A stretch of DNA of 46,122 bases from a virus, in the IMG/VR virus record IMGVR_UViG_3300034071_003006, positions 1-46,122 of that record; one strand, 5' to 3'. Below the pieces are notes generated by a model that worked only from the letters and a program-made list of their open reading frames with translations, did not search any database and was not told the origin of the DNA. Shown here piece after piece: positions 1 to 46,122 of the stretch; within the stretch, counting starts at the first letter, position 1, and the number at the start of each line of letters is the position of its first letter. A program made the position numbers and the translations under genes.

Positions 1-105
1 TGCCTCCTCCAGCGACTGTGCTGCTTTCGCTACTCTGGCGAGACCTTGTTCTGCATCTGTGGTCTCTGCTCTCGCTTCGACAATGAGCTCCTCTTTGATT
101 GCCAT
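1..105 (-). CDS. Tail tape-measure protein, 5' fragment (duplicate of 45996-46100)
   Basis: This is the first 35 codons of the tape-measure gene, present because of the terminal overlap. The ATG is at 105-103 on the minus strand and is preceded by GAGAGGT, a good ribosome binding site. After circularisation the gene is whole (43917-46100), directly downstream of the tail chaperone frame ending at 108. It is not a separate gene. Confidence 0.9.
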   Translation of the reverse strand, partial: MAIKEELIVEARAETTDAEQGLARVAKAAQSLEEA

Positions 106-127
106 TGTTACCTCTCGTTGCGCTGCG
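1..127. repeat. Terminal redundancy, left copy (contig circularises)
   Basis: Bases 1-127 match 45996-46122 exactly by direct reading, an offset of 45,995 throughout. The repeat lies inside the 5' end of the tape-measure gene and its leader, not in an intergenic region. An exact 127-base overlap equals a common maximum assembler k-mer, so this is more likely an assembly overlap of a circular or permuted genome than a packaged terminal repeat. Confidence 0.95.
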
Positions 128-880
128 CGTGAACTGCTCTCTCGACTAACCGCTTCTCGACTCGGAGAGTCCGGTGAACATCACGAAATGCTGGACTCCA
201 GAGGTGCCGAGAGAGAGTCGCTCCGGCTTCCGAGTCGGCAAAAATCATGACATACTCCAGAGAGTCCGAGTCTGCCTGCATAGCAGGGCATCGGTCAATC
301 GGTGTAGAGGAGAGGTCTGGACGATCGGCAAATCCGGAGTGGAGCATCGACCACATCGGTGACTGCCAGCCAAGCGGAAAGGTCGGGTGTTCGACCGCAA
401 GCGGGTTTCGCTTCGGGAGTCCAGAACAGCCCATCGAGGTGTTTCGGCCGTCTAGCGTGCAGGAGGAGCAGTCGAACTCTGCTCCACCGTCAGCGCGGAT
501 TACTGCCAGACGGTATGTAGTTGTTACTTTCCCAAGAGCTCGGAGTCGTATGCTCCGGCGCAGATCGCGCCGCAGACCTCTCCGACCAGCCTGGACGGCA
601 GATTGTTCTCGAACCATTGCCGCCGCTCCTCTTTGTCTACGGGAAGCCGATGCACCTGGAGGTCCTCTCCAGCCCGACGCACTTCGATCCGGTCAATCAG
701 CGTGGTGAGAGGAGCCTCGATTGCGTCGAGCCAGCCTGCGAAATCAACAGCAGTCGTGTTGTTGAGAGCCGTCTTCAACTCCTCCCTGGCGACAAGGTCC
801 CAAGTGTAGAACACCGTGACAGAGTCTGGAGAGGACGCGAAGACTTTCGGAGAATACGGCAGAGGAGGCAGAATCGACAT
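108..880 (-). CDS. Tail assembly chaperone, -1 frameshift product (gpG-T-like)
   Basis: Siphoviruses usually make two tail chaperones from one start: a short form and a longer form made by programmed frameshifting. Both help the tail tube polymerise around the tape-measure protein. Here the 118-aa frame (524-880) ends in TTG GGA AAG TAA on the minus strand, and the heptamer GGGAAAG at 533-527 is the slippery sequence used by lambda G/GT. After a -1 slip, translation would continue as VTTTYRLAVIR for about 139 codons to 108, giving about 257 aa. The -1 frame is open across the whole overlap and stops just before the tape-measure start at 105, the usual position. The -1 segment has several Cys (FDCSSC) and is not recognisable alone. 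Frameshifting is inferred from motif and position. Confidence 0.75.
524..880 (-). CDS. Tail assembly chaperone, short form (gpG-like)
   Basis: A 118-aa protein lying between the major tail protein (920-2038) and the tape-measure gene, where siphoviruses encode their tail assembly chaperone. It has no membrane segment and is rich in charged residues. The start is the ATG at 880-878. The stop at 526-524 follows the slippery GGGAAAG heptamer by one base. I rely on position, size and frameshift signal rather than on sequence identity. Usually most product is this short form and a few percent is the shifted form. Confidence 0.75.
   Translation of the reverse strand: MSILPPLPYSPKVFASSPDSVTVFYTWDLVAREELKTALNNTTAVDFAGWLDAIEAPLTTLIDRIEVRRAGEDLQVHRLPVDKEERRQWFENNLPSRLVGEVCGAICAGAYDSELLGK
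527..533 (-). promoter_or_regulatory. Programmed -1 ribosomal frameshift site GGGAAAG
   Basis: On the minus strand the sequence reads G GGA AAG immediately before the zero-frame TAA. This is identical to the heptamer of phage lambda gpG-GT. It fits XXXYYYZ slippage and joins the short chaperone frame to the open -1 frame ending at 108. I did not identify a clear downstream stem or pseudoknot. Confidence 0.75.
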
Positions 881-919
881 TGGAGTCCTTGTCGGTTGAA
901 GGGAGCCTCCAGCCTACCG

Positions 920-2038
920 CTACTCGCTGCCGAGCGTCAAGGTCAGCGGCGCATCGTTCTCGACATTCTTGACCGAGACTCCGTCGAGTTTGGCCCTGGT
1001 GCCAGTCGCTCGCTGCGGAGTCGTGTTCGGGAACTGGACCTTCGGCAGCGTGAACTTGAAGCCACGGCCCTTTGCTGCGGTGCCGCTGGAGTAGGCAGAC
1101 GGGTAGGCGAAAGCGGAGGTGATGTTGAAATAACCGCCAGCCCTGGCAATCGAGAAGATGCTCCAGACAGAGGCCTCGACCCAAATCGGGTCGATGGACA
1201 CTGCCACATCGCGCTTCGTGATTCCGATTGCTCCGACTCCGAGAGTGGACAGAGCACCGTCTGACATGATTGCCTCTGCTCCGAAATCGACGGAGACCTC
1301 AGCCATTGTGGCATTGGCGACATACTCATCTCCAGCAGCATTGACCTGGAGACGAACTGCTTGGCCCATGCCGCGGATGAACTCTTGAGCTACGGCATCC
1401 CAGTTGTTGCCGGAGAGGTCCTCTTCGGTATCGCTCCAGTCGGCCGAATAGACACCGAGGCCTTCGAGTTTGATGCGGTGGAGTCCATCGGACTTGATCG
1501 AGACCGTAGCCTTCGAGATACGGCAGCCGACGAGGTAGGCAGACAGCATGGCGTTTGCTGCAGATGCACCTCCGGTCGGGTCTCCCTTGATGCCGAAGAA
1601 ACCGCGCATCGAGAACGAGCAGTTCGTGCCGTTCGAGTTCGCATTCGGCACAAGGTCCAGAGTCGGATTCGGAACATTGTTTGTGCTGGTCACTGTGAAA
1701 GCAGTTTGAAGGACCTCAGTCACGAACCGCGGCACCAGAATGTTGTAGTTGCCTGCTCCTGATCCAGCAGAAGTGCCAAGACCGTACAGAGGAGCCTCGA
1801 ACGACCAAGTGCACTTGGCAGAGGTGACCTGGCCGAGATAGGCAGTACCGTACGGGTCCTCCAGCATCGGCTGCTCCATTGCAAAGCCGAGGTCGATGGT
1901 CATCGTCTGAGCAAAGACTGGAATCGCGTCTGCCTTCGTCAGAGCCTCTCCAGTCTGTTCGACTGCCTCCTTTGCTACGAGGAGCGCACCGAATGTGCCG
2001 TTGTACGGGTTGATTGCTGTCGGGTTCACGATTGCCAT
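920..2038 (-). CDS. Major tail (tube) protein
   Basis: A 372-aa protein starting MAIVNPTAINPYNGTFGALL at the ATG 2038-2036. The body is rich in Gly, Ser, Thr, Ala and Val, as expected of a beta-rich virion subunit. The C-terminus (VSVKNVENDAPLTLTLGS) has the look of phage tail tube proteins. It lies between the tail-completion gene (2040-2714) and the tail chaperones, the canonical place for the tube subunit. It should polymerise into the tail tube. It is large for a bare tube subunit (often 150-250 aa), so an extra surface domain is likely. Assignment rests mainly on gene order. Confidence 0.75.
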   Translation of the reverse strand: MAIVNPTAINPYNGTFGALLVAKEAVEQTGEALTKADAIPVFAQTMTIDLGFAMEQPMLEDPYGTAYLGQVTSAKCTWSFEAPLYGLGTSAGSGAGNYNILVPRFVTEVLQTAFTVTSTNNVPNPTLDLVPNANSNGTNCSFSMRGFFGIKGDPTGGASAANAMLSAYLVGCRISKATVSIKSDGLHRIKLEGLGVYSADWSDTEEDLSGNNWDAVAQEFIRGMGQAVRLQVNAAGDEYVANATMAEVSVDFGAEAIMSDGALSTLGVGAIGITKRDVAVSIDPIWVEASVWSIFSIARAGGYFNITSAFAYPSAYSSGTAAKGRGFKFTLPKVQFPNTTPQRATGTRAKLDGVSVKNVENDAPLTLTLGSE

Positions 2039-2039
2039 G

Positions 2040-2714
2040 TTAGACTCCGGTGTTGGCAGGTTCGGCGCGAAGTTGAATGACTGTTATGCTGGCAACAGAG
2101 TCAGCGAAGGTGTCTCCGTCTGCCCCGTAGTTCGGCGTGATTGTGGGCGACTCAGTCTGGAGAGAGTAGACAACTCCGAGACCTCCGTTCGGGTCCAGAG
2201 TCCGACAGGTTCGAGCGAGGTCTCTTGCAAGCAGATACATCACACCACGGCAAAGGTTCAAGGCCTGTCTCCGAGCAAACTCTCTGGCGACAGACACTCC
2301 GTAGCCTCCAGCAGTAGAGCCGGAGTCCTCGTTCCTGCGGACTCTCACAAGGACCACAAGACGCTGCTCAAAGAATGTCGACTGAGAGTCCATGCGCTCC
2401 GCAGCCTGCGCCGACTCGGTCCAGAGGTAGACGAAGGGAGCCTGCTGCTCGTCCACAAGTTGGGTGTCCGGCTCTCTGTTCGTGAACGCTCCGTCGAGCG
2501 GGAAGCCGTCCTGGTCAAACGAGGTCGCCAGTTGAGGGAGCTCAGCCGGAGCGAGCCACGATGGACAGGTCGAGAACTCTCCAGTTGCCGAATACAACTC
2601 GTCCAGAGTGCCGCTTGCTGTAGGTCCGCTGCCGTCTGTTCCAGCAGTGAGCTGATACAGCGCCGCTAGGGAGATGCCGTCTGCGCCCCACCATGCTGCT
2701 GCTGGCCCGCTCAC
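2040..2714 (-). CDS. Tail terminator/completion-like protein
   Basis: A 224-aa protein placed between a virion-morphogenesis protein and the major tail protein, where head-tail joining and tail terminator proteins are encoded. The start is probably GTG at 2714-2712, which overlaps the stop of the upstream gene (tca at 2711-2713), so the two are translationally coupled. The N-terminal third is Ala/Gly/Thr rich; the middle has charged stretches (RLVVLVRVRRNED) and the end is beta-like. I see no diagnostic motif. The role is inferred from order. Confidence 0.5.
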   Translation of the reverse strand: MSGPAAAWWGADGISLAALYQLTAGTDGSGPTASGTLDELYSATGEFSTCPSWLAPAELPQLATSFDQDGFPLDGAFTNREPDTQLVDEQQAPFVYLWTESAQAAERMDSQSTFFEQRLVVLVRVRRNEDSGSTAGGYGVSVAREFARRQALNLCRGVMYLLARDLARTCRTLDPNGGLGVVYSLQTESPTITPNYGADGDTFADSVASITVIQLRAEPANTGV

Positions 2715-3307
2715 GGCTCACTCCGAGCCGATCGGAAGCCTTCTCGACCGAGACGGCCACGGAGGATGCGCTGCATACCGCGAGCAACCTCGAATGCAGT
2801 CTTGTCGGTGAGCCGAATGATCGGGCGAGCCGGAGTGCTGGAGGTCTTGTCCCAAGGTTGCCAAAACCCGCCTTCGGCCAGCCGAGCTGCAATCTTGCCC
2901 TTTCTGCCCCTGGCACCCCAACGCATCGTCTTCCCTCTCACCTCTTCGGTGTGGTCTGGATCGCCTTCTCGGAAAGCAGAGCGAAGCGGGTTCTTTGAGC
3001 CGCTCCAGACCAGCACCTGAGAGCCTCCTCCACGCTTCTGCTTGTGGGCGGCATACTTCGGCTCCGAGCCGTAGGCCGACCATGTGTCTGCATAGGCGTT
3101 GGAGCCGGAGTTGTTGAAAGCATCTTCGGTAGAGCCTTCAAGAGTGAACTGCTGCTCCATGACTGTAACAGAGAGGCCTGGAACAGTGGTCGGGCGAATG
3201 AATCCTGCCCACAGCAATGACCAGTCCTCTCGGATCGTCTTGTCCATGAGCTGGAGGACCTTCGGCAGAGTCTTGAGTCCAGCAATCTTGATTTGCACAT
3301 TCGACAT
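2711..3307 (-). CDS. Virion morphogenesis / head-tail joining protein (gpG/HK97 gp10-like)
   Basis: A 198-aa basic protein. The middle has the pattern of the phage virion-morphogenesis family: FNNSGSNAYADTW, then KYAAHKQKRGGG, then LVWSGSKNPLRSAF. It is followed by an Arg/Lys-rich region (RWGARGRKGKIAARLAEGG) and a basic C-terminus. Such proteins join head and tail or complete the tail. The ATG is at 3307-3305. It overlaps the next gene by 4 bp. Family assignment is by motif memory, not by search. Confidence 0.6.
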   Translation of the reverse strand: MSNVQIKIAGLKTLPKVLQLMDKTIREDWSLLWAGFIRPTTVPGLSVTVMEQQFTLEGSTEDAFNNSGSNAYADTWSAYGSEPKYAAHKQKRGGGSQVLVWSGSKNPLRSAFREGDPDHTEEVRGKTMRWGARGRKGKIAARLAEGGFWQPWDKTSSTPARPIIRLTDKTAFEVARGMQRILRGRLGREGFRSARSEP

Positions 3308-3317
3308 TGGTGCTCCT

Positions 3318-3791
3318 CTACCGAGTCCACGAACTTGTTCGGTTGAGCGGGTCCCAAAAGATGCCCCTGGCAGCCTGGAGGTCTGATTGCGACATTCCCT
3401 CCGTGTGACTCCGGACTGTGTTCACGCCGTCGACCTGCGCGTATGCCTGCAGATACTCGGCAGGATTGAGTCTGACTTCAGCCAGCCTCCGGCGATACTC
3501 CTCCCGCCATGAGTTCGACTGGTCTCTGTTCGATGCCGTCGAGAGTCCGTACTGACCGAGTGTGCCGATGGACACCAGATTGCCGAGGTTGACAAAATCG
3601 TTCGGAAAGTCGTTCTGCGTGACGCTGGTCGGGAGGATGCCGATTGCCGTAAGCATCCGGCATACATCCCCAGACACCACATCGATTGCGTGCTCCAGCA
3701 CAACGAGGTCGGCAGTCTTGAGCCAAGCCATGTAGTTGGCCTGCATCGAGGCAGTCGTGACTCCGAACTGGTTTGTTGATACGAACGGCAT
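3318..3791 (-). CDS. Head-tail connector-like protein
   Basis: About 157 aa, starting MPFVSTNQFGVTTASMQANY at the ATG 3791-3789, preceded by GGAGGTT; this start is preferred to one two codons upstream. The protein is mixed alpha/beta with no membrane segment. It sits just downstream of the major capsid gene, the usual place for a head completion or adaptor protein. I do not recognise the family. Confidence 0.5.
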   Translation of the reverse strand: MPFVSTNQFGVTTASMQANYMAWLKTADLVVLEHAIDVVSGDVCRMLTAIGILPTSVTQNDFPNDFVNLGNLVSIGTLGQYGLSTASNRDQSNSWREEYRRRLAEVRLNPAEYLQAYAQVDGVNTVRSHTEGMSQSDLQAARGIFWDPLNRTSSWTR

Positions 3792-3872
3792 GAGCAACCT
3801 CCACTAACAAAGAAAGGACAAGCCGATTGCCCGACTTGCCCTTTCCGTCCGAGCTCCAGCGGCAGTGGAGGA

Positions 3873-4880
3873 TCAGCCGCCGTAGTTCGAGGGAGTCTGG
3901 ACCGGAGTCTGGAAGCAGAAGCCGAGAGCCGGTTCGACGATCGTAACCTGCGCCGCCTGGTATGCGGTGTAGGAGTATTCGTTGACCGTCTCGATGATGC
4001 CCTCGCGGAGAGCAAACGGCTGAGCCTCGAAGGTGTAGAGAGCCGAACGGGTGTAGAGGCTGGCGTCGTCCTGCGGAGCGACGTGACCGACCCAAGCGAA
4101 GTTCGAGTTGATGAAAGCGTTGGTCGAGGCCTGACCGAGCTCAGCGCTGTTCTGCGAGGCAGACAGGATGAGGACCTCCAGCCTATCAACATCGGGACCG
4201 AGGTTGATCGAGATGAGCTCGGAAATAATCTCCGCAGCCTTCGCCGGAGTGAAACCCGTAGCAATGTCGCCAGCAAGCGACTTGAAATACGGATTCTGCT
4301 TGAGAGCGAAGAACGCTGCCCAGCCGAGCACCAACTTGTTCGCCTTCTTGCCGACCTTGAGAGAGGCTGCAGTGCCCTTGGCGATCGCCTGGACAACATC
4401 GAAAGACGGGTCGTCCCAATACGTGCCAGCGGCACCAGTCGTGGTGTTGCTGCCCCAGTTCGATCCGGTCGAGAGGAGCGAAGCGAGGCGCTGCTCATGC
4501 TCCAGCATGACGGCATTCGTCAGAGCCGGAGCAGCAATCTGTCCCTCGTAGGACTGGACACCCTTGGCGTCCATGCGGTCGCGCAGAGGCACCGAGATCG
4601 TGGTCTGAGCTTCACGGAGCGGGATGCTGATCGTCTGGTCCTGCAGACCGACATTGACCTGCTTGATCGAGGAGCCTGGAGCCTTGACCAGCGAACGACC
4701 TGCAACCGACAGACCCTGCCAGTCCGTACGGAAGAAAGTGCCCTTGAACTGCGTGCCACTCACATCGGTGCCGATGGTCTCGGGCCGAACGGTGGGAGCA
4801 GCAAGGCGGCTGATGAACTGCGAGGGATCGTTTGCGATCGCCTCCATTGCCTGCGGGATTGTGACTGTTGCAGTTGACAT
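3873..4880 (-). CDS. Major capsid protein
   Basis: A 335-aa protein preceded by a strong ribosome binding site (GAAAGGAACG, 8-12 bases before the ATG at 4880). It follows the decoration protein (4924-5346) and the protease/scaffold gene (5364-6716), the classic order protease, decoration, capsid. The sequence has features seen in HK97-fold shells: an N-terminal arm, then LQDQTISIPLREAQTTISVP (E-loop region), a helical spine and a beta-rich end (YTFEAQPFALREGIIETV). It should form the head shell. The exact family was not searched. Confidence 0.8.
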   Translation of the reverse strand: MSTATVTIPQAMEAIANDPSQFISRLAAPTVRPETIGTDVSGTQFKGTFFRTDWQGLSVAGRSLVKAPGSSIKQVNVGLQDQTISIPLREAQTTISVPLRDRMDAKGVQSYEGQIAAPALTNAVMLEHEQRLASLLSTGSNWGSNTTTGAAGTYWDDPSFDVVQAIAKGTAASLKVGKKANKLVLGWAAFFALKQNPYFKSLAGDIATGFTPAKAAEIISELISINLGPDVDRLEVLILSASQNSAELGQASTNAFINSNFAWVGHVAPQDDASLYTRSALYTFEAQPFALREGIIETVNEYSYTAYQAAQVTIVEPALGFCFQTPVQTPSNYGG

Positions 4881-4923
4881 GGTTCGTTCCTTTCAAGAGG
4901 TCCAGAGAGAGAGGAGGAGTCGA

Positions 4924-5346
4924 CTAGTCGACGATGATGCCACCGAGAACGATTGCCGTCCGGAGGTCGCCAGCAGCAGTCGAAAGCGTGCCGCCACCTG
5001 GCTCGGAGCCGTAGCCGATGACCTTCGCGCAGACGCGCTTGGACGAACCAGAGGTCCACGGAACGAAGGTGCCGCCGGTGTCGGAGGTCACAAGCGGAGT
5101 CGTGTACGGGATTGCCGTCGCGCCGCAGAGGACGTAGCAGAGGCCCTGGACAACGATGGACACCGGCTCTCCGCTCGAAGCCGAGTCGCTCTGGACCACA
5201 CCGACGAACACATCAGCCGGAGCAGTGCAGGCGATGACCGTACCGAGCGCGGACATCTTGACAGACTGGCCAACAGTAAGCGTGGCACCAGCGGTGAAGG
5301 TCTGCGCAACTGACCCTGGAATAGCAAATTGAAGCGAAGTCGCCAT
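4924..5346 (-). CDS. Capsid decoration protein
   Basis: A 140-aa beta-rich, Gly/Thr/Val/Ala-rich protein. The pattern TFTAGATLTVGQSVKMSALGT followed by short strands ending TAIVLGGIIVD resembles small capsid-stabilising or decoration proteins of the DUF2190 type. It lies between the protease/scaffold and the major capsid gene, as in many Mu-like and HK97-like heads. The ATG is at 5346-5344. Expected to bind the mature shell surface. Confidence 0.65.
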   Translation of the reverse strand: MATSLQFAIPGSVAQTFTAGATLTVGQSVKMSALGTVIACTAPADVFVGVVQSDSASSGEPVSIVVQGLCYVLCGATAIPYTTPLVTSDTGGTFVPWTSGSSKRVCAKVIGYGSEPGGGTLSTAAGDLRTAIVLGGIIVD

Positions 5347-5363
5347 TGTCTACCTCTCTCTTG

Positions 5364-5999
5364 TTAGCGGAGCCGTCCGGCCTCGCGAGCGTTGTTGATA
5401 CGGGCATACATTTCGCTGACAAACTCCTTGGTGCCCTTTCGGAGACGACCTTCGGAGAGGAGCTCAGCAACAATCTGGTCTGCAGTCTGGAGAGCCGGAG
5501 CCGCAGCTGCAGTCCGAACGGTCGCAGCGTGCGAGGAGCCGGAGCGCGAGGCAAGACCAGTGAAATCGCCCAGCATGGACTCAGCCTCGCTGACCTGTCC
5601 CTTCGCCAGCGCAAGAGCATAGGCGCGGACATTCGACGGCAGGAGTCGACCAGACTCAACCTCGGACTGGACTTGCTCAGCAATCTTGGCCTCTCCGAAC
5701 GGAGCGACCTTCGACGCGATTCGAGTAGCAATCGCTTCCGCCTGGTCAACCGGAGCAGCCGACATTGTCGTGGTCGCAGTCGAAGCGGCCAGTTCGGCAG
5801 ACTCCTCCTCCTCGTCCTCGTCCTCGTCGGTCACGGCATCGACAGCCATTGCATCGCGCATCGAGCAGAGTGAGGCATCGAGTGCGCTGAGCTTCTCGCC
5901 CATAGCATGGAGAGTCTCAATGTGCTTCGCCATTGCCTCGTCGATCATTTTGCTGATCTGCTCCAGCATACCTTCGTCCATTCGCAGCGTAACATTCAT
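5364..5999 (-). CDS. Putative internal-start scaffold protein (gpZ-like)
   Basis: The internal methionine of the protease gene (MNVTLRMDEGMLEQISKMID) has a GAGGG ribosome-binding sequence 6-10 bases upstream. Starting here gives a 211-aa helical, acidic-centred protein without the protease domain, equivalent to the scaffold made inside Mu I and lambda C. This is inferred from domain layout and the leader sequence; expression is not shown. Confidence 0.45.
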   Translation of the reverse strand: MNVTLRMDEGMLEQISKMIDEAMAKHIETLHAMGEKLSALDASLCSMRDAMAVDAVTDEDEDEEEESAELAASTATTTMSAAPVDQAEAIATRIASKVAPFGEAKIAEQVQSEVESGRLLPSNVRAYALALAKGQVSEAESMLGDFTGLASRSGSSHAATVRTAAAAPALQTADQIVAELLSEGRLRKGTKEFVSEMYARINNAREAGRLR

Positions 6000-6716
6000 G
6001 TTGTCCCTCGCGTGAAGCCGTCGAGAGAGTCCTCGACGGTAGATTGCAATCGTCTCCTCGACTGGAGTCTCGAATGCGTCGAGCGGGAGGCCGTCGCGAG
6101 CAGAGGGAATCGCCTCAAAAAACCCGACATCGACCAGAGCGGCAGCGAACATACACTCGCCGTCGATCGATGAACCATCGGCAAGACGATAGTCCTTTGC
6201 CAGAGCAATCGAGAGGTCATGCCAACAGCCGTCTCCGATCTGGAGCCAAGCCTTTGGCGTCCACTCGATACAGGCATAGAGTCCAGCCGGATGCTCGGAG
6301 GAGTCTGGACAGACATGAACTCCGAAGATTGTTCCTGCTCGCTCCAGAGTCTCATCGACCTGGTTGCCCTGGAGCCGGAGTTCAATGGCGTGCATGTAGG
6401 AAACGGGCAGGCCTTTCGCCTTCGCTCCCTTCGCCTCTTGAGCTCTGAAGAGCGCAAGCGTGCAAGCCTCGATGCTCTGGAGTCTCTCCAGAGAATACAC
6501 CCGCTCCTCCGACAGCCATTCTACCTGGAGAGACCCGTTGTCGGCTCGGAAGCTCGGAACCTCCATCGACTCCCGCTGGTCCAGCGGCAGCAGCAGATGC
6601 CACTTGGTCCTCTCTGCCGTCTCCGGACGCTCGACTCCGAATCGCTGAAACAGCGAGACCTCAGCAGGAGCCGAGCAGAGAGTCGCAAACGCGAAGGTTG
6701 AGAGAGAGTCCAGCAT
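5364..6716 (-). CDS. Mu gpI-like prohead protease with scaffold domain
   Basis: A 450-aa protein. The N-terminal half (about 1-240) resembles Mu-like prophage I proteases, with PVSYMHAIELRL, a WTPKAW segment and KDYRLADGSSIDGE. Residues 240-330 are helical and end in a very acidic stretch (DEDEDEEEESAEL). The C-terminal part is Ala/Glu-rich and helical, as in internal scaffolds, and ends in SEMYARINNAREAGR. In Mu the protease gpI and scaffold gpZ share one frame, with gpZ from an internal start. Here an internal ATG at 5999-5997 has its own GAGGGACAAC leader (see separate entry). The protease should cut itself, the scaffold and capsid tails during head maturation. I did not fix the catalytic residues. 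Confidence 0.7.
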   Translation of the reverse strand: MLDSLSTFAFATLCSAPAEVSLFQRFGVERPETAERTKWHLLLPLDQRESMEVPSFRADNGSLQVEWLSEERVYSLERLQSIEACTLALFRAQEAKGAKAKGLPVSYMHAIELRLQGNQVDETLERAGTIFGVHVCPDSSEHPAGLYACIEWTPKAWLQIGDGCWHDLSIALAKDYRLADGSSIDGECMFAAALVDVGFFEAIPSARDGLPLDAFETPVEETIAIYRRGLSRRLHARDNMNVTLRMDEGMLEQISKMIDEAMAKHIETLHAMGEKLSALDASLCSMRDAMAVDAVTDEDEDEEEESAELAASTATTTMSAAPVDQAEAIATRIASKVAPFGEAKIAEQVQSEVESGRLLPSNVRAYALALAKGQVSEAESMLGDFTGLASRSGSSHAATVRTAAAAPALQTADQIVAELLSEGRLRKGTKEFVSEMYARINNAREAGRLR

Positions 6717-6718
6717 CG

Positions 6719-7192
6719 TTAGCCGAAGAGGTTGCAGGCTGCGACAATGTCGGTGGCGGAGATACGGACCAGCGTAACGGTAGCGAGGTGAGCTGGCGTG
6801 ATCGTGGCATCGGTAGCGTCACTAACAATCACAGTCACATTCGTGACTCCGGTGATCACCAGATTGTTCGCTGCGCCCTTGTTGTAGACCGTGAACTCGA
6901 AGCGATCACCGACTCCCTTGCAGACTCCAGAGGTTCCGTCAGAGAGTAGCGCGAAAGTCGGCAGCGTCAGAGTCCGGTTCGCAGCACCACAGTCTGCGGT
7001 GTAGAAGCCGGTGAGCAACTGCGCGACCGTGAGAGTTGCGCCAGCAGCGAGAACTCCAGCGTCAGTGCCAGCCCCGTCGCCAAAGGCTGCAGGAGCGAGA
7101 GCAGCAGCACCGTTGCCGCCGGCATTTGCGCCCCGTCCAGTGAAGACAGGATCGACAATGAGGACTGATGCCAATGGGCCGCGATTCGCCAT
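6719..7192 (-). CDS. Small structural-region protein, unknown
   Basis: A 157-aa protein with a Gly/Ala-rich N-terminus (GRGANAGGNGAAALAPAAFG) followed by a beta-rich segment with repeating Val/Thr pattern (NNLVITGVTNVTVIVSDATD). It lies directly upstream of the protease gene in the head operon. Composition suggests a virion surface or decoration protein, but no motif settles this. The ATG is at 7192-7190. It is divergent from the plus-strand regulator at 7313, so 7193-7312 probably holds promoters in both directions. Confidence 0.55.
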   Translation of the reverse strand: MANRGPLASVLIVDPVFTGRGANAGGNGAAALAPAAFGDGAGTDAGVLAAGATLTVAQLLTGFYTADCGAANRTLTLPTFALLSDGTSGVCKGVGDRFEFTVYNKGAANNLVITGVTNVTVIVSDATDATITPAHLATVTLVRISATDIVAACNLFG

Positions 7193-7312
7193 GTGTTCTC
7201 TCCGTGGAGGTCCAGTTCGATGTTTGGCTTGCTACGGTACGGAAGCGGCTTGCGTCTACACTTCATTCTGCGGTATCGGTCGCTTCTGTCCACCTTTCTG
7301 CTTGGAGGTCAA

Positions 7313-7648
7313 ATGTTGACCAGACGAGACAAAGACCTGCTGCGTGCCGTTCTCACATTGACCAATGCCAAGGTCAACCCTGGAGTCCGAACTGTCGGGA
7401 GGCTGCTGACTCCTCCTCTCCAGCATTCACAAGCAGCCAAAGAACTGAACCGACTGGTCGAGCGAGGTATCTTGATTCGGGAGGAGAGGACTCTCGGACA
7501 GGGCTCGTCGTTCCGGCTCTCCAGAGAGGCATTGGCAATGATCCAAGCCTCCGGAGTTGTTGCCTCGAAGCCGACTCCAGCCTTCGCCGCAAATCTGGTT
7601 GTTGTTGACGAGGACCATGAGCGATCAAAGTTGTCTGAGCAGAACTGA
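7313..7648 (+). CDS. Winged-helix DNA-binding protein beside repeat array A
   Basis: A 111-aa protein starting MLTRRDKDLLRAVLTL with a strong GGAGGT site before the ATG. It has the outline of a LexA/MarR-like winged helix: an N-terminal helix (KDLLRAV), a turn helix (TVGRLL), a recognition region (QHSQAAKELNRLVERG) and a basic wing (REERTLGQGSSFRLS). It is the only plus-strand gene among the minus-strand late genes. Its last codons run into the first copy of the GATCAAAGTTG array (7623). The location suggests it binds that array, regulates the late genes, or both. Family assignment is by pattern; the ligand is a guess. Confidence 0.6.
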   Translation: MLTRRDKDLLRAVLTLTNAKVNPGVRTVGRLLTPPLQHSQAAKELNRLVERGILIREERTLGQGSSFRLSREALAMIQASGVVASKPTPAFAANLVVVDEDHERSKLSEQN

Positions 7649-8247
7649 ACAGCGATCAAAGTTGTCTGACAAAAGCCGACCGACGATCAAAACTGCGTGA
7701 GCAGAACTGACTGGACTGGCGATCAAAGTTGTCTCGGCAGAGCTGAACTGGACCAGACCGACGATCAAAGTTGTCTCGCAAAAACTGACCGACGATCAAA
7801 GTTGGGTGACCAGAGTTGACCCGACCAGACTGGACGATCAAAGTTGTCTCCCAAAAACCGAACAGCGATCAAAGTTGTCTCAGTAGAGCTGACTGGACCA
7901 GACTGAACGATCAAAGTTGGATTACAAAAGCCGCCAGACGATCAAAGTTGTCGCGGCAGAGCTGACCTGGTCCAGCGACCAAAACTGCATGACCAGAGCC
8001 GAGCCGAGCAGCGATCAAAACTGCGTGAGCAGAGCCGACTGGCGATCTAACGTTGCGTTACAAAAGCCGACCAGCGATCAAAGTTGTCTCGACAGAGTTG
8101 AACAGACCAGACTGGACGATCAAAGTTGTCTCAGTAGAGTTGACCAGACCAGACTGGACGATCAAAGTTGCGTGACCGGAGCTGACCGACGATCAAAGTT
8201 GCGTCACAAAAGCCGATGGACGATCAAAGTTGGCTGAGCAGAGTTGA
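7623..8247 (+). repeat. Repeat array A: 18 copies of a GATCAAAGTTG element
   Basis: Copies begin at 7623, 7654, 7685, 7721, 7763, 7794, 7836, 7867, 7909, 7940, 7977, 8013, 8044, 8076, 8118, 8160, 8191 and 8222. Distances are 31, 31, 36, 42, 31, 42, 31, 42, 31, 37, 36, 31, 32, 42, 42, 31 and 31. Each unit is the 11-mer, a 15-nt looser part like TCTGAGCAGAACTGA, then a spacer of 5, 10-11 or 16 nt; the long spacer resembles CTGGACCAGACTGGAC. Variants are GATCAAAACTG (7685, 8013), GACCAAAACTG (7977) and GATCTAACGTTG (8044). The array fills the gap between the convergent ends of the winged-helix gene and the portal gene. Short frames across it change register and are not genes. Confidence 0.95.
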
Positions 8248-8260
8248 GCTGCAATCGAGG

Positions 8261-11200
8261 CTAGTCCTCCTCGACCACAAACTCCGGACCAGCGAACTCA
8301 GTAGCGGCGCCTTCGTAGGTGTAGACATAAATGCAGCGGCAGACATTCCCGTAAGGTCCGAGCCTGGACAGGCAGTTGTAGAGCGGAGGCCTGTTCTGAA
8401 TGTAGGCTGCAGAGCCGAACACGAAATCGCGCCCGTCCAGAGCTCGGCAGTTTGGACAGGTCAGACGATCCATGATTGCCGAGTAGCGAGCCGATACAAT
8501 CTTCGGAGCCTCCAGCCTGGCGGTCTCCTCTCTGGTGAGATTCGAGACTGTCGTAGAGGCCTGCAGCGATTGTTTCTCCCAAGTAGCAACCGGAGGCTCG
8601 AGAGCAGCAATCGCTGTCACAGTTCCGAGTCCGGTTGCCTGGACAAGAGCAGCGTCTCGGAGCCGCTTTGACCAGTCGGCATCGAGGACTCTGGCGAGAG
8701 ACTCGGCTTGCGAATCAACGATGGACTGGAGTTCGGCAGGGAAGGTTTCGAGGTCCTCGGTAGAGGTCCAGTCCGAACCGACTTGAGCTCGGACTTCAGA
8801 CAGAAGGTCCTTGCGATTCGTCTCCGACCAACTGGTCAAGAACTCGACAAACACCTTCTTGAACTCCTCGACCTTCGAGAACTCCAGAGCGGCAATCCCT
8901 GCCACGTCTCCAGCCTCAACCAACGGCTTGACCTTCCGAATGAACTCTCTCCGAGCATCCTCTGCGAGTTTGCTGGCGAAGACTGCCAGAGCCTTCGACT
9001 CGCGCTCGGTTGCAGCGTAGAGCGAAGCCCACGACACACAGTGCTCCGGCCCGACCAAGTCTCGGTGAGTCTGGAATCGTTGGCCGTCTCTACCGTAGAC
9101 CTCCAGCAACGGCTTCCGAGCCGCGAGTTGAGCTCCAGACCTCTCCCGAACCTTGTTGAACTCTGCGACCTTTCGCTCCGACCAAGTCTTGCCTGGATCG
9201 CCGCCCCAAAGGTCCCAAGCGATACGGCCTGCAGACGGGAAGCCGTCTTCACCTACCTCGTAGCCTTCTGCCTTCGAGTCGCTGGCGTGCCGATCAAAAT
9301 ATGCCTTCATCCGGCGAACTGTCTTCTCGGAGAGGTTGCGCCTGTTGGCAATGTCTCTTGCCCTGGCCACGCCTACCTCTGTACCGCCTCTGCCAAACTC
9401 CTTGCGCCACTCCAGAGCACGCTTGGCAATCTTCGCCATGCCGGAGGTCGGCTTGGTTTCGACTTGCTCCAGAGTCTTTGACCGGACTCTCTGCGAGAGG
9501 AACGAGTCGACAACTGCTCCTCCACCGACGAGACCTCCCTCGGTCGGCAGGTCTGCTGGAGACACCGCTTCGTTGTCCACCGACTCGGTGAGAGCGTCAA
9601 CGACCTGGTCGGATACAGGCTTGCTGGAGGACTGGTCGACAGCCTTGTCAACTGCTCGCTCATCTGTCGCTTCAGAGTCAGAAGTGTATTCCACTCCGAC
9701 CAGATTCGAGAGGCTGCGGAGGTCGTCTTCACTGTAGACTGGAGTGCCGTCCGGCTTGACCATCGCCCGAATCTCAGCGACTCCTCTCCAGACAGAAATG
9801 ACCTCGGTGTCAGACCGAGTCATGATGCCGTCGATTCTGAGCTCAGGCAAAACTGCGAGGTCTCCGACCAGAGTAGCACAGGCTGCCTCGATCCAGTTCC
9901 GACGGGAGGACCGGACCTGCTGAGCGTATCCTTGCAACTGCCGGAGCCTCTCCTGTTGCTGGACCTCCATGAGATTGTATGAGCCTCCGCTCTGCCCGAT
10001 CTCTGTTGCCAGAGCACCGAGACTCCGGAGCAACTCCTTGTCAAAATATTCCATTGCCGCGATGAATCCGGTGTCGGAGTCGAACTCGAGCATCTCCATC
10101 GCTACGCCTGGAGGCAGCGACAGGTACGCTTGGCCACTGTAGAAAAACTCTTTGGCAGCAGAGGCAATCGAGTCGCTGACTCCCTTCGCCTTGGCTGAGT
10201 CGGCATCCATTTTGAAGAGCGGGAAGCCGTTGCCCCACTTGCGCCTGTGCATGAGCGCGGAGACGAACCATTCGGTCTTGCCCTGCGAGGCATACCATGC
10301 CGCTCGGAGGTCGGAGACTCCCTCAAGGTTGAGTCCGATTCGCTGGTTCGAGACCAGCAGCAGCTTCCGAGAGTCGATGACAGGCATTCCCTGGACAGAG
10401 ACTCCAGAGACAGGAATGTCAGCGAGGAGGCCTGGAGAGCCGCTGGCGTTCTGGACCACACCACACCACCTCTCTCGCTGGTCCCAAAGCCAACGGAGAA
10501 CTGAGGACTGAGCTCGGTGCTCGACAAAGGTTGTCCGGCGACGACCCTGCAGCCGTGGGTCAATGCCGAACTCATGCAGGACAAAGCCTGGCACCATAGC
10601 GTAGGACTGCTCCCGAATAATCTGCTGCGGGTCGAGGTCGGGATTGTGATACCATTCGAGATTGAGGACCTCTGCGGCTCGGTCTGTGGCCTCGCGCATC
10701 TGAGCAGCAATCTTGGCTCTGAGCTCTGGAGAGACTCCGTTTGTGGCGACCAGAGCCTCGAAATCAACATCCGGCGTGGCGTAGAACTCGCTTGCTTGGG
10801 CGATACGCTCTACCGTGGCTCGGACTGCGTTACGAGCGACAGGATTCGAGCGAACCATCCGCTCGAACTCGCCTTGGTCATAGGCAAGACCTCGAGCCAG
10901 CAGAGGCTTGAGCTGCTGCTTGTTCTCGACCTGCGGCAGACCTCCAGCAGTGACTGTTCCAGAGAGGCCCTGCTTTGTCGGCAGGTCTGCTACCTCGGCA
11001 ACGAGTGTCAGATACTTGTCCTGCGATACGGTCCGACTCCGGAGCGCAATCGGCTCTCCAGCCGTACGGACTAGAATACGCTCAGACGGCAGGTCGTCTC
11101 GGTCTCTCCGAGTCGGATCTCTGAACAGTCTGGAGTCATCGACTCGACTGGCATAGTCCTCGAGATTGAAACCAGATCCGACTCGACCAGACCGGACTGG

Positions 11201-11308
11201 AGCGGGAGGAGGAGTCTGCAAAAACTCCAGAGCCTTCCGCCTGGCGCGGTCTATGGTCGATGCCGTGAACCTTGCAGCCGCTTCTCTCGCCTTGTCGATG
11301 CCGTCCAT
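8261..11308 (-). CDS. Portal protein fused to MuF-like head morphogenesis domain
   Basis: A 1015-aa protein. Residues about 140-540 look like a Mu gp29/DUF935-type portal (REQSYAMVPGFVLHEFGID, then MHRRKWGNGFPLFKMD and a helical stretch near 440-480). Residues 541-620 are a low-complexity acidic/Ser linker. Residues 623-715 hold a separate domain (RGGTEVGVARARDIANRRNL then PSAGRIAWDLWGGD) seen in assorted phage head proteins. The last 250 residues end in a MuF/SPP1 gp7-like module with TCPNCRALDGRDF and a C-rich PYGNVCRCIYVY end. Normally portal and MuF are separate genes. The portal forms the dodecameric DNA gate; MuF proteins are minor capsid proteins. ATG at 11308, preceded by GGAGT. Confidence 0.8.
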   Translation of the reverse strand: MDGIDKAREAAARFTASTIDRARRKALEFLQTPPPAPVRSGRVGSGFNLEDYASRVDDSRLFRDPTRRDRDDLPSERILVRTAGEPIALRSRTVSQDKYLTLVAEVADLPTKQGLSGTVTAGGLPQVENKQQLKPLLARGLAYDQGEFERMVRSNPVARNAVRATVERIAQASEFYATPDVDFEALVATNGVSPELRAKIAAQMREATDRAAEVLNLEWYHNPDLDPQQIIREQSYAMVPGFVLHEFGIDPRLQGRRRTTFVEHRAQSSVLRWLWDQRERWCGVVQNASGSPGLLADIPVSGVSVQGMPVIDSRKLLLVSNQRIGLNLEGVSDLRAAWYASQGKTEWFVSALMHRRKWGNGFPLFKMDADSAKAKGVSDSIASAAKEFFYSGQAYLSLPPGVAMEMLEFDSDTGFIAAMEYFDKELLRSLGALATEIGQSGGSYNLMEVQQQERLRQLQGYAQQVRSSRRNWIEAACATLVGDLAVLPELRIDGIMTRSDTEVISVWRGVAEIRAMVKPDGTPVYSEDDLRSLSNLVGVEYTSDSEATDERAVDKAVDQSSSKPVSDQVVDALTESVDNEAVSPADLPTEGGLVGGGAVVDSFLSQRVRSKTLEQVETKPTSGMAKIAKRALEWRKEFGRGGTEVGVARARDIANRRNLSEKTVRRMKAYFDRHASDSKAEGYEVGEDGFPSAGRIAWDLWGGDPGKTWSERKVAEFNKVRERSGAQLAARKPLLEVYGRDGQRFQTHRDLVGPEHCVSWASLYAATERESKALAVFASKLAEDARREFIRKVKPLVEAGDVAGIAALEFSKVEEFKKVFVEFLTSWSETNRKDLLSEVRAQVGSDWTSTEDLETFPAELQSIVDSQAESLARVLDADWSKRLRDAALVQATGLGTVTAIAALEPPVATWEKQSLQASTTVSNLTREETARLEAPKIVSARYSAIMDRLTCPNCRALDGRDFVFGSAAYIQNRPPLYNCLSRLGPYGNVCRCIYVYTYEGAATEFAGPEFVVEED

Positions 11309-11400
11309 GTGTCCACTCCGTTCGAGACTTGCAGAGGACTAGCCCGTCGAGAGCGACGACACAAGCGGAGAGGACTGGACAGTTGATGCCTGGTCGAGCG

Positions 11401-11703
11401 GCGGCAGTCATTCCAGCTCAATGACTCCAGCCACAATGACTGCCGCTTCAGATGACGATAAGTCTGAGGCATCCAGACAACCACAATGACTGCCGCTTCA
11501 AATGACAGCAAGTCCGAGGCCTCTGAACGGTCATGATGCCTGCCGCTTCAAATGACAGCCAGTCTGGATCATCGGAGCAGTCGGTATGCCTGCCGCTTCA
11601 AATGACGGGAAGCTCAAGGCATCCAAACGGTCACCATGACTGCCGCTTCAAATGACAGTCTGTCTGATGCTGCTGGTCTGGAGTCCAGTCCGAGCGGCAG
11701 TCA
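11401..11703. repeat. Five-copy 50-bp tandem repeat with inverted half-copies at each end
   Basis: Copies start at 11436, 11486, 11536, 11586 and 11636, exactly 50 bp apart. The best conserved part reads ATGACTGCCGCTTCAAATGA, with ATGCC in copies 3 and 4; the other half is looser (AAGTCNGAGGCATC). GCGGCAGTCAT at 11401-11411 is the perfect reverse complement of the start of copy 1. AGCGGCAGTCA at 11693-11703 mirrors copy 5 and overlaps the terL stop. The 392-bp gap between terL and portal holds little else. The period is not a multiple of three, so it is not coding. Candidates are replication iterons, a packaging site or a binding array. Confidence 0.9.
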
Positions 11704-13227
11704 GAGACCTCCTCTCGTCGTCCATGTCCGGAGTGTCGGAACTCCGAGGTTGAAAGACGGGTCGAGGAGTCTCTCGACAGAGCCGGAGATGACCGGAGCA
11801 TCCGACACCTTGGCACCGAGAACATGAGGCAGAGCATACCGAGCTCCATGAACCAGAGCATCGATTCGCCCTGGTGACCAGCGACGAGAGCCTCTCGGTG
11901 GATCGGGGTCCCAAGACACCATCTCGTCCTCCAGCCCGTCAAAGCGGCCAACGTGATGAACAAAACCCTTCCGATACAGGTTCGCGACAGGCACAGCCCT
12001 GGACGCTTTGTCTCCGATTGCGTCTACAAGGACGACCGGCACTCTGGAGTCCACGGAGTTCAGAGTGACTCGGACCATGTCTCCGCCTTGGTTCTTCTCG
12101 GCCACGATGCAGCCTGCTCCGAGAGTCCAGAACAGTTCAACTGCTTTCTTGGCCCAATCGGCAGGCCCCATTCGACCAGACTCGTCAGCGAGGACAAACA
12201 ACTGCCCACTGGAGGCCCCGACTGCTACGATGCCAGCCTCGTCGCTGGTGTCGGCTCCAGACAGTGACGGGTCGACTGCAACGCAGAGTCTGTCGAGAAT
12301 GGGCTGCTCAAGGACTCTGTTCCGATCGATGTCGTCTGAGCTCCAGAGTGCTCCAGCCACATCATCGACAAACTCTCCGAGCAGGAACCGAGACCTGCGC
12401 CGACTGTCCATCGCCGCGAGCTCAGACAGATAGTCTGGAGACAGCAACGGGTTGTCAGTCGGGTTGACCTGGCAGGCGAGATACCAGTCTCGGTTGAGCA
12501 GAGGACCTCCGAACGGGTTCTTGCCAAGCAGAAACTCCTGCGCTGTCCAGTGACGAGAGCCGGAGGGATTGAGGTCGTAGAACATACGGACTGCCATTCG
12601 GCCCCCGCTGTTCCTGTATGTGGGTCGCTGGGCAAGACGGGAGCGAATGAGCGGCACCACGCCCCACGGTATCTGCGAGCATTCGTTCAGATAGATTGTC
12701 GAGAACTCCATGCCGAGCAACTTCTCGACTCGTTCTTCGGAGTCCAGTCCGGAGAAATGTATCTCGCTCCCGTTCGGCAGACGAGCCACCGAGTCAGACT
12801 GGTTGAGCTCTACCTTCACAGTCGGGAACCGAGCCTGGAGGACCTCTTTGAAGGTTCCGAGCATCAGAGTCTTCCGAGCGGCATTGTGGTGCAACCGAGC
12901 AATCAGATGAGTTGACCTGGGCGCCAGCATAGCTCGGAGCAGTACGGAGTAGACAATCATGTATGTCTTGCCGGAGCGAGAGCCTCCGTACAGGAGCACA
13001 TGCCGAGGCTCTCTCTCGGCTATCTCGTCCCAAACTTGCAACTGCCTCTTGTTCCAGTCTGGAACAGTCGAACCAGTCACGTCTGTCTCGGCTAGTCCAG
13101 CCTTCGAGGAGAACGGAGGAACGATCAAAGTTGTCTGAGCAGAACTGCTGGAGCCTGGAGCAGCGATCAAAGTTGCGTGAGCAGAGCTGCTGCCGGAGGG
13201 AGTAGCGATCAAAGTTGGGTGAGGCAT
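11701..13227 (-). CDS. terL: Terminase large subunit
   Basis: ATPase-nuclease that pumps DNA into the prohead. The Walker A motif is GGSRSGKT and Walker B is TIYLNE. The C-terminal nuclease half contains CVAVDPSLSG, a likely first catalytic Asp. About 508 aa from the ATG at 13227, a normal size. The start is uncertain. From 13227 the first 50 or so residues are low complexity and read through three GATCAAAGTTG copies as in-frame TLI; a TTG at 13254 lies inside a fourth. A GTG start in front of TGSTVPDWNKRQ would drop the repeats. No strong ribosome binding site marks the ATG. The gene follows small terminase and array B. Confidence 0.9.
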   Translation of the reverse strand: MPHPTLIATPSGSSSAHATLIAAPGSSSSAQTTLIVPPFSSKAGLAETDVTGSTVPDWNKRQLQVWDEIAEREPRHVLLYGGSRSGKTYMIVYSVLLRAMLAPRSTHLIARLHHNAARKTLMLGTFKEVLQARFPTVKVELNQSDSVARLPNGSEIHFSGLDSEERVEKLLGMEFSTIYLNECSQIPWGVVPLIRSRLAQRPTYRNSGGRMAVRMFYDLNPSGSRHWTAQEFLLGKNPFGGPLLNRDWYLACQVNPTDNPLLSPDYLSELAAMDSRRRSRFLLGEFVDDVAGALWSSDDIDRNRVLEQPILDRLCVAVDPSLSGADTSDEAGIVAVGASSGQLFVLADESGRMGPADWAKKAVELFWTLGAGCIVAEKNQGGDMVRVTLNSVDSRVPVVLVDAIGDKASRAVPVANLYRKGFVHHVGRFDGLEDEMVSWDPDPPRGSRRWSPGRIDALVHGARYALPHVLGAKVSDAPVISGSVERLLDPSFNLGVPTLRTWTTRGGL

Positions 13228-13447
13228 CGGCTGGAGCCTGGATCGGGCGATCAAAGTTGGGTGACAAAAGCTGACTGACGATCAAAGTTGCGTGACAAAA
13301 GCCGACCAGTCTGGACTGGACGATCAAAGTTGGGTGAGCAGAACTGCCTGGTCCAGACTGGACGATCAAAGTTGGGTGACAAAAACCGAAAGACGATCAA
13401 AGTTGGGTGAGCAGAACTGACCAGCGATCAAAGTTGGGTGAGCAGAA
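13123..13447 (+). repeat. Repeat array B: 9 copies of the GATCAAAGTTG element
   Basis: Copies start at 13123, 13165, 13207, 13249, 13280, 13322, 13364, 13395 and 13426, with distances 42, 42, 42, 31, 42, 42, 31 and 31. Orientation is the same as array A. It fills the gap between small and large terminase genes and continues into the 5' end of terL. Inside the possible terL coding region the spacing is always 42 bp (14 codons), so the frame stays open; outside it the 31-bp step appears. Confidence 0.95.
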
Positions 13448-13448
13448 C

Positions 13449-13991
13449 TTATGTCTTCGATTGGGCGTAGGTGATGACGATCGGAATCTCTGCTCCGGCT
13501 TCCGACTGGAGTCCACCGAGAGACACCTTCTGAGTCGGGCTCTCGTCATACTCGTCTCGCAACTGACGGACTACGACCTCCAGAAACTTCGCCAAGTCGC
13601 TGGCCGAGGCCTTCGAGAAATCGACATTCGGGAGCTCAGAGCCAGCCTTTCGGAGAGCCGAGACAAGGACTGCTCTCCGGAGTTTGCGCGACTTGACTCT
13701 CTCGTCGGCCTCGGCTTCCGAGTCTCTCCGCTCGTTGTAGGTGTCCAGCGCAATCACTCGCTCGCGCCACTTGAAGCGGTGAAACCAGTCATACCAAATC
13801 GGATGGGCCTGCTCCGGAGGAGGTCCAGAGAGTCTCGATTTGATGAAAGCGCCACGGACAGACCTGTCCACTCGCGGCATGTCTCGGTAGGCAGCGAATG
13901 CTTCGTAGGCCTTCGGGCTCTCCTCCTTGAAGCGTTCCCACGGGTATGCTTCTTCATTCAATGGCGTGCAGAGTTTGAGCGGCTTGGACAT
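13449..13991 (-). CDS. terS: Terminase small subunit
   Basis: DNA-recognition subunit of the packaging motor. From the ATG at 13991 the protein is about 180 aa and begins MSKPLKLCTPLNEEAYPWER. The stretch ESPKAYEAFAAYRDM, then RSVRGAF and WYDWFHRFKWRERVIALD, matches the common phage pattern of an N-terminal helix-turn-helix followed by a W-R-RA-ayD helix. The C-terminal part is helical, as expected for ring assembly. The open frame extends upstream to 14228, but that part is Pro/Leu/Gln-rich and not protein-like. No strong Shine-Dalgarno site precedes the chosen ATG. The next gene is terL, past array B. Confidence 0.75.
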   Translation of the reverse strand: MSKPLKLCTPLNEEAYPWERFKEESPKAYEAFAAYRDMPRVDRSVRGAFIKSRLSGPPPEQAHPIWYDWFHRFKWRERVIALDTYNERRDSEAEADERVKSRKLRRAVLVSALRKAGSELPNVDFSKASASDLAKFLEVVVRQLRDEYDESPTQKVSLGGLQSEAGAEIPIVITYAQSKT

Positions 13992-14241
13992 TTGAGGCAC
14001 CGTGGGAGGAGGTCGAGAGGAGTAGGAGAGGACCTGCTGTCTCGGAGGTCCTGTGGTGTGTTCTGTCCACTGTAGAGGCAACAGCGTTGACCCGTCAAGC
14101 AGTCGGTCTGCAGTTGCCGAGCCTGGTTGAGCTGGAGCCAGCAACCGGCGAGGTAACAAATTTTGCCTATGGACAGCCTGCCTGGCACTGTGTATGTCTG
14201 ACGACAGGAGAGCTCGGCAACTCGGCATAGTCGTTTTGCTA

Positions 14242-14268
14242 CTAGTATCTAGTATCTAGTATCTAGTC
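14242..14268. repeat. CTAGTAT 7-bp tandem repeat
   Basis: CTAGTAT occurs three times in a row (14242, 14249, 14256), followed by a partial fourth copy (CTAGTC). On the minus strand it reads as repeated TACTAGA, resembling several overlapping -10 boxes for late transcription. It may also be a binding site or a slippage-prone tract. Confidence 0.8.
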
Positions 14269-14469
14269 TCTATCGTCCCGATCTTTGCTGCGCTCTCCAG
14301 TCCGTAGCAACCGAGACCTCTGGCCCGTCTAGGTCCAGAGTCGGTGAGCTCAGAAGAGGACCAGCAGCGAGAGGCTGGAGAGGCATCGGGGCTGCTCGGT
14401 CTGAGGACCTCGCTGCCCCTGGTCGGTTAGGCTCTGGAGGAGTCCGGCGAGGTTCAGTCTGGACGGAGT

Positions 14470-14533
14470 CGGTATTCTTTTTGTGTGTCTAGTTTTGCCG
14501 AAGCAGCGCAACTTGGCTTGCTTGCTATCGTTG
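14470..14533. repeat. Paired elements X and Y, inverted copies at 17465-17539
   Basis: Element X is CGGTATTCTTTT at 14470-14481; its exact reverse complement is at 17465-17476. Element Y is 26 bp at 14508-14533, starting GCAACTTGGCTT and ending TTGCTATCGTTG. Its reverse complement is at 17514-17539 with two mismatches in the centre. Both copies lie just upstream of early gene blocks, 29 and 27 bp before the proposed promoters. A regulatory protein site is likely. Confidence 0.85.
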
Positions 14534-14561
14534 GCAGGTGAAAGTTTGTGCTAGGTTGCTC

Positions 14562-14590
14562 TTTACTTGTCTACTTGACTTGGCTAGTAT
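14562..14590 (+). promoter_or_regulatory. Early promoter, sigma70-like
   Basis: TTTACT (14562-14567), a 17-bp spacer and TAGTAT (14585-14590), about 50 bp before the first early ATG at 14640. The same architecture recurs at 19791 and more weakly at 17566. Predicted by eye only. Confidence 0.5.
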
Positions 14591-14639
14591 GAGCAGGTGC
14601 TGGAGGATAGGCCTCCGGACTCCCACGAAGGACAAGACC

Positions 14640-14960
14640 ATGACGAACCAGACTTCAGACTCAATCATCAAGCACCAGATCGCCGGAGGTCTCAGCATCG
14701 CCCTTATCAACGCTGCCGCTGCATACCTCTCCGGCACCACAGACTACGAAACCTTCAACAAGACTCAGCGCGGCGCTTTCATGGTCGCAGAGGAGCAGGG
14801 AATCAAGGACGTGCTCTGCGAAGAGCTCAGAGCGGCAGTCATCGAAGCAGCGAACCTTTGCGACCCTCGCAACCGCGACACGCGAGTCGCAGCAATCACA
14901 GCCTACCGCGCAGCCTCATTCGCCTTCCATGCTGCTCTTGCTGCATGCTCCAGCAACTAG
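14640..14960 (+). CDS. Small early protein, unknown
   Basis: A 106-aa protein starting MTNQTSDSIIKHQIAGGLSI at the first ATG after GAAGGACAAGACC. It is predicted mostly helical with Ala-rich stretches (RAASFAFHAALAACSSN) and no clear membrane segment. It is the first gene of the early operon, in a run of short unknown genes that all carry the same leader. The longer frame from 14538 starts inside the promoter and is not used. Early position suggests host takeover or regulation, without direct evidence. Confidence 0.7.
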   Translation: MTNQTSDSIIKHQIAGGLSIALINAAAAYLSGTTDYETFNKTQRGAFMVAEEQGIKDVLCEELRAAVIEAANLCDPRNRDTRVAAITAYRAASFAFHAALAACSSN

Positions 14961-14991
14961 CCTCCTCTCCAGCTTCAGACAAGGACACGCC

Positions 14992-15216
14992 ATGACGAAC
15001 ATCAAGACCATCGAAGCCGACTTCTCCAATGCCGTGACGATGCAGGCTCGCGCAATCCGGTTGAGGAGCCTGGCGATCAAGGCAGGCGACTACGGTAACG
15101 CAGCGACCTACCGCGCCGAGGCTAGCAAGTGGGCGATGACCGCTTGGAGTCTCTCGAGCAGCATCGACCGCGACCGCCTCCATGCCCTTGCGACTGCAGC
15201 TCGCGCTGCCGCCTAG
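14992..15216 (+). CDS. Small early protein, unknown
   Basis: A 74-aa protein (MTNIKTIEADFSNAVTMQAR) with an ACAAGGACA leader. It looks fully helical, with heptad-like Ala/Leu spacing and Arg-rich positions (RAIRLRSLAIKAGDYGNAAT), suggesting a small helical bundle or coiled coil. It ends in an Ala-rich tail. It shares MTN at the start and general composition with the preceding gene, perhaps an old duplication. No family recognised. Confidence 0.65.
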   Translation: MTNIKTIEADFSNAVTMQARAIRLRSLAIKAGDYGNAATYRAEASKWAMTAWSLSSSIDRDRLHALATAARAAA

Positions 15217-15248
15217 CCTCCTCTCCTGCTCCAGACAAGGACCAGCAA

Positions 15249-15524
15249 ATGAACACAGTCTCTCTCACTATCCTCCTCGATCAACTCCTCCAGATCGGCT
15301 TCGATGCGGTCACGGTTCGGCTCCAGATTCGGAAGGCTGCTGCCTACCGCGCCGAGCCTCTCCCCGAATGGGCATCCAACCTGGCTGGAGGACTGGACGA
15401 GCGACTTCGGTTCTTTGAGCTCCTCCCCGACCGCTTTCTCGATGGACAGGCGATCCGGAATCGGGAGCAGGCTCGGCGCCTGGTCGATCGGGCCCTGGCA
15501 GACCTCTCCTCTCTCACTCACTAA
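15249..15524 (+). CDS. Small early protein, unknown
   Basis: A 91-aa protein beginning MNTVSLTILLDQLLQIGFDA, preceded by ACAAGGACCAGCAA. Helical, amphipathic, with a Leu-rich first half and an Arg/Asp/Glu-rich second half (NREQARRLVDRALADLSS). No membrane segment or Cys/His metal site. Third gene of the early run. Confidence 0.65.
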   Translation: MNTVSLTILLDQLLQIGFDAVTVRLQIRKAAAYRAEPLPEWASNLAGGLDERLRFFELLPDRFLDGQAIRNREQARRLVDRALADLSSLTH

Positions 15525-15563
15525 CCAACCCCGCTGCTCCTGCAGCACAGACAAGGACAAGCA

Positions 15564-16010
15564 ATGAATCTTCTCGACTTCACATACTCCAGCATCAAGC
15601 AGCCGACTCCGGCAGACACCCGCCTCGCTCCGTATCTGGAGGCCTTCGAGGAGGCTCTCCAGACTCGCGCAGCCAACTACCTCTATGAGAGGCCTCCGGT
15701 CATCGGTGACTTCGCTGTGGCTCGGATCGTGCCTCTCAACAGCGACTGCAGCATCCACGAGAAAGTGACTCTGACTGTCTACAATGTGGACGACGAGTCA
15801 AAGGACCTCCAGTTCGTGGTGTCCATCGAGCAGACTCTCCGAGGCCTGCAGCATGTTGTCTGGTTCGACTCTGTCAAAGTCGTTGAGCTCACCGAGTTCT
15901 CTCCGTTCAAGCACGCCCTGGATCGGGCCAACGAGTCGATACAGACTCAGATTCACAAGACCAGCATGGCGATGCGCGACTTCAAGTCTCTCTCTGCTCT
16001 CGGCTTCTGA
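15564..16010 (+). CDS. Early protein of unknown function
   Basis: A 148-aa acidic protein (MNLLDFTYSSIKQPTPADTR) with an ACAAGGACAAGCA leader. The centre alternates short strands (KVTLTVYNVDDESKDLQFVV, then LQHVVWFDSVKVVEL), which suggests a mixed alpha/beta fold. I do not recognise the family. It lies between small helical genes and the 456-aa protein. Confidence 0.65.
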   Translation: MNLLDFTYSSIKQPTPADTRLAPYLEAFEEALQTRAANYLYERPPVIGDFAVARIVPLNSDCSIHEKVTLTVYNVDDESKDLQFVVSIEQTLRGLQHVVWFDSVKVVELTEFSPFKHALDRANESIQTQIHKTSMAMRDFKSLSALGF

Positions 16011-16092
16011 GCCAATCGGCTGCGCAGGTCTAGACCTGGCGGAGAGTCACTCTCTCCAGCAGCCACTGCCCCCACAACGACAAGGACAAGAC

Positions 16093-17463
16093 ATGGTGTC
16101 TCACAACTCTCGTATCTCATCTCTCGCTTCGCTGGTCCTCGCTCCAGAGCAGACCGTCGGAGCCTCCGTCAACTGGACTCTGCCAAAGTCGCTCCGGATT
16201 GCCGAAGCAGACCTCCTCAGTACTGCACGCAAGTTCGGTCTGGACGAGGACCTGCTCGGCTCTCCGACTTCGGCTCTCGGAAAGTTCAAGACCTGGCACG
16301 CATCCGGCTCTCGGATTCCACGGCCTCGCGGCAGTCGGGAGATTGTTTCGACTACCTCCAGACACGACGACAAAGGCCTGGTCACCTTCGTCTACTCTGC
16401 CAACCTAGACGGAGTCGGCAAAGAGAAAGGCCTGCTCGCTCCAGTCGGCTCTGTGACCTTCGAGGTTGAGTCCTCCCGCTTTCGCTGGATGTTCGACTGC
16501 GGCAAGCAGCAGAGCTCGGAGACCTTCGACGAGTATGTCGATCGCGCCCTGGTCGAGAACAAGTTTGCTGGTCAACTCGAGAAAGACGACCTGCTCGTCT
16601 TTGCTCGGTTCGCTGACCAGTCTCTCAACGATGTGGCCTTGTTCCACGACACTCCGAGCTATTGCGGCGACTCCCTTCGGGTTGCAGCAGCCAGCACCTT
16701 TCGGAAACTCGGAGGCTACAGCATGAGCGACCGAGGCGGGTTTTGGTATCTGCCGCGCACAGACGGAGGACCAGCCTGCCCACTGTCCAGAGCAGAGGTG
16801 TTCATGCAGACGATCGAGGAGTCCTCCTCCGGCGTAGCTCGGTTCTCTCGTCTCACGATGCCGAAAGACGCTTCGACCCTGGAGGTCGCTGGAGGCATCG
16901 TCAGCGAAGGTCTCGCAGCTCAGATTCGAGGCCTCTCCTCCAGAGTCTCGGAGATCAAGGAGGTGACTCGGAAAGGACAGCACACGACCCGACTGGAGGA
17001 GTTGTCTGAGGTCCGGTCAAAGATTGAGCTCTACAGAGAGATGCTCGGACTGTTTGACGAGGACCTCCTGTCAGAAGCCGACGAGGTCGAGCAGATGATG
17101 CGGCAGCAGATGCTGGAGTTTGAGTCCTCCCTGCCCAGCAAGCCGAGCAAGGCAGAGCGCAAAGGCAAGGTGTTCTCGGAGCCGCTGCTGGTGACCAGCA
17201 ACAAGGCAGATGCAGCAGAGGCTGTCTACCTGGTCGACAAGGCTGCTCTCCTCTTGTCGCTGGAGGCAGAGGAGGTTCGGATTGTCTCTGGTGACTTTGT
17301 CCGGCTCCCGTTCTACGGCAATGTCGACATCGTGGTCGAGTCAGACCTGGCATTCGGATTCGTCTGGACGATGGTCAACGGGCCAGTGGTGCTCGGTGGA
17401 GGCTCGGAGGAGTCTCTGTCCGGAGTCGCTCACGCCGCAGTTGAGCTCCACGGTCGGGCCTAG
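16093..17463 (+). CDS. 456-aa early protein, unknown; upstream of ATPase/VWA genes
   Basis: Starts MVSHNSRISSLASLVLAPEQ at the ATG 16093, with ACAAGGACAAGAC before it; the open frame extends to 15784 but the leader decides the start. The N-terminal 250 residues look mixed alpha/beta, with YLPRTDGGPACPLSRAEVFM near 215-235. Residues about 260-350 are a charged coiled coil (SRVSEIKEVTRKGQHTTRLE onward). The last 90 residues are beta-rich. Its position before the MoxR-type ATPase and VWA genes makes it a possible third component of that system. No family firmly recognised. Confidence 0.65.
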   Translation: MVSHNSRISSLASLVLAPEQTVGASVNWTLPKSLRIAEADLLSTARKFGLDEDLLGSPTSALGKFKTWHASGSRIPRPRGSREIVSTTSRHDDKGLVTFVYSANLDGVGKEKGLLAPVGSVTFEVESSRFRWMFDCGKQQSSETFDEYVDRALVENKFAGQLEKDDLLVFARFADQSLNDVALFHDTPSYCGDSLRVAAASTFRKLGGYSMSDRGGFWYLPRTDGGPACPLSRAEVFMQTIEESSSGVARFSRLTMPKDASTLEVAGGIVSEGLAAQIRGLSSRVSEIKEVTRKGQHTTRLEELSEVRSKIELYREMLGLFDEDLLSEADEVEQMMRQQMLEFESSLPSKPSKAERKGKVFSEPLLVTSNKADAAEAVYLVDKAALLLSLEAEEVRIVSGDFVRLPFYGNVDIVVESDLAFGFVWTMVNGPVVLGGGSEESLSGVAHAAVELHGRA

Positions 17464-17464
17464 C

Positions 17465-17539
17465 AAAAGAATACCGTCACAACTTTCTTAGTCCAGTTTG
17501 AGGACTGGAGCAGCAACGATAGCAAATAAGCCAAGTTGC
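17465..17539. repeat. Paired elements X' and Y', inverted copies of 14470-14533
   Basis: AAAAGAATACCG at 17465-17476 is the exact inverse of element X. The 26 bp at 17514-17539 is the inverse of element Y with two mismatches. Between them lies a 6-bp stem (TCCAGT 17492, ACTGGA 17504). The elements precede the second early gene block. Confidence 0.85.
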
Positions 17540-17565
17540 CGCTCACTTATCTTCATACACAAGAC

Positions 17566-17594
17566 TGGACTTGTCTAGCAAGTGTGGTTACTAT
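17566..17594 (+). promoter_or_regulatory. Candidate early promoter
   Basis: TGGACT (17566-17571), a 17-bp spacer and TACTAT (17589-17594), about 50 bp before the next ATG (17642). The -35 box is weak. Position and spacing match the promoter at 14562. Confidence 0.35.
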
Positions 17595-17641
17595 GTCAAG
17601 GTCAGAGAGGACTGGTCCTCTCACCTACCTGGAGAAAGCAG

Positions 17642-17923
17642 ATGAACAAGCAAGACCTCAACAGAGCAATCAACCAGACTGGCCGCACGCTTGTGGCTTG
17701 GGCAGAGATCGAAGCGGCTCGCAAAGCAGTCCGGTCTGTTTCGGTTAGCCGATTCAATCTGGTTCAGTCCGGACTCACGGAAGGCGAAGCAGACTACATT
17801 CTCAGCAGCCTCCAGTCGATCGAGAACTTGCTGCAGGACGCAGCGAACAAGGCCAGCGAGAAGCAGGGAGACGCACACCACAAACTGCTCAACATGGTCG
17901 ATGCCTTCTGCGCCAACAACTAG
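17642..17923 (+). CDS. Small early protein, unknown
   Basis: A 93-aa protein (MNKQDLNRAINQTGRTLVAW) that looks almost entirely helical, with no membrane segment. It is one of the few early genes lacking the ACAAGGACA leader: the sequence before the ATG is GGAGAAAGCAG. It begins a new transcription block after the X'/Y' elements. Confidence 0.65.
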   Translation: MNKQDLNRAINQTGRTLVAWAEIEAARKAVRSVSVSRFNLVQSGLTEGEADYILSSLQSIENLLQDAANKASEKQGDAHHKLLNMVDAFCANN

Positions 17924-17959
17924 TCCAGACCTCTCCTCCAGTCTCAACAAGGACACCAG

Positions 17960-18154
17960 ATGCACCCTGAAGACCTCAAAATCATGACTCTCATTGACCT
18001 GGCGGTTGCTCACTTCGCCTCTGCTTTCAAGCCGAACTACGACGAGATTGCAGCCTTCGTAGAGGACCAGAACAGCAAGGCCTTTCACCTGCCCTACTCT
18101 CTGGAGCTCGGAGTCGCCCAGCGGGTGTATCTCCGGACTCGGCCGAACAACTAG
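17960..18154 (+). CDS. Small early protein, unknown
   Basis: A 64-aa protein (MHPEDLKIMTLIDLAVAHFA) with an ACAAGGACACCAG leader. Helical N-terminal half, shorter strands near the end. No known domain. Expressed from the operon starting at 17566 if that promoter is real. Confidence 0.6.
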   Translation: MHPEDLKIMTLIDLAVAHFASAFKPNYDEIAAFVEDQNSKAFHLPYSLELGVAQRVYLRTRPNN

Positions 18155-18184
18155 CCTCTCCTCCTCCAGCACAAGGACAAGACC

Positions 18185-18433
18185 ATGAACACCTCAGCAA
18201 CAGTCACCGCCTATGAACTGCGCTGCGAGCCAGAGACTCTCCTCCGCGCAATCGAGACTCAGTGCGAAATCCTGCTGGACTCCGGTCGCTGCTTCGCCAC
18301 CGCAGTCACTTATCCGTTCAAGGACGAGCCGACGCGGATTGACCGCCTCACTACCTCGCTCCTGCTGGAGGTTGAGTCAGAGACTCTCACGGCAGAGCAG
18401 GCCCTCGACCTCGCTCTCGAAGCGTACCTGTAA
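18185..18433 (+). CDS. Small early protein, unknown
   Basis: An 82-aa acidic protein (MNTSATVTAYELRCEPETLL) with a full ACAAGGACAAGACC leader. Three Cys residues are spread through the first half (RCEPE, ETQCE, GRCFA); this is not a clear metal site. The C-terminal end is helical. Last of the small genes before the ATPase. Confidence 0.6.
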   Translation: MNTSATVTAYELRCEPETLLRAIETQCEILLDSGRCFATAVTYPFKDEPTRIDRLTTSLLLEVESETLTAEQALDLALEAYL

Positions 18434-18539
18434 CAAGGCAATCGCCTGGTCTCCAGCTCGGAGCGCAGCGAGGTTCAAGCCCTTGCGGAGACACTCCCAC
18501 AAACGGCCTGCATTGAGGCCAAGAACAAGGACAAGACAG

Positions 18540-19787
18540 ATGGACACCAGAGACAAGTTCAAGGCAGCAGAGCAGGACCTCCGGACTCACTTCAGAAAGC
18601 GAGACTCGGTCATCCGAGGCCTCTTCATCTCTGTCCTGGCGAGGCAGCACGCTGTCATCATCGGAGAGCCTGGAGACGGCAAGACGAAGCTCAGCACAGA
18701 CTTCTTTCGACTCTTCACCGACTCGCAGTTCGCGCACTTCGGACTCCACAAAGGTTCGACCTCAGATGACCTGTTCGGAGGTCCAGACATTGTGGCGCTC
18801 CAGAACGGCATCGACAAGAGAAACACCAAGGGCCGTTTGCTGGAGGTCAACTTCGCGTTGCTGGACGAGCCAGACAAGGCCTCAGAAGGCACGCTGAACT
18901 CGCTGCTGGTCCCTCTCTCTGACTTCGTATTCGAGACTGCTCCTCTGCCTCTGCAGTGCGCCGTCTACTGCGGCAACAACCTTCCGCATGAGCTCAGAGG
19001 TCAACGCAACGGCAAGCCTCTCCCTGTCCGGCAGGGCGAGGATTCTCTGCTCGCTTTCTTTGACCGCTTTGCTCTCAAGTTCGTGGTCGAGTCGATCGAG
19101 CCTGGCAACGAGGACTGGAGGTCGGTAGTGTTCCGGCGAATCACAGACACTCCGTACACCTCCAGTCTCTCCCTGGACGACCTTGCCAATGCGAGGGAGC
19201 AGGTGGCGAAGGTCCACATTCCGGAGTCGGTAGAGCAGTTCATCGAGGAGTTTGCTGGAGTCCTCCGCAGAGGCAACGGCAAGCCGAACTCCACAGTCAA
19301 GGTTTCGACTCGGCGTTGGGCCCAAGTGCCTGGTCTGCTCCGCGCAGCCGCTTGGCTCGAAGGTCGCGACGAGGTCTCGACGCAAGACACCTCGCTTCTC
19401 GTTGACATACTCTGGACGACTCCAGACCAGCGAAAGGCAATCCGAGAGGCTCTGCTCGATTGTGGCTCTCCGATCGTGAGAGACTGTGCAGCCACGATCG
19501 ACAAGGTAGCAGAGGCAGTTCTCGCTCTCAGTGAGAGGAGGCTCTCGACTGGAGCCGGAGCAGACGGCTACCACATTCACACCACGGCTGCAGAGGTCAA
19601 CCCGCGCCTGGCAGTCGGAGTCGCAGAGGTTCTGCTCCGCTTCATCGACAAGACTGGAGGTGACCTCCGCAACGCGATCACTCCAGACCTCTCTGCAGAC
19701 GACCTTGCAGCAGTCGAGGACTCTCTCCAGACTCTGCGCAACTTCCGAAAGCAGGTCCTCGAGGAGTTCCGAAAGCGTATCGCTTGA
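18540..19787 (+). CDS. MoxR-type AAA+ ATPase
   Basis: A 415-aa AAA+ ATPase of the MoxR/RavA type. Walker A is GEPGDGKT (residues 42-49), Walker B is ALLDEPDK (about 106-113), and the segment between them has the FGLHKGSTSDDLFGGPDI look of MoxR proteins. A sensor-like YCGNNLP follows. The C-terminal half (about 260-415) is helical with VKVSTRRWAQVPGLLRAAAW, the usual lid. MoxR ATPases remodel or load metal or protein partners, usually with a VWA protein encoded next door, as here (19843). ATG at 18540 after ACAAGGACAAGACAG. The target in the phage is unknown. Confidence 0.85.
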   Translation: MDTRDKFKAAEQDLRTHFRKRDSVIRGLFISVLARQHAVIIGEPGDGKTKLSTDFFRLFTDSQFAHFGLHKGSTSDDLFGGPDIVALQNGIDKRNTKGRLLEVNFALLDEPDKASEGTLNSLLVPLSDFVFETAPLPLQCAVYCGNNLPHELRGQRNGKPLPVRQGEDSLLAFFDRFALKFVVESIEPGNEDWRSVVFRRITDTPYTSSLSLDDLANAREQVAKVHIPESVEQFIEEFAGVLRRGNGKPNSTVKVSTRRWAQVPGLLRAAAWLEGRDEVSTQDTSLLVDILWTTPDQRKAIREALLDCGSPIVRDCAATIDKVAEAVLALSERRLSTGAGADGYHIHTTAAEVNPRLAVGVAEVLLRFIDKTGGDLRNAITPDLSADDLAAVEDSLQTLRNFRKQVLEEFRKRIA

Positions 19788-19790
19788 TTC

Positions 19791-19819
19791 TTTACAGGCT
19801 AGCGAACTTCGTCTAGTGT
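19791..19819 (+). promoter_or_regulatory. Promoter before VWA gene
   Basis: TTTACA (19791-19796), a 17-bp spacer and TAGTGT (19814-19819), between the ATPase stop (19787) and the VWA ATG (19843). It resembles the promoter at 14562 (TTTACT, 17 bp, TAGTAT). It would give VWA extra expression independent of the ATPase. Confidence 0.45.
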
Positions 19820-19842
19820 CGCCATTCCCAACATAGGACACC

Positions 19843-21411
19843 ATGAACAGGCTCTCAACACGCAGTCTCCGACTCCACCTGGAGGCATTTCACCGGAACA
19901 GATACGACCGGATTCGGTCGCAGTTTCCCGCTCTCCTCCAGATCGAGGAGGAGCTCGGACAGCGACTCGGAGATGCTGGAGGCTATCTTTCGAGAGACCT
20001 CTGGTCGTCATTCATTGACTCCAGTCTGCAAACTGTGGAGTCCAGCAGCGACTTTGCCGAGCCTCTCCAGAGGCTGAGCCGTTTCATCTTCGAGAGCCTG
20101 GAGAGCAGCGACGAGTTCAACACTCTCCGAGACCTCTCCAAAGGTTCGACCTTCGCTGCAATCGAGGCTACAGAGGCTGCTGCTGCTTTCATCAAGTCTC
20201 TCCCTTTGCCGGAGCCTCCGGAGGAGAGAGACACCACGACAGCCACTGGAGAGAACGGAGACTCGGTCTCTGTCTCCCAAGACGGCAGTTCGGTGAAGGT
20301 CGAGCAGACCAAAGGTGGTGTTCGGATGGACACCACGAAGCAGTTTGACTCAGAGAGCCAAGCGGCAGAGTTTGCGGCAAAGGTCCTCCAGCAAGCAGAG
20401 AGTCGAGGCCTGGACAAGAGGACCTCCGGACAGCGAGACCTCAAGTTCGAACAGGCTCTGTCCGAGGCTCTGGACAGCATCGAGAGCTCACCGACTGACA
20501 AGGCCTCTCTCAAGGCTGCAGCCAAAGCAGCAGTTCGGGCCACAGCAGCAAGCCTGGAGGAGCGAAAGCAGTTGCTGGTCACCACATTCGGAGAGGACGA
20601 GGCAGAGCGCATCTTTGAGGACCCGTCCAGAGAGGACCTTGAACTTGTGGAGTCTCTCTCCAGCGATCAGACCTTCAAGGCATTCATTCGGCAGGTCGGC
20701 CGCTTTCTGGAGTCGATTCGCTCGGCTTCGCTGCCAGAGAAAGTGCGCGGCTCTCTGGCGGTAGACGGCATCCAGAGCTCAAAGCGATTCTCAAACCTCC
20801 TGCCTTCCGAGAGAGTCCTGCTAGCGACTCCGGCTCTTCGAGCATACCAGACGAGTCGAGTGCTCTCCGGCAAGGCCTTCGGCTACCGCAGGAGCGAGGT
20901 CGGGAGTCGCCAGAGCGGGGAGTTCATGGTCGCCCTGGACACCAGTCACTCAATGAGCATCCACAATCGGAACTGGCCTGCTCCTGCAGCCTTCGCAGCA
21001 GCAAGCGCAATCTCTGCTTGCGACGAAGGCAGGACAGTCTGTGTTGCTGCTTTCTCGACTCACATCGAGGAGGTCGAGTTCGATGGACAGTCCGCGACTG
21101 GTCGGGCCTCGTTCCTGCGCAGGATGCTTTCTCTCCGGCCAAGTGGCGGCACAAGTTTCCGACCAGTCGTAGAGCGTGCAGACATTCTGTCTCCCTTCTC
21201 AGACCTGCTCATCATTTCAGACGGTGACGGACCTCTGGACGAGGAGAGGACTCGCGAGGTGTTCTCCAGTCGCTCGCTCGCCTACCTGGTCATCGGAGGA
21301 GAGAGTCAGCGCAATCAGACTCTGGCTGACATAGCGACTCCAGACAGAACACTCGTAGCAGACTCCCTCACTCCGGAGGCTGTCAATCTTGTAGCCTCCC
21401 TCACTCGATAG
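19843..21411 (+). CDS. VWA-domain partner of MoxR-type ATPase
   Basis: A 522-aa protein. The C-terminal 165 residues form a von Willebrand factor A domain with a complete metal-ion-dependent adhesion site: DTSHS (366-370), the Thr in GGTS (about 437) and the Asp in SDGDG (about 460). Residues 1-340 are helical and acidic, with a Gln/Glu/Ser-rich linker near 145-190. This is the layout of ViaA/CobT-like proteins that couple to MoxR ATPases; the N-terminal part probably contacts the ATPase. ATG after CATAGGACACC. Phages rarely carry this pair. Function in the phage life cycle is unknown. Confidence 0.85.
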   Translation: MNRLSTRSLRLHLEAFHRNRYDRIRSQFPALLQIEEELGQRLGDAGGYLSRDLWSSFIDSSLQTVESSSDFAEPLQRLSRFIFESLESSDEFNTLRDLSKGSTFAAIEATEAAAAFIKSLPLPEPPEERDTTTATGENGDSVSVSQDGSSVKVEQTKGGVRMDTTKQFDSESQAAEFAAKVLQQAESRGLDKRTSGQRDLKFEQALSEALDSIESSPTDKASLKAAAKAAVRATAASLEERKQLLVTTFGEDEAERIFEDPSREDLELVESLSSDQTFKAFIRQVGRFLESIRSASLPEKVRGSLAVDGIQSSKRFSNLLPSERVLLATPALRAYQTSRVLSGKAFGYRRSEVGSRQSGEFMVALDTSHSMSIHNRNWPAPAAFAAASAISACDEGRTVCVAAFSTHIEEVEFDGQSATGRASFLRRMLSLRPSGGTSFRPVVERADILSPFSDLLIISDGDGPLDEERTREVFSSRSLAYLVIGGESQRNQTLADIATPDRTLVADSLTPEAVNLVASLTR

Positions 21412-21419
21412 GCATCTAC

Positions 21420-21785
21420 ATGGCAAAGCAATCGTTCTCTCCTCCTCGCACACTAGCCGCTCGTCGGGCTCTCCTCGGAGTCCGTATGACAGACATGGGC
21501 GAGGCCTCTGGAATGTCAAAGCAGCAGTTGTCGCAAATCATCACAGAGAAACGGCAGGTCACTCTCCCGACTCTCCGCAGAGTCTCGATGCTACTCTACT
21601 GCCCCGTTGAGCTCCTCGTTGCAGACGATCCCTCTCCGGCTGTTCGGTTCCCGCTACCTCCAGCCAACTACCTGGAGACAATCAAGGCTAACAGAGACAG
21701 CCTCGGCTTCAACGACGCAGCCAAACTGCCGGATTGGGAAGCATTCGCTGAACTGGTCAACCGAGCAGCCACTCTCACACGCTAG
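21420..21785 (+). CDS. XRE-family HTH regulator
   Basis: A 121-aa protein with a lambda Cro/C1-type helix-turn-helix at about residues 12-65: TLAARRALLGVRMTDMGEAS then GMSKQQLSQIITEKRQVTLP, followed by TLRRVSMLLYC. The C-terminal 45 residues are a short tail. It starts 9 bp after the VWA stop, so it is probably co-transcribed. It could control the early operon or act as a lysogeny/lysis switch, but no integrase is present. No ligand domain. Confidence 0.7.
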   Translation: MAKQSFSPPRTLAARRALLGVRMTDMGEASGMSKQQLSQIITEKRQVTLPTLRRVSMLLYCPVELLVADDPSPAVRFPLPPANYLETIKANRDSLGFNDAAKLPDWEAFAELVNRAATLTR

Positions 21786-21828
21786 CCTCGCCCCACCGAG
21801 ACTAGTCCAGACTCCCACGGGAAGGACA

Positions 21829-23016
21829 ATGAAGCACACATTTTCAATCACGAACTCGGAGAGGTCAACAGCAGCCTGTCCTCAACGGTGGCTGCTTCGG
21901 TACGGACTTGGCCTTCGGCCTCTGGAGACGACTCCAGCATTGTTCATCGGCTCGCTGGTCCACGCTGGCATCGAAGGTATGAGCTCAACGGCAGCAGGAG
22001 CAAACAGCCCAAGAGCCTGGAGCAGGTTCCGAGCTCTGGAGGCGATTCACCAGACGGCTCTCGCTTGGCGCAAAGAGACTGAGCAGGCTCGGTCTCTGTT
22101 CTTCGATGCCTCTCTCTCTCCAGACGAGGAGGAGGTGTTCAACCAGAACATTGCCACAGCAAAGCGGCTGGTCGATCGGTACATCTCAAACTGGAGAGCA
22201 GACGAGGATTGGCATACGGTCCTCAACGAGAAAGCATTTGAGGTTCGGCTCCGGAGTCCTCTGACGAAAGGCAGAATCGCAGCAGCCTTCGCCGGCAAAA
22301 TTGACAGAGTCGTCAAGAGAGGAGGTCGGCTGTGGCTGGTCGAGACCAAGACCTCTGCCGTATCGCTCTCGGAGTGGATCGAGCGGAACAGGCGCAACCC
22401 GCAGACAATCTCGTATGCTATCGCGCTACGGGAGCAGGGAGTCGAGGTTGCTGGAGTCATCTTCGACCTGGTCAACTCAAAGGCGCCAAAACTGGCAGAT
22501 GAGTTGGAGGTCCTCAAGGACAGGTCCAGACTAGGCAAGCCTGCTGGACTCCCGTTCACCACAGCCGTGGAGTTCGAGAAAGCAGTAGCTCAACTCGGAC
22601 AGACTCTCGACTCCGTAGACTGGTATCGGCAGAAGCACGAAATGCTTGTGGACAGAGACAGCAGCGGGTTTTGGTTTCGGCGCGAAACAGTCCTCTTTGA
22701 CGACAGAGACCTGCTCCGGACTCGCGCTGAGCTGGAGGTCTCTCTCCGTAAGATCGGAGCCTGGCGAACTCTGGTCGAGAAGCTCAAGGCAGCACTCCTG
22801 CTCGAAGGTGACGAGGAGTCGATCGAGGTCCTTGAGAGGACTCAGACCGACTTCCCACGGGAGCCTTCGTTGTGCTGGCAATACAACCGCCTCTGCACCT
22901 TCGCTGCTCTCTGCTCCTCTCACAGAGCAGAGGACCTCCAGCGATTCAGAAGGTCCAGCAGCGCAAACGGTCACGATGAACTCACCCCCAACGAGAGCGA
23001 CTTCTCGCTCGAATAG
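21829..23016 (+). CDS. PD-(D/E)XK nuclease with Fe-S cluster (Cas4/AddB-like)
   Basis: A 395-aa protein of the PDDEXK_1 superfamily. The nuclease core shows H45 (GSLVHAGIEG), D159 (AGKIDRV) and E172-x-K174 (LVETKTS). Four Cys (C17, C349, C356, C362) form the one-plus-three arrangement of Fe-S cluster RecB-like nucleases such as AddB and Cas4. It likely trims DNA ends during recombination. The next genes are a Sak4-like recombinase and a DUF669 protein, the usual partners. ATG 21829 after GGAAGGACA. Confidence 0.85.
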   Translation: MKHTFSITNSERSTAACPQRWLLRYGLGLRPLETTPALFIGSLVHAGIEGMSSTAAGANSPRAWSRFRALEAIHQTALAWRKETEQARSLFFDASLSPDEEEVFNQNIATAKRLVDRYISNWRADEDWHTVLNEKAFEVRLRSPLTKGRIAAAFAGKIDRVVKRGGRLWLVETKTSAVSLSEWIERNRRNPQTISYAIALREQGVEVAGVIFDLVNSKAPKLADELEVLKDRSRLGKPAGLPFTTAVEFEKAVAQLGQTLDSVDWYRQKHEMLVDRDSSGFWFRRETVLFDDRDLLRTRAELEVSLRKIGAWRTLVEKLKAALLLEGDEESIEVLERTQTDFPREPSLCWQYNRLCTFAALCSSHRAEDLQRFRRSSSANGHDELTPNESDFSLE

Positions 23017-23033
23017 ACAAGGAGAATGGACAG

Positions 23034-24017
23034 ATGAAGATACTCACAGCACGCGAACGATACCAGCGAAAGCCGTTTCTCAAGGTGGCAGTGACTGGTC
23101 ACTCCGGAGCCGGAAAGACAGATTGGGCAGCTCGGTCTCCGAGGCCTCTCATTCTGCTCACGGAGATACAGGCAATGCCCAGCATCGTGGTCGCCAATCC
23201 GGATGCCCTGGTCATCCCGATCCAGCGTTGGGACGAGTTCCGAGAGGCCTTCGATGCAGTCAAGCAAGGTCGCCCGACTACGATCACAGTCAACGGAGAG
23301 GAGCAGCCTGCACTCGAGGTCACCATCGGTGGACAGACTGTGGCGATTCAGACTCTCGTTCTGGACACGATGACAGACCTCCAGCGACTCGCCTTCAACA
23401 AGATGATCAAGGCAGAAGGTCCAGACGGGATGGACAGGCTCGACTTCTCGGAGGCCAACAACAACCTGTCCATCGACAAGCATGGCGTGCTTATCTCTGC
23501 AGCCGAGACGATCTGGCAGCAGCAGCGAGCGATTCCAGTCAACACAGTGTTCCTGTTCATGGCGCGTGACATTCAAGACGACACCGGAGCCAAGCAGACT
23601 CTGCCGATGCTCACTGGAAAGTCGCTGCCGTACAGCATGGGGCAATACTTCAATGCCTCTGGACTCGCACAGGTTCGACGCACAGACGGTGGAGGCCTCC
23701 AGCATTTCATTCGCTGGTCCTCTCCGTCTGCTGCCGCGTTGACCAAACCTGGCCCTGGCTGGCCTGTGGTTACAGTCAACACTCGGACACCTGGAGAGAC
23801 TACGCTCGGCAGTCTCCTCCGCTTTACCTTCTCGGACCTCTCGGTTGCGTCTGAGCTCCACGATTCAGCAGCCTTCGTTGCTGCTCCGGTGACCAGCAGC
23901 AAGGCAGCGATTGCTGTCGAGGCCTCTCCGGTCCAGTCCTCTCCAGTCTCCAGCAACTCAACTCTCGCTGTCTCGCAATCCGCGAGCAGCACCACCGCTC
24001 GTCGTAGACGGGCATAA
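23034..24017 (+). CDS. Sak4-like single-strand annealing/RecA-fold ATPase
   Basis: A 327-aa RecA-fold ATPase. Walker A is GHSGAGKT (22-29), with a Walker-B-like LVLDTMTDL (about 106). The C-terminal tail is Ser/Ala-rich with a basic TARRRRA end. The family is used by many phages as a recombinase that anneals single-stranded DNA with SSB help. It lies between the nuclease and the SSB-like gene. An ACAAGGAGAAT site sits before the ATG. Confidence 0.8.
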   Translation: MKILTARERYQRKPFLKVAVTGHSGAGKTDWAARSPRPLILLTEIQAMPSIVVANPDALVIPIQRWDEFREAFDAVKQGRPTTITVNGEEQPALEVTIGGQTVAIQTLVLDTMTDLQRLAFNKMIKAEGPDGMDRLDFSEANNNLSIDKHGVLISAAETIWQQQRAIPVNTVFLFMARDIQDDTGAKQTLPMLTGKSLPYSMGQYFNASGLAQVRRTDGGGLQHFIRWSSPSAAALTKPGPGWPVVTVNTRTPGETTLGSLLRFTFSDLSVASELHDSAAFVAAPVTSSKAAIAVEASPVQSSPVSSNSTLAVSQSASSTTARRRRA

Positions 24018-24026
24018 GGCAAGGCA

Positions 24027-24617
24027 ATGTTCAATCCCAACGACAACAAGTTCGACAAACTCGACAAGGTGTTCGAGCCGTTTCCGGCTGGTCGCCACCT
24101 GGTCTTCATCTCCGACGCAAAGCCGCACGCTGCCAAGTCCGGATCGGAGGCTGTGGAGTTCGAGTTCACTATCCACGACCCTGCCTCCAAGTCGCGTGGT
24201 GAGTCTCTCAAGTTCTCTCGCTTCTGGACTGGCGAGAAATCGCTGTGGCGACTGGCTCGGCTCTGCCGCTCCTGCTCGACTCCAGTCTCTGCCTTCGACC
24301 CGCGAGATGCTCGCTCCGTCGAGGATGCTCTGCTCGACCGTATCCTCGTGATCGAGGTCGAACACAAGTCAGAGGTTTACGAAGGCAAGCAGCGACTCAA
24401 GGTCGAGGTGTCCAACACCACGCAGCCCAGCAAAGACGACCTCATTCGGCTTCGGGAGGAGTACGGAGACTCGATGCTGCCTCCAGTTGCAGACAGTGAC
24501 GGCTTCGAGGATGACGGGCCTCTGGACCCTCCGCGCAACCCTTCGGCCGGATACGGTGGCGCAGGTCCTACGATTGCTCCGCAGCCTGGCAACGACGACA
24601 CCGACATCCCGTTCTAA
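24027..24617 (+). CDS. DUF669-family single-strand DNA-binding protein
   Basis: A 196-aa protein. The N-terminal 130 residues match the DUF669 pattern (FPAGRHLVFISDAK, then VEFEFTIHD and TGEKSLWRLARLCRSCST). The C-terminus is a disordered Pro/Gly-rich linker ending in DDTDIPF, the acidic hydrophobic tip used by SSB to recruit partners. DUF669 genes next to Sak4 genes are known ssDNA-binding partners. It sits 9 bp after the recombinase. Confidence 0.8.
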   Translation: MFNPNDNKFDKLDKVFEPFPAGRHLVFISDAKPHAAKSGSEAVEFEFTIHDPASKSRGESLKFSRFWTGEKSLWRLARLCRSCSTPVSAFDPRDARSVEDALLDRILVIEVEHKSEVYEGKQRLKVEVSNTTQPSKDDLIRLREEYGDSMLPPVADSDGFEDDGPLDPPRNPSAGYGGAGPTIAPQPGNDDTDIPF

Positions 24618-24634
24618 TCGGAAGGCCTCAGACG

Positions 24635-25231
24635 ATGGACAAGCAGCCCGCCAACATAGACCGTATTCGCGCAAGACTCCTCTGGACTCTGGCGAAGCTC
24701 AAGAACGGCAGCGGGATGCTCAATGTCTACCTCTCTCGGACTGAGGTCCTCTCGGCTCTTGAGCTGGAGAGCCTCTCCGAACTTGCTGGAGTCCTCAGAT
24801 TCATTCCGAGCGGCACCTCGTTCCAGACCGACTTGGAGGGAGTCCGCATTTGCGCGGAGCAACTTCAAGCCGACCTCGAAGGGAGCGTCCTCGCTGTCGC
24901 AGCATATTGGAAGCAAGTCACCAAACGAGACAACCGGACTGAGCTCTCAGCAAAGCGGCTGTCCTTGATCAGAGCGAGACTCCGGAGCGGCCGGACAGTC
25001 GAGGAGTTGCACAAAGCAGTCGATGCCTGTGCAGCCTCTGCCTGGCATAACGGCGAGAATCCGAACGGAGTTCGCTACAACGACTGCGAACACATCTTCT
25101 CGCCAGAGAGACTTGAGCGTTGGCTCTCCTCCAGCCCGTCAACTAGCACCCGCCTCGATGCCCCACAAATCGAGGATTCAGCAACACGCGAGACTCTCCT
25201 CCGGCGCAGGTCGGGGAGGCTCGGACGATAG
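24635..25231 (+). CDS. Replisome organiser-like protein
   Basis: A 198-aa protein. Residues about 105-165 match the C-terminal domain of phage replisome organisers and DnaD-like proteins: AKRLSLIRARLRSGRTVEEL, HKAVDACAASAWHNGENPNG, RYNDCEHIFSPERLERWL. The first 100 residues are helical. Such proteins load helicase onto DNA. The leader has GGAAGG about 10 bases before the ATG. The next gene is the primase-helicase, supporting this role. Confidence 0.65.
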   Translation: MDKQPANIDRIRARLLWTLAKLKNGSGMLNVYLSRTEVLSALELESLSELAGVLRFIPSGTSFQTDLEGVRICAEQLQADLEGSVLAVAAYWKQVTKRDNRTELSAKRLSLIRARLRSGRTVEELHKAVDACAASAWHNGENPNGVRYNDCEHIFSPERLERWLSSSPSTSTRLDAPQIEDSATRETLLRRRSGRLGR

Positions 25232-25238
25232 GACAGTC

Positions 25239-27218
25239 ATGGCAATCAACGAAGGTCCAGTCTTGTTCTTGCAAAGGAACGGGATTCCGCACGAAATCAA
25301 AGGACGGGAGGTCGAAACGACTTGTCCAGTCTGCAGCAAAGAGAAACATTGTCGGATCAACTCAGCGACCTGGCTCTGGCACTGCAAGCGGTGCGATGCT
25401 CGCGGCAACGAGGCCTCTCTCAAGGTTGCGCTAGGCCTGCAGTTCGAGGTCTCGACAGCGACCAAAACCTCGCTGGACAGAGTCGAGGAGAAAGCACTTG
25501 AACAGGCCCTGCGGAATGCGCGGCCAAAGAGTGATGTTGAGCGTTGGACCTTCGACCTGGTATCTCATCCAGATGCTGCGCTCGCCAGAGACTATCTGAA
25601 AGCGAGAGGCCTGCCACTGGAGGTCTGTGAGAGGTACCGACTCGGCTGGTGTGCGAACGCAGACGGCTCGACTCCGAGGTCAGCAAGGCGGAGAGTTCTC
25701 CAGACCGAGACCGAACCGAGCGGCCCTGGTTGGATTGTCATCCCGTCTTTCTTGAAGATTGTGGCAGGCAGACCAGACCCAAGTTCTGCTGCCGTGGTCA
25801 AACTCCGGAGCGTACCTCCAGCAGACAGAGCCTTTCGGAGACTGGTCGGAGGCGACTCTGTGCTGTTTGCTCCGAACGGACTGGACTCAACCTCTACGCT
25901 CCTCGTTGTCGGAGGCGAACTAGATGCTCTCTCTTGTGTCGTAGCAGGCTGGTCAAATGTAGTGAGCTCCACAGTCGGTGAGCCGAACTGGAAAGCAGAG
26001 ACAACCGCGCTGCTGGACTCCTGTGAAGACATTGTCGTTGTTTACGACAACGACGACGCAGGACGAAAGGGAGCCTCAAAATTGGTCGAGACTCTCGGCT
26101 TGCACCGTTGCAGACTCGGAACCTGGCCGACTGGAGTCAAAGACGCAAACGAGGCTCTCCAGAGACTAGGCGAGAACTTCAATGTGCAAGCGATCGTGGA
26201 CTCGGCTCGCTCGGTAGGAACAGACTCAATCGTCAAGGTTTCGGACGTTCGGGAGGAGTATCTCGCTGAGCTCCGTGGAGGACAGCCAAGAGGAGTCTCC
26301 TCCGGCTGGCCCGACCTCGATGCCCTGGTCGGAGGCATACGGTTCGGAGAGGTCACGCTTGTGACTGGAGACACCGCAAGCGGCAAGTCGACTTTCTGCT
26401 CAAACTTTGCGCTGAACATGGCGAAGCAAGGTCACCGAGTTCTGTTCTGTCCGTTTGAGCTCGGCCCAAAGCGACAACTTGCAAAGTTTGTCCGGCAGTT
26501 TGCAAAGACGGCCCCAGACCTCCTCTCCGACTCCAGCATGAACGAGACTCTGGATGCCCTGGACGACCTGCCATTGTTCCTGCTCCGGAGGTACGGCTCG
26601 ATCACTCTGGAGGCGATGCGCAATACGCTCCTGCATTGTATCCGCAGACTCGGAGTGCGGTTCGTGGTCCTCGATCACCTTCACTTCATGGTCTCGGAAG
26701 GTCCAGAGGAGAGGACAGACCTGGACGGCATGATGAAAATGCTGGCGACTATCTCAGTCGACCTCCGAGTCCACATCGTGGTCGTAGCTCACCCAAGACA
26801 GCATCACTCCAGTAACGAGACACACAAGGACAACCGCATCATCCAAGCGAGCGACCTCAAAGGCTCTGCAGGACTCAAGCAGTTGTCTGACAACATCTGG
26901 TCGGTCTGGAGGCCTCGGAAGGCAGACCGGAGCGACTCGAAGCGGGATGCCAATACCTCGGTTGCCGTAGTCTATGTGCTCAAGAATCGAGACGACTTCG
27001 GCAGCGAAGGTTCGGTTGCTTTCCGATTCGGCCTCCAGTCTGCAACCTTTGAGAGCGCAGAGGAGGAGGAGTCAACACCGGAGCCTCCAGCAAAGACGAT
27101 CACCAGCATCCTGCCACAAGGCGAACAAGGTCCGAGACCTCGTCGGCTGCGACAGGTTCGAACAGACACGCCACCGCCAACCAAACATTGGGCAGATACT
27201 GACAAGGAGGACGAATGA
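25239..27218 (+). CDS. Primase-helicase (T7 gp4-like)
   Basis: A 659-aa fused primase and DnaB-type helicase. The zinc finger has C29, C32, C49 and C52 (CPVC, CKRC). The TOPRIM core shows GGELDAL (E227) and VVYDNDDAG (about 268-275). The helicase Walker A is GDTASGKST (about 377-385), followed by LDHLHFM and VVAHPRQHH, then LKGSAGLKQLSDNIWSVWR. It synthesises primers and unwinds the fork. The start is the ATG after GATAGGACAGTC; the longer upstream frame overlaps the organiser gene and lacks a leader. Confidence 0.9.
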   Translation: MAINEGPVLFLQRNGIPHEIKGREVETTCPVCSKEKHCRINSATWLWHCKRCDARGNEASLKVALGLQFEVSTATKTSLDRVEEKALEQALRNARPKSDVERWTFDLVSHPDAALARDYLKARGLPLEVCERYRLGWCANADGSTPRSARRRVLQTETEPSGPGWIVIPSFLKIVAGRPDPSSAAVVKLRSVPPADRAFRRLVGGDSVLFAPNGLDSTSTLLVVGGELDALSCVVAGWSNVVSSTVGEPNWKAETTALLDSCEDIVVVYDNDDAGRKGASKLVETLGLHRCRLGTWPTGVKDANEALQRLGENFNVQAIVDSARSVGTDSIVKVSDVREEYLAELRGGQPRGVSSGWPDLDALVGGIRFGEVTLVTGDTASGKSTFCSNFALNMAKQGHRVLFCPFELGPKRQLAKFVRQFAKTAPDLLSDSSMNETLDALDDLPLFLLRRYGSITLEAMRNTLLHCIRRLGVRFVVLDHLHFMVSEGPEERTDLDGMMKMLATISVDLRVHIVVVAHPRQHHSSNETHKDNRIIQASDLKGSAGLKQLSDNIWSVWRPRKADRSDSKRDANTSVAVVYVLKNRDDFGSEGSVAFRFGLQSATFESAEEEESTPEPPAKTITSILPQGEQGPRPRRLRQVRTDTPPPTKHWADTDKEDE

Positions 27219-27388
27219 TGCCGATGGACATACAGACAGACGAACTGGAGGCTACCGAGTCAGACAGTTGGCAGCGACTGGCAATCTTGCTCGCCTCCAG
27301 ACTTGCGATCCGAACAGACCTGGACGATTCAGATTTGGGAGTCCTGCGCGACTTCTTTGTTGAGCTCCTGCAGAGGAGGACGCCATGA
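27215..27388 (+). CDS. Short protein between primase-helicase and C5 methyltransferase
   Basis: A 57-aa acidic helical protein (MMPMDIQTDELEATESDSWQ, ending ELLQRRTP). Its ATG overlaps the primase-helicase stop and its TGA overlaps the ATG of the methyltransferase (27385). An ACAAGGAGGACGA site precedes it. Function unknown. Confidence 0.65.
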   Translation: MMPMDIQTDELEATESDSWQRLAILLASRLAIRTDLDDSDLGVLRDFFVELLQRRTP

Positions 27389-28425
27389 GATACCTGTCTG
27401 TCTGCTCTGGCATCGAAGCGGCTTCCGTGGCCTGGAGAGGTCTTGACTGGACTCCAGTCGGAGTGTCAGAGATTGACCCGTTCGCCTGTGCTGTGCTGCA
27501 GCACCGTTTCCCTGCCGTTCAGAACTTCGGAGACCTAACCCGCCATGAGCAATGGACACTCAAGCCTGGAGCAGTTGACCTTCTTGTTGGAGGAACACCC
27601 TGCCAATCTTTCTCCGTTGCTGGTCTCCGAGCTGGAATGGCTGACCCGCGTGGCAACCTCGCTCTCACATTCTTGGCTCTCGCCGACAGACTTCGGCCGG
27701 AGTGGATTGTTTGGGAGAATGTTGCCGGAGTCCTGTCTTCGAACGGAGGACGGGACTTTGGTGCCTTTCTCGGCGCGCTGGGCAAACTCGGGTACGGGTT
27801 CGCCTACCGAGTGCTCGACGCACAATACTTCGGAGTCGCCCAGCGTCGTCGTCGAGTCTTTGTTGTCGCAAACGCTAGAGACTGGAGTCGTGCCGCCGCG
27901 GTTCTTTTTGAGCCCGAGAGCCTGCAACGGCATCCTCAGAAGAGCTCAGCAAAGGGACAAGGCTCTGCCTCCAGCACTGCACCGAGCTCTGACACAAGTT
28001 GTTTCTGGAACGGAGAGCAGGTGACGCAGACTCTCGATGCGGTCCTTGCAAAGAGACAGACAATGCCAGAGCGCAACCGCTTCCCTGCAGTTCTTGTTCC
28101 TCCTGTTGTGATTGACAGAGCAGCCTTCAATCAGGGAGTCGGGGCGCAATACGCACCTCGCATCGAAGCAAGCGAGACGATGAGTTCGCTTGTGGCTCGC
28201 GACCCTCACGCAGTTTCGGCTCCTCCTTCGTTTGCTGTTAGACGACTCACTCCAGTCGAGTGCGAGCGGCTGCAAGGATTCCCCGACGACTGGACCTCAG
28301 TGCCGCATCGTGGCAAGCCAGCAGCAGACGGACCCCGCTACAAGGCGATCGGCAACAGCATGGCTGTTCCGGTCATGCGGTGGATCGGAGAGCGCATCGC
28401 TGCTGTGGACGAGGTCACGCGATGA
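27385..28425 (+). CDS. DNA (cytosine-5) methyltransferase
   Basis: A 346-aa enzyme with the motifs of C5-cytosine methyltransferases in order: FxGxG-like SVCSGIEAAS near the N-terminus, PCQS with catalytic C73, ENV at 111-113, QRRRR at 153-157, and GNSMAV near the end. It moves a methyl group from SAM to C5 of cytosine. The target site cannot be read. The variable region before motif IX is about 110 residues. It may protect phage DNA or prepare cytosine for further modification (see glycosyltransferase cassette at 32.4-35.1 kb). Overlaps the neighbours by ATGA. Confidence 0.9.
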   Translation: MRYLSVCSGIEAASVAWRGLDWTPVGVSEIDPFACAVLQHRFPAVQNFGDLTRHEQWTLKPGAVDLLVGGTPCQSFSVAGLRAGMADPRGNLALTFLALADRLRPEWIVWENVAGVLSSNGGRDFGAFLGALGKLGYGFAYRVLDAQYFGVAQRRRRVFVVANARDWSRAAAVLFEPESLQRHPQKSSAKGQGSASSTAPSSDTSCFWNGEQVTQTLDAVLAKRQTMPERNRFPAVLVPPVVIDRAAFNQGVGAQYAPRIEASETMSSLVARDPHAVSAPPSFAVRRLTPVECERLQGFPDDWTSVPHRGKPAADGPRYKAIGNSMAVPVMRWIGERIAAVDEVTR

Positions 28426-28754
28426 CCTGGACAGAGCGCAAGATGACCATCGTCACTCGGACTGGACAGACTCTCACTCGGTCTCTGTTCCTGCAGACTC
28501 CAGTCGGAGAGCCTTCCGAGAGACTGGTCGTTGTTACAATCTCTCTCGGCTCTTGGCTGGAAACGGACTCCAGCCCGATCTCGTTCGAGACGGCAATCTT
28601 TGAGACAGACGAGACTCAACAGCCTATCTGGTTCGTCACAGTCGCAGAACGATACAGAACTGCCAGAGAGGCATTCGACGGCCACAATCGCTGGTGCCAG
28701 ATGCTTGACCAGCCTAGACAGATCAACAGGAAACAACAGGAGGACTCAGAATGA
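28422..28754 (+). CDS. Small protein between methyltransferase and PAPS-reductase genes
   Basis: A 110-aa protein that overlaps the methyltransferase stop by 4 bp (ATGA) and the next gene the same way. Mostly beta in the first 70 residues (TLTRSLFLQTPVGEP, RLVVVTISLG) and helical toward the end. An in-frame ATG lies seven codons later. Not recognised; co-translated with its neighbours. Confidence 0.6.
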   Translation: MTWTERKMTIVTRTGQTLTRSLFLQTPVGEPSERLVVVTISLGSWLETDSSPISFETAIFETDETQQPIWFVTVAERYRTAREAFDGHNRWCQMLDQPRQINRKQQEDSE

Positions 28755-29713
28755 ACGAAGTGAACTTCATCAATGTCAGTGGCGGCAAGGACTCAACAGC
28801 AGTCCTGCTTCTTGCTCTGGAAATGCAGCCTCCGAACATGCGCTTCGTGTTTGCAGACACGGGACACGAACACCCAGAGGTGTATCGGTATCTCGACTAC
28901 CTGGAACGAGAGCTCGGAGTCTCGATTGAAAGGCTGAGGAACGACTTTACAGACCGTCTTGCTCGACGGCGCAAGCGCATCGAAGAGACTTGGGAGGAGC
29001 CGGAGAGGTCCAGAGCATTGGAGGTCATGCACGCTACGGGCAACCCGTTTCTGGACCTTTGCTTGTGGAAAGGCATCTTTCCGTCAAACAGCATCCGTAT
29101 CTGCACACAGTTCTTGAAAGTTGAACCGATCAACAAAGTGCAGAACGAGGCTCTCGACAAAGCAGACAGGGTCGTGACCTGGCTTGGAATCAGAAAGGAC
29201 GAGAGTGCTTCGAGGTCCACGGCTGTGACTTGGGAGCGAGAGTTCGGTCCGGAGGACCAGCCCGATGCAGGTCTGTGGAAATACAGGCCAATACTTGACT
29301 GGACTGCTGCCGATGTGTTCGACTTCATCCACAAGAAAGGCCTCCAGTCAAACCCGCTTTACAGACAAGGCATGGGACGAGTCGGCTGCATGCCCTGCAT
29401 CATGGCAAGGAAATCAGAGATTGCAGAGATTGCGAACCGCTTTCCAGACGAGATCGACAGAGTCGAGCGTTGGGAGGCAATCGTCAACCAGAGCATTAGG
29501 AAGCAGAACGGCACCTTCATTGCCGCTAGCAGGTTCGGCTATGACAATCCGGACGACATAACATCTGCAACTCACGGAATCCGCAAAGCAGTGGAATGGG
29601 CGAAGACAAGCCGTGGAGGACGACAGTTCGGTCTGGACTTCGAAAGCGGTGGAGGTTGCTCCAGCATCTACGGTCTTTGCGAGACTGGAGACAACAAGGA
29701 GGACTCGGAATGA
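28751..29713 (+). CDS. PAPS-reductase/ATP-pyrophosphatase-family protein
   Basis: A 320-aa protein with a PP-loop (SGGKDS, residues 10-15) and a following FADTGHEHPE. The central part has IRICTQFLK and later GCMPCIMARK. This is the phosphoadenosine-phosphosulfate reductase family, which also includes DndC and tRNA thiolation enzymes. It may handle sulfur or adenylate DNA or RNA groups. It sits between a C5 methyltransferase and recombination genes. The phage homologues are common, but their substrate is unknown. Confidence 0.8.
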   Translation: MNEVNFINVSGGKDSTAVLLLALEMQPPNMRFVFADTGHEHPEVYRYLDYLERELGVSIERLRNDFTDRLARRRKRIEETWEEPERSRALEVMHATGNPFLDLCLWKGIFPSNSIRICTQFLKVEPINKVQNEALDKADRVVTWLGIRKDESASRSTAVTWEREFGPEDQPDAGLWKYRPILDWTAADVFDFIHKKGLQSNPLYRQGMGRVGCMPCIMARKSEIAEIANRFPDEIDRVERWEAIVNQSIRKQNGTFIAASRFGYDNPDDITSATHGIRKAVEWAKTSRGGRQFGLDFESGGGCSSIYGLCETGDNKEDSE

Positions 29714-29811
29714 CATACGAAACCGCGCAGGGAGTCGTAAAGTGCTGGTTGACAACTGAACTGTCCGGAGAGTCCGGAGAGTTGAACTGTTCGAAGATTT
29801 GGAACAGTTGA
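29710..29811 (+). CDS. Putative 33-aa leader or mini-protein
   Basis: ATG overlaps the TGA of the PAPS-reductase-like gene by four bases and is in the operon's coupling pattern. The product starts MTYETAQGVVKCWLTTELSG and ends just inside a palindrome (29781-29813). Could be a real small protein or a chance frame. Confidence 0.35.
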   Translation: MTYETAQGVVKCWLTTELSGESGELNCSKIWNS

Positions 29812-29813
29812 AC
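29781..29813. terminator. Palindrome at the end of the methyltransferase operon
   Basis: AACTGTTC (29785-29792) and GAACAGTT (29802-29809) form a perfect 8-bp stem with a 9-nt loop. One mismatch outside, the pairing continues for 3 bp. A direct repeat of GTCCGGAGA lies just before it. There is no following run of T, so it may be an attenuator, RNA processing site or operator rather than a plain terminator. Confidence 0.4.
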
Positions 29814-29880
29814 ACCAGCCTCTCACCTATCCGAACTGCTACCCGAACTGCTCCCCGACTACCTTCCCACAAGGACAACC

Positions 29881-30108
29881 ATGCTACACAAGATCGAAGC
29901 TCAAGTGTTCGCGACCTCTGCAGAGGCAATCGCTGCCTCCAGCAACCCAATGTTCACGCTGACTGCCGTTCACACCACAGATGCGAACTGGTCGCTCTTG
30001 TTCGAGCAGTGTCAGTCGATCCATCGTCTCACAGAGGACATCCGGTTGTTCATCGGTCTCGGCTGGTGTGTTCTCCTCCTGCCTCGAATCAAGAAGGTCC
30101 AGCCGTGA
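29881..30108 (+). CDS. Small early protein, unknown
   Basis: A 75-aa protein (MLHKIEAQVFATSAEAIAAS) with an ACAAGGACAACC leader. A hydrophobic segment near the end (FIGLGWCVLLLP) could be a short membrane segment or buried helix. The stop overlaps a GTG start of the next gene by GTGA. Confidence 0.55.
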   Translation: MLHKIEAQVFATSAEAIAASSNPMFTLTAVHTTDANWSLLFEQCQSIHRLTEDIRLFIGLGWCVLLLPRIKKVQP

Positions 30109-30602
30109 ACTTCATTGGCATTGACCCTGGCGGCTCCGGCGCGATCGCTGCTCTGGACTCCTCCGGACTGATCCTGTCTGTGGAGCGATTCTCGAAGGTC
30201 GAGGTCGAAGGCGGCATTGCGCTGCTTGTGGCCGACTTCGTTGAGAGGCTGCAAGGAGAGTCCAGTCTCGTCATCGAGAAGGTGTCCAGCAGGCCTGGAG
30301 AGGGAGTTGTGTCGTCGTTCTCGTTCGGGAGGTCCTACGGTGAGGCAATCGGAGCAGCCGTAGTGTCCAGATGCTTTGTCGAGAAGGTCTCACCACAAAG
30401 GTGGCAACGCGACTTTGAGCTCCTCCGGCAGAAAGGTTCTACGGAGTCAAAGACCGACCACAAGAGAGCCATCAAACAAGCGGCAGAGGCCCGATGGTCT
30501 CGTCGGTTTCTCAGAGAGGAGGCCGATGCCGTTTGGCTTGCAGAGTGGAGTCGGCTGTTCGGCTCTCGGAGATTGACTGGAGGTTGCGATGCCAGAGCAT
30601 AA
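30105..30602 (+). CDS. RuvC-like Holliday junction resolvase
   Basis: A 165-aa protein beginning MNFIGIDPGGSGAIAALDSS from a GTG at 30105. The RNase H-like core shows D7 (IGIDPG), E58 (LVIEKV) and a late acidic pair (EEADAVW, D141), matching the RuvC catalytic set. It should cut four-way junctions made during recombination before packaging. Size is normal (RuvC is about 170 aa). Confidence 0.8.
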   Translation: MNFIGIDPGGSGAIAALDSSGLILSVERFSKVEVEGGIALLVADFVERLQGESSLVIEKVSSRPGEGVVSSFSFGRSYGEAIGAAVVSRCFVEKVSPQRWQRDFELLRQKGSTESKTDHKRAIKQAAEARWSRRFLREEADAVWLAEWSRLFGSRRLTGGCDARA

Positions 30603-30873
30603 TCGGCTACAATCGTTGCTGCGGTCGGGCTGTGGGAAGCTCGGTTCTGGAAACGGAGAGGTCGCTCCTCGTGCTGTCCTTCGGGGAGCGACCTTCGCAC
30701 CTCTGGCAGTTGTCTTTCAGAAGAGCCTCCAGCCGCAGCCAACGAGCGACACTGCCCTGGCAATCTTCATACTGCTGTTCTTTGCCTATGTGGCAACGGT
30801 GCTGGTCGTTGAGTGGCTGAGACCTCCAGACAAGCAGACAGAGCCGGACAAGGACCAGAGGAGCAGCAAGTGA
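30589..30873 (+). CDS. Small membrane protein
   Basis: A 94-aa protein (MPEHNRLQSLLRSGCGKLGS) that overlaps the resolvase gene by 14 bp. A single membrane segment is clear (TALAIFILLFFAYVATVLVV), followed by a polar tail (RPPDKQTEPDKDQRSSK). Likely anchored in the inner membrane. Function unknown. Confidence 0.6.
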   Translation: MPEHNRLQSLLRSGCGKLGSGNGEVAPRAVLRGATFAPLAVVFQKSLQPQPTSDTALAIFILLFFAYVATVLVVEWLRPPDKQTEPDKDQRSSK

Positions 30874-31412
30874 CGGCTTATGTTGGCAGCAGAGTGATCG
30901 GAGGAGACAAGGATTGCTGGTCAACTCCGGAGTGGCTGATTGAATGGACGAAAGCAGAACTCGGCTGGAGTCAGTTCGACTTCGACCCTTGCGCGGCTCC
31001 GGACACAGCGAAGGCCTCCGACTACATTTCAGAAGAGACTGGAGACGGCCTCTCGCTGCCCTGGAGAGGACCAAGAGTGTGGATGAACCCGCCTTTCAGC
31101 AGGCAGAAGCGGTGGCTGTTCAAGGCCTCAAGAGAGTCCAGAGAGAACGGGATCAAGATTGCTGCTCTTGTCTTGCCTGCCTTCGATGCTGCCTATTGGC
31201 GACCAGCAGTTTGGGAGTCTGCGGCTGAGCTCTGGATGCTTGAAGGTCGTATCCCGTTCGAGCGAAACGGAGTGCCAGCATACAACTCGACCAGCAAATC
31301 ATGCATTGTGGTCTTTGACCAAGACCGCGCAAAAACGGCCCAAAATGAGCCGGTGACCCGTTTCCTGCGACCTCCCTACCCGCCACGCCTGGAGAGGCCT
31401 GTATGCCGCTAA
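30870..31412 (+). CDS. Phage DNA N6-adenine methyltransferase (Dam type)
   Basis: A 180-aa protein starting at a GTG overlapping the previous stop (GTGA). The pattern matches phage DNA N-6-adenine methyltransferases: DCWSTPEWLIEW, then FDFDPCAAPDTAKASDYIS, LSLPWRGPRVWMNPPFS. The catalytic NPPF motif is at residues 73-76. It methylates adenine in DNA. The target is not shown, but such Dam proteins often act on GATC. The GATC-bearing arrays of this phage are an interesting potential target. Confidence 0.85.
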   Translation: MTAYVGSRVIGGDKDCWSTPEWLIEWTKAELGWSQFDFDPCAAPDTAKASDYISEETGDGLSLPWRGPRVWMNPPFSRQKRWLFKASRESRENGIKIAALVLPAFDAAYWRPAVWESAAELWMLEGRIPFERNGVPAYNSTSKSCIVVFDQDRAKTAQNEPVTRFLRPPYPPRLERPVCR

Positions 31413-31546
31413 CATTCGCAATCCTTGCCCATGCTGACCTGCTCTTTGCAAAGAGAATCGTCCTCCAGACTGTTGACGTTTTGTTCGGTATCTTGTTCTT
31501 GGTCGGACTGGTCCTGATCTTGTCCATCTTCCGAGGTCCACGATGA
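31403..31546 (+). CDS. Small single-pass membrane protein
   Basis: A 47-aa protein (MPLTFAILAHADLLFAKRIV) overlapping the Dam gene by 10 bp and the next gene by 4 (ATGA at 31543). One membrane helix (VLFGILFLVGLVLILSIF) then a short basic end. Unknown role. Confidence 0.55.
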   Translation: MPLTFAILAHADLLFAKRIVLQTVDVLFGILFLVGLVLILSIFRGPR

Positions 31547-31854
31547 ACACTATTCCTACAACAGCAGAACTATCCGGACGCTTTGGCGGAACTTGGAGCC
31601 TCGGCTCAAACACATACTCTCGTCGCTGGGACGGAGTCGTCGACAGGTCGAAGATAACGCTTTGGCAAGAGCAAGACGGTGGAGGCTCGACTTTCGTCGC
31701 GGTCTCAATCTCAGACTCCAAGTTCAAAGTTTGCGAGATCGAAGGTCCAGACTGGACACAGGTTGTCGAGACCGCGCTTGAACTTGCGAGAATACATCAG
31801 TCTGACAAACGGGCCCTGTTCTCAACAGTAATGATCAACGAGGACCTCGAATGA
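31543..31854 (+). CDS. Small early protein, unknown
   Basis: A 103-aa protein (MNTIPTTAELSGRFGGTWSL) coupled to both neighbours by ATGA overlaps. Beta-rich in the middle (GGGSTFVAVSISDSKFKVCE), helical at the end. No known family. Confidence 0.6.
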   Translation: MNTIPTTAELSGRFGGTWSLGSNTYSRRWDGVVDRSKITLWQEQDGGGSTFVAVSISDSKFKVCEIEGPDWTQVVETALELARIHQSDKRALFSTVMINEDLE

Positions 31855-32231
31855 GGAGTTCGCGCAACTACCACGAATCAGAACAGGACTCCGTAAGAGT
31901 CAAGCACGCTCCGAACCCGAAGCGACCAGAGGCAATCGCCATGCGGAGGATCGTGGTCGAGACTGGCTGCTGGCTGTCTCCGTTCATGAAAGATGCTCCG
32001 CTGCCAGTCTTGACCGATTGGGAGCGTACCGTTGACCTCTCCAGACTGGCGAATGTCAACTACACGCCAGTTGATCCCGAAGAGTCAAAGGCTAGCAAAG
32101 AGCAGCGACTGAGGACTCCAGTTCGGCTTGGCATGGTTGTCCGGCAGGACAAGCAGATGCCTAGTCTCTCTGAGCTCCGCAAATCTCAGAACGAGATGAA
32201 CAGCAAGCGGAGCAAGAAGCGGCAGCGTTGA
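31851..32231 (+). CDS. Basic early protein, unknown
   Basis: A 126-aa protein (MRSSRNYHESEQDSVRVKHA) with many Arg and Lys and a very basic end (NSKRSKKRQR), which suggests nucleic acid binding. It is the last gene of the early plus-strand operon and ends just before repeat array C. Confidence 0.6.
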   Translation: MRSSRNYHESEQDSVRVKHAPNPKRPEAIAMRRIVVETGCWLSPFMKDAPLPVLTDWERTVDLSRLANVNYTPVDPEESKASKEQRLRTPVRLGMVVRQDKQMPSLSELRKSQNEMNSKRSKKRQR

Positions 32232-32245
32232 CCTCCTCCAGCCTG

Positions 32246-32371
32246 GTCAGTTCTGCTCAGACGACTTTGATCGCTGGTCACCTCTGGTCACGCAACTTTG
32301 ATCGTCTGTCGGCTTTTGCGAGACAACTTTGATCGTCTGTCGGCTTTTGCGAGACAACTTTGATCGTCTGT
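32246..32371 (-). repeat. Repeat array C: 4 copies of the GATCAAAGTTG element, inverted
   Basis: The element appears here in the opposite orientation to arrays A and B (CAACTTTGATC on plus). GATC positions are 32269, 32300, 32331 and 32362, all 31 bp apart. The last two units are identical over 31 bp, so one is a recent duplication. The array fills the gap between convergent genes (32231 and 32387). Confidence 0.95.
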
Positions 32372-32386
32372 CTGGAGGTCCTCCGG

Positions 32387-33265
32387 CTAGGTCGCCAGTC
32401 CAGAGGCAGCGCGGTCGGGCTTACGGTACTGCTCCCGCACAATCTTGACCGCGGTGCTGTTCCACTTGATCCGGTGATGAATGCGCGGAGAGGCAGGCCC
32501 CATCGGCTTGATTGTGACTGAGCTCGGGCAGTGCATGATGCTGTACATCGACTTCACATAGGTGCCCTGGTCTCTGTAAATCTCGCTCATACCTCCAGCC
32601 TGCATCTGCGTGGTGAGCTGGCCAAGCCAAGTGCGACCCACGGTCAAGAACACCTCTCCGCGCCGACCTCCGAGGCAGTACGACGAGACATCCTCATTGA
32701 TTCGGCCACGGAAGGCGAAAGGCCTGTCCACGGAGCAAAGGAACGAGTTCATCGCCTTGCGCTTCGTGCGGTTCTCCAGCCCAAAGTATGAGAGAGGACC
32801 TCCAATGTGGTCACCTCCCTGCGACATGGCGAGAGTCAGAGCCGGAGTCCTCTCGTAGAAAGCAATCAGTGCGTCGAGGACTCGGTTGAGGTTTCGATAC
32901 GGCCAATAGCCGTAGTGACCAGCAGCATTGATACGGAAGCCCATGCCGTTGTAGTCGTCGTCCAACTGCATGAAATAGCGACAGCCGACCTGCCTGGCGA
33001 GGTCCCAACAGGCATTCCGAGCGTAGAAGATAGTCCGGCGATCGCTAAAGTTGTCTGCCTCGTCAAAACGCTTGGCGATCTCAGACTTCGAGAAGATCAG
33101 AACCTGGTCTCCGTAGAGCTCAAGATACCGCTCCCTGCTGGAGTCCTCGTCGTCAATGACGATGTAGAGCCGTCCAGTGTAGCCCGTTCGCTTCAGCAGT
33201 TTGTAGGTCCAGAGCCTGTCGGGTCTGCCGTGAGTCAGAATGAACATACAGAAATCGTCACGCAT
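32387..33265 (-). CDS. Glycosyltransferase, TAGT-like GT-A fold
   Basis: A 292-aa protein beginning MRDDFCMFILTHGRPDRLWT. It has YIVIDDEDSS, then FDEADNFSDRRTIFYARNAC and a DxD-type metal site (LDDDYNG, about 101-107), matching GT-A glycosyltransferases described with TET/JBP enzymes in phages (TAGT). These add sugars to modified DNA bases. The ATG at 33265 overlaps the ParB-like gene end. Together with the ParB-like and SAM methyltransferase genes it forms a three-gene minus-strand cassette. The sugar and target base are unknown. Confidence 0.65.
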   Translation of the reverse strand: MRDDFCMFILTHGRPDRLWTYKLLKRTGYTGRLYIVIDDEDSSRERYLELYGDQVLIFSKSEIAKRFDEADNFSDRRTIFYARNACWDLARQVGCRYFMQLDDDYNGMGFRINAAGHYGYWPYRNLNRVLDALIAFYERTPALTLAMSQGGDHIGGPLSYFGLENRTKRKAMNSFLCSVDRPFAFRGRINEDVSSYCLGGRRGEVFLTVGRTWLGQLTTQMQAGGMSEIYRDQGTYVKSMYSIMHCPSSVTIKPMGPASPRIHHRIKWNSTAVKIVREQYRKPDRAASGLAT

Positions 33266-34202
33266 TGAGCTCCTCCTCGTCCTCGCTGTAGTCTTCGGAC
33301 TGGAGGCCCGAAGCATCGTCCTCCGCCATAACAACATCGAAATCCTTGTGGAGTGTGATGAATCCTTGCTCTACTGCCTGGTCAAAGTCGATAATGACCA
33401 GCACTGAGGCCTCGAACAGACGCTGGACCTCCGGCGCGGCGTGAGCGTAGAACTCAGCAATCTTGGCGAAGTGAAACTCAGTGTGCCGCTCTGCTGCTTT
33501 CTCAAGAAAGCGAGTGACCTCTGGCGGCAGGTTCGCAGCCTGGATCGCCTCGACCAGCCTCAATGCCTTCGAGTCGTCGTAGAGCTCGGAGACCTCTGGC
33601 TGCTCTCCGGTGATCTCGTAGATCGGAGCCACAATCTTCCGAGTGTAATCTCCGTAGACGACACGCTCTCTGTCGCCGCTCTCTCCAGTCTTGTCTGCAG
33701 AGTCCTCCAGCGAGAACGAGTCAAGAAAGTTTGAGACTCCAGTTCCGAGGTTCATTCCAGAGAGGACTCGAGAGGCCTCCTCGTCGGTAAAGCCTGCGAG
33801 ACCGAGGTCGAAGTCGTCCTCCTTGAGTGCTTTCAACTCCTCGGCAAGCAGAGCCTCGTCCCAGCCTGCTCCGAGCGACAACTTGTTGTCGGCAAGGACA
33901 TAGGCTCGGCGCTTTGACTCCGACCAGCCCGACACATCGATGACTGGCACTGCTCCAGACGGGATCGTGTCGCCACTCGGCAGCCGGAGGACCTCTCCTC
34001 TTGAATACAAGAGGCGAGCCGCTGCAAGTCGACCATGTCCAGCAACAACACCCTTGTCGTCTGCGAGGATCGGGTTTGTCCAGCCCCATTCGAGGATCGA
34101 TGCTGCCAGTTGAGAGACCTGGTCGGCTGAGTGAGTCCGAGCGTTTCTGGAATACGGCACCAACTGGTCGATGCCTCGGAATACTGCCTTGAACTTGTCC
34201 AT
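33258..34202 (-). CDS. ParB/sulfiredoxin-like nuclease-fold protein
   Basis: A 314-aa protein. Residues about 1-100 are the ParB N-terminal fold: LVPYSRNARTHSADQVSQLA, then WGWTNPILADDKGVVAGHGR (the GHGR box), LAAARLL and VPVIDVSGWSESKRRAYVLA. Residues about 165-300 form a second domain (YTRKIVAPIYEITGEQPEVS, LYDDSKALRLVEAI, AAERHTEFHFAKIAEFYAHA) often found on such phage proteins beside glycosyltransferases. Not a true ParB partition protein, since there is no ParA. ACAAGGACAATC before the ATG at 34202. Probably part of DNA modification. Confidence 0.75.
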   Translation of the reverse strand: MDKFKAVFRGIDQLVPYSRNARTHSADQVSQLAASILEWGWTNPILADDKGVVAGHGRLAAARLLYSRGEVLRLPSGDTIPSGAVPVIDVSGWSESKRRAYVLADNKLSLGAGWDEALLAEELKALKEDDFDLGLAGFTDEEASRVLSGMNLGTGVSNFLDSFSLEDSADKTGESGDRERVVYGDYTRKIVAPIYEITGEQPEVSELYDDSKALRLVEAIQAANLPPEVTRFLEKAAERHTEFHFAKIAEFYAHAAPEVQRLFEASVLVIIDFDQAVEQGFITLHKDFDVVMAEDDASGLQSEDYSEDEEELNA

Positions 34203-34237
34203 GATTGTCCTTGTTGTGCTGGAGGAGCGGGGAGCCG

Positions 34238-35080
34238 TTAGCCTTCGGAGAGGTCCCAAACGGCAGGGCGATTGTTCCAGAGGTTCGTTGACAACTTCTT
34301 GTAGCCTGCGGCCCGTAGAACTTGCCCGAACACCCTGGAGGTTGTCCGGCCGTCCACAAGTTGACCCTCGACTCGGTAGAGGTCGAAGTGACCAGTCGAC
34401 TTGGCGGTGAAAGCGTTTGCGACAATCAGCCGCTTCGGCTGGAGGTCTCGGAGGACCTCTCGCAGATGGTCAATCGGAGCCTCGAAATGCTCAAAATATT
34501 CGGAGGCAAACACAAGGTCTGTCGGACCCTTGATTGCAGAGGAGTCTGCGACCATTCGGAAGCCGTAGACTGCTCCGAGGCTTGTGGCGATCTTGGTCTG
34601 GACCGTGTCGGGAAGGTTGGTTCCGAACACAACAGACTGAGGGAACAACTCGACCAGAGCAGCCGTGGTGATGCCGATGCCGCAGCCGAGGTCCACAATC
34701 TTTGCTCCAGCCTGGAGTCGGCCGGCAATCCCGTAAGGCGGCAGAGCCTTCGGCTTCTTGAACTCCAGCACATACGACCGACTGTAGAACGACCAGCAAG
34801 CCCAAAGCTCAGCGAGATACTCTGGCTCGCCATAGACGGCATAGTCTGGAGGTCCAGCCTTCAAGGCATCGTACCAACGGAGCTGCAAGGCCTCCAGAGT
34901 CTGAGAGACTGATCGCTGCTTCTTGGGATTCGCCAAGTGCAGCAGAGTCTGCTTGGCAATCAGAGCGAGGTCTCTGCCGTTCTGGACTCCGTTTGCTTCG
35001 AGAATGTGGTAGAAATAGCGGAGACCGAGATCGCCACTGAGCTCCACAAGAGGCACTGGTGCTCGTTGAACCTGCGTCAT
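34238..35080 (-). CDS. SAM-dependent methyltransferase
   Basis: A 280-aa class I methyltransferase. Motif I is KIVDLGCGIG (about 127-136), with acidic motif II and an EYFEHFE box later, where an LVFASEYFEHFE strand ends. The N-terminal 110 residues are helical. It precedes the ParB-like and glycosyltransferase genes in the same direction. The substrate could be a base, sugar or protein. ATG at 35080 after AAAAGGACGAACA. Confidence 0.7.
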   Translation of the reverse strand: MTQVQRAPVPLVELSGDLGLRYFYHILEANGVQNGRDLALIAKQTLLHLANPKKQRSVSQTLEALQLRWYDALKAGPPDYAVYGEPEYLAELWACWSFYSRSYVLEFKKPKALPPYGIAGRLQAGAKIVDLGCGIGITTAALVELFPQSVVFGTNLPDTVQTKIATSLGAVYGFRMVADSSAIKGPTDLVFASEYFEHFEAPIDHLREVLRDLQPKRLIVANAFTAKSTGHFDLYRVEGQLVDGRTTSRVFGQVLRAAGYKKLSTNLWNNRPAVWDLSEG

Positions 35081-35193
35081 TGTTCGTCCTTTTGACAGTG
35101 GAGTGGCGGGAGGACACTCCGAGTTGTCTGGCCAATACCGAGTGGACAGTTGCTCGGCAAGTGGAATCAACCAGAGGTCGGACCTGGCAGAGC

Positions 35194-35512
35194 TCAGCTC
35201 GGCTCAGACAACTTTGATCGCTGCTCAGTTCTGCTCACGCAGTTTTGATCGTAAGTCCGGTCGAGCTCGGTTCTGGTCACGCAACTTTGATCGCTGCTCG
35301 GCTTTTGTCACGCAACTTTGATCGTGAGTCTGGACGAACTCAGTTCTGCTCACGCAGGTTTGATCGCTGGACTGGTCGAGGTCGGCTTTTGTCACGCAAC
35401 TTTGATCGTCCATCGGCTTTTGCAAGACAACTTTGATCGTCCAGTCTGGTCGAGGTCAGTTCTGCTCATGCAGTTTTGATCGCTGGTCAGTTTTGCTCAG
35501 CCAACTTTGATC
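35194..35512 (-). repeat. Repeat array D: 9 copies of the GATCAAAGTTG element, inverted
   Basis: CAACTTTGATC on the plus strand. GATC positions are 35216, 35247, 35289, 35320, 35362, 35404, 35435, 35478 and 35509; distances are 31, 42, 31, 42, 42, 31, 43 and 31. Variants CAGTTTTGATC (35247, 35478) and CAGGTTTGATC (35362) are the same kind as in array A. Between it and 35638 I saw no other clear element. Confidence 0.95.
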
Positions 35513-35638
35513 GCTGGACTGGTCGGCCCTGGTCCAGACAGGTCGTCGCGCTGCAGTGAGCGTAACCTTCACCCTCCAAAAAGAGGAGGAGCGCAGCACG
35601 ACGACCGCAGACTGTCTAGCGGGTTGCCCCTGCTGCCG

Positions 35639-36046
35639 TCAACCTTCTGTCGGTGGCTGCTCTGCCTGCTCGGCACGATCTCCGGCCCGACCTCCAGCAC
35701 GCTGCCCACCGTCAAAAACATTCGCCATAGCCGAGCCAAGGATGCCTGTCATGACGAGCAAAATGTCCTTGCTCATCTGAAAATACGCCGACCCGATGCC
35801 GTCTGCATCGACGCTCCCTGGCACATACCAGTTGATCAGCGTCAGCACGCCGAGGAAGCCCATCAGCGCCGCGATGCCAATGAAGATAAGCCGGAGGATT
35901 GACAACTTGCGCGCTGCTCGACGGTCAGATGCTGCAATCTCCAGCGCAATGCCGCGCTGCAGGCGCGCAACTTCAGACTCGGCTACCGTAGCTCGGGCCA
36001 GAGCATCGGCAAGTGTGACGGCAGGTTCTTGTTCAATCATGGTCAC
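35639..36046 (-). CDS. Two-helix membrane protein, candidate holin
   Basis: A 135-aa protein. The N-terminal 45 residues are polar and helical. A strong membrane segment (LRLIFIGIAALMGFLGVLTL) and a second, weaker one (SKDILLVMTGILGSAMANVF) follow, then a polar tail. It is the last gene of the lysis block (holin-like proteins then CHAP endolysin upstream). Two segments and small size fit a holin, which makes membrane holes for endolysin. Start uncertain: a GTG in the track, with an ATG two codons in. Confidence 0.5.
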   Translation of the reverse strand: MTMIEQEPAVTLADALARATVAESEVARLQRGIALEIAASDRRAARKLSILRLIFIGIAALMGFLGVLTLINWYVPGSVDADGIGSAYFQMSKDILLVMTGILGSAMANVFDGGQRAGGRAGDRAEQAEQPPTEG

Positions 36047-36339
36047 TCGTCCCAGTTGTTGATTTGACTCTCGAGCCTGTCAACTCTCCGGCCGAGGTCC
36101 TGAACATCGTCAGAGAGTCTGTTCAGAGTTGCTCCGTCTGGCATAGAGTCCAGCCTTTGACGCATCTCTCGAACTTCGGAGCGCAGTTCTCGCCACTCCT
36201 CTCGGACTAGGTCGGCAGCGAATCCAAATGAAACGAGGACAATCGTCGAAGCAAGCGAGCCAATGACGGTAACAATGCGCCATGCGGTCGGCAGTCCGAT
36301 TGTGCTATTCGAGGCCGCTACTTCAAGCGGCTCAGTCAT
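36043..36339 (-). CDS. Single-pass membrane, coiled-coil protein (spanin-like?)
   Basis: A 98-aa protein from the ATG at 36339. One N-terminal membrane segment (IVTVIGSLASTIVLVSFGFA) is followed by a strong coiled coil (WRELRSEVREMRQRLDSMPD and LSDDVQDLGRRVDRLESQIN). This is the shape of an i-spanin or a membrane-bound lysis accessory. The ATG overlaps the end of the gene upstream. No lipoprotein partner seen. Confidence 0.5.
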   Translation of the reverse strand: MTEPLEVAASNSTIGLPTAWRIVTVIGSLASTIVLVSFGFAADLVREEWRELRSEVREMRQRLDSMPDGATLNRLSDDVQDLGRRVDRLESQINNWDE

Positions 36340-36577
36340 TTTGTTGACCAGTCTTTGCCGCATCGGCATCGAGAGACCTGTCGACAAGCGACTTCATCTC
36401 GACATTGCCAGCGAGCAGACCGGAGACAGCACCACCGAGAGCGATCCAGAGCGGGAGTCCGACAGCGGCAAGGCCTCCAGTGGCAACAGTGGCAATGATC
36501 GGAATCAACGACCCGACGATTGCTCCTCCAGTGAGGCCGAGGTTCAGAGAGCCTTTCGAGTGAGTCAGTTTCAACAT
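36332..36577 (-). CDS. Small hydrophobic protein, candidate holin
   Basis: An 81-aa protein (MLKLTHSKGSLNLGLTGGAI) with a hydrophobic core (AIVGSLIPIIATVATGGLAA and LPLWIALGGAVSGLLAGNV), giving two membrane segments and a short polar C-tail. Placed next to the endolysin gene, a common holin location. Either this or 35639 could be the holin. Confidence 0.5.
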   Translation of the reverse strand: MLKLTHSKGSLNLGLTGGAIVGSLIPIIATVATGGLAAVGLPLWIALGGAVSGLLAGNVEMKSLVDRSLDADAAKTGQQND

Positions 36578-36585
36578 TGTGGTCC

Positions 36586-37350
36586 TCAGATACGGGAGGT
36601 GTCGAACCAGCCGATAGTTCGGGCAATCTGTTCTGCGTCAGACCATTTGTGCAACTTACGGTACACTCCGTCGCCGTCCCTGGAGCCTGCAGCATTGGTG
36701 TTGCCCTCGACGGTATGAAAGCCGATGGAGTCCACGGCCACCACGATGCCGCAATGCCCCTGCACCCAGTTTCCGCGCCGAGCTTCGGTTGCTCCAGCCT
36801 CGTCTTTTGCTCGGACCCAAATCCAACCCGCGCCGATACGGCCTCGGTAGTCATTGAACAACGGCGTGCATGATGCCGCTGGTCCAGCCTTCCGAGAGCC
36901 TTTCTGCCAAGTTGTGATTGCAGAGCCGGAGCACCAAGCGGGAGGAGCAAGCCAGCCGCGTGACTGCATCATGCACCAAGCCACGAACGCAGCACACCAC
37001 GGGTCGCCTGGTCGTAGAGAGACAGCCCGTTGATACTCCTCGACCCTGCTGCCCTTGTTGGCACCACCGACCTCTCGAATCTTTGCGTCTGCCTCTGCTG
37101 CTGCAACAGCGAGCAGAGAGTCAACAACCTCCAGTCCAGTCTTGACCAGAGCCGGAGTCGTGAGAGCGGCAAGAGTTGACGGTCCGAGTTTGCCGTCTGC
37201 TTTCAATCCATGCTGCCCCTGGAGAGCAGCCACGGCATCGGCAAACTCGACTCCCGCAGGATCGAGTCCGTTCAGAGGAGGCTGGAGCTCAGAAGCGGTC
37301 CAGAGGACTCCAGCCTGCTTGGCATTGTATGTTGCGCGAGCGTCAGACAT
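36586..37350 (-). CDS. Endolysin: peptidoglycan-binding and CHAP amidase/peptidase
   Basis: A 254-aa protein from the ATG at 37350, preceded by GGAGGAACG. Residues about 25-70 match a peptidoglycan-binding domain (LQGQHGLKADGKLGPSTLAA). Residues about 90-250 are a CHAP-like domain: VGGANKGSRVEEYQRA, PWCAAFVAWCMMQ (catalytic Cys), GHCGIVVAVD (His) and EGNTN. It cuts cell-wall peptide or amide bonds at lysis. It has no signal peptide, so a holin would release it. Confidence 0.85.
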   Translation of the reverse strand: MSDARATYNAKQAGVLWTASELQPPLNGLDPAGVEFADAVAALQGQHGLKADGKLGPSTLAALTTPALVKTGLEVVDSLLAVAAAEADAKIREVGGANKGSRVEEYQRAVSLRPGDPWCAAFVAWCMMQSRGWLAPPAWCSGSAITTWQKGSRKAGPAASCTPLFNDYRGRIGAGWIWVRAKDEAGATEARRGNWVQGHCGIVVAVDSIGFHTVEGNTNAAGSRDGDGVYRKLHKWSDAEQIARTIGWFDTSRI

Positions 37351-37364
37351 CGTTCCTCCGGAGT

Positions 37365-37667
37365 TCACTTCTTTGCTGCTGGAGCCTTCGGCTTTGCAGG
37401 AGTCGGCTTCGGGTCTGCTGCAGGAGCCTTTGCTGCGCTCTCTGAGGCACCGTTAGCAGCAGGGCCTGGAGCGGCAGCAGGGAGCATAGCCTCGACAATG
37501 TTGGCTAGGTCTCTTGCCGCCTTTACGAGCGAGGACGCCTCCTCGGAGGAGAGCGAGACTCGGACGGCAGGACGACCAGCGAACCGAACGACGAGAGCCG
37601 ACTGGTCAACCGAGAAGCGAGCGGCGCCGAGTTGACGAACAAAGTGAGCAAGGACTGAGTCGAACAT
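37365..37667 (-). CDS. Small protein with Ala/Pro/Lys tail, unknown
   Basis: A 100-aa protein. The first 60 residues form a compact alpha/beta part (FSVDQSALVVRFAGRPAVRV); the last 40 are disordered and rich in Ala, Pro and Lys (ADPKPTPAKPKAPAAKK), like histone H1-type tails. It lies between tail genes and endolysin. DNA or polyanion binding possible. Confidence 0.55.
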   Translation of the reverse strand: MFDSVLAHFVRQLGAARFSVDQSALVVRFAGRPAVRVSLSSEEASSLVKAARDLANIVEAMLPAAAPGPAANGASESAAKAPAADPKPTPAKPKAPAAKK

Positions 37668-37676
37668 TGTGAGACC

Positions 37677-38027
37677 TTACGGTTGACCGGTGCTGATCCA
37701 GTCGGTGCCGTCAAAGTAGACGACATAATCGTTGTCCGTGTCGAAGCCGACCGAGAACTCCGGCACCGAATAGACCACGCCTCCGGAGGTTGTCGGCAAG
37801 GGCAAGACAGCGAAGTCGGTGCTCGTCGAGAGTAGGGTCATTCCTGCCCCGTCTGCATACCAGAGCGTGCCGCGATCCATGTTGACCACGACCGAAGACG
37901 GAGTCGCGAGGACCGAAGCGCAGACCGCATCGAGGGTCGCATCGGTCACAAAATAGACTCCAGCAACTGGAGAGCCTGGAAAGGCAGAGCCGCCTCCAGA
38001 GCCGAAGGCGAGGAGCGACCGCATCAT
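37677..38027 (-). CDS. Tail-region protein, unknown
   Basis: A 116-aa protein from the ATG at 38027 (MMRSLLAFGSGGGSAFPGSP), which overlaps the next gene's stop by ATGA. Beta-rich (GVYFVTDATLDAVCA, VVYFDGTDW) and Gly/Ser-rich. Position suggests a minor tail or fibre-associated protein. Confidence 0.6.
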   Translation of the reverse strand: MMRSLLAFGSGGGSAFPGSPVAGVYFVTDATLDAVCASVLATPSSVVVNMDRGTLWYADGAGMTLLSTSTDFAVLPLPTTSGGVVYSVPEFSVGFDTDNDYVVYFDGTDWISTGQP

Positions 38028-38434
38028 GGCACGACCGTCGAGGTCGCAAACGCTCGAATCGAGAACGCCTCGCCACCTGCTGCCGACCAAATGTCGACCG
38101 AGAGTCCAGCAGACGGATGGTCAAACTGAAAGCCGTTGAGAGCCGGAATCGGAGAGCCTTCGGGAGTCGAAGCATCTTCGAGGTCGATCGAGACGAAGAT
38201 CGGGCTGCTCCCGTCCATGTTCCAGACCTGGAACGACGACACGGCAAAGGTCGAGAGGTCGACAGTCACGCGAGTGCCTGCTGCGTTTGCCGAGAACTGA
38301 CTCCAGTCTACGGAGGTCGGAGAGCCTGCGGTGCCGGCCGTCCCAGCGTAGGTGAAGATTGCTCCAGTCTGGTGCCTGGTCAACGGGCCTGGAATGTTGA
38401 CAATGCCTGCAGAGGTCGGCGTGACGCTGGACAT
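38024..38434 (-). CDS. Tail-region structural protein, unknown
   Basis: A 136-aa beta-rich, Ser/Thr/Gly-rich protein (MSSVTPTSAGIVNIPGPLTR) with no membrane segment or enzyme motif. GAGGAG precedes the ATG at 38434. It probably belongs to the tail tip or a fibre. Confidence 0.6.
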   Translation of the reverse strand: MSSVTPTSAGIVNIPGPLTRHQTGAIFTYAGTAGTAGSPTSVDWSQFSANAAGTRVTVDLSTFAVSSFQVWNMDGSSPIFVSIDLEDASTPEGSPIPALNGFQFDHPSAGLSVDIWSAAGGEAFSIRAFATSTVVP

Positions 38435-38474
38435 GGATGACTCCTCGGTTCAGTCTGATTGTAGTCGCTTCTTG

Positions 38475-38927
38475 CTACGGAAGCAAAGTGCTTTGCCACT
38501 CAAAGAGGACTTGGCGGACATAACCGTCCACACCAACATCGATTGAAAATGTCCGGACTCCAGACGAAGGCAGCACGTAGGTCGAGGTGATTGTGTCCTC
38601 GCTAGCGGCATGGTTGTGAGTCGCCATAGTGACTGAGGCCGTATCGTCTAGCAGTTTGAGTCCGCAGTCCATGCCTCTTGTGGTCAGCAGTATCTGGTCA
38701 ATCCCTGCTGGTATGTCGACCGCGACTCGGAGCCACTCGGTCGTCGGCTTGAAAACCTGCCAGCCTGAGCCGGAGGTCTCGACAAAGGAGAGGAGGACCG
38801 ACCTGGAGTCCTTGTATGTGGCGTTTTGAGTCTCGGCTAGGTCAACGACTGAGCTGGAGAGGATAAGGTCGTTGAGCTCCACTGTCCCAACATCGATCAC
38901 ATGCATTTGTGCTGTCGGCCCGCTCAT
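38475..38927 (-). CDS. Tail-region structural protein, unknown
   Basis: A 150-aa protein (MSGPTAQMHVIDVGTVELND) with ATGA overlap to the upstream 552-aa gene. Beta-rich. It carries THNHA near the middle and ends in DVGVDGYVRQVLFEWQS. Co-translated with the preceding gene and probably works with it. Confidence 0.6.
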   Translation of the reverse strand: MSGPTAQMHVIDVGTVELNDLILSSSVVDLAETQNATYKDSRSVLLSFVETSGSGWQVFKPTTEWLRVAVDIPAGIDQILLTTRGMDCGLKLLDDTASVTMATHNHAASEDTITSTYVLPSSGVRTFSIDVGVDGYVRQVLFEWQSTLLP

Positions 38928-40582
38928 CGTCTGCCCCAAGCGAGATGCGCCGTCAAAGGACCAAGAGCCACAATCGCGCCAGAGTTGCCGGTCGTGTTAT
39001 CGGTGAACCTGGTTCGGACGCAGTAGAGTTCTCCGCTCGTCCGAATGTCCTTCCAACTTGTGCTGGAGAGAGACAAGAAAGTTGTGATCGGTGAGGTTGC
39101 AGTTGACAGATCGAGCAGCCCGAATGCTCCATCGTGTGACCACGGCTGGCCGTTCGGAGAAAGCAGATGCCAGTTCGCATCTTGAGTCTCTTGCCACATT
39201 TGGTTCAGCCAATAAAAAACTGACGGAGCGTTGACAGCAGTGCCTGCCTGGATGACTCGCGGAACATTTGGCAGAGTCACTGTTCGAGTCTCAACGACAG
39301 TCGAGGTCGTGACATTGTAGAGCTCAACAGTGAGGTCGAGAAAGTTGCCTGCAGCCTGCCAGCCGTCTGGTCTGTCACGGAAGGGAGCGAGGACCAGCAG
39401 CGGCATCGAAATCTCGATGCCGACATCTCCGAACTCCTCGGTCGGCTCCTCCTCCAGCACAGACAGAGCAACCTCTCGACCCTCTTCGGTCGTGGCTGTA
39501 TCGTTGAAGAACAGGAGTCGCCAGCATCCGGCGTACTGCTCTCCAGTCTGGAGAGCGTGAGCTCGGCCGACCTGCTCGTTCCGAAGGTCAACTAGCCTGG
39601 AGCCTTGCCAATACACATCGGCAACATTGGAGCCGACAACTTGGAACCAGCGAAGCATCGGGTCGTTGATCCGGTCTGGATGCTCTGAGTAGGGTGTGAT
39701 TGACAAGGACCGGAGTTCAAGCATCCCAAGTTCTGCCCAAAAAACTGAACTCAAATAACCTGCATCTGTTGCTGCGGAGGCAGGAATCTGAGCTGCTGTT
39801 GTGACCTCAGCCAGCAGGGCTCCGTAGCAGTTGCCGCCGATTGCGTCGATCTGCGAATAGGCAACAGTGAACGGGGTGCTGCTCAAGAACTCTGGACCTC
39901 CGATCGGGTGATTGCTCCCTGGAATCGTCATGGCAAATCGGAACGCTACGAATGGCACATTGCCGTTTGCAAGAGGTGGACAAGCAACAGCCAAGTTGCC
40001 TCCAGCACTAGGTGTTCGGACAATCGGATACACATCTGGAGAAATGTACCAGTCATTGAGCCACTGGTTTGAGCTCCACTGAGCATCAGACTCCAGCGCC
40101 AAAAAAATGTCGTTCCAGCCTCCCCGAACCTCGACTCCAGAGAGAGTTGTCACCAGACTTCCAACTGAGAGTTCAACAGAGTTGGCATCCAGAAACGAGG
40201 AGCTCGGAGCCTGTCCTCTGTTGCCCTGGACAGAGAAAGCATAGACCCGAACTTTGCGAGTGAACACTCTGCCAGAGAGTTGAACGTCAACCTTTCGGAT
40301 CGTATGGTCTCCGTCTCCGAGGTCTGGAACATAGTAGCGAAACGGGCCGAAGCAGGCCCAAGTCGCGTAGGCAAGCCGAGGCAAAAACGGCTCGACTCCC
40401 TCCGGCTGTGTGCCGTCTTTCGGCCAGCTGAACGACAGCGTAGGACCTCGCCACTCAATCAGATAGCGATTGTTCTGTCGCAGCCTCTGGAGGAGAGCCG
40501 TCGAGACCTGCGAGTGATCACCGAAGGTCGCAGGATCGGTCGCGGAGGACGAGACAGAGATGAAATCTTGTGGAGCCGCCAT
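38924..40582 (-). CDS. Minor tail protein
   Basis: A 552-aa beta-rich protein with many Trp (WRGPTLSFSWPKDG, YATWACFGPFRYYVP). Several short strands with aromatic residues suggest carbohydrate-binding or fibre-type folds. It begins directly after the stop of the 796-aa gene. It probably is a tail-tip or receptor-binding component; no family was recognised. Confidence 0.6.
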   Translation of the reverse strand: MAAPQDFISVSSSATDPATFGDHSQVSTALLQRLRQNNRYLIEWRGPTLSFSWPKDGTQPEGVEPFLPRLAYATWACFGPFRYYVPDLGDGDHTIRKVDVQLSGRVFTRKVRVYAFSVQGNRGQAPSSSFLDANSVELSVGSLVTTLSGVEVRGGWNDIFLALESDAQWSSNQWLNDWYISPDVYPIVRTPSAGGNLAVACPPLANGNVPFVAFRFAMTIPGSNHPIGGPEFLSSTPFTVAYSQIDAIGGNCYGALLAEVTTAAQIPASAATDAGYLSSVFWAELGMLELRSLSITPYSEHPDRINDPMLRWFQVVGSNVADVYWQGSRLVDLRNEQVGRAHALQTGEQYAGCWRLLFFNDTATTEEGREVALSVLEEEPTEEFGDVGIEISMPLLVLAPFRDRPDGWQAAGNFLDLTVELYNVTTSTVVETRTVTLPNVPRVIQAGTAVNAPSVFYWLNQMWQETQDANWHLLSPNGQPWSHDGAFGLLDLSTATSPITTFLSLSSTSWKDIRTSGELYCVRTRFTDNTTGNSGAIVALGPLTAHLAWGRR

Positions 40583-42973
40583 TCAGATTCCGAACACATC
40601 GAGGTCAAAGAAAGCGTAGTTTGACGGGGCTGTATGCCACTGCCCCTGGTCGGCAAAGGTGACAATGTCTCCAGCAACAGGCACATACGCTGGACCTCCT
40701 CCAGCCGTGGTCAAGGGAGACACCACCATGTTCGGACCAGCCACGGAGACGACCGTAGACGAGTCTGTGATGCGGTCAAGATGCAAGTCTCGCACGACAA
40801 TCTTGTCTCCGACTGCGAAGGTCTCGGAGTCATACTTCACAAAGGAGCCTGTCGACGGGCCGTAGAGGTAGTCACCAGAGGCGTCTGTCGGTGAAATGTA
40901 GTGCTCCAGCTCAACGACTAGGTTCTCGTCGTCGGCTGCAGACACCACAAGAGCAGAGGCCCCGATGCGGTTTGCCTTTGTCGGATACAGGATTGCCGTA
41001 ATCTTCGTCGTGCCGAGTCTCGGATCGTTCTCCACGGCTGTTATGTAGCCGAGCCTCAGCGATGGACTGGAGGCGACGAGGCCTGTCTCCGGCTCTCTGA
41101 GTCCTCGAATCTGCATGATTCTGTACTGCCCTGGTTGGGCATTGGCAGAGAGCAGGATCGACAGTTGAACAGTCTGAGCTTTCAACCGGAACAGAGCAGA
41201 GATTCGAGCCAGCCTCTCGGCATACCTCTGGATGACTGCTTGTGTCACATCACGGAACTCCACCACGGAGAGCAGACCTTCGGCCTCCAGATCGACAACC
41301 TGCGTCTGCCTGGTGATGCCAAAACTCGACTGGTATGCTCCAGTCCCGAACACGGTCACAGTTGTCGTGCCGTCAACAAGGACTCCAGAGGTTGCGCGAA
41401 TTGCGTCGACTCCGACCTCCAGATCGAACGAGACTCCTCGCCCAATCATGATTGCCTCGTCTCCGATGGTCGGCAGCGTAGTGTCTGCCGTGTCGAACAG
41501 TGACCGGACTGTGACCCGACCAGAGTTGTCGACGGTGAAACTTGCTCCGAGAGGTCTGACAAACTTCCGAGTCAGCCATGCCATGAGGCCTTCGGAGGAG
41601 CCGTCGCAAATCTGCAAAACTCCCTTCCAAGTCCAGCCTCTGTAGACGGTATCGCGCAGCAGCACGATTGCCGCATCGTCAATGAAGGACGGAGGCATCT
41701 TGGTCCTCCAGACTGGAGGCAAGTTCGAGTCCAGAGTGCCGAGGTGACAGCGAAGCAGGTCCAGAGGATGGACAGCCTCGGTGCCGAGTGTGCTGGAGTA
41801 GTATGGTGAGGTCGAGCCTCCGAGCTCATTGAGCCCGTAGAAATCGGGATTGGAGGAGATGACCTCGAAGATACCTCCGGAGACACTCACGGCATCTGGA
41901 ATCGGAGTTCCGTTGAGAGCGATCAGCCTCTCCGAGTTGCCGAGATACAATGTTCCGATTCCACGGTTCAGTAGATCGGCAACGCTCCAGCTGTATGTTG
42001 CTGCCCAGACGATGAGCTCACCGACTGCAAGCAGGCCTCCAGCAGCAGCGCAGATCAGTGAAGCGTCTGCCTGCTCGACCCTGGAGACGATTCCAAAGTT
42101 CGTGGTCGTCGCCGGATGCGGCACCCTGTCGCGAGGACTGAAGCCTTCGACGCCGTCTGCGAATGTGTAGTTGGCAATGACCGAGTTGATCTGCTGGTCT
42201 GCAAGGACTGCCAGCACATCACGGGCGCTGACTTCAAGAGTCGTCTGGTCGTTAGTCCAGACTGCTCCTTCGAGATAGTATCGGGAGTGAATCGTCTCCG
42301 GTGAGCTCCCGTCTGACTGCCACACCATGACCTCTCGGTCCTTGAGAAACGGAGAGGCAAGAAAGATACGGCTGTCGTTGTAGGGAGGACGCTGAGAGGC
42401 GAACTCTCCGAGATGCTCCTCGATGAAAGTTCCAAAGTGACCCTCGACTCCGACCGCTCCGATTGTTGAGCGATAGCCGCCTGGTATCTGGTCCACGACA
42501 ACGATGATTCCGAGCGGCAGATTGACCTGCTCCACTCGGAAGGCCTCTCTGCCCCAATAAATGATCGAGTCCGCATCGATGCCGCTGGCCGCAAGTTCTG
42601 TCGGGTCCACATAGATAACGGTATCTGTCGGTCCAAAGTTTGTGATTGCGTAGACGGCAGGTCGAGAGGGAGTGGCAGCAAAGTATGCTGCAACCTCCGG
42701 CTCGGAGTCTGGTATGACCAGCTCAACAGACAGACTGCCCTGCTGAGGATCGCCCCGAACTGGAGAGACTCCGGAGTTGGCAACATCGATGATCGGGATG
42801 CCGCTGTCCCTGGCAATCAGTGCTCGGTAGGCATCATCGAACACAGAGCCTGGAGGCTGGAGCGAAACTCCAGAGGTAGCAAGCGGGAGCGGCGAGATGC
42901 TTTGACCAGTTTGCTTGCCGAGGCCTGCGAAGGTCACGATGAGCGCAATCTGCGACCTCCAGACTGTAGACAT
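40583..42973 (-). CDS. Tail tip / minor tail protein
   Basis: A 796-aa protein. The pattern is beta-rich with alternating Asp/Thr/Val, including YRALIARDSGIPIIDV and short Gly-linked strands over most of its length. It lies after the tape-measure and the 313-aa gene, where tail hub or tip proteins are encoded. One-base overlap (TGATG) with the upstream gene. No known domain could be named. Confidence 0.6.
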   Translation of the reverse strand: MSTVWRSQIALIVTFAGLGKQTGQSISPLPLATSGVSLQPPGSVFDDAYRALIARDSGIPIIDVANSGVSPVRGDPQQGSLSVELVIPDSEPEVAAYFAATPSRPAVYAITNFGPTDTVIYVDPTELAASGIDADSIIYWGREAFRVEQVNLPLGIIVVVDQIPGGYRSTIGAVGVEGHFGTFIEEHLGEFASQRPPYNDSRIFLASPFLKDREVMVWQSDGSSPETIHSRYYLEGAVWTNDQTTLEVSARDVLAVLADQQINSVIANYTFADGVEGFSPRDRVPHPATTTNFGIVSRVEQADASLICAAAGGLLAVGELIVWAATYSWSVADLLNRGIGTLYLGNSERLIALNGTPIPDAVSVSGGIFEVISSNPDFYGLNELGGSTSPYYSSTLGTEAVHPLDLLRCHLGTLDSNLPPVWRTKMPPSFIDDAAIVLLRDTVYRGWTWKGVLQICDGSSEGLMAWLTRKFVRPLGASFTVDNSGRVTVRSLFDTADTTLPTIGDEAIMIGRGVSFDLEVGVDAIRATSGVLVDGTTTVTVFGTGAYQSSFGITRQTQVVDLEAEGLLSVVEFRDVTQAVIQRYAERLARISALFRLKAQTVQLSILLSANAQPGQYRIMQIRGLREPETGLVASSPSLRLGYITAVENDPRLGTTKITAILYPTKANRIGASALVVSAADDENLVVELEHYISPTDASGDYLYGPSTGSFVKYDSETFAVGDKIVVRDLHLDRITDSSTVVSVAGPNMVVSPLTTAGGGPAYVPVAGDIVTFADQGQWHTAPSNYAFFDLDVFGI

Positions 42974-43914
42974 CAGACACCCTCATACAGAAAGGCAAGT
43001 TTGAGGTCTCTCCGACCTCCGGTCGCTGCTGTCCTTGTGATAGTCGGTGAACGGAGACCTCGAATCGGGTCCATGCCTTCGGGGCATTCGCCACTGGCGT
43101 GAATCCGGAGAGGCCCGACTGTCTCGTCATCGACTGCCTGGTCTCCGACGACAAACGGAGTGCCTCGAACGGCGTAACTCCACCAACCCGATGGATAGTC
43201 CAGAGCGCAGAACGGCGCATCTGTTGCCACTCCGATTGCAGCAGCCCAAGCAGGCTTGGCTGTGCGGTAACGCTGCATCCGAGCTCCATGAACACCGAGC
43301 GTGCCGTCGAGATACAGACTCCACCATTGAGGCAGCAAAGTCGGGTCTCCGCTCATATCGACCACGGCAATCGAGCCGTCTGCAGTCATTGCAGAGTATG
43401 ACACCTGTGCTGGAGACGGGAGCATACCGAGGTCGTTGGCGCGGACCTGCGGAAACCAAGTGCCGGCGGGAAAGGTCGTCGCTGCAAGCCTCATGTTGCC
43501 AAGCCCTGGCAGCGTCGAGGAGGTCGCTAGCGGCAGACCGAGCCACCGCCAGTCGAAGTCGGTCGCAACGCCAAAGATCAACTGGAAGGTCGTTGAGATG
43601 CTACATTCGAGTCGACTCGCGAAGCCGGTCGCGACGACAGCCGATGGTGTTGTGAACGACCAAGTTCCGAACGCTGATGCAAATCCGGCAGGGAAGCCTG
43701 GAGCCGTGTTGTTGTTGAGCGTGTCGACAACCTTCTTTGCTAGTGAGTCGGAGCCGACTCCGTTCCGAATCAAGAACAGGTCGTTGGCCGTCAGATCGAC
43801 TGGTATTGCATAGCCTGCGCTGGAGGCTGGAGCAAAGAGCCGGAGCGTCGTTGTGAGCTCACTTGGATAGGCCGAAGCAAAGTACGGCACGAAGACCTGC
43901 GCTGAGATTGCCAT
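42973..43914 (-). CDS. Tail tip-associated (distal) protein
   Basis: A 313-aa protein (MAISAQVFVPYFASAYPSEL) immediately after the tape-measure gene, the position of distal tail proteins. Beta-rich with many Gly, Ser and aromatic residues. Two Cys near the C-terminal end (CALDYPSGWWSYAV, ASGECPEGMD). No motif is diagnostic. Confidence 0.6.
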   Translation of the reverse strand: MAISAQVFVPYFASAYPSELTTTLRLFAPASSAGYAIPVDLTANDLFLIRNGVGSDSLAKKVVDTLNNNTAPGFPAGFASAFGTWSFTTPSAVVATGFASRLECSISTTFQLIFGVATDFDWRWLGLPLATSSTLPGLGNMRLAATTFPAGTWFPQVRANDLGMLPSPAQVSYSAMTADGSIAVVDMSGDPTLLPQWWSLYLDGTLGVHGARMQRYRTAKPAWAAAIGVATDAPFCALDYPSGWWSYAVRGTPFVVGDQAVDDETVGPLRIHASGECPEGMDPIRGLRSPTITRTAATGGRRDLKLAFLYEGV

Positions 43915-43916
43915 TG

Positions 43917-46100
43917 TCAGACTCCAGAGCCGCCGCGAGCAGCGACAAAGTTGAGACGCGATTGCATCGTGCGGATTGAGGCCGCATCGTTGGTCACGAT
44001 TGTAACAGGAGACCTGCCGCCTTCAAAGTAGCCGTATGACGACTCGGGCCTGGCAACAGCTGTGGTCGCTGCCGCAGACTGCTGGACTCCGCTCGCTCCA
44101 GTGGTGCCAGTGTCGGTTGACGAGTCTCCTCCAGACATAAAGCCGGACAGAGCCTTGAGGCCGATACCAGCAGCGAGCAGTCCTGCTCCAGCCACGGGAT
44201 CGAGGAACATAAGACCGATGCCCTGCTTCAAGAACAGGTCGCCCCACTGTCCAGCGATCTGGCCGACCAGAGCCTCCATCGTCGAGCCGAGAGCATCTCC
44301 GAAATCGTCTCCAGATTTTGCAGCCTGGCCGAGTGTCGTGCCGATTGCGCTGAGAGCGTCCTGCATGTTCTGCAGTCCGAGTTGCTCGGAAGCGTCTCCG
44401 AATTGTTTCCACTGCTTTGCAATGTCTTTCGCCAACTTCTCTTCGGCATCTTTCTTGGCCTGCCGAGCAGCCTCCTCGATAGCAGCCTTGGCTGCTGCGA
44501 TAGCCTCAGCTGCCTTTCGTTCCTCCTCCAGTCGGAAGCCGAGGTTCTCGGCCTCGACTGTGCTGAGGTCCCAAGTCATGTCCTCAATTTTGTCAAACTC
44601 GGACTGACGCATCTCCAGATACTCGACCGAGAAATCGCCCGTCATCTCTTGAGCTTTGAGTCCAGCCTCGTATTGCTCCTTGGTGATCTTGGCGTAACCT
44701 TCCGAAATCTCCTGCACATACAGGAGTTCGTCGGTCACCGGCTTTGGGCCTCCGGTCCTCGGAGTCGTGACTGGAGTCGACGTAGGAGGATTCGCCGCCA
44801 AGTAGGCAAGTTCTGCCGCCTTCTGAGCATAGTTCTCTCGGATGGTGAGCAAATCATTGTTCTTCTGCTTCTCCTCCTCTGTGAGAGCAGCGGCATCCTG
44901 ATAGGCTTGAGCTCTGGCAGCATTCGATGAAACGCGAACCTGCGCCTGGAACGATGCATCTGCATTCAGCAGTTCAATCGCTCGTTCTCTGTACGACATC
45001 ATTGCAACGCGACGCGACGACTCTGGACTCTTGACGTCCTGCATCGCTTGAAACATTTTGTGTTGTATTCCGGCCTCTGTCTCTGTTGCCAGAGCACGCG
45101 ACGCGGCTAGGTCGGCAGCAGCATTTGCTCGAAACTGTCTTGCCTCGTCATTGTTCATGAGCTGAGCATCGATGCTCGCCAGTCCAGCCTGGTATGACTC
45201 TGCTGCTGACTGCTGCTTTGACTTGACTACATCACCGAGTGTCTCCAGCAGTTCTTTGTAGGACTTGTCCTCCTCTCGCGCTGCAGCGGCAGAAGCATAC
45301 ATTGCGGCAGCGTATTTGCCTTCCATTTCGATGTTGATCTTCTGCTGGTCACTCAAGGCAACTGAGCCGTCAACCAGAGTCCAGAGGCCTTCGGTGAACA
45401 GTCGGATCGGAGAGAACAGCGACTCTACAACAGTCTTCGTTCCTCCCAATAACAGGTTCATTCGCTTGGCGTTCTCATTGAGGTCGTTGCCTCCGAGAAC
45501 TGCAGCTGCGAACTCTCCCTGGATCGCATTCATCTGAGTCTCGACTCCCTCCCAAACCTTCATTCCCTCTGGCCCGTAGGACCGGAACAACTTCTCGGAG
45601 GAACCGAGGAACATTTCGGCACCTTTCTGGACTCCAGCGAAAGCGATACCCGCTCCGCCAAGAGCCTTGATGAATCCTCCTCCTCCGATACCAGAGACTA
45701 CGTTGCCAGCGGCTGTGTCGGCGTCGGCAGCAACCTCTCGGAGCATGTCGCTGAACTTCTTGCCTTCGACTGCCGCTCCAGACATTTTGCCGGCGGCTGA
45801 GCTGGCGGATGCGCCAACGCCCAAGATCGGAGTCTTGGCAGATGCAGCCTCCTTGCCGACCTGCGCTGCTGCAGCGGCAAACTCTTCGGCTGCTCCGGCT
45901 CCGTTTGAAAACAACTCCTCTGCTTTCTTGGCAGAGACAGAGGCTGAGTCCAGCCCTTCACCTGCCTCGGCAGAGGCCTCTGCCACTCCCTTCTGTGCCT
46001 CCTCCAGCGACTGTGCTGCTTTCGCTACTCTGGCGAGACCTTGTTCTGCATCTGTGGTCTCTGCTCTCGCTTCGACAATGAGCTCCTCTTTGATTGCCAT
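43917..46100 (-). CDS. Tail tape-measure protein
   Basis: A 727-aa protein, helical over its N-terminal 170 residues with Ala/Glu/Lys heptads (AEQGLARVAKAAQSLEEAQK). A hydrophobic segment follows (GIGGGGFIKALGGAGIAFAG, near 140-160), then long coiled-coil segments. The C-terminal third has a hydrophobic stretch (LGLMFLDPVAGAGLLAAGIG, near 640-670). This layout is usual for tape-measure proteins that set tail length. At about 1.5 angstrom per residue it would give a tail near 110 nm. The ATG at 46100 also lies in the terminal overlap, at 105. Confidence 0.8.
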   Translation of the reverse strand: MAIKEELIVEARAETTDAEQGLARVAKAAQSLEEAQKGVAEASAEAGEGLDSASVSAKKAEELFSNGAGAAEEFAAAAAQVGKEAASAKTPILGVGASASSAAGKMSGAAVEGKKFSDMLREVAADADTAAGNVVSGIGGGGFIKALGGAGIAFAGVQKGAEMFLGSSEKLFRSYGPEGMKVWEGVETQMNAIQGEFAAAVLGGNDLNENAKRMNLLLGGTKTVVESLFSPIRLFTEGLWTLVDGSVALSDQQKINIEMEGKYAAAMYASAAAAREEDKSYKELLETLGDVVKSKQQSAAESYQAGLASIDAQLMNNDEARQFRANAAADLAASRALATETEAGIQHKMFQAMQDVKSPESSRRVAMMSYRERAIELLNADASFQAQVRVSSNAARAQAYQDAAALTEEEKQKNNDLLTIRENYAQKAAELAYLAANPPTSTPVTTPRTGGPKPVTDELLYVQEISEGYAKITKEQYEAGLKAQEMTGDFSVEYLEMRQSEFDKIEDMTWDLSTVEAENLGFRLEEERKAAEAIAAAKAAIEEAARQAKKDAEEKLAKDIAKQWKQFGDASEQLGLQNMQDALSAIGTTLGQAAKSGDDFGDALGSTMEALVGQIAGQWGDLFLKQGIGLMFLDPVAGAGLLAAGIGLKALSGFMSGGDSSTDTGTTGASGVQQSAAATTAVARPESSYGYFEGGRSPVTIVTNDAASIRTMQSRLNFVAARGGSGV

Positions 46101-46122
46101 TGTTACCTCTCGTTGCGCTGCG
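45996..46122. repeat. Terminal redundancy, right copy
   Basis: Exact repeat of bases 1-127. See the left copy. After circularisation the genome is about 45,995 bp. Confidence 0.95.

Follow-up and report, generated by a model that had tools for sequence, protein, structure and literature searches.

Tandem arrays of an asymmetric repeat at four gene seams of a phage genome: candidate binding sites for a protein

What role could be served by one short asymmetric repeat that recurs in tandem at several gene seams of a single virus, in steps that lie close to whole turns of the DNA helix? The window, meaning the whole stretch of DNA analysed here, is a virus record of 46,122 bases. The original prediction, made at array A, counted about 40 copies in four arrays and proposed that they be recomputed with a position-weight matrix. 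The count holds: in a scan of the 46-kb window with a matrix built from the repeat, 38 array units score 32-47 bits, far above the best score of 12.2 bits across ten shuffled genomes, and only one match outside the arrays exceeds 8 bits (17.8 bits). Two damaged units, one at 8044 with a 1-nt insertion within the core and one at 13207 with a degenerate tail, bring the total to 40. The exact 11-mer occurs 32 times in the window, always within the arrays and never outside them. Arrays B, C and D lie elsewhere in the window than the stretch originally described, and the four are arranged as follows.

7620-8247, + strand: array A, 18 units, core GATCAAAGTTG plus tail
13121-13452, + strand: array B, 9 units
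32243-32372, - strand: array C, 4 units in 31-bp steps
35190-35517, - strand: array D, 9 units in steps of 31, 42 and 43 bp

The unit consists of (A/G)CGATCAAAGTTG, a core of 12 nt, and a 14-nt tail. Downstream of CGATCAAAGTTG, the tail contains a conserved T (+13), two conserved A residues (+18, +20) and a conserved G (+24), and it occurs as two alleles, GAGCAGAACTGA-like and GACAAAAGCCGA-like, which are both present in all arrays and often alternate. TTGATCG is found in nearly every unit, and GATC is not enriched outside the arrays (145 observed, 200 expected). Each array opens with a core and closes with a complete core-tail pair, which makes the core together with its tail the meaningful unit. 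The single site is asymmetric and 25-26 bp long in all, and variable linkers join one site to the next.

Per position, the core is about seven times more conserved than the tail. The mean pairwise diversity of the core is 0.06 and that of the tail 0.38 (permutation p 7e-5), and parsimony on the unit tree requires 6 changes at 11 core positions vs 55 at 14 tail positions. The distance from core to tail has remained fixed through these approximately 55 tail substitutions, which, together with the conservation of the core, is a sign of sequence-specific selection on the DNA. In the linkers of the 42-bp steps, an average of 57% of sites differ (75% for unrelated sequence), and nearly all linkers keep one of two lengths despite this divergence. 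Units are equally different within one array and between arrays, and the longest stretch common to two arrays is 31 bp, or one unit; the arrays are therefore not fresh copies of each other, and recent exchange between them has been limited. A core that stays fixed at four places while its neighbours drift is best explained by sequence-specific recognition. Function at the RNA level was considered and rejected: folding of both strands gave a single significant z-score, which came from linker palindromes, and neither a conserved RNA structure nor an Rfam family, the marks of a CRISPR or structured-RNA array, was found in the repeats.

All four arrays are placed exactly in gene seams. Early genes occupy the + strand (14.5-32.2 kb) and late genes the - strand (32.4-46.1 kb and 0.5-14.2 kb), and the genes that border arrays A and B are these.

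7313-7648, + strand: gene for a 111-aa predicted winged-helix protein, antisense within the late operon
8261-11308, - strand: portal gene, which ends at array A and has a Mu F-like C-terminal part
11701-13227, - strand: terL, with a likely ATG start at 13227-13225 inside the degenerate unit 13207
13449-14228, - strand: terS, matching the phrog_6299 terminase small subunit (E 9e-11)

The winged-helix gene (+) and the portal gene (-) run toward each other with array A between their stops; the last nine residues and the stop codon of the former fall in the first unit of the array. Array B separates terS (-) from terL (-) inside an operon that must be transcribed, array C is situated where the early (+) and late (-) gene blocks converge, and array D is found between the gene at 35639-36046 (-) and a methyltransferase-like gene at 34238-35170 (-). 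A simple scan detected no intrinsic terminator at the convergent seams of arrays A and C, and no promoter context was found for the arrays. Relative to the late mRNA, the GATCAAAG strand is antisense in arrays A and B and sense in arrays C and D. The arrays at 7.6-13.4 kb are oriented + and those at 32.3-35.5 kb are oriented -, with the replication genes between, and all four GATCAAAG strands point toward the early/replication block (14.5-32.2 kb). Polar replication or recombination elements could be laid out in this manner; however, with four arrays such an arrangement easily arises by chance, and an explanation of this kind has very little probability.

The surrounding genome shows further features. 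Four copies of CTAGTAT (window 14242-14272) occupy the divergent early/late region, a possible promoter or origin region, and genes for a MoxR-type ATPase and then a von Willebrand-domain protein (window 18213-21411) are part of the early block. DNA-modification genes (window 27385-34259) encode a C5 cytosine methylase, a Dam-type adenine methyltransferase, a TET-associated glycosyltransferase and a ParB-like protein; in many other phages, the last two also occur as a pair next to terminase genes. Some palindromic tetramers are strongly avoided in the window outside the arrays: TATA and TTAA are absent there, and AATT (7 vs 65 expected), ACGT (14 vs 83) and ATAT (5 vs 31) are rare.

Close relatives should carry the arrays under the original prediction, and at the two seams compared they do not. 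L026 and L106, whose TerL proteins are 84-86% identical to that of the window, have no array B, and the stop of terS there overlaps the start of terL; array B is missing from L028 as well. In L258 (same contig as L107), array A is missing, and 6 bp separate the end of the winged-helix ortholog from the portal stop. This empty seam of 6 bp identifies array A as an insertion at that position, and since close relatives are devoid of arrays A and B, the arrays are lineage-specific. L021, which is nearly identical to the window, carries array B unchanged. Between L021 and the window, array B has mutated less than terL; this was set aside as uninformative, the differences being clustered.

When related viral loci totalling 2.56 Mb were scanned with the matrix, one lone match appeared, in a coding region of L025. 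Three viral pattern scans recovered only the near-identical contig L021, the lone L025 match and unrelated pairs, and plasmids and named phages gave no match to the arrays. In a bacterial genome scan, three arrays hold the GATCAAAGTTG 11-mer (L022:7730-7940, 43-bp units; L023:375-425, 17-bp units; L024:263-385, 21-bp units). A link to transposon ends was rejected, no transposase being found beside these arrays, and they are judged coincidental because the pattern picks up every array of this sort in which the 11-mer is present by chance.

Array B looks as if it had grown from the 5′ end of terL. The ancestral terL ATG at the terS stop reads ATA in the window, and the likely start adds an N-terminal extension of 14-aa repeats to TerL. 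Three terL-proximal units of the array lie in the TerL reading frame, and the terS stop codon comes from the last unit. The terS/terL seam of L106, a single native stretch, aligns with approximately one window unit, which suggests that the 5′ end of terL was probably the origin of the unit. At the same seam in L027 (2619-2703), 42 bp at the start of terL are exactly duplicated in frame, extending TerL by 14-residue repeats; this 42-bp unit was also considered as an inverted relative of the arrays and rejected, the similarity being weak (p 0.007-0.07 over several comparisons). A second, unrelated tandem array occurs between terL and the portal gene (window 11432-11658), with a 50-bp unit containing GACTGCCGCTTCARATGAC. 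It comprises approximately 4.5 copies in the window vs 8.6 in L021 and is absent from L026, L027 and L106.

The main rival explanation starts from this same history and is quite possible. The repeat would be a minisatellite without phage function, in which a stretch at the terL start was duplicated by slippage or unequal recombination and its copies were tolerated at other seams; the core would be conserved only because recombination and multiplication are open to units that keep it intact. The alignment of array B with the native L106 stretch, the L027 duplication and the nearest relatives without arrays all speak for it, and the 50-bp array of variable copy number makes it credible, that array being the one that differs in length between the window and L021 while array B is identical. 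However, the core has barely changed at four separate sites whose tails and linkers have strongly diverged, no shared block exceeds one unit, and slippage alone fails to explain the spread to four non-homologous seams.

As array B touches both terS and terL, the arrays might instead be packaging sites recognised by the small terminase subunit. Such a function is improbable. In P1 pac, where headful packaging begins, repeated GATC-containing hexamers lie at a single locus beside the terS genes, and here the TTGATCG word, together with a PF05869 Dam-type enzyme encoded at 30813-31412, would be in keeping with a site of that type. The phage has, however, not one site but four arrays, separated by up to 28 kb; those other than array B are not near terS, and relatives with similar terminases lack arrays.

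Steps of 31 or 42 bp, with occasional 36 or 37, had been read as a sign of selection for binding on one face of the helix. The values themselves are confirmed: among 36 steps, 31 bp occurs 18 times, 42 bp 13 times, 36 bp twice, and 37, 32 and 43 bp once each, which makes 31 of the 36 steps 31 or 42 bp and places 33 no more than 1 bp away from an integral number of 10.5-bp turns. In array A, steps of 31 and 42 are accompanied by 36, 37, 36 and 32; spacers of 6, 11-12 and 17 nt alternate, and the 42-bp units carry a CTGGACCAGACTGGAC-like linker, the longer linker that had been described there. The claimed alignment to helix turns is partly supported. The concentration on 31 and 42 is vastly improbable under the random model, a uniform spread over 28-45 bp, but this improbability should not be taken at face value because a unit that duplicates passes its step on; the steps have been copied by duplication and recombination, and the 36 are not independent events. 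Distinct length changes are few, roughly one of +11 in phase, three (+5, +6, +5) that are half a turn out, and two of +1. The helical-phase reading is weakened further because three consecutive 42-bp steps of array B lie within the TerL coding extension, where 42 bp corresponds to 14 codons. Linker lengths of 6, 11-12 and 17 also fit duplication of a block of approximately 5 bp (ACTGGC to ACTGGACTGGC). In favour of phasing, all five odd steps touch a variant-core unit vs 8 of the 31 regular steps (Fisher p 0.003). A need for intact sites in phase would produce this pattern, even if these variant-core units are partly related by descent and several belong to one related variant type. Helical phasing of the arrays is thus possible. 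It is doubtful that a phage protein, perhaps the winged-helix protein, polymerises on the arrays in helical register and forms local filaments that insulate gene blocks, as a new lineage-specific nucleoprotein system born from the start of a coding gene.

By gene position, the first candidate binder of the arrays is the 111-aa protein. It has no sequence match in Pfam, PHROGs, NCBIfam or PDB. Its AlphaFold model (mean pLDDT 73) shows the order helix-helix-helix-strand-strand-helix, and the predicted fold matches winged-helix DNA-binding proteins in the PDB (best E 5e-3, none <0.001), including MarR-type regulators and the centromere-binding protein of plasmid pNOB8. The L258 ortholog, 51% identical, argues against this candidate, as the matching seam of that phage, of which 5 kb is known, contains no array. 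Alternative candidates are a Cro-type protein (21420-21785) and host proteins.

The pNOB8 match, the presence of the ParB-like gene between arrays C and D and the 31/42-bp steps, which recall tandem partition sites, could also suggest a partition centromere of an extrachromosomal prophage, with the ParB-like or the winged-helix protein as adaptor. Tandem partition centromeres consist of direct repeats near whole helical turns at a single locus beside par genes. Here there are four loci, and among the proteins scanned there is no ParA or ParM-type partner, the CbiA/ParA match falling in a DnaB-like helicase, nor an integrase or lysogeny module. Moreover, in phages without a detected array, members of the ParB-like family (phrog_620) are found paired with the TAGT glycosyltransferase, close to terminase genes. 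A centromere is therefore a most unlikely identity for these arrays.

The preferred explanation, to which a probability of roughly 0.4 is assigned, is that the arrays are clustered sites for a sequence-specific DNA-binding protein. From an origin at the 5′ end of terL, the unit would have spread to other late-operon seams. A phage protein may cover each array cooperatively, and the covered array could act as a road-block or insulator to transcription at its seam; array B, within an operon, would need to be leaky or passive. The seam placement and the absence of terminators at arrays A and C support the binding-site reading, as does the predicted winged-helix fold of the candidate protein. The absence of array B from the closest relatives counts against it, as does the absence of a promoter context, and a stoperator-like road-block is further opposed by the position of array B in a transcribed operon and by an orientation to transcription that is not constant. 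If a phage protein does bind them, the arrays would offer a natural experiment on how cooperative binding depends on spacing and core strength. The origin of the repeat can also be studied, because relatives with empty seams show the insertion sites and suggest a birthplace at the terL start.

Among known systems, the stoperators of Cluster A mycobacteriophages (L5, TipsytheTRex) are 13-mers that are oriented with transcription, are bound by the immunity repressor and lose function when reversed (PMC9283540). Both they and the present repeats are short asymmetric sites with more than 20 copies in intergenic spaces of one phage genome, here as 40 units at four seams. In contrast to stoperators, at which the bound repressor halts elongation, the units form tandem arrays with fixed steps, and arrays A and B are antisense and arrays C and D sense to the late strand. 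Dispersed repeat families exist in several phage groups, and one paper calls the function unknown: the 17-bp repeats of Cluster O mycobacteriophages (Corndog) occur in more than 30 copies, many of them intergenic (PMC4351075). The present arrays share this high copy number of one conserved, largely intergenic word, but the Cluster O repeats are palindromic, spread singly over the whole genome, located in coding regions for one-third and common to all five members, whereas the core described here is asymmetric and confined to four arrays. The SAS/ESAS of Cluster K mycobacteriophages, a non-palindromic repeat of approximately 13 bp, is likewise found in gene seams (PMC3203893). SAS lies 3-7 bp before start codons and includes a ribosome-binding motif, whereas the present repeats are tandem and mostly at 3′ ends, with arrays A and C at convergent 3′ ends and no AGGAG in the consensus. 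The arrays resemble stoperators, SAS/ESAS and Cluster O repeats in layout, and each of these systems has a defining, testable feature that they lack. By analogy, they are best read as lineage-specific protein-binding arrays, stoperator- or Cluster O-like in layout and possibly serving as road-blocks.

Follow-up and report, generated by a model that had tools for sequence, protein, structure and literature searches.

A TAGT glycosyltransferase paired with a conserved small domain in a phage cassette without a recognisable TET oxygenase

TAGT glycosyltransferases are named after their association with TET, and a hydroxylated base is assumed to be needed by these enzymes. The TAGT idea itself reportedly originated in prediction work from 2013. 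The TAGT of phage T6 uses glucosylated hydroxymethylcytosine (hmC) DNA as its substrate (PMC13216743, PMC13390438). According to the former paper (NAR 2026), 288 of 753 glycosyltransferase-bearing phage genomes carry a solitary TAGT, that is, TAGT without an alpha- or beta-GT, and the solitary TAGT is on this account already a published open question. The diversity of phage ParB folds has also been published (PMC12704722). Here, we describe a cassette in which TAGT is preceded by a ParB-like protein and a methyltransferase, and compare it with related loci from phages and bacteria.

The cassette and its genome

The window, which is the whole 46,122-nt stretch of viral DNA analysed here, carries the cassette on the minus strand at 32387-35080 as three genes transcribed in the order MT, ParB-like and TAGT. 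An earlier note on this DNA had proposed a TAGT-type glycosyltransferase, a ParB-like partner and a methyltransferase at this place, and matches in Pfam and PHROGs confirmed all three. The first gene, MT (34238-35080), encodes a class I SAM-dependent methyltransferase of 280 amino acids, assigned by Methyltransf_23 and Methyltransf_11 matches and a motif check. The ParB-like open-reading frame (33258-34202) matches phrog_620 (2.6e-50) as well as phrog_498, and its stop overlaps the ATG start of TAGT (32387-33265) by 8 bp (ATGCGTGA) with an AGGAGG upstream, an arrangement that suggests translational coupling. The first 127 bases of the window recur without mismatch at its end (45996-46122), which points to a probably complete genome in which the missing TET is no effect of a contig edge. 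On the circular map, the cassette is the final unit of a leftward late block that runs through terminase, head, tail and lysis genes.

TAGT, 292 amino acids in length, matches Pfam PF20691 with 97.3 bits against a cut-off of 27.5 (1.5e-27) and phrog_842 at 4.5e-73. Its AF2 model has a pLDDT of 92 and, when compared to solved structures with Foldseek, matches GT-A enzymes with E-values down to 3.6e-6, so that TAGT is confidently predicted to be a GT-A enzyme. The DDD motif is intact, with D102 and D103 invariant. Among its nearest solved folds, many belong to glycosyltransferases that act on proteins (ColGalT1, SunS, glycogenin), a likeness at the level of fold only.

A repeat search found 33 near-exact copies of the 12-mer CGATCAAAGTTG, where 0.28 would be expected. 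They form four arrays, largely between genes, at 7622-8232, 13122-13436, 32262-32366 and 35209-35513, with spacings of 31, 42, 73 and 115 bp that are multiples of the helical turn. The last two, both on the minus strand, flank the cassette, downstream and upstream, respectively. The arrays occur elsewhere only in the near-identical contig L229, and a role in the general TAGT system was rejected on this ground. In the sister phage L086, where gene order is alike, an unrelated array of ~82-bp repeats (L086:5561-5889) occupies the equivalent intergenic spot upstream of MT. Elsewhere in the window, the interval separating portal and terminase contains four to five tandem copies of a 50-bp repeat (11432-11685). 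A protein of 559 amino acids that neither Pfam nor PHROG matches is encoded upstream of genes for a MoxR-type AAA ATPase and a vWA protein (15784-21411), and a Dam-type methyltransferase lies at 30813-31412.

The partner domain of TAGT

The ParB-like protein falls into two separate halves by tblastn. Only residues 1-155 align with the ParB modules that phage N6/N4 DNA methyltransferases carry (phrog_498), and this ParB/sulfiredoxin-fold domain (33738..34181) carries the ParB-CTPase box II, GxxR, as GHGR; the form G[HNQ]xR is present in 145 of 170 ParB-TPD proteins. Residues 188-294 alone match a small protein encoded upstream of TAGT in Vibrio phages. In Vibrio phage pv27, this protein (P0001, 139 amino acids) consists of the second half standing alone, without ParB and directly upstream of TAGT. 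In a comparison of 44 diverse relatives, conservation is far higher in a C-terminal domain of ~105 amino acids (33324..33653), which we name TPD, than in the ParB part.

A search with TPD only, blind to TAGT, of bacterial genomes and viral contigs yielded 122 TPD genes, 119 of which have TAGT directly downstream. In two of the other three, TAGT lies slightly further downstream (L106 and L200), and in the third it has been lost (L185). About 10% of the 122 genes lack the ParB part. Conversely, a single lineage (L091/L092) is truly without TPD among 211 TAGT loci, as the others seemingly without it are cut at a contig end or have no detected start, and no natural TPD-TAGT fusion occurs among the loci examined. 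The constant partner of TAGT is thus TPD and not, as had been supposed, ParB, and as judged from these genomes the pairing is obligate. The same result bears on the ParB annotation which, with the repeat arrays on both sides of the cassette, might point to a true partition or inheritance module carrying the glycosyltransferase as an unrelated passenger. We consider this highly improbable and reject the protein as a ParB of a ParABS system: the ParB domain is dispensable while the TPD-TAGT pairing holds, the C-terminus is TPD, the ORFs scanned with Pfam gave no HTH or ParA match, and the arrays are missing from relatives and different in the sister phage.

TPD matches no Pfam or NCBIfam model, and its predicted fold has no match among solved structures. 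Good matches were limited to two viral models (44-50% identity), which look like members of its own family. Weak matches to repeat proteins and adhesins from a PDB sequence profile were unsupported by structure and were set aside. In the single-chain model, TPD is a small helical domain with ends of low confidence, in which many of its invariant residues fall, as would be expected if the ends fold on TAGT. The domain has invariant tyrosines (Y3, Y12 and Y69), with a T or S beside Y3 in nearly all sequences, and conserved polar residues (R56, H57, E81 and D89). Since TPD is as constant as TAGT, has these polar residues, and there is no other conserved candidate, it could itself make the acceptor in place of TET, either as a small hydroxylase that has gone unrecognised or as another kind of domain that activates bases. 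This is improbable given its ~105 amino acids and predicted helical structure, with low-confidence ends and unlike any solved enzyme fold, the lack of a recognisable metal or cofactor motif, and the presence of TAGT without TPD in L091/L092.

Oxidation routes and accessory genes

Profile searches of the whole 46,122-nt record gave no match to TET/JBP, to 2OG-FeII_Oxy_3, AlkB-type 2OG or PhyH, to thymidylate synthase/hydroxymethylase (PF00303), or to radical SAM. The earlier note had reported no recognisable TET/JBP and had proposed an HMM scan for 2OG oxygenases; the scan, covering TET/JBP and three other 2OG families, bears out that report in a probably complete genome. A sweep of the window for HxD...H...R motifs gave 27 matches of the kind expected by chance. 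A TET hidden in the window was rejected after the profile searches for TET and for the five other families, which cover oxygenases, hydroxymethylase and radical SAM. The dCMP hydroxymethylase typical of T-even phages likewise gave no match in the window. Of the TET/JBP-TAGT pathway the window holds, besides TAGT, a C5-cytosine methyltransferase (27385-28425, plus strand; PF00145, 1.5e-56). This gene had been noted at 27385 before, correctly, and had been considered together with the cassette, to which it is not linked: it lies 4 kb away on the opposite strand, and of 45 related TAGT records only 4 have a PF00145 match. Next to it, at 28751-29713, is a PAPS-reductase/DndC-like gene (PF01507; TIGR03183 at 2e-11, below the cut-off).

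The lack of TET, earlier taken as an oddity of this phage, is instead the norm for this TAGT clade, with TET matches in none of 95 TAGT records (50 + 45) and hundreds of phages carrying the TPD-TAGT pair without a TET oxygenase. As a positive control, the TET model matched mycobacteriophage Nigel (phage protein P0003, 4.3e-6), although this true phage TET scores below the curated cut-off, so that a very divergent TET could escape the model. The Nigel protein in question, gp2 (L221:776-1744), is annotated as a queuine tRNA-ribosyltransferase yet has a Tet_JBP match with an HRD motif. Thymidylate-synthase-family genes (PF00303) were found in 3 of the 45 related records; many of these records are fragments, so this count and that for PF00145 are lower bounds. 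Together, the two counts make 5mC oxidation unlikely as a general route.

For the window itself, a classical route could still be drawn, in which 5mC made by the C5-methyltransferase is converted to 5hmC by an oxygenase that is unrecognised or comes from the host, and TAGT glycosylates the product. The methyltransferase is present, the family was named for its TET association, and a divergent oxygenase might evade HMMs, as the score of the Nigel TET illustrates. We nevertheless regard this route as improbable, given a probably complete genome in which neither TET nor another 2OG or radical-SAM family gave a match, relatives in which TET was absent and the C5-methyltransferase scarce, and a methyltransferase outside the operon. 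Between the two options left by the earlier note, oxidation by an unrecognised protein and a different route to the sugar, the different route fits best. This TAGT clade persists without a recognised means to hydroxylate a base, and the pair either decorates DNA via a new route or acts on something else.

MT matches Methyltransf_23 with 30.5 bits against a cut-off of 27 and is of the small-molecule O-methyltransferase type. The DPPY/PC motif of DNA methyltransferases is absent and annotated phage records gave no match, and the idea that MT is a DNA methyltransferase was rejected. MT at first looked like a chance neighbour, since just one of the first 80 TAGT loci had it, but homologues in other TAGT operons overturned this view. 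These are arranged as MT-TPD-TAGT (L112), TPD-MT-TAGT (L106), ParB-MT-TAGT (L091/L092) and MT-TAGT (L094), the two proteins are fused in a TAGT::MT chain of 572 amino acids in L200, and in L087 MT adjoins a second, different TAGT subfamily. The sister phage L086 has MT and ParB-TPD at the equivalent place, behind tail and lysis genes. The recurrence of MT beside or fused to TAGT argues that it is part of the TAGT system.

Related operons carry further genes, profiled for one or two members per group and otherwise grouped by BLAST. These include a His_Phos+CTP_transf_like insert between TPD and TAGT, UDP-galactopyranose mutase (GLF, 1.3e-72) in L117 and L134, an epimerase (2.6e-56) in L027 and L030, an RGP-like glycosyltransferase in L048, L062 and L063, and radical SAM in L111, L116, L121 and L124; about ten loci have a second TAGT in tandem. 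These additions point to sugar chemistry. The insert is a His-phosphatase fused to a cytidylyltransferase and overlapping its neighbours, as at L071:834-1790 and also in L065, L073 and L076. A single run at L089:2670-8123 holds ParB, radical SAM (SPASM), a split TAGT-like glycosyltransferase, a TerS-like protein, MT and TerL, the TAGT-like and TerS assignments having been made by reading and not by profile; this run may represent a way to a base carrying a sugar through radical SAM.

Proposed mechanism and comparison with known systems

The TPD-TAGT pair stands shortly before terminase and portal genes in Rac-type E. coli prophages, Lactobacillus phi jlb1, Nocardia NTR1 and HHTV-2, with TerL no more than 3.5 kb downstream in at least 44 of 105 loci. 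In Nigel, the layout is ParB-X-terS-terL, and X is TET where TAGT stands elsewhere. Position near lysis and terminase genes, together with the Nigel layout, leads us to infer late action on DNA, before packaging.

The reading we favour, at a probability of roughly 55%, is that of a late, ParB-tethered, two-component TPD-TAGT glycosyltransferase which would glycosylate phage DNA, with MT acting afterwards and no TET needed. TAGT would be the catalytic GT-A subunit, with TPD as an obligate partner that has no catalytic role, while the ParB domain ahead of TPD would tether both to DNA. The sugar would be added to phage DNA after replication and just before packaging, and MT might then methylate the sugar or the decorated base. 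Neither TET nor a phage-made hydroxymethyl base would be required, the acceptor being perhaps an unmodified base position or a product of TPD and TAGT themselves. We know of no precedent for direct glycosylation of an unmodified DNA base. The sugar-nucleotide genes of sister operons support the sugar-transfer part of this proposal.

Phage DNA would be the most likely target because the ParB module is common to N6/N4 DNA methyltransferases (PMC12704722), the equivalent slot is held by TET in Nigel, and the characterised PF20691 member, that of T6, acts on DNA (PMC13216743). These points weigh against transfer of the sugar to protein, be it capsid, tail, terminase protein, or the ParB-TPD protein on its invariant tyrosines, with TPD as acceptor or substrate adaptor. 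We hold protein glycosylation to be unlikely, but it deserves attention: a small protein as obligate partner, the conserved tyrosines of TPD with the adjacent T/S, the best fold matches to SunS and glycogenin, and the head and packaging genes nearby would all suit it, and sugar-nucleotide genes are compatible with any acceptor. Should DNA be the target, the TPD-TAGT pair would produce sugar-bearing DNA in a new way, which would matter for restriction, CRISPR and defences that depend on modification. More tentatively, ParB-TPD/TAGT may be a widespread system for attaching a sugar to a DNA base that no known enzyme has first oxidised or hydroxymethylated, with TPD as a new obligate subunit and MT, sugar-nucleotide and radical-SAM genes diversifying the product.

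Compared with described systems, the cassette shares with the beta-glucosyl-HMC-alpha-glucosyltransferase of T6/T2 a phage-encoded PF20691 enzyme of GT-A fold. In T6, however, a dCMP-hydroxymethylase adjoins TAGT, there is no TPD nearby, and the profile of the cassette's clade gives no match to the T6 enzyme, which is thus too distant for its substrate to be transferred by homology. The T6 record used (L227, MH550421) has an in-frame TAG within the matched part of the TAGT frame. In mycobacteriophage Nigel (gp1-gp2), a ParB-like gene overlaps that of a modification enzyme directly before terS-terL, as the ParB-like gene overlaps TAGT here, but the enzyme is a Tet_JBP oxygenase, the ParB has no TPD and the genome has no TAGT. 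The earlier statement that ParB-like proteins are known next to TET is thus borne out in one phage, with a ParB that lacks the domain paired with TAGT. The ParB-N6/N4 methyltransferase fusions of phages (phrog_498) have the N-terminal ParB module in common with the cassette and couple it to a DNA-modifying enzyme, differing in that the methyltransferase is in the same chain and TPD is absent.

The solitary TAGT phages of PMC13216743 have, as here, TAGT without an alpha- or beta-GT, and the TAGT passages of that paper make no mention of TPD, ParB pairing, MT or donor genes. In the open-access literature searched, no description came up of TPD, of the TPD-TAGT pairing or of the added MT, donor and radical-SAM genes. 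A close counterpart is YnaK with the downstream 'hypothetical protein' of Rac-type E. coli prophages, whose full-length copies are ParB-TPD and TAGT with 41% and 59% identity, respectively, to the cassette proteins; unlike the cassette, this pair has no MT and adjoins terminase. In MG1655, ynaK of the Rac prophage (L223) is an 87-amino-acid remnant of a ParB-TPD gene, and no TPD or TAGT match is left. Elsewhere, the DNA of the pair is covered to at least 80% in 887 of 5,426 complete E. coli genomes (~16%), and this abundance, with the obligate TPD and the recurring add-on genes, turns the solitary-TAGT question into a simple two-gene test. If TAGT does act on an unoxidised base, a new base modification would be directly accessible, as roughly every sixth complete E. 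coli genome has the full pair.
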